29,931 nucleotides of DNA, taken from positions 1 through 29,931 of the IMG/VR virus record IMGVR_UViG_3300030090_002611. One strand, written 5' to 3'. This document shows, piece by piece, positions 1 through 29,931 of the stretch (the stretch's first letter is position 1; each line of letters starts with the position of its first letter). The position numbers and the translations under genes were made by a program. A model generated the notes under the pieces. That model searched no databases. It was given only the letters and a program-made list of their open reading frames with translations, and had not been told where the DNA came from. This stretch comes from a virus.

Positions 1-119
1 CTAGAGCCGCATGGGTACTAACGCATTAATGCCACACATGGTGGCAAGGTATGATGTTGGGATAGGGTATGTGAGCATCAATACCCACACGGCTCGCTGA
101 GTTAGAATCAGTTTTTTTT
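1..119 (+). ncRNA. Candidate structured RNA at window start
   Basis: No convincing gene lies here, but nested complementary segments could fold into a branched RNA. Bases 4-9 pair with 90-95, 13-17 with 82-86, 30-35 with 41-46 (6 bp, 5-nt loop) and 53-57 with 76-80. A small hairpin and an eight-T run follow directly. It lacks a recognisable T-loop or seven-base acceptor stem, so it is not an obvious tRNA. The 5' side may continue beyond the window. The pairing was found by eye and no folding energy was computed. Confidence 0.25.
97..119 (+). terminator. Possible T-tract terminator
   Basis: A short inverted repeat (ctga at 97-100, tcag at 108-111) is followed by eight consecutive T at 112-119. 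The stem is weak. A T-run of this length is enough for archaeal termination and also fits a weak bacterial intrinsic terminator. It would end transcripts entering rightward from upstream of the window. Confidence 0.35.
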
Positions 120-249
120 GTGCCAATGTATGCGTGTTCCAAATACATCGTTGACGATGATGTAGTCTGTGCATCGGTTGTCTGTACATGCGCATCCTCT
201 GCTAGTGCGGGACGGCTTGCATTCTGTGGTGGTTTTCGCTACCATACTC

Positions 250-470
250 TGCGCTGGCTGGCGCTACATTTGCGTATAGGGCCAGCCGCTACAGATGGTC
301 GCACACGATCGCGTGTGCTGTGAATAGGATGGTCGATTGTAGCCCATTCGACCAAAGGGCCGTAGTCACGCACTACGGTGCTGGGTTCTCGCCTCGCCTA
401 CGCCATGCTTGCATGGTGGTTGTTTCCAGCACGGGGTTACCGGCTAGGGGGCCGCTTTGTGTAGCGGTGG
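250..470. repeat. Cluster of inverted repeats (hairpin-rich non-coding DNA)
   Basis: This is the heart of a roughly 500-base stretch without a credible gene. At least seven short inverted repeats are packed here: 256-262 with 281-287; 301-307 with 312-318 (7 bp, 4-nt loop); 330-336 with 348-354 (7 bp); 360-366 with 372-378 (7 bp, 5-nt loop); 378-384 with 426-432 (7 bp), enclosing 403-408 with 411-416; and 452-456 with 463-467. It lies just downstream of the 3' end of the leftward gene at 505-912. It could be a structured 3' untranslated region, a non-coding RNA, or a replication or packaging site. The sequence does not decide between these. Confidence 0.55.
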
Positions 471-504
471 TTGTTGGTGCGCCTGTGGCGACTAGCGTTT
501 GGCC

Positions 505-912
505 TCAGTACAGGTCAGCGACTTGACGAGCGGTCAGATTTGTCATCTTCTCGCCCTTCTTGCTGATGGTACCGTCAACTTTGGCCCAACCTTTGCGCTT
601 TGCTTTGTCGTACGAAACGCCAAACATGTAGTCAGGCTTGGTAGCCTTCCATACCTTGTTTGCTTGGCGCTTGCTGTACTTAGCATCGAGAACTTCAGCA
701 CGGAACTTCTTCTGTGCTGCGCTCTCCTTGCGCTTGGTTGGTGTTGTCTTCTTGGCCTTCGGCTTGGTAGCCGCAGGTTGCTTTGCGTGGTCCTTGGAGG
801 CGTCTGGGTCTACGAATATCTGCCCGTCGGCGGTGACTGTAAAAGCCACCTCCGCCGCAAGCAGACGCTGTAGTAGCGCCCCGTTTGTGGTTGTGTTTTC
901 TGTTTCCGGCAT
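505..912 (-). CDS. Lysine/alanine-rich hypothetical protein
   Basis: Unrecognised 135-residue protein, one of only two leftward genes in the window. The start at 912 is chosen over longer in-frame Met codons because an AGGAGA-type Shine-Dalgarno lies about eight bases upstream of it and none precedes the others. Residues about 1-40 are mixed and slightly acidic. Residues about 45-70 are a Lys/Ala/Pro/Thr-rich linker. The C-terminal ~70 residues are basic and aromatic (YSKRQANKVWKATKPDYMFGVSYDKAKRKGW) and look like a small folded, possibly nucleic-acid-binding domain. Being divergent from the structural genes, it may be an early or regulatory gene, but that is inference from position only. Confidence 0.7.
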   Translation of the reverse strand: MPETENTTTNGALLQRLLAAEVAFTVTADGQIFVDPDASKDHAKQPAATKPKAKKTTPTKRKESAAQKKFRAEVLDAKYSKRQANKVWKATKPDYMFGVSYDKAKRKGWAKVDGTISKKGEKMTNLTARQVADLY

Positions 913-1044
913 AGTGCCATCTCCTGTAGCGCAACCCCGCATGGGCAGGTAACCCCCGTACATGTACAGACTAAACGCCTGTCTTTGAACAGGGGTGTGT
1001 GTGCCCATATTGGGCAACACCGATAGAAAGCATATCATGCTGAG

Positions 1045-1052
1045 TTTATAAA
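1045..1052 (-). promoter_or_regulatory. TATA-like element for the leftward gene
   Basis: A perfect TTTATAAA lies about 130 bases upstream of the start at 912, in an intergenic region between divergent genes. If used as an archaeal TATA box, transcription would begin near 1022 and leave an untranslated leader of about 110 bases that contains the Shine-Dalgarno. The motif is palindromic, so the direction is inferred from the gene order. Confidence 0.35.
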
Positions 1053-1124
1053 AGACAGTTACTTTTCACCGGAGGAATGGGACTTTTCCCCGCACTTTTC
1101 CCGTTCTAACCCCATACGGCGCTT

Positions 1125-1157
1125 GAAAAAAAATTAGAAAAAATCGTTTTTAGTATA
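1125..1157 (+). promoter_or_regulatory. A/T-rich probable promoter of the accessory gene block
   Basis: Runs of A (1126-1133 and 1137-1142) are followed by TTTTTAGTATA (1147-1157), about 50-80 bases upstream of the first rightward gene. This is the only strongly A/T-biased stretch in the 913-1205 intergenic interval and fits a purine-rich BRE plus TATA arrangement. No Shine-Dalgarno is obvious before 1206. Apart from this and the leftward TATA-like element, I see nothing else in the interval. Confidence 0.35.
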
Positions 1158-1205
1158 CCAAAACTCCCGCTAACTATTTGTGTCTTGATTGGTTCGGGTT
1201 AGACA

Positions 1206-1571
1206 ATGCGCCCTTTCGATCTTGCTTGGCTAGTTTTGAAAAATTATACTAAGCCTTCTCCTGTGATGTTACCTGAACTTGGAGAAACTGATGTAGAAAG
1301 AAACCCACCAATAAGTCAACATTTGAAAGATAATAATGAACATGGACATCCGCCAAGTTTTTTTAGAATGAGGCAGAATCCAATTCATTTTACTGATGAA
1401 GATAAGAAACATGACTTTGATAATCAGCGAGTGAAATTGATGCTTGCAAATCTGTTTGCTACTGGACCTCCATACGCTCGCCCTAACTTACCTCCACCTG
1501 CTGGCATGGGGGAATTAACTACAGAAGATACTGAACAATACTATTCAGGCGATAGACAACCACCGATGTGA
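1206..1571 (+). CDS. Tagged hypothetical protein (PFDLAWLVLK N-terminus)
   Basis: Unrecognised 121-residue hydrophilic protein, first of the rightward accessory block. Residues 3-12 read PFDLAWLVLK, the founding copy of a peptide that recurs at the N-terminus of many neighbours. The rest is rich in Pro, Asn, Asp and Glu, with no membrane segment and no recognised domain, and ends in a Pro-rich tail. The following gene starts six bases beyond the stop, and the TGA stop forms part of its Shine-Dalgarno, so the two are probably translationally coupled. The body shares no obvious similarity with the other tagged proteins. Confidence 0.75.
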   Translation: MRPFDLAWLVLKNYTKPSPVMLPELGETDVERNPPISQHLKDNNEHGHPPSFFRMRQNPIHFTDEDKKHDFDNQRVKLMLANLFATGPPYARPNLPPPAGMGELTTEDTEQYYSGDRQPPM

Positions 1572-1576
1572 TACCT

Positions 1577-2071
1577 ATGCAACCTTTCGATCGTGCTTGG
1601 CAACTTTTGAAGAGTTATACTTCAAAGCCTGCTCGCACTCTTAACGAAACTGATAGACATGTAAGGTTGCATCGAGTTGCTGGTAAGGAAAACTTAGGTT
1701 TACCTTTGACATTAACAATGGAGGACCTTACCGATTTACAACCAAGGCCCGCCGAGTTTGAAAACCGCCAGTTCAATGTAAAGAACATCGATGATGAAGA
1801 CACTAGAGGTCGAGTAAGAGATACTTACCAAGAATTAGAGCCTGCTAACTTTAGCACTGGTGATGATATGGGGCGACGACGAGCCGCAAGTGAAAGAGGG
1901 GCACGAGAAGAGGATTCTGATGATTTCGATTACAGGCCAACAATAGATGGGATGCGTGTAAATGAGAGTGAGGCTTTCCCAACACTTTCCAATGACGACA
2001 TGGACCCTCGCTTAAAGTACCCTTATCCAAAGGATGCTAACAACCCCGGTGACTTTGCAGGTGGATATTAA
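1577..2071 (+). CDS. Tagged hypothetical protein (PFDRAWQLLK N-terminus)
   Basis: Unrecognised 164-residue acidic, hydrophilic protein. The ATG at 1577 is preferred over the in-frame GTG at 1568, because GTGATA then serves as Shine-Dalgarno and the protein begins MQPFDRAWQLLK, like its neighbours. After the tag come Arg/Lys-containing residues up to about 40. A largely disordered-looking Asp/Glu/Arg-rich body follows, with a Tyr/Pro-rich end. The first 24 bases of the gene are identical to those of the next gene, although the bodies differ, which points to duplication or exchange of the 5' module. Confidence 0.75.
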   Translation: MQPFDRAWQLLKSYTSKPARTLNETDRHVRLHRVAGKENLGLPLTLTMEDLTDLQPRPAEFENRQFNVKNIDDEDTRGRVRDTYQELEPANFSTGDDMGRRRAASERGAREEDSDDFDYRPTIDGMRVNESEAFPTLSNDDMDPRLKYPYPKDANNPGDFAGGY

Positions 2072-2085
2072 GGACAGTGACACCC

Positions 2086-2340
2086 ATGCAACCTTTCGAT
2101 CGTGCTTGGATGGTTTTGAAAAACAATCCACATATACCGGAGTTCAAATATTTCCCTCGTGGGCATCGTGCTCTTGCGAGAGCGACGGAGTATGCACAGC
2201 CGCCGCTAAGAGGGGGGCCATTTTACCTAACAATGCCAAGACCTACTCCTCCCCCTGAAAATTACGCTCATCGTACTGAACAGATGCCGGCAAGCAGCGA
2301 AGAATACATGGAAGAGTTGAAACAAGGGAATAGTGAGTGA
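2086..2340 (+). CDS. Tagged hypothetical protein (PFDRAWMVLK N-terminus)
   Basis: Unrecognised 84-residue protein starting MQPFDRAWMVLK. The ATG at 2086 sits nine bases after an in-frame GTG inside a GTGACACCC spacer, the same arrangement as in the preceding and following genes. The body is Pro/Arg/Tyr-rich (residues about 15-65), with an acidic C-terminus. No domain is recognised. Its 5' end is almost a copy of that at 1577, while everything after codon 8 differs. Confidence 0.7.
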   Translation: MQPFDRAWMVLKNNPHIPEFKYFPRGHRALARATEYAQPPLRGGPFYLTMPRPTPPPENYAHRTEQMPASSEEYMEELKQGNSE

Positions 2341-2345
2341 TACCC

Positions 2346-2567
2346 ATGCGACCAATAGACAATGCTTGGATGATATTGAAAGACGAAAATGCTACTGCGA
2401 AGAAGGCAATCATCGATTGTCTCAAGCGTGAGGGTGGTGCGGCCAGCGTGGGTGACTGCGCTAAGGCTTGTGGGCTGTCCAATTCTAAGTGCAAGAAACT
2501 AATTGCGTCCATGGATAATGTCAAGATACACAAGCACGGCGATGCGATATTGATGGACGGATTGTGA
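2346..2567 (+). CDS. Tagged winged-helix DNA-binding protein
   Basis: A 73-residue protein with the tag variant MRPIDNAWMILK followed by a compact winged-helix-like domain. Residues about 18-30 (AKKAIIDCLKREG) suit helix 1. Residues 36-58 (SVGDCAKACGLSNSKCKKLIASM) suit a helix-turn-helix, and residues 59-73 (DNVKIHKHGDAILMDGL) suit the beta wing. The fold is inferred from pattern, not from a search. It may bind viral or host promoters. Carrying the same N-terminal tag as presumed cargo proteins raises the possibility that it is delivered with the virion. Its stop overlaps the next start (TGATG), indicating coupling. Confidence 0.7.
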   Translation: MRPIDNAWMILKDENATAKKAIIDCLKREGGAASVGDCAKACGLSNSKCKKLIASMDNVKIHKHGDAILMDGL

Positions 2568-3004
2568 TGCAGCCTTTCGATCAAGCGTGGATTTTATTGA
2601 AAGCGGGACCATATGCCCGTAGAGGTAGTATGACAGGTGTGCCTGAAAAATTAACGCAGAATAGATACAGGACACTTGATGCTGAAGGTAATTTAGGTTT
2701 CCTTGGTCCACAGCATAACGACATGGAAGCGCATGAAGTGCTGCCATTATTAGCACAAAGAGGGATGAGCGAAGGTAAACTCATTGACACACATGGAGCC
2801 GCCCCGTATGTGCCTAAAATGATGCATAGTTTCAAAGATGGGCAAGTGGTTAGTGCTATGCATACCGAAGGAGTTAATGACCCGAATAGTACTTTCGCTC
2901 AAAGTACTCCGAGTGTTGAAAACAGAGGCAAAGGTGCTCAGTTCGACTATTATGGAGAACTACCCATGTCTTTTGAAGAGTTTGCTAATTACACGACAGA
3001 GTGA
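2567..3004 (+). CDS. Tagged hypothetical protein (PFDQAWILLK N-terminus)
   Basis: Unrecognised 145-residue soluble protein starting MQPFDQAWILLKAGPYARRG. The ATG overlaps the previous stop, and a GTG one codon upstream is less likely given the conserved MQPFD start. After the tag and a short basic stretch, the body is mixed alpha/beta in composition with no Cys and no membrane segment. It contains a repeated 'Q-x-T/S-P' flavour near residues 112-118 and an acidic C-terminus. No family is recognised. Confidence 0.75.
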   Translation: MQPFDQAWILLKAGPYARRGSMTGVPEKLTQNRYRTLDAEGNLGFLGPQHNDMEAHEVLPLLAQRGMSEGKLIDTHGAAPYVPKMMHSFKDGQVVSAMHTEGVNDPNSTFAQSTPSVENRGKGAQFDYYGELPMSFEEFANYTTE

Positions 3005-3147
3005 TGCTCCCTGACCCCGTTGAACTGACAGGCCTGCCCCTTTGGTTATTATGCGTCATACTGGGTTTGGTTTCATTTTTTGTGACACTATTTTGGCCGA
3101 GAGAAGAGCCTCCGATAATTGTTGACTTAGGGGCATTTGAACAGTAA
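3004..3147 (+). CDS. Small single-pass membrane protein
   Basis: A 47-residue gene whose ATG overlaps the preceding TGA (TGATG), so translation is probably coupled. Residues about 10-31 form one strong hydrophobic segment (GLPLWLLCVILGLVSFFVTLFW), followed by PREEPP and a short soluble tail. The basic/acidic distribution suggests the tail faces the cytoplasm. No family is recognised. A role in the host membrane during infection or lysis is possible but unsupported. It has no copy of the AW-LLK tag. Confidence 0.55.
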   Translation: MLPDPVELTGLPLWLLCVILGLVSFFVTLFWPREEPPIIVDLGAFEQ

Positions 3148-3179
3148 AACTTAACTTCTGAACATCCTTGGGAGTCAAC

Positions 3180-3341
3180 ATGACACGCTGCACCCTGTTA
3201 GACGAGTGGTTCGACCACCAGTCATCGAGGTTAGATCGTGTTGAGAAAGAAACTGGCATTGAATTCGTAACTGGTGAGAAGTTATCAGCCAAGCAGTTAG
3301 CGTGGCGCAAAGTAATGAAGACCCTGTTTTTCTTGAAGTGA
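3180..3341 (+). CDS. Small charged hypothetical protein
   Basis: A 53-residue frame beginning MTRCTLLDEWFDHQSSRLDRVEKETGIEFVTGEKLSAKQLAWRK. It starts 32 bases after the previous stop, with GGGAG about six bases upstream, and ends six bases before a coding-compatible spacer to the lyase gene. The sequence suggests two or three amphipathic helices and a hydrophobic C-terminus (MKTLFFLK). It has no recognised domain. It fills an otherwise empty gap and has natural composition, so I judge it real, with moderate confidence. Confidence 0.5.
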   Translation: MTRCTLLDEWFDHQSSRLDRVEKETGIEFVTGEKLSAKQLAWRKVMKTLFFLK

Positions 3342-3359
3342 TAGACATGGGTGGGGCTG

Positions 3360-4208
3360 ATGAAGAAGATTTCAATTTACGAAGTCGGCCCTCGTGATGG
3401 ATTGCAGACAATCAAGAAACTCGTGCCGACTCGGATGAAGCGGGCGCTAATCGATGCACTTAGGGGCGCAGGCTTGCGTTCTATAGAAACTGTGAGTTTT
3501 GCTCACCCGCTTTATGTTCCTCAGATGGCAGATGCTGAGAAGGTTTTCGATGGGCAGGGGGCTGCGCTTGTTATGAATCAGCGTGGAATGGACCGTGCGA
3601 TTAAGTCAGGAGTCACTTACTTCAACATTGTATTCTCTCCGAGTGAGGAGTTTAACAGGCGTAACCTTGGTTGTGAACTCAACGAGGCGATTGCTAGGTA
3701 CGCTTTCATGCTTGAGGGTATACCAAAGGCCAATGTTCGTGTCTATATATCGTGCTACTTCGGTTGTCCTTACGAAGGCAACATCCCTATGGGCAAGCGT
3801 GTCAGGGCGATTCAGGCTGCGAAACTGTTTGGCGACACTGTGGTTTTGTCAGATACAGTTGGGACTGGCACTGAGCATGAGGTTGAGGTCGCTGCAGGTA
3901 TCTGTGAGAAGATAGGTATTCGCCCTGCGCTTCACCTTCACCACCATGCAGATCGTGAACTGTATGCTCTTTCACTGGTTCGTAAAGGTATTGAGTGCGG
4001 CATCGATGAGTTTGATTCTAGTATTGCTGGCTTAGGGGGCTGTCCGTTTGTAGAAGGGAGTCCCGGCAATTTGGCAACCGAGTCACTAGTCAACTGGTTG
4101 ACCGCTAGGGGTTACGACTGTGGCGTGTCTATAGATGACCTTGCCAACGCTAAGCGTATTGCTTTGAAGATAGCAGAACCTTCTTTAGCCCAAACCCTGT
4201 CGGTGTAG
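3360..4208 (+). CDS. Hydroxymethylglutaryl-CoA lyase-like enzyme
   Basis: DRE-TIM metallolyase, 282 residues, most like HMG-CoA lyase, which cleaves HMG-CoA to acetoacetate and acetyl-CoA in leucine and ketone metabolism. The N-terminus gives EVGPRDGLQ (Arg12-Asp13, catalytic Arg and metal Asp). Others are SFAHPLYVPQMAD (46-58), CYFGCPYEG (132-140), SDTVGTG (164-170), the HLH metal pair (His192, His194), GLGGCPF with catalytic Cys228, and GN (Asn237). All key residues appear intact, and the length is slightly short of typical bacterial lyases. The ATG at 3360 is chosen over the GTG at 3351 because a GGTGGGG purine run then precedes it. It is an auxiliary metabolic gene among tagged accessory genes but has no tag. 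A related acyl-CoA lyase activity is possible. Confidence 0.88.
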   Translation: MKKISIYEVGPRDGLQTIKKLVPTRMKRALIDALRGAGLRSIETVSFAHPLYVPQMADAEKVFDGQGAALVMNQRGMDRAIKSGVTYFNIVFSPSEEFNRRNLGCELNEAIARYAFMLEGIPKANVRVYISCYFGCPYEGNIPMGKRVRAIQAAKLFGDTVVLSDTVGTGTEHEVEVAAGICEKIGIRPALHLHHHADRELYALSLVRKGIECGIDEFDSSIAGLGGCPFVEGSPGNLATESLVNWLTARGYDCGVSIDDLANAKRIALKIAEPSLAQTLSV

Positions 4209-4210
4209 TC

Positions 4211-4603
4211 ATGGCGAGTCCTTTTGAACAGGCTTGGGTGTTGTTGAAGAATGAAGGCGAGATGCCTATGCAGAATAACTACCCTCAAGATCCTCCGGGC
4301 ATGAGGTCACCACCAGTTGAGTTCCCACCTCCGGGGATGGAAAGCACTACTCCGCCCGCACTTGCTCTTCGCAAACCGCCAATAGGTAACTTAGTTTCTT
4401 CGACAGGTAGATTATCAGATATACCTTTAGCAGAGCAACAAGAAGGTATGATGAAGCCAGTTCCGCCCGATCGCCCTTCTGTCAGACCTGACCTCGCTGC
4501 TAAGTTTAACTTCCCTCTAACTAGTGAGCAATTTGAAACTCCTCAAAGTGCTGATAAACGCAAGGAAATGCAAAATGCAAATAGAGGCTTTAATGAATAC
4601 TGA
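4211..4603 (+). CDS. Tagged proline-rich hypothetical protein (PFEQAWVLLK N-terminus)
   Basis: Unrecognised 130-residue protein starting MASPFEQAWVLLKNEGEMPMQ. After the tag it is strikingly Pro-rich (residues 20-60 contain many PP and PPG steps), then Pro/Arg-rich, then ends in a hydrophilic Asn/Lys region. It is probably extended and disordered. It starts two bases after the lyase stop, so it belongs to the same transcript. The body is unrelated to the other tagged proteins. Confidence 0.75.
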   Translation: MASPFEQAWVLLKNEGEMPMQNNYPQDPPGMRSPPVEFPPPGMESTTPPALALRKPPIGNLVSSTGRLSDIPLAEQQEGMMKPVPPDRPSVRPDLAAKFNFPLTSEQFETPQSADKRKEMQNANRGFNEY

Positions 4604-4612
4604 GGTGAGCAA

Positions 4613-4768
4613 ATGCCTCGTAAACCAAGTCCTGCTTGTAATGCATGTGGGCACCAACCTACTAAGCGACTGTATACGAAGTATAACAGTGTACAGCGTG
4701 GTGTTGCTTGGATGTGTCCTAAGTGCCAACATATTCAGTTGGATAAGGAAACAGCCCTATATATTTGA
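4613..4768 (+). CDS. Small zinc-ribbon protein
   Basis: A 51-residue gene, MPRKPSPACNACG...WMCPKCQHIQLDKETALYI. Two CxxC knuckles (Cys9/Cys12 and Cys35/Cys38), separated by a 22-residue basic loop, form a classic zinc ribbon. A good GAGGTGAG Shine-Dalgarno lies five bases before the ATG, and the gene begins ten bases after the previous stop. Such mini-ribbons in viruses bind nucleic acid or a polymerase subunit. The specific role is unknown. Confidence 0.7.
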   Translation: MPRKPSPACNACGHQPTKRLYTKYNSVQRGVAWMCPKCQHIQLDKETALYI

Positions 4769-4876
4769 ATTGTTTCAGATTGACCGGCCCGGACACTACA
4801 CCTCCGTGAAACTTCGACACTTTCTCTCTCAATGACGCTTTCGCTCATCGTCATGCTATCCCGGTGAAAGGGCCAC

Positions 4877-4886
4877 CTTTATTTTC
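4877..4886 (+). promoter_or_regulatory. Possible TATA element for a leaderless transcript
   Basis: The 138-base gap before 4907 contains CCTTTATTTTC centred about 26 bases upstream of the ATG. No Shine-Dalgarno precedes that ATG, unlike most genes here. Together these fit an archaeal promoter producing a leaderless mRNA. A weak GGTG/CACC inverted repeat just before it could terminate the preceding transcript. Both calls rest on spacing alone. Confidence 0.3.
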
Positions 4887-4906
4887 TACATCTGCGTCAG
4901 CGTTAC

Positions 4907-5098
4907 ATGACCGGATGCGAGTGCGGGCACTGTGTTGGTATGGGTGCAGCGTTTGATTTCTTAGAAAAGAAGTTGTGTCCGGCTGGCAAAGCAGCAGCAA
5001 AACGCAAGTTCAAGGTCTACCCTTCAGCCTATGCAAATGGTTGGGCAGTGCAGTACTGCAAAGGTAAGTTCCGAGGTAAAAAGGGGAAAAAGAAATGA
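4907..5098 (+). CDS. Small basic Cys-rich virion-type protein (DUF5872-like)
   Basis: A 63-residue basic protein. Residues 4-9 are CECGHC. The centre reads LCPAGKAAAKRKFKVYPSAYANGWAVQYCKGK, which I recognise as the 'KFKVYPSAYAN-W' motif widespread in small basic proteins of marine phages and large viruses. The C-terminus is a run of Lys/Gly. The function of this family is not established, but the composition suits nucleic-acid or virion association. Its stop overlaps the next start (ATGA), and the next gene belongs to the same kind of basic-protein family. Confidence 0.75.
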   Translation: MTGCECGHCVGMGAAFDFLEKKLCPAGKAAAKRKFKVYPSAYANGWAVQYCKGKFRGKKGKKK

Positions 5099-5691
5099 CG
5101 GTGGAGAAAAACCTCAACCGTTGGTTCAAAGAAAAGTGGGTTGATGTTTCCCGTAAAGATCCAAAGACCGGCAAGCATCCACCCTGTGGGCGCAGTAAAG
5201 CCAAGAAATCTAGTAAAGGCTACCCTAAATGTAGACCCAGTGTTAAGGTTTCAAGTAAAACTCCAAAGACTTCAGGTAAAATGTCCCAAGGGGAAAAGCA
5301 AGCGGCAACTAAAAGAAAGAGGTCCAAGAAGCAAGGAGTGGGTGGGAAGCCCACCGTTGTGAAAAGTGGTGAACTAAACTTGGCTCCATTTGACGAAGCA
5401 TGGGATTTGCTCAAGGCAAAGAAGAAGTCTAAGCCGTTTCACGGATATAACCCTAACAAGCACAGCAAAAAAGGTGGACTGAACGCCAAAGGTCGTGCCG
5501 CTGCAAAGCGCAAGACCGGCGCTAACCTCAAGCCACCCGTTACAACTAAACCTAGCAAACTCAAAGCCGGCTCTAAGAAAGCAAAGCGTCGTAAATCATT
5601 CTGTGCCCGCATGACAGGAGTAAAAGGACCGACTTCAAAGAAAGGTAAACTGACACCAAAGGGTGCGGCATTGAAAAGGTGGAACTGTTAA
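5095..5691 (+). CDS. Basic two-module protein with internal PFDEAWDLLK tag (DUF6321-like)
   Basis: A 198-residue, very basic protein. Residues 8-50 (WFKEKWVDVSRKD...HPPCGRSKA...KGYPKCRPS) and 126-198 (GGLNAKGRAAAKRKTG...KRRKSFCARMTGVKGPTSKKGKLTPKGAALKRWNC) match modules I know from marine-virus basic proteins of the DUF5872/DUF6321 kind. Their function is unknown, perhaps DNA condensation. Residues 97-107 (APFDEAWDLLK) are the block's tag, placed exactly between the two modules. A GGTGA and a TTG at 5380 just upstream of the tag could start a separate 102-residue product. This looks like a fusion of an untagged and a tagged gene. Confidence 0.8.
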   Translation: MTVEKNLNRWFKEKWVDVSRKDPKTGKHPPCGRSKAKKSSKGYPKCRPSVKVSSKTPKTSGKMSQGEKQAATKRKRSKKQGVGGKPTVVKSGELNLAPFDEAWDLLKAKKKSKPFHGYNPNKHSKKGGLNAKGRAAAKRKTGANLKPPVTTKPSKLKAGSKKAKRRKSFCARMTGVKGPTSKKGKLTPKGAALKRWNC

Positions 5692-5903
5692 TGACCTCAG
5701 TTTGGCTTATGCATGAGGCTTGGCAGTTACTGAAAGCCAAGAAGGATGCGCCAAACTATAGAAAGGCAACTGGTTCAAAGAAGTGTGGTAACTGCAAGGC
5801 TTGGGACTCGTCAAAGACTGACGACCCGATGACTGGTTACTGCAAGTGGTACGATTTTACTTGTCGAGCCGATCATGTTTGTGACGCTTGGGCTGGTGAG
5901 TAG
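5691..5903 (+). CDS. Tagged small Cys-rich protein (HiPIP-like pattern)
   Basis: A 70-residue protein. The ATG at 5691 overlaps the previous TAA and is preceded by GGTGGA. Residues 1-18 (MTSVWLMHEAWQLLKAKK) hold a variant tag in which HEAWQLLK is kept but PF is lost. The remainder has four Cys in a KCGNCKAWD...GYCKWYDFTCRADHVCDAW arrangement. It resembles small iron-sulfur (high-potential-like) or zinc modules seen in phage proteins. The metal cannot be told from sequence. Confidence 0.7.
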   Translation: MTSVWLMHEAWQLLKAKKDAPNYRKATGSKKCGNCKAWDSSKTDDPMTGYCKWYDFTCRADHVCDAWAGE

Positions 5904-6572
5904 ATGTCACCGTTTGAATCTGCTTGGCTTTTGTTGAAAAGGCAGACAGAGTTGGGTGAGTTCCACCCTTGGCTTCCATCATCTCATGGCGAGGCCACTT
6001 GGTATCACGGTACTTCTACAGACCATGCTAAAGGTATAAACGAAAAGGGACTTCTCCCCGGTACAAGGCAGGCTATCACGGGGCGAACAGACTTTACAGA
6101 CGAAGGTGTAATCCCTGACGAAGAGCAACTTCTCGATGCCTCTACACCCGCTGCTGCATTCATAACTCCTAGTAAACAGAGTGCAGAGATGCATGCGTTT
6201 TTTGGACAAAACGCTAGAAATGCCCTTGGTAGCAAGGGTGGAAAAGGAATGGTAGGTATCAGAGCAAAGGGTTTAGCGGAAGCAGTAAAGAGAGGAGAAA
6301 TCAATCCACATACAGGTGAGCCACTTCAAACGGTACCACTTGCTGAGAATACTTATGGAACCATAAACCAAGGTGCAGTCGGTATCGCTGGAGGAATACC
6401 CCGCAAGTATACGACACCTGTGATGCCTAGTATGATATTTGGGCACGACCAAGAAAAAATAGACTACAACTTGAACTCTCCATATGCCTTTGCTGGTTAT
6501 CAGCAACCCATGCCGCTTGATTGGTCGGGTTACGGGTATAATCAAGACCAAAACTTTCCTGATATGATATAG
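5904..6572 (+). CDS. Tagged ADP-ribosyltransferase-like protein
   Basis: A 222-residue protein starting MSPFESAWLLLKRQTE. GGTGAG plus the previous TAG stop precedes the start. Residues 33-51 (WYHGTSTDHAKGINEKGLL) match the first motif of the PARP/KptA-type ADP-ribosyltransferase fold, with His35 as NAD-binding candidate. Residues 82-100 (PAAAFITPSKQSAEMHAFF) suit the second motif, and GGIPRKYTTP (163-172) suits the third strand. The C-terminal ~45 residues are Tyr/Pro/Asn-rich. By analogy with T4 Alt, a virion-carried transferase that modifies host proteins at infection, a tagged enzyme of this type would make a natural injected effector. The fold call comes from motif recognition only. RNA 2'-phosphotransferase activity is an alternative. 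Confidence 0.6.
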   Translation: MSPFESAWLLLKRQTELGEFHPWLPSSHGEATWYHGTSTDHAKGINEKGLLPGTRQAITGRTDFTDEGVIPDEEQLLDASTPAAAFITPSKQSAEMHAFFGQNARNALGSKGGKGMVGIRAKGLAEAVKRGEINPHTGEPLQTVPLAENTYGTINQGAVGIAGGIPRKYTTPVMPSMIFGHDQEKIDYNLNSPYAFAGYQQPMPLDWSGYGYNQDQNFPDMI

Positions 6573-6608
6573 GGGAATGACTTTCAAGTATGACTCTATA
6601 GACTGAGC

Positions 6609-6848
6609 GTGGCCGATGACGATGTGCCAATACAACCCACCGACTGGTGGGCTAATGTTTTGACAGCAATGACAACTGTCAGTTTTGAAGATTTGACTAA
6701 ATTAGAAGGGGATGCCGACAAGCATACCTCTTGGACTGATTTGGCACACCTAATGGTAGTTGCCGACCATCACCAGTTTTTACAACATGCTTATGAGCAG
6801 CGCAAGCGTGGGATGCTACATGTGGAGTTCATCATCGATACCGACTGA
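6609..6848 (+). CDS. Small acidic hypothetical protein
   Basis: A 79-residue frame, MADDDVPIQPTDWWANVLTAM..., beginning at GTG 6609. It is the first start after an in-frame stop, and no clear Shine-Dalgarno is visible, so the start is uncertain. A nine-codon frame at 6577-6606 ends just before it and could couple translation. Composition is acidic, with Trp/His-rich helices and no recognised domain. Its last 29 bases overlap the next gene in another frame. Confidence 0.5.
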   Translation: MADDDVPIQPTDWWANVLTAMTTVSFEDLTKLEGDADKHTSWTDLAHLMVVADHHQFLQHAYEQRKRGMLHVEFIIDTD

Positions 6849-8118
6849 GGCTGCTTGGGCAGTACTCAAGCGGGACGATATGAGTTCCTTGCCTCCTGAA
6901 TTAGAAAGCACATTGCAATCTTTTTATGAGCAAATCCCTGACGAGCAACAGGAAAAGTTGGAACAATTAGGCCAAGCCATTGAAAGGATGGAGCCTGAAA
7001 CTAAGCATAAAATCAAAACCATGCTTATGCAAACTATAATGCATAACGCTGACAAAATGCCCGATATTCTACAAGATGCCGACCCGTCCAGTCTTTTTGG
7101 ACTTCAGCAAACTGAGCCGGGTACATTCAAAGTGGATAGTGCCCCTGTAAAGAAAGCACTCTTTGTGCCGTTACTAATTGGTGCGGTGTTTGCTGCTGAC
7201 GGTATTAATCAAAGTCAAGGAGCCAAAGCCAGCATAGTTGGTAATGGTTTGATGCACACTGGTGCGGCGTTGGGTTTGAATGACCCACCTAAAACTAGTG
7301 CATTTGAATATGAAAGCGATGTGGCTTCATTTCAAGATCCATTCCTTGGTATTGAATTGGGCCGTGTAGAGAACCCTTCGTGGTGGCAAAGGGCAGGGGC
7401 TGGAGTAGTAGGTGCATTACAAGGCTTATCTTTAGGTGCACTTTCTCTCAAACCTTTGAGAGCGAGAGGCAGTCGAAAGTTATCAGATATTCAAGCAGAT
7501 CGTGCTGAAAAGATTAGAGATAAAACTTTTCAAGGTCCAAGGCGTAAAGGTCTAAGAGGCATTATGGATAGAAAGCAACAAGAAGCACTTTCAGATAAGG
7601 CTTCAAGACTTGAAGCAAGTTCTAAAAGATTTGCTGACAAGGCTGCTAAACCGTCAAGTCGAGGTTTAGAAGGTGCACGAAGAGTAGGGCAAGTAACGGC
7701 TGGCGACCCAAGAGCCAAGGAAGCGGTTGCCCCTTTTATTGCAGGCGCACTTAACACTGGTGGTAGTCCTAACATTTCAGGCACAGCAAGTGCAACTCCT
7801 TCGGGAGGAGCAGCGGGTACTGGTGTTAGCGGGGTAGGTAACCGTGCGGCTATGGGGCATGCTGACAAACAGATTTGGCAAGGTCAAGAATGGAGCGGTC
7901 AGCACGGCCAAACAAAGAAAGGTGATAATATGAAAATTGGAGAACAACTTTTGAAAGAAACAAAGGAACGAATGGACAAAGCACATTGCATGGGTGACAC
8001 TGAAAAGAAAGGTGACAAAAAAGGTAGTAAGAAACCTGCTCATGGTATGATAATTGTGCTTGGTGCACAAGGTACAGGTCCGGGTCCTTCAAAAGACGGT
8101 AAGCGTACAAAAAAGTAA
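6820..8118 (+). CDS. Ala/Gly-rich hypothetical protein with tag-like N-terminus
   Basis: A 432-residue protein. The ATG at 6820 gives MWSSSSIPTEAAWAVLKRDD, a degenerate copy of the tag. Longer in-frame starts lie entirely inside the preceding gene. Residues about 20-90 are an acidic helical stretch. Residues about 105-125 (KKALFVPLLIGAVFAADG) and 190-210 (AGAGVVGALQGLSLGALSL) are hydrophobic and could enter a membrane. A long Arg/Lys/Ala coiled-coil-like region follows (220-310), then a Gly/Ser/Thr-rich linker and a Lys-rich tail. No family is recognised. An internal virion protein with membrane-active segments is one possibility. It is the last member of the tagged block. Confidence 0.7.
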   Translation: MWSSSSIPTEAAWAVLKRDDMSSLPPELESTLQSFYEQIPDEQQEKLEQLGQAIERMEPETKHKIKTMLMQTIMHNADKMPDILQDADPSSLFGLQQTEPGTFKVDSAPVKKALFVPLLIGAVFAADGINQSQGAKASIVGNGLMHTGAALGLNDPPKTSAFEYESDVASFQDPFLGIELGRVENPSWWQRAGAGVVGALQGLSLGALSLKPLRARGSRKLSDIQADRAEKIRDKTFQGPRRKGLRGIMDRKQQEALSDKASRLEASSKRFADKAAKPSSRGLEGARRVGQVTAGDPRAKEAVAPFIAGALNTGGSPNISGTASATPSGGAAGTGVSGVGNRAAMGHADKQIWQGQEWSGQHGQTKKGDNMKIGEQLLKETKERMDKAHCMGDTEKKGDKKGSKKPAHGMIIVLGAQGTGPGPSKDGKRTKK

Positions 8119-8191
8119 TGAAGTGTAATTCGGTTGTTACAGAATCATTTATGTGATACTATAATTTCCCCGTAACAGAGAGGGACCTTTT

Positions 8192-8749
8192 ATGTTAAGT
8201 AATTCTACCCCGATGCCCGAACACGATCAGAGCGAAATTAGATTGATGGGATTAATCCTAATGCAATCTATGTCTATTGGATTAGCCGTTGGAATATTTA
8301 ATGCCGAACTTTGGATTGATTTGAACGACCCTATGGTTAATGGTGTTACATATTCTATGGCAGCGTTTGCTGTACAAGGTCTTGCTTATTACATATTCAA
8401 GATGTTTTTCCAACAGGGTATGGACGACAAAGCAAGGATGGCAAGTATGGAGAGAGAACGCAGAAACCGCTACCGTTCTATGGAAGTCAATTTTGATAGT
8501 CGCCGTCAAGACATGGAAATGCGTATGCAAGAAGCACAACTTGAAGCGGAATTAAAGTGGATGGAAGAAAATCCCGGCAAGACTCCGCCTTGGGTGCAAC
8601 AAAGAATGACACAACCTCCTTCAAACTATTCGGACTTTATGCCTAATACACCTATTAAAGAGCCATTAAGTCTAGGTTTAGACTTTAATCCTGAAGAGAA
8701 TAAGAAAAGAATCCGTGGCTCTGATGGCAAGTTCAAGAAGAAGGAGTGA
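8192..8749 (+). CDS. Two-helix membrane protein with coiled-coil tail
   Basis: A 185-residue protein preceded by GAGAGGGA seven bases upstream. Residues about 17-38 (LMGLILMQSMSIGLAVGIFNAE) and 52-74 (YSMAAFAVQGLAYYIFKMFF) are hydrophobic. Residues 78-130 are a charged Met/Arg/Glu-rich coiled coil, followed by a Pro-rich stretch and a basic C-terminus. It opens a tightly packed six-gene operon running to 11640. A TATA-like CTATAATTT about 30 bases upstream may give the operon its own promoter. No family is recognised; it is a candidate membrane partner of the GTPase encoded downstream. Confidence 0.75.
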   Translation: MLSNSTPMPEHDQSEIRLMGLILMQSMSIGLAVGIFNAELWIDLNDPMVNGVTYSMAAFAVQGLAYYIFKMFFQQGMDDKARMASMERERRNRYRSMEVNFDSRRQDMEMRMQEAQLEAELKWMEENPGKTPPWVQQRMTQPPSNYSDFMPNTPIKEPLSLGLDFNPEENKKRIRGSDGKFKKKE

Positions 8750-8755
8750 TTCTCC

Positions 8756-9004
8756 TTGGGCCGTATCTTCAAAACTCCTTCTGACGATGCTGTAGAGGAA
8801 ACTTTGAGGAGTATGCACATTGCTAACACTGTTGATGTAGCGTATGAAAGAGGTATGGGCTGGGTTAAGGTGCTAGTGTTTTCAACAATTACTGCGTTTG
8901 TAGTAAGTGCTTTTGAGTTTTATACAGATTGGAACTTGTGGGAATCCAGCGGCAATTGGTTAAAGAATAAACTTGCAGAGTGGTCCAACTCTATTTTTGA
9001 TTAG
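8756..9004 (+). CDS. Small single-pass membrane protein, TTG start
   Basis: An 82-residue protein. The TTG at 8756 is chosen because AAGGAGTGAT, which includes the previous stop, stands about nine bases upstream, and the next in-frame Met would remove 19 residues. Residues about 37-57 (WVKVLVFSTITAFVVSAFEFY) form a membrane helix, with amphipathic aromatic sequence on its C-terminal side. The next gene, the GTPase, starts eight bases after the stop within an AGGTGATATT Shine-Dalgarno context. No family is recognised. The placement suggests a membrane anchor for the GTPase. Confidence 0.7.
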   Translation: MGRIFKTPSDDAVEETLRSMHIANTVDVAYERGMGWVKVLVFSTITAFVVSAFEFYTDWNLWESSGNWLKNKLAEWSNSIFD

Positions 9005-9012
9005 GTGATATT

Positions 9013-9735
9013 ATGTCTATGATGGGTGGCTCTGCACTTGTTGGTGGTATGGTATTTGCTAAAGAATTGTGGCACTATTGGGTTCCAAGGAAGGTTGGAG
9101 TATATGGCCCTCCTATGACAGGTAAGACCACACTCGATAGATTTATGACAACTCCGGGTGAGATGGAAGATATACCTGAAGATGAACGCACTAAGCATTT
9201 TAGAATCCCCGGTATGAATCGATTTTTACTTCCTCGACCTACACGCAAGCGTGTGAGTTGGAAGGGAGATAAGCGTGTAGTTTATTCTGCTGACATCGGG
9301 GGAGATGAAAGATTTTGGAATCTTTGGATAGACGATATGGTAAATCGCAATGTAGAGGCTGTATTATTTATGTTCGATGGGAGAGCACTCAAAGGAGGGA
9401 GTGATGCTATTCAGGCAGTTGGTGGATTCAAATATTTAGTTGACGCTATCATTCATCGCCAATATCGTTATCGTGGTTTAAGATCTTGGTTAAGAGGCAA
9501 AAAGTATTGCCCTAAAGTAATCATGCTTGTTGCAAATAAAGCAGATGAGTGGTGGGATGAAACTGCCAATGTGCTTTGGCAGCAACAACGCTTAGGTGAA
9601 CACAAGATGTTCGACCCTTTTAGAGAAGATTTAATTAGACTTCAAAAAGCAGGAGTACCCACAAGAAGGGGTATGATGGCTACAAAAATCGGTTGGAATG
9701 TAGAAAATACTATGATTGATATATTGACAATATGA
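9013..9735 (+). CDS. Ras/Arf-like small GTPase
   Basis: A 240-residue P-loop GTPase preceded by AGGTGATATT. G1 is GPPMTGKT (32-39), G3 is DIGG (94-97, the DxxG motif), G4 is NKAD (175-178), and TKIG near 224-227 is a possible G5. The N-terminal 20 residues are hydrophobic/Gly-rich and may lie on a membrane. The insert before G3 is long and basic, and a Trp/Arg-rich region (145-165) follows. The arrangement resembles SRP-receptor-beta/Arf-type GTPases more than translation factors. A viral gene of this sort is rare. It sits between small membrane proteins, so a membrane-bound switch, perhaps for assembly, entry or host manipulation, is a reasonable inference without direct support. Confidence 0.8.
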   Translation: MSMMGGSALVGGMVFAKELWHYWVPRKVGVYGPPMTGKTTLDRFMTTPGEMEDIPEDERTKHFRIPGMNRFLLPRPTRKRVSWKGDKRVVYSADIGGDERFWNLWIDDMVNRNVEAVLFMFDGRALKGGSDAIQAVGGFKYLVDAIIHRQYRYRGLRSWLRGKKYCPKVIMLVANKADEWWDETANVLWQQQRLGEHKMFDPFREDLIRLQKAGVPTRRGMMATKIGWNVENTMIDILTI

Positions 9736-9748
9736 GGAGAGATAAAAT

Positions 9749-10738
9749 ATGGTAATGAATTTTGGATTTGGAGGCTCAGGAAGAGTGCCTAGAAATGATG
9801 CTACTTTAGCAAATATGAGTGATGCGCATTTAATGGCGCTGGGGCAACAAGGTAATGCAAGTCACGCTCAGTTATTAGAAATGCAAAGCGCACAGCAGGG
9901 TATGGCTAATATTGCTGGTAAACAGAATATAGAAGTGCCAAAGGTAAACTTCTATCCAAGTAGGCACCCTGACCCAAGAAAGGCAAGAAAGCAAGATATT
10001 AAGCAAGCAAGAAGATTGTTGACTCCGACTAAGCGTAGCATTTTTAATCCGCTTCGCTGGGTATGGGGTAGGAAGTACAGATACAATCGAAAGAGTAGTC
10101 TTTGTGTTATTGATGGCACTGATTGTGAAGAGTTAATCAAGTACGATAATTTGTACGCTAAGATTTGCGATGAAGAAACAGGTAAGAGTCTTTGGGAAAT
10201 GTATTGGAAAAACCCCGTAACTGGTGAACCGGAAGCATTTGTAGCAAGGGAACAGGTTACTAATGGTCGTAAAATGAAAGGTACATACTGCCCTGAGCAT
10301 CTACACCTGTACCACTTATTATGTAAGTGGGAAGCAGAAGCCGACAAAGATCATAATAAAACAAAAACTGGTATGAAAGAGATGGTTAAAAAAGGAGTCA
10401 GTACAATTGCTGTACCTATTTCTATTATCAAGAAAAAAGACAATACTCCTGAGTTGCTTAAAAAATACGAGCCTTTCTTTGTAGAATTAGAAAAGGATTC
10501 TAAATCTCAACCCGGTATTAGTTTATTACATTACAAGAATCCTGAAACAGGAATAAATGATGTTACAATGATTGTATTTGATTTGAGATTATTCCAACAA
10601 GAGATACTTGCACAGCAACCAACACTGGCAGATGCAATTACAAATCTTGGAATAATGCAAGCACAGGCATTAGACAATGGAGTTATCAACTCAGAGGTAG
10701 TGGCACCAGCAGAGCAGATGCAGTTACCACAACAGTAG
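9749..10738 (+). CDS. Hypothetical protein with Cys/His cluster
   Basis: A 329-residue protein with a good GAGGAGAG Shine-Dalgarno before ATG 9749. Residues 1-60 are low-complexity (Gly, Ala, Gln, Met). Residues 70-115 are strongly basic and aromatic (RKARKQDIKQARRLLTP...WVWGRKYRYNRK). Residues about 118-195 contain five Cys and nearby His (LCVIDGTDC, KIC, YCPEHLHLYHLLC) that could bind zinc. Residues 215-285 look alpha/beta. The C-terminus is Gln-rich. I do not recognise a family. It is likely a partner of the GTPase operon or a virion component. Confidence 0.7.
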   Translation: MVMNFGFGGSGRVPRNDATLANMSDAHLMALGQQGNASHAQLLEMQSAQQGMANIAGKQNIEVPKVNFYPSRHPDPRKARKQDIKQARRLLTPTKRSIFNPLRWVWGRKYRYNRKSSLCVIDGTDCEELIKYDNLYAKICDEETGKSLWEMYWKNPVTGEPEAFVAREQVTNGRKMKGTYCPEHLHLYHLLCKWEAEADKDHNKTKTGMKEMVKKGVSTIAVPISIIKKKDNTPELLKKYEPFFVELEKDSKSQPGISLLHYKNPETGINDVTMIVFDLRLFQQEILAQQPTLADAITNLGIMQAQALDNGVINSEVVAPAEQMQLPQQ

Positions 10739-10748
10739 GTGAGTAAAA

Positions 10749-11393
10749 ATGGGATTATTTGGAAACAACAATACGCAACAAAACGGAGCATTGTCATTAG
10801 GTGCTAATGCACAAACTAGTACACAATCTAACTTTGTAAATCCTTTTGCACCGCAACAGCAACAAGGCTTTGCTCAAAATGGAATGACACAAGGTTTCAT
10901 GGCAGGTATGGGGATGAACCAACAACAAATGGGAATGATGGGTCAACCTATGACTCCTCCAAGCGAAGCAGAAATACAACTCGCTTTGATGAAAACTTTA
11001 GCACCTATGGATAGGTTCATCGGTAGTGTACAGATGGCTACTATGCTTCAGTTACTCAATGACCTTGTTAGTTTTTCAGTGTTAGAGATTTTGAAGAATG
11101 CAGTTTTCGTTATCAATGAAGATGACGGCACAATGAAAATGGACATTACTTCTTTACCAACTAACCTTCAGACTATGAGCGCAGAAAATGTAACAGGTCA
11201 ATTCAATGCTTTGCAGATGGCAAGTCAGCAAAACATTCAGCAAGCAGAGATGCAGCAGCAACAAATTGCTGCTCTTGCTCAGCAGAGTATGATGGGTGGT
11301 GCATTGAATGCAGCATTGCAAGATGAAGGACTTATGAACAGGGTCAGCGGTAGTGCTGGGCAATTTATGGGTAAAATGATGGGGATGAGATAA
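10749..11393 (+). CDS. Gln/Met/Gly-rich hypothetical protein
   Basis: A 214-residue protein; TAGGTGAGTAAAA gives a clear Shine-Dalgarno. Residues 1-70 are Asn/Gln/Gly/Met-rich low complexity. Residues 72-135 form a helical core (LALMKTLAPMDRFIGSVQMATMLQLLNDLVSFSVLEILKNAVFVIN). Residues 150-190 are a Gln-rich helix, and the end is Gly/Met-rich. There is no Cys and no recognised domain. The composition resembles phage structural or internal virion proteins. The next gene begins two bases after its stop. Confidence 0.7.
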   Translation: MGLFGNNNTQQNGALSLGANAQTSTQSNFVNPFAPQQQQGFAQNGMTQGFMAGMGMNQQQMGMMGQPMTPPSEAEIQLALMKTLAPMDRFIGSVQMATMLQLLNDLVSFSVLEILKNAVFVINEDDGTMKMDITSLPTNLQTMSAENVTGQFNALQMASQQNIQQAEMQQQQIAALAQQSMMGGALNAALQDEGLMNRVSGSAGQFMGKMMGMR

Positions 11394-11394
11394 T

Positions 11395-11640
11395 ATGATA
11401 CCAAGAGAAATGCCAATGATAGGATTTGCAAGTAGCACAATGGCTATATTTGCACCAAAGAAAAGCGTAATTGTAGATATGGTAATGGTGCAGTTGTTAT
11501 CTGTAATAGTTACACTCGGTACAGTTTTATTAACAGCATCGGGTGAGTTGTCTAGTGACACAATGGCTTACTTAGTTGCTGGACTTTTCGGAGCCTTCTT
11601 TATGCTCGGTAATGTTTATTCCCGCATCTCTAATGTCTGA
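11395..11640 (+). CDS. Small two-helix membrane protein
   Basis: An 81-residue protein, last of the operon. Residues about 26-50 (VDMVMVQLLSVIVTLGTVLLTASG) and 57-76 (MAYLVAGLFGAFFMLGNVYS) are membrane helices joined by a short loop with SSD. Size and topology would fit a holin, but most small viral membrane proteins look alike and no lysis enzyme is seen nearby. Its last 69 bases overlap antisense with the end of the leftward gene. Confidence 0.7.
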   Translation: MIPREMPMIGFASSTMAIFAPKKSVIVDMVMVQLLSVIVTLGTVLLTASGELSSDTMAYLVAGLFGAFFMLGNVYSRISNV

Positions 11641-11910
11641 CGACTCTACATGTTGGCCCCATTTTTTTAGTGGGCATTCGCTAGATCTAAGTGAGGCTTT
11701 CACTCTCATTTGACAGCCGCATTCAGTGCATCGATTACTAGTGTGTTCCCAACTTGGGCACACCATACAGATGTCCATTCTTATTTGTTTGACATCGTTG
11801 GGCACAAACCTTCTCAAGAATATATCCCTACCCGCTTTAGTTAGGTTTTTTGCAGTGTCTATAGACACGGGTACGCCCATAATTTTAGGTGTCGCACGGG
11901 GCAACCTCAT
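11572..11910 (-). CDS. Zinc-binding hypothetical protein (DUF6171-like)
   Basis: A 112-residue leftward gene. Residues 48-84 read CMVCPSWEHTSNRCTECGCQMRVKASLRSSECPLKKW, the Cys pattern C-x2-C-x9-C-x2-C-x-C-x12-CP-x2-kW. I recognise this from small phage proteins of the DUF6171 type, so this is a real gene and not a shadow. The preceding basic helix (KAGRDIFLRRFVPNDVKQIR) is also typical of the family. Function is unknown. It is transcribed against the late genes and overlaps the 3' end of the membrane-protein gene. It is divergent from the small-terminase candidate, which starts 61 bases away. Confidence 0.75.
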   Translation of the reverse strand: MRLPRATPKIMGVPVSIDTAKNLTKAGRDIFLRRFVPNDVKQIRMDICMVCPSWEHTSNRCTECGCQMRVKASLRSSECPLKKWGQHVESSDIRDAGINITEHKEGSEKSSN

Positions 11911-11971
11911 GTTTATTCCGTCAACCTCATTCTACAAAACCATTATCCATGGTGTATGCTTGGCGCTTTGT

Positions 11972-12673
11972 ATGGGAGGCGAGCGCCAAACTAAGAGATC
12001 CTGTCCTTTGTGCCAGCACGAAGAGCGTGATAGACTTGAAAGTGGGCTGGCCGATGGTTCTATAGAACCGAGGCAGTTAGACAAAGAAATGGGTTGGCGA
12101 ACCAATACTACAGAGCGCCATGTAAGAAATCACATGGGTAGTTATAGCGACTCTGCTAACCATACATGTGTAGTCTGTACTAGCGATAATCGCAGAGCAT
12201 ACGAAGTTGCATACTTTGAAGATGAAACTACTACTGAAGAAATTGCGGCAGAGTTAGGTTGTAGCGAAGAGTTAGTTTACAAACACATGAAAAATCATTT
12301 CCAACCTCTTGTAAAAAGAAGTGCAACTGCAGTGGTGGCAGTAAAGGTCGGAGAAGAAGTAGATATTCTAAGAAACAATGTACAAACTCTGAATGGCAAG
12401 TTAGCACAGTACATGGATGAAACTAGCCTTCACGATGACGGCGTTATATCCGACATGGTGAAACTTCACAAAGAAGTCAGAGAAACTCTCAAGGATTTAC
12501 ACAAGTTCCAAGAAACTTGGTCCGAGCCAAACAAGGCAGTTGCTAACAATACAATCAATATCTTGAAGGTTGAGTTAGGTAAAGAAAGTCCTGAAACTTG
12601 GAAGAGAGTCAAAGAAAAGTTATTATCTCAGGCTGACGGCGAACTAGATGAGAATATACTGGATGTGATTTGA
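11972..12673 (+). CDS. Candidate terminase small subunit with tandem zinc-HTH modules
   Basis: A 233-residue protein. The ATG at 11972 is chosen because coding composition begins there, and the upstream extension lies antisense to the zinc gene. Residues 11-54 (CPLC...HVRNH) and 66-109 (CVVC...HMKNH) form two modules with identical spacing, C-x2-C-x35-H-x3-H. Each contains a helix-turn-helix (LDKEMGWRTNTTERHVRNH; IAAELGCSEELVYKHMKNH). Residues about 125-215 are helical and may oligomerise. A DNA-recognition protein of this kind near terL fits the small subunit that selects viral DNA for packaging. A transcription regulator is the alternative. No Shine-Dalgarno is visible. Confidence 0.65.
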   Translation: MGGERQTKRSCPLCQHEERDRLESGLADGSIEPRQLDKEMGWRTNTTERHVRNHMGSYSDSANHTCVVCTSDNRRAYEVAYFEDETTTEEIAAELGCSEELVYKHMKNHFQPLVKRSATAVVAVKVGEEVDILRNNVQTLNGKLAQYMDETSLHDDGVISDMVKLHKEVRETLKDLHKFQETWSEPNKAVANNTINILKVELGKESPETWKRVKEKLLSQADGELDENILDVI

Positions 12674-12674
12674 A

Positions 12675-13811
12675 ATGCCAAGTGGAACCGGAGGAATGTC
12701 AACAGGGTCAGATACCCGAATGTACAATCCAAAATCTGAATCATCTCATATGTACACTGCTAACTCCGAAGATGAGGAGAGTTTCAGGCACGGTGTTGGC
12801 GATCCTGAATCTAATGAGCGGCGTAAAGATAAACTCCAAGCAGAAAAAGAAAATGCGCAGAAAGTCAAAGACTTACCGCATCTCAGATTAGAAACTGTAG
12901 AGCCTAAACCTGACTTACCTCCGGGTATGGAGGGCATGGACCAAGACCAACCAATCATGGACGATGATAATGAAAATGCGGTTGGTGCAGAGATTTCACA
13001 AATGACAGGTATGCCCGGACAGGGTAGCCCTGATGTCAGCCAAGCATTGGGTGCACAAGTCAACCAACCATTCGGCCAGCAGACTATTGCTAATATCGCT
13101 ACTGGAGAGCCGATGGCTGATGCTTGGTCTAGTCTTTTGAAAGAAAAGAAACCTTGGACTCAACCCCAAATGGAAACTACACCATTCGGGAGAAGTAAGG
13201 TTGACAAAATTAGTGAAATGAGAGCAAAGCGTGTAGCAAGTGCATTAGGTCATCCTTCAGAAAAAGGTGGGCTTAACGAATCGCCGTTGGCATTGCACAG
13301 GGGTCACAGACAAACTACTCAACCTGTTACATTGTTTCCTGAAAAGTACCAACAGACACTTGGTACACAAGATGCTCGTAGATTACAAGGTGGTATAGAA
13401 ATGCCAAAGGGTATGCAGATGCGCCCAATGCGTGGTGAAAGACCTAAACCTGTTGGTAAGCCAACGCCTCCAAAAATACCAAAGGAACCCAGTGAGCCAA
13501 GCATGAAGTTGGCATCAGTCGATTCTTTGAAGCAGGATGTAAGCGCAGTTCGCAAAAAGATGGATTACATGCGATTCAACCAGTTGCGCAGATTACTTCG
13601 CAGACTCAAAAACAAAGTTGATGATCGCAGATTAAAGATGGCTGACCCCGGAGGCATAGGTGAAGCAGGTCCGGGTGATGGCAATATGTCTACCAACCCG
13701 CAAGGTGCTACTGAAAGTATTCAAGCAGATGCGTTACGGCACGAAAATAGAAGTGAAGGCGCAGGTGGCTCCGGTAAGACATTTGGTAGAAACTCAGGAA
13801 GGGTCGCTTGA
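12675..13811 (+). CDS. Hydrophilic hypothetical protein with internal tag-like segment
   Basis: A 378-residue protein starting one base after the small-terminase candidate. It is mostly low-complexity: Ser/Asp/Glu-rich (1-60), Pro/Met/Asp-rich (70-125), a Gln/Asn patch (125-140), Pro-rich (245-280), a basic helix (285-325, MRFNQLRRLLRRLKNKVDDRRLKM) and a Gly/Asn-rich tail. Residues 147-156 (MADAWSSLLK) resemble the accessory-block tag with one extra residue between AW and LLK. No family is recognised. It is probably a virion or assembly protein. Confidence 0.7.
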   Translation: MPSGTGGMSTGSDTRMYNPKSESSHMYTANSEDEESFRHGVGDPESNERRKDKLQAEKENAQKVKDLPHLRLETVEPKPDLPPGMEGMDQDQPIMDDDNENAVGAEISQMTGMPGQGSPDVSQALGAQVNQPFGQQTIANIATGEPMADAWSSLLKEKKPWTQPQMETTPFGRSKVDKISEMRAKRVASALGHPSEKGGLNESPLALHRGHRQTTQPVTLFPEKYQQTLGTQDARRLQGGIEMPKGMQMRPMRGERPKPVGKPTPPKIPKEPSEPSMKLASVDSLKQDVSAVRKKMDYMRFNQLRRLLRRLKNKVDDRRLKMADPGGIGEAGPGDGNMSTNPQGATESIQADALRHENRSEGAGGSGKTFGRNSGRVA

Positions 13812-15793
13812 TGTTTAAGACAACTCCTCGCTCTGTATTGTTTAGCGACAATTTAATTCGCAAAAGCATATACAGAGTTAGGATAAATGAAGATGGCACA
13901 ATTATACCCGTGGAAGATAATTACACCGATGAACACAAAGGTGTAGAAATGGATGAGTTCGGCCATGCTATCGACAGGCCAATTACTGGGTTACAAAAAG
14001 ACGGACACTATCACTTGATAGATGCTATGATAAATAGAGCCTTGGCGTTAGCAAGAATCAATGGCTTTGGAGAAGATAGAGTTACAAGGAAAGACATCGA
14101 GGATATTTTTGGTATGTTGATAAATCATCATAATTCAAAAGTAATACGCAGAGAGGGGTTGAACTCTCCTAACATTTTACCACCAGTCCAACATCCTGAT
14201 TGGAGAACAACCACAGTAAGCGATTACATTCCTGACAGCCTTAAAAGTCAATTTTTACCTAATAGAGTAGACCCATCTCACCCTGATAGAAGTATAGTTC
14301 ACTTTTATCACCCTGACACTGGTGAACTAATGACCGCTAGTTTGCCTCCGCTTATCACAGCACATAGAAAAAAGGATGATGTGGCACACAGTTCAGCAGA
14401 CACATCAGATTTTATTGATTCACCCCGCAATCCTTTGAAAAATGAATTGGCTTTGTTAGAATCAGTTGGCGACCAACTTGAGCAAAGGTTTGGGATTTCA
14501 GATACAGGTAGGGGAATCTTTGATGGGTTCAATGATTTTATGGGACCTTACATGAGTTATGCACCGGGTTTGCAAACTATATCTTCGGGTCAAGTTACAG
14601 GTGTAAGGAGTGCAGATCACCACCATGTAAGGACTGGTGTTTTGCCACCCCATGTACTTCAAGAGGTAAACAAGTTTAGAGAAGTCCCGCATGAGGCGGC
14701 ACCTGAAGTAGCACCTGCTATAACTAGAGGTCATACGGGAGGTTTGGTTCTTCCTCACACTTATCATATTCCGCAGGTGTCGGGTAGACCAACTGGCGAG
14801 GGGTCACTTACTAGGACACCTGCGATTATCAATAAGTTAAATGAAATAATAAACTCTGATAATCCAAACATTACAGCAGATGATAAAGCCTTGGCCGAAT
14901 CAATTATTCGTAGACAAGAGTCTGATAGTTTCATTTCGGGCAAACCTAAAACTGATGAAAGTGATGCTATACCGGGATTAGAAGATGCACCTATTATGAC
15001 TATGTTGTTCCGTGCTGGTAAATCCTATGCTAGTGCACCTGCAAGAGCATCTATGGGTGGAGTGCCTAAATTAGTACGAGATGCTGCTTCAAATATTTTG
15101 GGCATGTCACCTGACGATGCTATAGACCACATAAAATCCGTCAGAAGCAACTTAGGTGCTACTAAGTTTGGTGGCGGTAAAGGAATCAATAATGCACTCC
15201 AAACTTTAGACGCTTTACACCAAGCAGTAATCAATCACCATCATGCTGAAGGCCATCCCGATCCAATTATGGCAGCGAATGAATCTATTCGTGGACATGG
15301 TAAAGGGCTACAAACTGATAAACACGGAGATATCCCTGACTATTCTCAGTGGTTTGTTAGTACTATGGATAAGTTACACGGTCACGAAACCCACATAACA
15401 TCTCCTTTGGAAATGGAAAACAGAGCATTAGAATCGTTTAGTAGAACAGCAAGCGCTCCTACAGATTTAAGTGGCTTTAGTGCAACTCCTGCGCAGAGTC
15501 TTATGGCTGAAGCACCTACACCTTATGTTAATCCTAATGACATATTAACTTCGTTTGAAACTTTACAGATGATGTCTGCAATTAAAGATGATAGAATAAT
15601 GAAGTATGTTAAGAAAGGCTACTCTTTGAAATCTTACAATGATATTCGCTCGTTTGCAACATCTGTGGGTCTAACAACTCAAGATGTTCACGGTATAATG
15701 GCTACAAAGGGAGACTGGAATGTTCTAGCCAAGCAGTGGAATGTGTCTCCTTTGATTGTTAAAGCAACTAAAGTAACATTTGGCGGTGCATAA
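13811..15793 (+). CDS. Large hypothetical structural protein
   Basis: A 660-residue protein whose ATG overlaps the previous TGA. Residues 1-125 look folded, with beta hairpins (SIYRVRINEDGTIIPVEDNY) and a helical part (DAMINRALALARINGFGEDRVTRKDIEDIFGMLINHHN). Residues 130-420 are His/Pro/Asp-rich and largely extended. Residues 425-520 return to helical sequence. The C-terminal ~55 residues (SYNDIRSFATSVGLTTQDVHGIMATKGDWNVLAKQWNVSPLIVKATKVTF) resemble a helix-turn-helix. No family is recognised. Position between the terminase subunits suggests a virion or packaging-associated role. Confidence 0.7.
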   Translation: MFKTTPRSVLFSDNLIRKSIYRVRINEDGTIIPVEDNYTDEHKGVEMDEFGHAIDRPITGLQKDGHYHLIDAMINRALALARINGFGEDRVTRKDIEDIFGMLINHHNSKVIRREGLNSPNILPPVQHPDWRTTTVSDYIPDSLKSQFLPNRVDPSHPDRSIVHFYHPDTGELMTASLPPLITAHRKKDDVAHSSADTSDFIDSPRNPLKNELALLESVGDQLEQRFGISDTGRGIFDGFNDFMGPYMSYAPGLQTISSGQVTGVRSADHHHVRTGVLPPHVLQEVNKFREVPHEAAPEVAPAITRGHTGGLVLPHTYHIPQVSGRPTGEGSLTRTPAIINKLNEIINSDNPNITADDKALAESIIRRQESDSFISGKPKTDESDAIPGLEDAPIMTMLFRAGKSYASAPARASMGGVPKLVRDAASNILGMSPDDAIDHIKSVRSNLGATKFGGGKGINNALQTLDALHQAVINHHHAEGHPDPIMAANESIRGHGKGLQTDKHGDIPDYSQWFVSTMDKLHGHETHITSPLEMENRALESFSRTASAPTDLSGFSATPAQSLMAEAPTPYVNPNDILTSFETLQMMSAIKDDRIMKYVKKGYSLKSYNDIRSFATSVGLTTQDVHGIMATKGDWNVLAKQWNVSPLIVKATKVTFGGA

Positions 15794-15794
15794 T

Positions 15795-16826
15795 ATGGGT
15801 AAAATATTTGTAAAGGGTCCGGTTGAATCTCCTGATGATTTGTTGGCGAAGGAATCTAGGTTGGGCCAAGCAGGTAGAATAGGTTTAGACGCTACTCAAG
15901 GAGCAATTAATCTAACTAGACCCGGAGCCATTCAAAGTGCCGCTGATTTAGCAGGGGTTCCACTTAGCGTTATGCGTTATTTTATGGAAGGTAAGCATAA
16001 AAGGCAGTTGACCGATGAAGAAAAAGATGAGATGCGCTTTAGAGCGCAGCAAAAGATACGAGATAAGTTAGAGGCAGAAAGACGACCTATGATGCAAGAG
16101 CAAAAACGAATAGCAGACAATCAGGCCCTGTTAGGTAGGTTTCAAAATCTTGCACAAAGAACTGGTGCTGATGTAATAGGCTTAGATGCATATAGAGACA
16201 CACAAGATTTAGCAGGCTTCCAAGAGTTTGCAAATATGAATTATCCCGGTATGTCAATGAATGAAGTTGCTGATATGTTAGGTCGGCAGTTTACTAATGT
16301 AGAGAGTCAAAGCCTAAGAAATATACTTTCAGGTAAACCTGCAATAGAGGGTTACACTCCTGATGATAGGGCTAATCAAATGATAGCGGTTAGTAATGCT
16401 GCTGCGCCTAATGTTGGTGGTGGCGACTTAGCACCTCTACCCCCTGATATTCAAAATACAATAAATAGAAATATAGCCAATCAACAAATAGAACAAATGG
16501 CAACTGTTCCTGAAACTCAAACTCAAATTAGTCCTGCAGATAACGCTGCTTCCGTTGCTGCTTCAGGAGGAGTTAATTCATCTCCACATAGTGCGAAGGA
16601 AGAAGATAAAAGAGATGATGCAATGGCTACTAATTCTGAAAACATGGATTACGATAATGAAACAGGTGTAGAGCGACCTAAGCAAGAAGAGCCGGAGCCG
16701 GAGCCGGAGGTACCATTCACTTTAGGAGGCCCCGGTAATGCTCCTGTTTCACCACAATCTATGTCTCCCGGCACTGTTCCACCCGGACCTAATGCATTAA
16801 GGCAATTAGATGAATACGGTAGGTGA
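15795..16826 (+). CDS. Hypothetical protein, helical with acidic/proline-rich tail
   Basis: A 343-residue protein. Its ATG at 15795 follows the previous stop by one base. Residues 20-60 are amphipathic. Residues 70-125 are a charged helix, probably a coiled coil (DEEKDEMRFRAQQKIRDKLEAERRPMMQEQKRIADNQALLGRFQ). Residues 130-200 look folded. Residues 210-343 are low-complexity and include an EPEPEPE run. The last bases carry the AGGTGAT Shine-Dalgarno for terL. No family is recognised. Confidence 0.7.
   Translation: MGKIFVKGPVESPDDLLAKESRLGQAGRIGLDATQGAINLTRPGAIQSAADLAGVPLSVMRYFMEGKHKRQLTDEEKDEMRFRAQQKIRDKLEAERRPMMQEQKRIADNQALLGRFQNLAQRTGADVIGLDAYRDTQDLAGFQEFANMNYPGMSMNEVADMLGRQFTNVESQSLRNILSGKPAIEGYTPDDRANQMIAVSNAAAPNVGGGDLAPLPPDIQNTINRNIANQQIEQMATVPETQTQISPADNAASVAASGGVNSSPHSAKEEDKRDDAMATNSENMDYDNETGVERPKQEEPEPEPEVPFTLGGPGNAPVSPQSMSPGTVPPGPNALRQLDEYGR
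16689..16706 (+). repeat. Triplicated GAGCCG hexanucleotide
   Basis: Three tandem GAGCCG units encode Glu-Pro dipeptides in the tail of the protein upstream of terL. The array is perfect and short, so copy number may vary between strains. Confidence 0.8.
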
Positions 16827-16831
16827 TTATT

Positions 16832-18307
16832 ATGACTAACAAAGAAGAGTTCATCAAAGAAATGGACATGGAAATGTCCAAAAAGTCTTTTGAATACTTC
16901 TTTACTGAGATTTTAGAGTTTGAGTTTTCAGACCATCACAAACACTGGTTACAAGGTCTTAACGAAAGTAGACGATATTGTGTCAAGGCGAGCAGGGACC
17001 ACGGCAAATCGGTATTCTTTATGTCGTATGCTTTGTGGTTAGCGGCTTTCAAACCCAATACTCACATTATGATATTCAGCCACAGCCTAGAGCAGACCCT
17101 TGAACACATGCGATTTATCAGAAATCTGATAGAAAGCAAGGATATACTCAAGGATTTGAAGCCTCAAGGCCGTCCTTGGAATAAATCGTACTTTGAGTTT
17201 ACCAATAAAAGCCGACTTATGGCTAAGTCGGTTGGTGGTGCTACTCGTGGTTTCCACCCAAATGTAGTATTGTGTGACGATATTCTATGGGGTACTACCG
17301 CTACAGAGTTACAAAGGGCAGCAGACTGGTTTTATACTGTACTTTTGCCGGTTCTGCACCACACTGGAAGGCTAATGATGGTCGGAACACCCTTCAGTTA
17401 CAACGATTTATACGCTGAATTAGAGCAAAAAGACGCATTTAGAGTCGAAACTTACCCCGCAATTAAGGATAATGGGGAGCCATTATGGCCTACAAGGTGG
17501 CCTTTAGAGGCCCTAAAAATGCGAGAATCGTCTATGCCAGCCATAAAGTTCGCTCGTGAGTACCTTTGTGAGCCTATTCACGACATGTCAAGCATGTTTC
17601 CAATGGAACTTCTTGAAAAAGCAAGGGATGAAGATCTAGTATTATTGGATAGAGCAGAGTCAGAGTACGACGAAAACGGCGATGCAGCCGGTATATTCGG
17701 TCAACACTTTGTCGGTTGGGATCCAGCGATAGCATCTGATAGTAATGCTGACTATACTGCTATGGTTACACTAAGAACTCCACCCGATAGTGAGGAAAAG
17801 CAGGTTGTGAACTTCCTAAATGAGAAGGGATTGGGTTCTGCTGCTCAGAAAAAGCAGATAATTATGCTCAATCACAGGTTCCAACCGGACTTAATTGAAC
17901 TTGAAGGTAACAATTTCCAGCGTATGTTTGAGGCAGAACTCAAAGAAATGCGTGAAGATATACCAATCAAGACATTTATGACTACTCGGCAGCGCAAAGA
18001 AAGCATGTTCATGTCATTATTGATGGCATTTGAACAGGGCAAAGTCAAAACACCTTGGGGCAATGAAAGGAGCAAAGAGTTTACTCGCCAATTAGAAACT
18101 CAACTTACTAGATTTGGTATGACTAAGAAGGGTCGTTTGGAATCTGTAGGTTCTCACGATGACTTGGCAATGGCTTTGGCTCTTGCTAACTGGGCAACAA
18201 AGGAGTTCAAAGGTAGCATTGTTATGTTAGACGATTATCTTGATGGATTCGATGAGTGGTTAGGCGATAAACCAGTAAGTGCAAGCAAAGGGTGGTTCGT
18301 AGCCTAA
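16832..18307 (+). CDS. terL: Terminase large subunit
   Basis: A 491-residue packaging motor that pumps DNA into the prohead and cuts it. ATG 16832 follows AGGTGAT with ideal spacing, and an in-frame GTG at 16823 is inside that Shine-Dalgarno. ATPase: Walker A ASRDHGKS (53-60) and Walker B VVLCDD (145-150), followed by a probable coupling motif in VGTPFSYND (184-192). RNase H-like nuclease: Asp297 in GWDPA, Glu358 in ELEGN, and Asp443/Asp444 in SHDDLAMALA. All catalytic positions appear intact and the length is normal. No intein is inserted. The neighbours are structural genes on both sides, with the portal one gene downstream. Confidence 0.95.
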   Translation: MTNKEEFIKEMDMEMSKKSFEYFFTEILEFEFSDHHKHWLQGLNESRRYCVKASRDHGKSVFFMSYALWLAAFKPNTHIMIFSHSLEQTLEHMRFIRNLIESKDILKDLKPQGRPWNKSYFEFTNKSRLMAKSVGGATRGFHPNVVLCDDILWGTTATELQRAADWFYTVLLPVLHHTGRLMMVGTPFSYNDLYAELEQKDAFRVETYPAIKDNGEPLWPTRWPLEALKMRESSMPAIKFAREYLCEPIHDMSSMFPMELLEKARDEDLVLLDRAESEYDENGDAAGIFGQHFVGWDPAIASDSNADYTAMVTLRTPPDSEEKQVVNFLNEKGLGSAAQKKQIIMLNHRFQPDLIELEGNNFQRMFEAELKEMREDIPIKTFMTTRQRKESMFMSLLMAFEQGKVKTPWGNERSKEFTRQLETQLTRFGMTKKGRLESVGSHDDLAMALALANWATKEFKGSIVMLDDYLDGFDEWLGDKPVSASKGWFVA

Positions 18308-18340
18308 GTATAATATGGATGAAGGAAGGGGCTGAGTATT

Positions 18341-19618
18341 ATGTGGGGTTCTTTAGGAGTTGGTAATCATACATCCATTATTGATATGGGTGATGAATTA
18401 CAAACTATCATCGCCTCCACATTGGTTGAGCATCCTTTGATTAAGTCTAATCCAAACAGTGCAATTAGAATCGCTAAAGATGCAATAACTTTGGATAGAG
18501 ATGTCAGTTTTGTTAGGCCATCATTTCCTAAAACAGGTGAAGGTTGGTTTGAATCGCAGTTAGGTAAGACCGCTGAAGAGTTAATTGGAGATTTACGCAA
18601 AGCCGAGGACTTACAAGAGGTCAGCGACTTAATCAAATCAATAGAGCATGTTCATCTTCAGGAAACGCAGGCGACTTTAGATTCAATGGAGTGGGCAGAT
18701 AACCACCACAACACTATTATTCAATTAGGTTTAGACGAAAGAACCCTCAAATCTCTAAGGATATATGGCGAATTGAAGAAGAATACTCTGCGTAGAGCAT
18801 GCTTGCAGTGGGAAAACGCAGATAATGTACTCAAAAGTTTAGATCAGTTCCATGATGTTTGGGGTGAAGAGGAAACTAATGCTTGGGAAACTGCAATGCA
18901 AAGCAAGCAGGACGCTAAGGAAATATGGAAGAGCGCCCTAAACCAATTCAACACATTGAGCAAAGAGCAACAAAACTGGCTAAGTTTAGCCAAAGCAGAG
19001 TTAGTAGACGCCGGTCCACTAACTGCTAGAGCAATTACTGAAAGACTAATTGAAAAGGGCACTAATCGATTGAATGTCAACCGTATGGCAAAGTTACTCA
19101 AGATGTATGGCGAGGAAATTGCTATACTCAAAGGTCACAAGAAGGGAGAATACATCGCTGCTCAAAATGGTAATATCATAATCAAAGACATTTGGCACTA
19201 CGCTGGTGGTTTCATTGATGAGCATGGTGCGTTTTCTATATCCGATAGGGATGAACCAAGACTCACTATCATAACCAAAGGCGAAAGAGGTAGACTTCAC
19301 TGCTCGCAGTTACATGACAATCTTGGTTTTGGTGTTTTGCAATTGAATAAAGGCGTAAGTGTCAATGAACCTAATACTCACCAACTAGAGTTTAGAGGTC
19401 AAGATGTTGCTAAGTTACTTAGTGGCTCTTTGCCTTATATCGAAAACAAAAGTAAAGTTGCAAAAGCGATGGCACACTATTTCTTAGAACCTGATAATCT
19501 ACTTATGAAACAGTATGTGCAATATCAGTCTTGGAACGGAACACACAAAGCGGAGAAGGCTCTGCGACAATGGGGAGTGGACCAAGATACAGTGTTAAGT
19601 TGGGCGGAGGAATTGTAA
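18341..19618 (+). CDS. Winged-helix protein with degenerate LAGLIDADG-like domain
   Basis: A 425-residue protein between terL and portal. GGAAGGGG precedes the ATG by about ten bases. Residues 1-215 are helical and Glu/Lys/Gln-rich. Residues 221-275 fit a winged helix (GPLTARAITERLIEKGTNRLNVNRMAKLLKMYGEEIAILKG). Residues 285-385 resemble one LAGLIDADG homing-endonuclease domain: HYAGGFIDEHGAFSI (286-300), then alternating beta strands and SLPYIENKSKVAKAMAHYF. The usual catalytic Asp/Glu is His295. It is therefore probably a DNA-binding relic put to a new use, perhaps in packaging or DNA maturation. It is not inserted in another gene and is not an intein. Confidence 0.65.
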   Translation: MWGSLGVGNHTSIIDMGDELQTIIASTLVEHPLIKSNPNSAIRIAKDAITLDRDVSFVRPSFPKTGEGWFESQLGKTAEELIGDLRKAEDLQEVSDLIKSIEHVHLQETQATLDSMEWADNHHNTIIQLGLDERTLKSLRIYGELKKNTLRRACLQWENADNVLKSLDQFHDVWGEEETNAWETAMQSKQDAKEIWKSALNQFNTLSKEQQNWLSLAKAELVDAGPLTARAITERLIEKGTNRLNVNRMAKLLKMYGEEIAILKGHKKGEYIAAQNGNIIIKDIWHYAGGFIDEHGAFSISDRDEPRLTIITKGERGRLHCSQLHDNLGFGVLQLNKGVSVNEPNTHQLEFRGQDVAKLLSGSLPYIENKSKVAKAMAHYFLEPDNLLMKQYVQYQSWNGTHKAEKALRQWGVDQDTVLSWAEEL

Positions 19619-21369
19619 TGGCAGAAGAAAAACAAAGTCGAATTGGAAAAATATTGTCCCGTATAGGAAACGGGTTCAGAAGAAGAAGAACCCCTGCCCC
19701 CCAAATGCCTTTGTGGACTACTGGTATTCAAGAACCTGTGCTCGTACAAGGTATTACTATACCTGCATTGTATTCAGTGGCTAATGAAAACTTAATTCTT
19801 AGGACCGTTCTTTCTACTCTTCAACAAGAAGTATTCCGTAGGGGTTACTATTGGGAAAAGAAGTTTCATAAGAAGTGTGTCGAATGCGATAAAGAATACC
19901 AGCATGATGTAGACACCTGTGATGAGTGTGGTGGCGAAGTTCGTAACCCTGACCCTAATGAAATAGTATATCCTAGATGGTTAATCGACCAGCGTAACAG
20001 TATGGAACAGTCTTTCATGGATGTCTTGAGAGAGATAGAGTATGATTTGAATATCATGGATGATGCCTTTATGATATTGATAAAGGAATATTACCAAGAC
20101 CCTGATACAAAGGAAGTTTCATTTTACAGAGTAAAAGAAATAATCAGAGGCGATCCTATCTTTATGCGTATCATTGCTGACAAGCGTGGTGTTCGTGGAG
20201 GCAGGTATCGTGCCTGCCCTATACACCGTGATGTAGTCCGTAGTTATGCAGAAGAGGAAAAGACCTGCGAAGTGTGCGGCCATGATTTAGAAGATGTTCA
20301 TTATGTCAATACATCAGGTAGCGGCAAGACTCAGTATTATTTGGAAGGGGAAGTAATACATGTAAGTAAGTATAACCCGTCCAAGTTGTATGGTCGCTCA
20401 CCTGTGTCATCCCTATGGCGTCAGGCTATGACTTTGACAGCAATGGATAACTACATGTACACTGCTTATTCAAAGCGCAGAATGCCAAAGGGTCTAATTT
20501 CTGTAACTACGGACAACTTAGAATCTATGAAATCATTTTTCAAGAGTATGGACGAGAAGTTAGAGCGTGACCCTCACTACATTCCCAAGATTGGTATTGA
20601 ATCTAATACCGGCAAAGGTGGTGTGAACTGGGTTAAGTTCATGGACACGCTTGAAGAAATGCAGTATCTTGCAGTTAGGGATGAGATGCGTCAGCGTATT
20701 GCATCATTCTATGGTGTGTCAAATGTGTTTATGATGGACACAGGTAAATCCGGTGGACTTAACAACGAGGGTATGCAGATTCTTGTTACTAATCGTGCTG
20801 TTGAGTTTGGACACAAGGTGTATACTGAGCACCTATTCCCACGACTTATGGAACAGTTAGATGTTGATGATTGGAAACTGACACTTTATCCTAACGAGGA
20901 AGAAGATGAGGTCACTCGATTGCGCCGTGATGAGATGGAAGTAAACATTGCTCAGCGTATGGTTATGTTAGGCTATCAGCCTGAAATCGTAGAAGAAGGT
21001 AATAGAGATATTCGATTTATTTACAAGAAGCCTGACCCAGCACAGATGCAACAACCTCCGGGTGGTGGCATGCCGGGTATGCCTCCGGGTATGCCTCCGG
21101 GTATGCCGGGTGGCCCGCAACCGCAGGCTAACCCCGGTCAATTACCGAGCCGCAACATACCCCCTCAGTTAGCAGGAGTTATGGGCGGTCAAGCGAGTGC
21201 TGGTGCAAGAAGTATGAGTGACGGTGGTCCTAACTCTAGTCCTCAAAATAGAACTAGTATGGGGTCCGGCTCTCCAGTGAGCAGTGTGCAACAAAGAGGC
21301 TCTCAGCCTAGCCCGATAGAGCAAGCAGCCCGTAGTATTGGCGACTCCGGCAGATTCAAGGGTGCATGA
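19618..21369 (+). CDS. Portal protein with two zinc-binding inserts
   Basis: A 583-residue portal subunit; twelve would form the DNA entry channel at the capsid vertex. ATG 19618 overlaps the previous TAA and follows GGAGGAAT. Core portal features are the helical stem and the stretch VIHVSKYNPSKLYGRSPVSSLWRQAMTL (about 246-273). Inserted in it are CVEC...CDEC (Cys87, 90, 101, 104) and CPIH...CEVC (Cys200, His203, Cys217, Cys220), which together could build one zinc ribbon each or jointly stabilise a clip or wing. Residues about 490-583 are a Pro/Gly/Met/Ser-rich tail with short repeats. The call rests on sequence pattern and on its place after terL. Confidence 0.88.
   Translation: MAEEKQSRIGKILSRIGNGFRRRRTPAPQMPLWTTGIQEPVLVQGITIPALYSVANENLILRTVLSTLQQEVFRRGYYWEKKFHKKCVECDKEYQHDVDTCDECGGEVRNPDPNEIVYPRWLIDQRNSMEQSFMDVLREIEYDLNIMDDAFMILIKEYYQDPDTKEVSFYRVKEIIRGDPIFMRIIADKRGVRGGRYRACPIHRDVVRSYAEEEKTCEVCGHDLEDVHYVNTSGSGKTQYYLEGEVIHVSKYNPSKLYGRSPVSSLWRQAMTLTAMDNYMYTAYSKRRMPKGLISVTTDNLESMKSFFKSMDEKLERDPHYIPKIGIESNTGKGGVNWVKFMDTLEEMQYLAVRDEMRQRIASFYGVSNVFMMDTGKSGGLNNEGMQILVTNRAVEFGHKVYTEHLFPRLMEQLDVDDWKLTLYPNEEEDEVTRLRRDEMEVNIAQRMVMLGYQPEIVEEGNRDIRFIYKKPDPAQMQQPPGGGMPGMPPGMPPGMPGGPQPQANPGQLPSRNIPPQLAGVMGGQASAGARSMSDGGPNSSPQNRTSMGSGSPVSSVQQRGSQPSPIEQAARSIGDSGRFKGA
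21073..21108 (+). repeat. Three tandem 12-base repeats in the portal tail
   Basis: Unit CCGGGTATGCCT, with the last copy ending CCG, encodes P-G-M-P repeats in the disordered C-terminal tail of the portal. Perfect repetition suggests slippage-prone growth. Confidence 0.85.
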
Positions 21370-21743
21370 GAACATTAAAGATGAGTGAAGTGGTGGCGTT
21401 TCGTATGGACTTGTTGAAACTTGACCCTATGGCTAGAAAAATGCGCACTCATATTGATGCTTTTTACAAGGCATTGGATGAGCAAGATGCAATGGGCGCT
21501 CGCTCACATATCAATGAAATCACAAAGTATGCAGACTATCTCTCTCACGATGTAGAAAATGCAATCAGAAAGCAAGATAGCGATGCAGTTGGCGTCAATG
21601 ACATCTATGCTGGCGGTGTACCTGTAATGAAGTTTAATTCAGTCGAAAAGGTGCACCAAGCATCTGATGATGTTTTACCGGGTATGATTCGCACAAGCCG
21701 CATTGGTAGCATCAAAAAGCAACTAAACAATAGAACACTTTGA
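21366..21743 (+). CDS. Small helical head-region protein
   Basis: Unrecognised 125-residue protein whose ATG overlaps the portal stop. Residues 1-80 are amphipathic helices (SEVVAFRMDLLKLDPMARKMRTHIDAFYKALDEQDAMGARSHINEITKYADYLSHDVENAIRKQ). The rest is mixed, with a basic C-terminus. It is likely a small head or connector component by position. It has no Cys and no membrane segment. Confidence 0.7.
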   Translation: MRTLKMSEVVAFRMDLLKLDPMARKMRTHIDAFYKALDEQDAMGARSHINEITKYADYLSHDVENAIRKQDSDAVGVNDIYAGGVPVMKFNSVEKVHQASDDVLPGMIRTSRIGSIKKQLNNRTL

Positions 21744-21753
21744 GTTGAGCGCA

Positions 21754-22113
21754 ATGAGTGAGGGAGAGAACACAGCGGAGAAACTAATGGGGGCACTCAT
21801 TAGTAAAATGGAAAACATGGATAGTGATTTAAGAACACTCAAGCAAGAAAATGTAAACTTGCGAAAAGCAATAGCAGATCCGATGAACATGCTACGAAAG
21901 GCAGGATTTGTTATGGCTAAGACTGAAAAACCTAGTGGAATGCTACAAGACGACTTTAGACCTATGGGTGACGATATGGTAATCAAAGGTACAGACCTAG
22001 ATATGCCAAGCACCAATGAAGAGTTCCACCAAATGGAGTGGTCGGAGATTCATGCATTAGCAGAGTCGGCAAAGAGTGCTGGCTCAACCGGAAACAACAT
22101 GGGAATGGAGTGA
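21754..22113 (+). CDS. Coiled-coil head protein sharing a C-terminal motif with the scaffold
   Basis: A 119-residue protein. ATG 21754 is preferred over the in-frame TTG at 21745. Residues 8-42 form a coiled coil (AEKLMGALISKMENMDSDLRTLKQENVNLRKAIADP). Residues 84-103 (MPSTNEEFHQMEWSEIHALA) closely match the last residues of the protease-scaffold protein (IPSTEELANMSWDEVHNLA). I infer that both bind a common partner, most simply the major capsid protein or portal. A Gly/Ser/Asn tail follows. No known family is recognised. Confidence 0.7.
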   Translation: MSEGENTAEKLMGALISKMENMDSDLRTLKQENVNLRKAIADPMNMLRKAGFVMAKTEKPSGMLQDDFRPMGDDMVIKGTDLDMPSTNEEFHQMEWSEIHALAESAKSAGSTGNNMGME

Positions 22114-22118
22114 TTGAA

Positions 22119-22559
22119 ATGAAACCAAGATTTGAACCTAGAGATGAAGAGTTTACAAACTTACTTAACAAGGCTAATGAGTTGGCTAGTAAAGTTGAGA
22201 AAGCAAAGGCTGACAGAAGTAGTCAACCTGAATACACTGCTAAGGAAGGTTCGGAGCATGGTTATGAGTTCAGAACACAATCCGCTGGTAAAGACAATGT
22301 AAAGAACCAATATTTTTCTACTAACAATCATTTGATTGAAGTTGAAGATGTCAAAAACAAGGGCGCTACTATGGAGAACAGCGATGTTACAACAAGGGCA
22401 TCTCCTTACTACCCTACCGCATTTAGCACAACAGGTGCACTTGAAAACTTCACAGGTGGCGAAGGTCCAGTTCTCAAATCCGCTGGTGGAAACATACAGA
22501 AGTATCAAGACCAGCAAATCAAAAAGAGCATCGAAGAGTTATCTCGCCGCATTAACTAA
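22119..22559 (+). CDS. Hypothetical head-region protein
   Basis: Unrecognised 146-residue protein. GGAGTGATTGAA before ATG 22119 includes the previous stop, giving coupling. Residues 8-35 are a charged helix. Residues 40-125 are polar and Gly/Thr/Asn-rich, suggesting an extended or beta structure. The C-terminal 25 residues form a basic helix (YQDQQIKKSIEELSRRIN). It lies between the portal and the giant protein. Confidence 0.65.
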   Translation: MKPRFEPRDEEFTNLLNKANELASKVEKAKADRSSQPEYTAKEGSEHGYEFRTQSAGKDNVKNQYFSTNNHLIEVEDVKNKGATMENSDVTTRASPYYPTAFSTTGALENFTGGEGPVLKSAGGNIQKYQDQQIKKSIEELSRRIN

Positions 22560-22574
22560 GCGGCTGGTGATGAT

Positions 22575-25500
22575 TTGATTGAAACTCCTTTAGATACTCT
22601 CACCCTTCGTAGAGAAACATTTGTCAAATCTCTATACGATGGTATAGGTTTGACTGAGGCTGCTCAAGAATATCTTGAGGCTCACTTTATTGTAACCAAG
22701 ATGGATATTTATTACAATTCAGTTTACAATGAAGAAGCACTTCTTATGATTGCGAAGCAAGAAGGTGAAGAGTATCAGATGGGCAGCGGAGGCATATATG
22801 GTGTGGATTATGCTGGATTAGGTACTCGTTCTGCGACAGAGTATGTTGAACCGGGTACAAATCGAGATATACAAGGAGATCAGTTTACCGGCCAAAGATT
22901 GCTATTTGATACTAAATACATGAGGGATGTTCGTGCAACAAACTTTGATAATGCCCCTTCGCCAACAACCCCTGTAAAAAACAATCACTACTTTCAATCT
23001 GAAAACAATCCTATGATGGGCACTGTTACGCACACATTTTCAGATGGAAGGCAGGAAAAAATACCTGCTTGGTATGCTAGTCTTTTGAATTACTATACAG
23101 TGTCAGACGATGATGAACACCATGCTGGTATGTCAAGAGCAGAATATGATAATGGACGAGTAAAGGGTTGGTTAGAAGATGGCAGAGAACTTAGAACAAG
23201 AAATGTTGCTAATATGCGTGGTATGCTAAACTCACTTTCTACTAACCATGGTTCTAATTTTCATAGACTTAAAGGATTAACAAGTTATGACCTAACTCCT
23301 TTGCAAAGGGTTGAGCAACATTATGATGAAGTTATGAATGGTGATTTCACACTAAAGGATTATTTTCATGGATTTGAAGGGCTTGATAAAAAGCAAAGAG
23401 AAAACATATATCAGCACCTTTTGAAAAACGGTTACGATGATATTCACCACCATTTAGACGAAGGTGGAATACATAGCGACCAAATTAGATTCAGTTTAGG
23501 TTTGAGATTAAAACCTCTTATGGATTTCTTAACTAGAAGTAGTGCTCATTCTTCTGACAACCATATGCCCGACACAGAAACTGCAGCGGCTGAACATGCT
23601 GAAATCCCAAACCATGTATGGGACTCTATGTTTATGGGGGATAAAGAAAGGTTGCATCGTAATGTGTATCGTCTACTCGGTCTTGATAAACAAAACGAAG
23701 GGAGAATAAAAGAGCAAGCAGCAAAGATGATGGAGAAAAACCTTTCTTTGTCTTATGATGATGCTTTAGCAGAAGCAACTATGAGTGACATGCTTAGGTA
23801 TGATATGTTTGAGTTTGATAATAAAACTAACACATTTAGTATGGACGAGTTAGGTGGTATTCCAGCAAAGAACTTTGTTGATTGGCACAACAACAAGGCC
23901 ACCTCAAGAAATCTTTCAAGAAGTGGATTTTATGCAGCAGTGGGTTGGGATAATTCAAGAGGTAAACATTACGAATATGATAAGAAAACTGGTGAAAATC
24001 TTAGTCCGGTAGAAGGCTTTGAACATTATCCAAGTGTGTATCGACACTTTAACGAAAATAAAGTTAAAGAAATTGAAGGTCGTATGAAAACGGGCAAAGA
24101 TGCCATTTACGATGGTACACATATGCGTAATCAGGCTATACCTTGGATGAATAGGTTAGTCGATTTAACAAACTTAGGCGACTTTATGGGTGGAGATCAC
24201 AGAGGTTTCAACCACATGTTTGCAGAAATGTTTCAACATGGAGGAGGCCATCACTTAGATTTGAATAATGCTCTTAGAGTAATCGCTCCGATATTCCACC
24301 ACATTTCGACAAAGGAATCTTCAGTAGGTCTACCCTCCGAATACGGAGAAAACTTGTTGTTTGATATAGAGCATCCTGAAATGTATAGCCGCAGGTCTTA
24401 CATAGACGAGGACCCTGACAAAGACTTGTATTACATTGGTCCCAAAGAAGAATATAGAGATGGTAAAAAAGCCTTGTCTACATCAAATGCATTGGCTTGG
24501 GCGGGCCAGCCTCAGTTGACTAGGTTCTTCCATAATGTGTATGATGAAGATGATTGGGACAATTATACTGAAAAATTAGCACTTTGGAGTGCTTCGGGTG
24601 GAGAAACAAGTGGTGTTAGCAAACCATCTAAACCTACACCTAAGAAAAAAATAATGCGCTCTTTGGGTAGCATTCCTCATGCGCATATGCCTAATACTGA
24701 AAAGGGCAGAATGAGCGAACAGTGGGAAAGAAAATTAGCAAGAAGAGCGGCCTTACAAGAAATGGCAGAGCAGATTGAGCCATCTGCACATCTATCTCAA
24801 TATGTATCACGCTATCGTGGATATGCAAGAGGAACAGGCGGTTTGCCAAAGGGTAGCAAGGGTGTAACTCATTCTTTTGATTCTTCAAAGTATAATCAAG
24901 ACCACGACAAGTTACATATGAGGTCAACCAATCCTAACAAAGATCGTATGGGTAAAAGAAGGTTAGACGGGCAAAGTTCAATCGAAGGTGAATATGAAGC
25001 GATACCGGGTACTTTTGCGACACGAGGGCCGGGTACTCATAGAAAAGAAATTAGTCAAGTAGACCAACAAACTCGTGCTGACTTTAACAAAAACAAAGTT
25101 GGTTATGGTAAACATGAAATGACAGGCGCTGGTAATTCCCCAGTGTCTCCTCAAATAGGAAATGTTCTCGGTATGGGAGAAGCAACACCTTTCAACAAAA
25201 TAACAAGTGATTTACTTTCGCATCATGCTACTAGAGATGATGTTACTAGAACTAAAGAATTGAGAGATTTAAGAGATAACGCTATACAAAGAAGAAATCA
25301 GCGTTACAAATTAATAAATCAGGCTGAAAGCAAACAGCGTGAGTTAGAAGAAAAAATGAATACTTTACCTTCTAATGCTTATGAAGAAAGAGACAATTTG
25401 ATACGAGAATGGCGTGAGTTAGATGGGCAATTGTCTCAATATAAACAGGGCAATCCTCATAGTAAACCCAAAGTTCCATCTACTCGCTCATTGGAGGCAA

Positions 25501-28337
25501 GCGTTACACATGCTAGTAGGGCATTTGATAAATATGAAAGTGGACCCAAACTTACTAAGAAAGAATTGATGGATAAGATTAATCAGGCTATGTTTTCCTT
25601 AACTGATAATAGTGATGTCATTAGAGAATTAGAAGATGAACATGAGCGTTTACTTGAGTATCAACCTAATGAGCGCCAAGCCACATATCGCAAACATAGA
25701 ATGAAAAAATATAATTCGGATATGGCTGCGATTGGTAAGAGGGTACAACATCTTAGAGAGATGTTAGATTCGCAAGGTATACCTATTGGTGATGACCCGT
25801 TTGAAATGTTATCTAACTTGATGGTATTAGCGCATGAAGGCGAGCGTGACTTGCATAGTTATGAGCCTCCCGAAGGTGATAAGACTTACATGACATACAA
25901 TGAATCAGTCGATCATGACGCTACTAAGTTATCTGATGAAGGTAAAACTCACAATATGATTAGAGATTTAATCATTAACAATGGGCAGCATTTAGGAAAT
26001 GTAATTAGTGGTACAAGGTTGAATCAAAGAGGTCATAACATTGGCTTTATGAGTTTTGATAACGATAATGGTAATGTTAGCAGGCAACTTATGGATTTGA
26101 TGCGGGGTATACAAGATGCCCATACACACCTATCAAAGGATGAGTTGGCTACTTTAGCCCCTAAAATTAGACAAATGTCTGTTCGTGAACTGTTGCAAGC
26201 AATGCACCCTGAGTTGAAAGGAGATGTGCTTGAGCATCCTGCTTCCATACAACATGGAATTGCAATGAAAGAGTTACTACACTTAGATGATAATTTTCAA
26301 CCTACTGATATGACTGAGAGATTACAGGAGCAAATGGGTATGCACTTCATACCGGCAAGGCACGGCAAAGGTGCTATGCATGATATGTTAGACGGCCATC
26401 TCGTTATAGATCCGTCCACTGACACTGAAGGAGTTGGGCACATAAAGCACCCATCTTTCAAAAATAGAGATATGCCTATTTCAAATATATCAAAGGTAGG
26501 CGGTTATGGTGTCAACTGTTTCTTCACAGACCCTAACGACCATTTCAAGTGGTCGGGCTTCAAACCAACTATCAAACCGATTAGAGATAATAACCACAAG
26601 TTCATTGGGTGGGAAAGGGTTGAACCTTACGATTACGATTCAAGAACTCCCCCAATGTCTATTTATGAGCAGGGTGTGCCCGAATTAGTGGGAAGATTGG
26701 GAGAAATTGATGATTCAAGGCTGGCTCGACCTAAAGCATTTTCAACCCTGTTCCTTAGACAGGACGAAAGTAGTCCGACACTTTTGCTTGCATCTCTCTC
26801 TAATCCTGACATCATGCTCAAGAAGGATGGCGAATATCCAATTCTTCAACCAATGCATCGCATATTCAAGTTAGATGATTTGGAACACCTTCGTGGATTT
26901 AGTGGCGACTGGATTGTATCTGCTATGCCTGAAGGCCCAAGAGCATTCGTGGAAAAGAAGGATGACAAAATTACAGTTAGAGGCGACTTTGACTTAGACA
27001 AAGAAACAAAGGAAAACTTTGAGAAAATATCAAAGAAAAACTTTGTTGTAGATGTGGTACTTGCAGGTAAAGAATACAATGTCATAGATATTGTAGAGTA
27101 TGACGATAGCGATGTTCACGATATGCCTTTGCAAGAACGCATAAAGATTCTAAGAGGTACTATGGAGAGTACAGAAAATGTGCTACTACCTGCTGCTCAC
27201 AACTTGAGGCTAACGGATGATGTTGGCTTAGAAGCCATAGTCAAAGATTTGCTCAAAGAGCATAAGCGATTGGTACTAAGGGATGCTAACTCTACTTACA
27301 TGAAAGGAGAAAATAGACACCCAAAGTGGGTATTGTATGATGAAGGTCAAGATGTCAACCTAATGGTTCTTGACAAAAAGGGTACATCTTCTTTCACATA
27401 CCGATTGGGCACTGGTCCTATTACGCATGAAGATTCGTTAGGCGATCGTGCTGTTGAGTATGAGGGTGACACATACATGGATGTGGGTACATCATTCCAA
27501 TCTAAAGATGAGTATGAGGTTGGAGATATAGTTACAGTAAATGTAGACAGCATCTCTGTCACTGGAAATGTAGAAGGGACTGACATTTATACTGTAAACA
27601 GTAACGAAATCAAAGGTGAGGCAGAGGGCGAGGGTGTATCTAGTGTAGAAACACTATCTATGTTTACTAAGTCCGAGCCTGTGATGTGGCCGCATGAAAT
27701 CGACAGGGACGGAGATAGAATCGTTATCAAGATGGCTGCGGGGGATGTAAGTTATCGTGCTTCGGCAATCGATGGCGAGTGGTATATGTTCAATCCAAAA
27801 GCAGAAAATGGTTGGTTAATTCGATTGGCAGAGAGCCAAAGGCCGTTTTGGTCGCCAGTTGCAGGAGTTATGCTGAAAGCAGATTTATCACTGTACGATG
27901 ACGAATCTAAAGCAGAAGTTCACGAATCTAAAAATGATGCTAAGCCCCTAATACCTCCGAAGAAAGTTAAGAATACTAGTTTTTGGGATTCAGAAATAGA
28001 CGAGGCAATAGCGCACAAAAAGAAAGTCAAGCGATTGTTAGCAAAGAGTTTGACTCTAGCATCTTCTATGTTGAAGTCAGGAGTGGGTGCTGTTGGAGAT
28101 TCTAGCACAGGTGCTATGGGGTTAGGTATAGATTATGCAACACCTATAGAATCGCCAAGTGGCCCTACCAGTCTTGTCGGTTCCAAGACTATGCCCGACC
28201 ATGACGCTAGAGATGTAGAGCGTGATAACAAAGAAAGAGCCGAAGATAAAAAAATGGGCCACAGAAAGCCTGTTGATGATGACGAAGCAGGTCATTTGTC
28301 TATAGATAAAGACAAAGCGGCATTCGTACCTTATTAA
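22575..28337 (+). CDS. Giant protein with degenerate DNA-ligase-like C-terminal region
   Basis: A 1,920-residue protein starting at TTG 22575. GGTGAT stands just upstream; the ATG at 22570 runs into a stop, and the next in-frame Met is residue 43. Residues 1-860 are unrecognised and rich in His, Asp, Asn, Tyr and Met. Residues about 893-960 and 999-1068 are coiled coils. Residues about 1430-1740 follow the order of an ATP-dependent DNA ligase: MPEGPR (1451-1456, in place of KxDGxR), FVVDVV (1490-1495), YNVIDIVEYDD...PLQERIKIL (1501-1526), LVLRDANSTY (1566-1575), KWVLYDEG (1584-1591), then an OB-like GDIVTVNVDS (1650-1659). The nucleophilic Lys is Met, so ligation is not expected. The last ~150 residues are Lys/Asp/Gly-rich. 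Position after the portal suggests a virion or head-morphogenesis role. Confidence 0.85.
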   Translation: MIETPLDTLTLRRETFVKSLYDGIGLTEAAQEYLEAHFIVTKMDIYYNSVYNEEALLMIAKQEGEEYQMGSGGIYGVDYAGLGTRSATEYVEPGTNRDIQGDQFTGQRLLFDTKYMRDVRATNFDNAPSPTTPVKNNHYFQSENNPMMGTVTHTFSDGRQEKIPAWYASLLNYYTVSDDDEHHAGMSRAEYDNGRVKGWLEDGRELRTRNVANMRGMLNSLSTNHGSNFHRLKGLTSYDLTPLQRVEQHYDEVMNGDFTLKDYFHGFEGLDKKQRENIYQHLLKNGYDDIHHHLDEGGIHSDQIRFSLGLRLKPLMDFLTRSSAHSSDNHMPDTETAAAEHAEIPNHVWDSMFMGDKERLHRNVYRLLGLDKQNEGRIKEQAAKMMEKNLSLSYDDALAEATMSDMLRYDMFEFDNKTNTFSMDELGGIPAKNFVDWHNNKATSRNLSRSGFYAAVGWDNSRGKHYEYDKKTGENLSPVEGFEHYPSVYRHFNENKVKEIEGRMKTGKDAIYDGTHMRNQAIPWMNRLVDLTNLGDFMGGDHRGFNHMFAEMFQHGGGHHLDLNNALRVIAPIFHHISTKESSVGLPSEYGENLLFDIEHPEMYSRRSYIDEDPDKDLYYIGPKEEYRDGKKALSTSNALAWAGQPQLTRFFHNVYDEDDWDNYTEKLALWSASGGETSGVSKPSKPTPKKKIMRSLGSIPHAHMPNTEKGRMSEQWERKLARRAALQEMAEQIEPSAHLSQYVSRYRGYARGTGGLPKGSKGVTHSFDSSKYNQDHDKLHMRSTNPNKDRMGKRRLDGQSSIEGEYEAIPGTFATRGPGTHRKEISQVDQQTRADFNKNKVGYGKHEMTGAGNSPVSPQIGNVLGMGEATPFNKITSDLLSHHATRDDVTRTKELRDLRDNAIQRRNQRYKLINQAESKQRELEEKMNTLPSNAYEERDNLIREWRELDGQLSQYKQGNPHSKPKVPSTRSLEASVTHASRAFDKYESGPKLTKKELMDKINQAMFSLTDNSDVIRELEDEHERLLEYQPNERQATYRKHRMKKYNSDMAAIGKRVQHLREMLDSQGIPIGDDPFEMLSNLMVLAHEGERDLHSYEPPEGDKTYMTYNESVDHDATKLSDEGKTHNMIRDLIINNGQHLGNVISGTRLNQRGHNIGFMSFDNDNGNVSRQLMDLMRGIQDAHTHLSKDELATLAPKIRQMSVRELLQAMHPELKGDVLEHPASIQHGIAMKELLHLDDNFQPTDMTERLQEQMGMHFIPARHGKGAMHDMLDGHLVIDPSTDTEGVGHIKHPSFKNRDMPISNISKVGGYGVNCFFTDPNDHFKWSGFKPTIKPIRDNNHKFIGWERVEPYDYDSRTPPMSIYEQGVPELVGRLGEIDDSRLARPKAFSTLFLRQDESSPTLLLASLSNPDIMLKKDGEYPILQPMHRIFKLDDLEHLRGFSGDWIVSAMPEGPRAFVEKKDDKITVRGDFDLDKETKENFEKISKKNFVVDVVLAGKEYNVIDIVEYDDSDVHDMPLQERIKILRGTMESTENVLLPAAHNLRLTDDVGLEAIVKDLLKEHKRLVLRDANSTYMKGENRHPKWVLYDEGQDVNLMVLDKKGTSSFTYRLGTGPITHEDSLGDRAVEYEGDTYMDVGTSFQSKDEYEVGDIVTVNVDSISVTGNVEGTDIYTVNSNEIKGEAEGEGVSSVETLSMFTKSEPVMWPHEIDRDGDRIVIKMAAGDVSYRASAIDGEWYMFNPKAENGWLIRLAESQRPFWSPVAGVMLKADLSLYDDESKAEVHESKNDAKPLIPPKKVKNTSFWDSEIDEAIAHKKKVKRLLAKSLTLASSMLKSGVGAVGDSSTGAMGLGIDYATPIESPSGPTSLVGSKTMPDHDARDVERDNKERAEDKKMGHRKPVDDDEAGHLSIDKDKAAFVPY

Positions 28338-28342
28338 ATAGT

Positions 28343-29866
28343 ATGAGCGGTGTAATTATCGGCATGGCACCAGCGGCTGCACTGAGGGCATCTACCTCCG
28401 TCCACCCTGCTAGCATTGCCATTGTCAAGTCATCTAATGACCTAATCATTGCTGGCTACGCATCTGTAGAGATGGTAGACAAGCAGGGTGACTTGATTAC
28501 TCGTGGAGCATTGAAAGACGCCTTTGGTAACTTTATGAAAGCAGATGGCTTCCGCAATGTTCAACTAGCACACTCAAACATTCAGGTCGGTGAAGTTATC
28601 AAGGCTTACACTGACTCTGATGGTAGACTATGGAAGTCCGGCGTTGATGACGCCGGCATGTTCGTTGTCATCAAACTTAGAGATGACATCGAAAAGGCTC
28701 GTGAAGTAGCCAATGAGATTCGCAAGGGTAACCTAACTGGGTTCAGCATTGGAGGACAGGCGTTTAAGCGCATTAACAAATCTGATGTAAAGCATGGAAA
28801 CTATACTGAGATTTCCAAGTTAGAACTGCATGAAGTTACTATTTGTGAGAAGGGGATTAACCCCGAAGCATCCTTTAGAATACTGAAGGAGGACACTACT
28901 ATGACAAACGAAGTAGACGCATTGGGTGAATTGGCATCCGTGATTGATCGTTTATCTAAGCAGTTGGACGACATGGACAAAGAAGATGAACAGAAGGGCA
29001 TGATGGACAAGAAACCTATGCCTGACATCAAAGACATCGATGATGACGGTGATATGGAAGAACCAATCACTGAAGCACGAGAGGACATGGACGAAGATGA
29101 CGAAGATGACGACATGGAACCAAAAAAGAAACCTATGGATGAACTAAAATTAGCCGAGGACGACAAAATGGCAGATAAAGAAGAAGATAAGAAAGATGAT
29201 AAGAAAGACAAGATGTACAAAGATGACATGGAAAAGTCAGAGTACAGCGATGTCATCACTAGCGAATACCTAGATTGGATGGAGAACACTTTGAAATCCG
29301 CTGGCGTAGACACTGGTGCTGCTCGTGCGCACTTTGATGATGTTTCCAAGGCTAACCTTGGAAGCACTCCTGAGCAGATTGGAGATGGAGCAGACTACTT
29401 TGCAGGTCAAGTTAAGGGCCGTGCAACTGAAGGTGGCTCACCATCAACCAACGCTATCTCCCGTGCAGGATTAGGTGGAGGCGGCGATGTCGCTAAGTCT
29501 TACCTAAACCCTAACAATGTTTCTCCAACTGAAATCGAAGAAGCATATGAAGTTTTCAAAGCAGCAGCAATGGAGCAGCAGTTCAAGAACAACTTGAACG
29601 ATGTGTTCTCAGAGCGCTTGCAGAAAGAACTAACAAGCGAAGCACAGACTCGTGCAGCAGCAGAGTTTGACGCTCGTGGCCCTCTCGCAAACATTGAGAA
29701 GGCAATTTCACAACTAAGTGACAGAATTGACAATATCAGTTCTAGCACATCAGCGGAAATCCGCAAATCAACAAACCACTCCACAGTAGAAATACCATCT
29801 ACAGAGGAACTAGCAAACATGTCGTGGGACGAAGTACACAATCTCGCAGGGACGGTTTGGAACTAA
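28343..29866 (+). CDS. Prohead protease (S78, HK97-type) fused to scaffold
   Basis: A 507-residue protein. Residues 30-185 are an S78-type prohead protease: IAGYASVEMVDKQGDLI (36-52), catalytic His77 in QLAHSN, Ser135 in LTGFSIGGQ, and a LELHEVTICEKGINPEASF end (160-178) typical of the fold. Residues about 200-290 are extremely acidic and Lys/Met-rich. Residues 300-470 include helices and Gly/Ser linkers. The end carries PSTEELANMSWDEVHNLA, shared with the coiled-coil head protein. The protease is expected to remove the scaffold and any capsid delta region during maturation. The arrangement recalls lambda C/Nu3 and herpesvirus UL26. Capsid gene follows. Confidence 0.92.
   Translation: MSGVIIGMAPAAALRASTSVHPASIAIVKSSNDLIIAGYASVEMVDKQGDLITRGALKDAFGNFMKADGFRNVQLAHSNIQVGEVIKAYTDSDGRLWKSGVDDAGMFVVIKLRDDIEKAREVANEIRKGNLTGFSIGGQAFKRINKSDVKHGNYTEISKLELHEVTICEKGINPEASFRILKEDTTMTNEVDALGELASVIDRLSKQLDDMDKEDEQKGMMDKKPMPDIKDIDDDGDMEEPITEAREDMDEDDEDDDMEPKKKPMDELKLAEDDKMADKEEDKKDDKKDKMYKDDMEKSEYSDVITSEYLDWMENTLKSAGVDTGAARAHFDDVSKANLGSTPEQIGDGADYFAGQVKGRATEGGSPSTNAISRAGLGGGGDVAKSYLNPNNVSPTEIEEAYEVFKAAAMEQQFKNNLNDVFSERLQKELTSEAQTRAAAEFDARGPLANIEKAISQLSDRIDNISSSTSAEIRKSTNHSTVEIPSTEELANMSWDEVHNLAGTVWN
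28886..28892 (+). promoter_or_regulatory. Internal consensus Shine-Dalgarno for a nested scaffold
   Basis: AAGGAGG, perhaps the best match to consensus in the window, lies inside the protease gene eight bases before an in-frame ATG at 28901. Its position, at the exact end of the protease domain, suggests a functional internal start. Confidence 0.65.
28901..29866 (+). CDS. Nested scaffold protein (internal start in protease gene)
   Basis: Same frame as the protease gene, beginning MTNEVDALGELASVIDRLSKQLDDMD and ending at the same stop, 321 residues. It would consist of the acidic region, helical scaffold and C-terminal PSTEEL...WDEVHNLA motif without the protease. The consensus AAGGAGG eight bases upstream is the evidence. 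Lambda Nu3 and herpesvirus UL26.5 are made in an equivalent way to supply scaffold in excess over protease. Whether the product exists is inferred. Confidence 0.6.
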   Translation: MTNEVDALGELASVIDRLSKQLDDMDKEDEQKGMMDKKPMPDIKDIDDDGDMEEPITEAREDMDEDDEDDDMEPKKKPMDELKLAEDDKMADKEEDKKDDKKDKMYKDDMEKSEYSDVITSEYLDWMENTLKSAGVDTGAARAHFDDVSKANLGSTPEQIGDGADYFAGQVKGRATEGGSPSTNAISRAGLGGGGDVAKSYLNPNNVSPTEIEEAYEVFKAAAMEQQFKNNLNDVFSERLQKELTSEAQTRAAAEFDARGPLANIEKAISQLSDRIDNISSSTSAEIRKSTNHSTVEIPSTEELANMSWDEVHNLAGTVWN

Positions 29867-29881
29867 ATGGAGGAATGAATA

Positions 29882-29931
29882 ATGGCACGAAATTACACAC
29901 GAACAGTACAAGACATGGAACGCTACTACTA
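29882..29931 (+). CDS. Start of probable major capsid protein (partial)
   Basis: Sixteen codons, MARNYTRTVQDMERYY, cut by the window end. GGAGGA lies about seven bases upstream, so translation should be efficient. The gene right after the prohead protease-scaffold is normally the HK97-fold major capsid protein. The visible residues are too few to prove it. Confidence 0.6.
   Translation, partial: MARNYTRTVQDMERYY

Follow-up and report, generated by a model that had tools for sequence, protein, structure and literature searches.

Prokaryotes have few switches of the Ras family, which are a hallmark of membrane traffic in eukaryotes. What, then, is the role of a Ras-like small GTPase encoded among membrane proteins in the viral record IMGVR_UViG_3300030090_002611? 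The stretch analyzed, here called the window, is 29,931 nt long, and the GTPase gene lies in a block of six open reading frames (8192-11640), all on the same strand. From gene A to gene F the gaps are 6, 8, 13, 10 and 1 bp, in keeping with the initial annotation, which had described six genes spaced 1-13 bases apart. The features of the region are:

8140..8162, + strand: promoter-like element CAGAATCATTTATGTGATACTAT, containing TTTATG (8148-8153), a TATA-type box at -44 relative to the gene A start codon
8192..8749, + strand: gene A, 185 aa; membrane hairpin at the N-terminus, long coiled-coil-like segment (basic/acidic) and disordered C-tail with an LSLGL motif
8756..9004, + strand: gene B, 82 aa; one membrane helix and a Trp-rich C-terminus
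9013..9735, + strand: Ras-like small GTPase, 240 aa; N-terminal helix at residues 4-23
9749..10738, + strand: gene D, 329 aa soluble Cys/His protein; zinc-site-like CVVDGCDC...TYCPEHLHLYH, basic central segment and Gln-rich C-tail
10749..11393, + strand: gene E, 214 aa Gln/Met-rich protein; LSLGA motif at the N-terminus
11395..11640, + strand: gene F, 81 aa two-helix membrane protein; conserved VIVDMVMVQL
11975..12673, + strand: HTH protein (small-terminase-like); weak Pfam and PHROGs matches to HTH and small terminase families

The products of the block

None of the six could be placed in a family with significance when single window proteins were searched against Pfam, PHROGs and PDB sequences. 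Membrane helices were called by hydropathy over 19 residues. Gene B has a single helix (37-55, hydropathy 1.77) and gene F has two (29-47 and 56-74), as first proposed; gene A, which had also been assigned two, has one strong helix (18-36, hydropathy 1.94), while its second peak falls below threshold in the window's own copy, though it is seen in 68 of 79 relatives. The cytosolic-type N-terminus of gene B is conserved as FKTPxDD..ETLRxMHxxN..D. The motif [LIM][NST]LG[LVA] is present in the C-tail of A in 64 of 79 relatives and at the N-terminus of E in 63 of 79, compared to approximately one expected in shuffled sequences (related sequences being treated as independent). That A and E have this motif in common suggests that both may bind one partner. 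For gene D no PDB match was found by profile or fold, and the Foldseek matches obtained (E of 1 and worse) were set aside as meaningless, the model being of low confidence (pTM 0.48).

A GTPase with a Ras-type fold

The AF2 model of the GTPase (pLDDT 75, pTM 0.76), when compared to the PDB with Foldseek, matches Rab, Rho and Ras proteins with an E of about 1e-7 (1.5e-7 and down), a probability of 1.0 and TM scores of 0.5-0.63 on the target. By predicted structure the protein is of the Ras-superfamily fold, as the original description of a Ras/Arf-like GTPase had it; similarity to known families in sequence is weak. A match of the GTPase alignment to acyl-CoA dehydrogenase in a PDB profile search was dismissed as chance (best E only 0.4).

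The G1, G3 and G4 motifs, initially reported as intact, read GPPMTGKT, DIGG and NKAD, and all three are kept in relatives. Across 47 sequences, with a mean column identity of 77%, G37, K38 and T39 of the P-loop (GxxxxGK[ST]) are invariant and G32 is present in the majority; D94 and G97 of G3 (DxxG) are invariant, and NKAD is likewise invariant among relatives. A G5-like motif absent from the initial annotation, MATKIGWNVE, occurs as MAT[RK]IGWNV in nearly all relatives. An invariant R59-T60-x-H62 fits switch I, with T60, 22 residues after K38, a candidate for the G2 Thr placed by spacing only.

The catalytic Gln, by contrast with the motifs, is not conserved. At the position of Ras Gln61 the window has Asp, and 112 distinct relatives have Q (55), E (44), D (12) or H (1). 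Several true families of the Ras superfamily are without this residue. Because Asp or Glu replaces it in half of the family, members may need help in trans for GTP hydrolysis, or may not hydrolyze GTP at all. No GAP or GEF was found for the GTPase, the relatives having no roadblock protein: MglB/roadblock PF03259 was present in 0 of 23, most of them longer than 90 kb. Identity with MglA/MglB was ruled out on this ground and because the G3 Asp is present, the MglA family being defined by a G3 without a conserved Asp (PMC4316618).

Conservation of the block

In contigs selected by their terminase, and not by the GTPase, all six genes occur in order wherever the upstream DNA suffices; in every TerL-bearing contig that is without part of the block, the DNA upstream of TerL is too short for the missing genes. 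The GTPase is present in 18 of 18 MCP-selected records that reach far enough upstream of a lineage-type terminase. One distant record (G071), with only a partial, weak TerL match, has no GTPase. Estimates of dN/dS for the six genes range from 0.03 to 0.14 (0.04-0.05 for gene A), indicating purifying selection as strong as that on TerL. The column identity of the GTPase, the low dN/dS and the recurrence in relatives with enough flanking DNA together confirm that the block is more than a chance grouping. The operon linking GTPase and membrane proteins, whose absence from relatives had been named as grounds for rejecting it, is therefore real and conserved.

Some variation is seen inside the block. 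The gap between the GTPase gene and gene D exceeds 60 bp in over half of relatives, and nearly all such gaps hold an extra small gene; in about half of relatives an AbrB-like gene (MazE family, Pfam E 8e-4) follows the GTPase. The HTH gene directly downstream of the block is conserved; its start was moved from the GTG at 11726 to 11975, and the median length of the protein in relatives is 226 aa. The HTH, TerL, portal and protease genes of relatives are without exception downstream of the block, a placement that fits expectation for a function in morphogenesis, although gene position bears on timing and function only indirectly.

The only genome matches to the block were two contigs (L082 and L083) in which the same viral block sits inside unrelated MAGs, and which therefore look mis-binned.

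Lineage, host and promoter

The long relatives closest to the window have an HK97 MCP nearest to that of haloviruses, their own PolB, a chaperonin, and opposite replication and morphogenesis modules. Capsid protein, PolB, thermosome, HMG-CoA lyase and the two-module layout are as described for magroviruses (order Magrovirales; PMC10768690, PMC5332604). The chaperonin is of thermosome type in all 22 relatives that carry one and GroEL in none, GroEL having been placed in other magrovirus clades by published accounts. We therefore dropped the notion that the block is common to all magroviruses and restrict its scope to the lineage to which the window belongs, that of thermosome-bearing, tailed 'magrovirus'-type viruses, whose hosts are presumed to be Poseidoniales (ocean archaea).

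The promoter-like box upstream of gene A is the only strong copy within the window. A match to [TC]TTA[TA] between -62 and -22 was found in 52 of 59 distinct relatives, compared to a mean of 19 (maximum 31) in shuffled sequences, and the boxes of relatives cluster at -44 to -41. Judged from sequence, the block appears to start at its own conserved archaeal-type promoter box.

What might the block do?

Our preferred reading, held tentatively and at somewhat less than even odds, is that the block encodes a virus-specific, membrane-anchored, GTP-switched complex that is a core of the late programme and is used in virion assembly or exit. A, B and F would sit in the host cytoplasmic membrane, where the GTPase would dock in one nucleotide state by way of its N-terminal helix and its partners. 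D and E, both soluble, would be drawn to the membrane site as effectors or as a scaffold; binding and hydrolysis of GTP would switch the site on and off, and this switching would order the assembly of virions, or the release of finished particles, at the membrane. Docking, complex, switching and a part in assembly or exit are inferences; in favor of the reading are the Ras-like fold with its G motifs, the helices in A, B and F, the conserved gene order, the position upstream of TerL, portal and protease, the block's own promoter box, the TerL-like selection and the motif found in both A and E.

It is also possible, but unlikely, that the block is a module for lysis or for change of the host envelope, in which F and A would behave like holins or disrupt the envelope, with the GTPase setting the time. 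F is holin-like in size and topology (81 aa, two helices, charged C-terminus), the block is in late-module position, and no other lysis genes were identified within the window; however, F matches no holin family in Pfam or PHROGs, its sequence is unusually conserved and specific (VIVDMVMVQL), unlike the degenerate pattern of holins, and lysis cassettes are not known to include a GTPase alongside two soluble, conserved proteins. Less probable still is a role in entry or as virion components, certain of the six products being carried in the particle and working in the host membrane while the genome is delivered. The block does adjoin a gene cluster with a common A-W-x-L-L-K motif, which may encode packaged internal proteins, but the motif is absent from all six block proteins, the block has its own promoter box, and tailed virions seldom contain integral membrane proteins.

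Small GTPases are usually signaling switches, and the product could instead rewire host processes or block superinfection, the gene order being merely historical. The AbrB-like gene that joins the block in about half of relatives would suit such a role. Accessory takeover and exclusion genes, however, are usually patchy, whereas across deep branches the present block does not vary, and distant clades are more alike in its GTPase than in TerL (about 60% versus 52%); we give signaling or takeover no better a chance than lysis.

The use of a membrane-anchored GTPase complex in assembly or exit has a wider form: that a GTP-switched membrane machine of one GTPase, three membrane proteins and two soluble effectors performs an essential assembly or exit stage throughout a lineage of tailed viruses of archaea. 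A prokaryotic virus would then be using a Ras-family switch much as a coat or tether, with no counterpart described. This we regard as doubtful, though not far-fetched. What the data place before us is a Ras-type GTPase that is a core gene of an abundant marine archaeal virus lineage, tied to membrane proteins and to packaging and head genes. If the complex works as we propose, it opens a first way into the question of how viruses of the uncultured Poseidoniales are put together at the host membrane or pass out through it, and it adds a simple example from prokaryotes of membrane work under the control of a GTPase.

Comparison with known systems

Such GTPases look rare in prokaryotic viruses, as had been claimed from the outset: the viral structural matches all come from viruses of eukaryotes, and INPHARED holds no match to the GTPase. 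The published descriptions of named magroviruses that we examined mention no GTPase, and complete haloviruses (Druskaviridae) with a related MCP have none.

The Rup family is alike by description only: it comprises single-domain prokaryotic Ras-like GTPases that keep the DxxG Asp (Wuichet and Sogaard-Andersen 2014, PMC4316618), and its group 1, which is without the G3 Gln, is encoded beside membrane and coiled-coil proteins (PMC4316618). Here, in contrast, there are no OmpA-type protein, kinase or diguanylate cyclase neighbors, and no OmpA-type or signal transduction Pfam matches, a feature of Rup group 1, were found among the block proteins; loss of the Gln is uniform in that group, whereas the window's family varies between Q, E and D. 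The Rup paper names no virus (PMC4316618). Giant viruses of eukaryotes also encode Ras-fold Rab and Ras GTPases (PMC11915834 and BFVD matches), and a role in virion membrane formation has been suggested for the mimivirus Rab in work cited in PMC11915834; however, identity in structural alignments is 11-18%, and viruses and hosts are unrelated. With Arf, Sar and SR-beta the window's family shares DxGGQ (in half of its members) and an N-terminal helix before the G domain, and weak Pfam Arf matches occur in 9 of 47 members, but Gly2 for myristoylation is missing (the window has Ser at residue 2, and most relatives have a residue other than Gly there) and the top Foldseek matches of the window GTPase are Rab and Rho, not Arf. 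No described viral system in the libraries and literature searched matches the block, which seems to represent a part of the virus life cycle that is attached to the membrane and has yet to be described, with a role that we infer.

Organization of the six-gene block

The initial annotation had described a small GTPase encoded with three membrane proteins in a six-gene operon, and this is confirmed by the reading frames, their small intergenic gaps (6, 8, 13, 10 and 1 bp), the membrane helices and the predicted Ras-type fold. All six genes lie on one strand.

Features of the block and of the rest of the window
8140-8162: promoter-like box upstream of gene A, CAGAATCATTTATGTGATACTAT, with no other strong copy in the window
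8192-11640, plus strand: the block, in the order A, B, GTPase, D, E, F
Gene A: 185 aa, hydrophobic helices, membrane-protein type
Gene B: 82 aa, hydrophobic helix, membrane-protein type
GTPase gene, 9013-9735: 240 aa, Ras-like
Gene D: 329 aa, Cys/His protein without membrane-type helices
Gene E: 214 aa, Gln/Met-rich, without membrane-type helices except one borderline stretch
Gene F: 81 aa, hydrophobic helices, membrane-protein type
11572-11910, minus strand: Cys-rich gene with CPx..CxxCGC..CP, weakly DUF6171-like (E 0.0098)
11975: most likely start (ATG) of the HTH gene, versus the GTG chosen by the ORF finder; product small-terminase-like
22575-28337: 1920-aa protein, encoded between the portal and protease genes
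28343: prohead protease gene

For gene A, 68 of 79 relatives show a clear second helix, which is weaker in the window copy. The opposite-strand DUF6171-like gene directly follows F in half of the loci (40/80). In most relatives from L037 onward (L037-L080) an AbrB/MazE-like gene of 54-74 aa lies between the GTPase and D; it is absent from the window and its own subclade, and from L034 and L035, where the GTPase-D gap is 87 bp.

A [TC]TTA[TA] box precedes gene A in 52 of 59 distinct relatives, usually at 41-44 bases from the start codon. Shuffled sequence would be expected to give 19, and the other genes examined are preceded by such a box in 4-10 of 62-66 cases. By its sequence the box looks like an archaeal BRE/TATA promoter.

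Elsewhere in the window, nine otherwise unlike proteins (1206-8118) share A-W-x-[LIV]-L-K, mostly N-terminal and often within P-F-D-x-A-W-x-L-L-K, where shuffles predict 0.06; the motif, a candidate head-targeting or packaging tag, also occurs in the two closest long relatives, G001 (109 kb) and G002 (115 kb). Residues 1499-1585 of the 1920-aa protein weakly match ATP-dependent DNA ligase (E 6e-4).

Conservation of the block

Relatives of the GTPase numbered 143 among viral contigs. Wherever a fetched locus extends far enough, the order of the six genes is unchanged, and the HTH gene and then the terminase large subunit gene (TerL) come next. Because these loci had been chosen by the GTPase, linkage was retested on contigs selected by TerL. 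The complete block was present in all contigs of the near set with enough upstream DNA, and likewise in all such contigs of a deeper branch, whose TerL is about 52% identical to that of the window. The gene order, which the initial annotation had proposed to follow in related viruses, is thus conserved wherever enough upstream DNA is available. Among records found through a halovirus-led MCP alignment, the GTPase occurs in all 18 that have a lineage-type TerL preceded by about 10 kb of sequence, and is absent from the complete 102-104 kb haloviruses; upstream of the HVTV-1 TerL the annotation gives other genes. Purifying selection acts on each of the six genes (dN/dS 0.03-0.14, versus 0.05-0.07 for TerL). 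We conclude that the block is a real and universal feature of the window's virus lineage.

The virus lineage

The window record comprises 29,931 bases and states no host. The replication module of G001 and G002 includes PolB, PCNA-like and RFC-like genes (the latter two named from their N-termini). Both also have a chaperonin and, in opposite orientation, a morphogenesis module that comprises TerL, portal, protease and MCP genes and a long gene of tape-measure type. Among the window's relatives the MCP is nearest to that of haloviruses of the Druskaviridae (33% identity) and PolB to haloviral PolB; the chaperonin is thermosome-type in 22 of the 22 in which one was found, with no GroEL-type above the cut-off. 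Many of the loci carry a relative of the window's HMG-CoA-lyase-like gene (3351-4208; PF00682, E 9e-23), a gene already reported in magroviruses. Judged by published descriptions, these features together agree with Poseidoniales magroviruses (PMC10768690, PMC12999244) and with clade 1 of Nishimura et al. (PMC5332604), a clade that bears the thermosome.

The deeper branch (L255 and other TerL-selected loci) is large and lies outside the top GTPase matches, yet has the same block. Two contigs in Maricaulis and Cytophagaceae MAGs (L082, L083) carry the same archaeal-virus block and look mis-binned.

The GTPase

Searched as a single sequence the GTPase gave no good match (DO-GTPase2, E 0.048); in a scan of 47 family members, 20 weakly matched Roc (best E 8e-4), with further weak matches to Arf, MMR_HSR1, RagA and Ras. 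In the AlphaFold2 model (mean pLDDT 75, pTM 0.76) the mixed sheet and the helices follow one another as they should in a small GTPase; an N-terminal helix (residues 4-23) and an insert helix (156-164) are additional. The structure-based search suggested by the initial annotation returned Rab, Rho, Cdc42 and Ras from the PDB (Foldseek E values from 1.5e-7 down, probability 1.0, TM on the target roughly 0.5-0.63); among predicted viral structures, the matches at E < 0.001 are GTPases encoded by giant viruses that infect eukaryotes. Since structure matches are good and sequence matches weak, the fold assignment, as modelled, is sound despite a highly divergent sequence.

Invariant in the alignment are the P-loop GKT, D94 and G97 (DxGG), N175-K-A-D178, A223-T224 and R59-T60-x-H62. 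The position of Ras Gln61 varies across 112 distinct sequences (Q 55, E 44, D 12, H 1; Asp in the window). GTP binding is therefore likely, judging from these motifs, and efficient unaided hydrolysis uncertain.

A possible role for the block

A has a [LIM][NST]LG[LVA]-type motif in its C-terminal tail in 64 of 79 relatives, the window copy having LSLGL at 159. E carries the same type near its N-terminus in 63 of 79 (LSLGA at 15); the shuffling control gave about one, in a test inflated by relatedness. The same conserved motif in two otherwise unrelated neighbours suggests that A and E may have a common binding partner.

The evidence best supports a membrane-platform model, in which A, B and F would sit in the membrane, the GTPase would dock there by its N-terminal helix and partners, and one nucleotide state would recruit D and E. 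The GTP-controlled membrane machine proposed initially is supported in part: the genes, the predicted fold, the gene order, its conservation and the promoter-like box stand; docking, complex formation, switching and role are what we infer.

The constant position of the block beside packaging and head genes points to a role of this platform in assembly or exit. On rival readings the block may instead serve lysis or envelope change, entry, or signalling.

Comparison with known systems

MglA was rejected on criteria from PMC4316618: the G3 Asp is invariant and roadblock partners are absent. In general terms, and by description only, the nearest kind is the Rup family, whose neighbours differ. The viral protein departs from Arf in lacking Gly2. 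The word 'GTPase' is unmentioned in the searchable magrovirus papers that met a further search criterion, most subscription papers lying beyond the reach of the search. A role in virion membrane formation has been suggested for a giant-virus Rab (cited in PMC11915834), whose likeness to the block is one of functional analogy only. The composition of the block is new, while the GTPase at its centre is a divergent protein from a superfamily already known.
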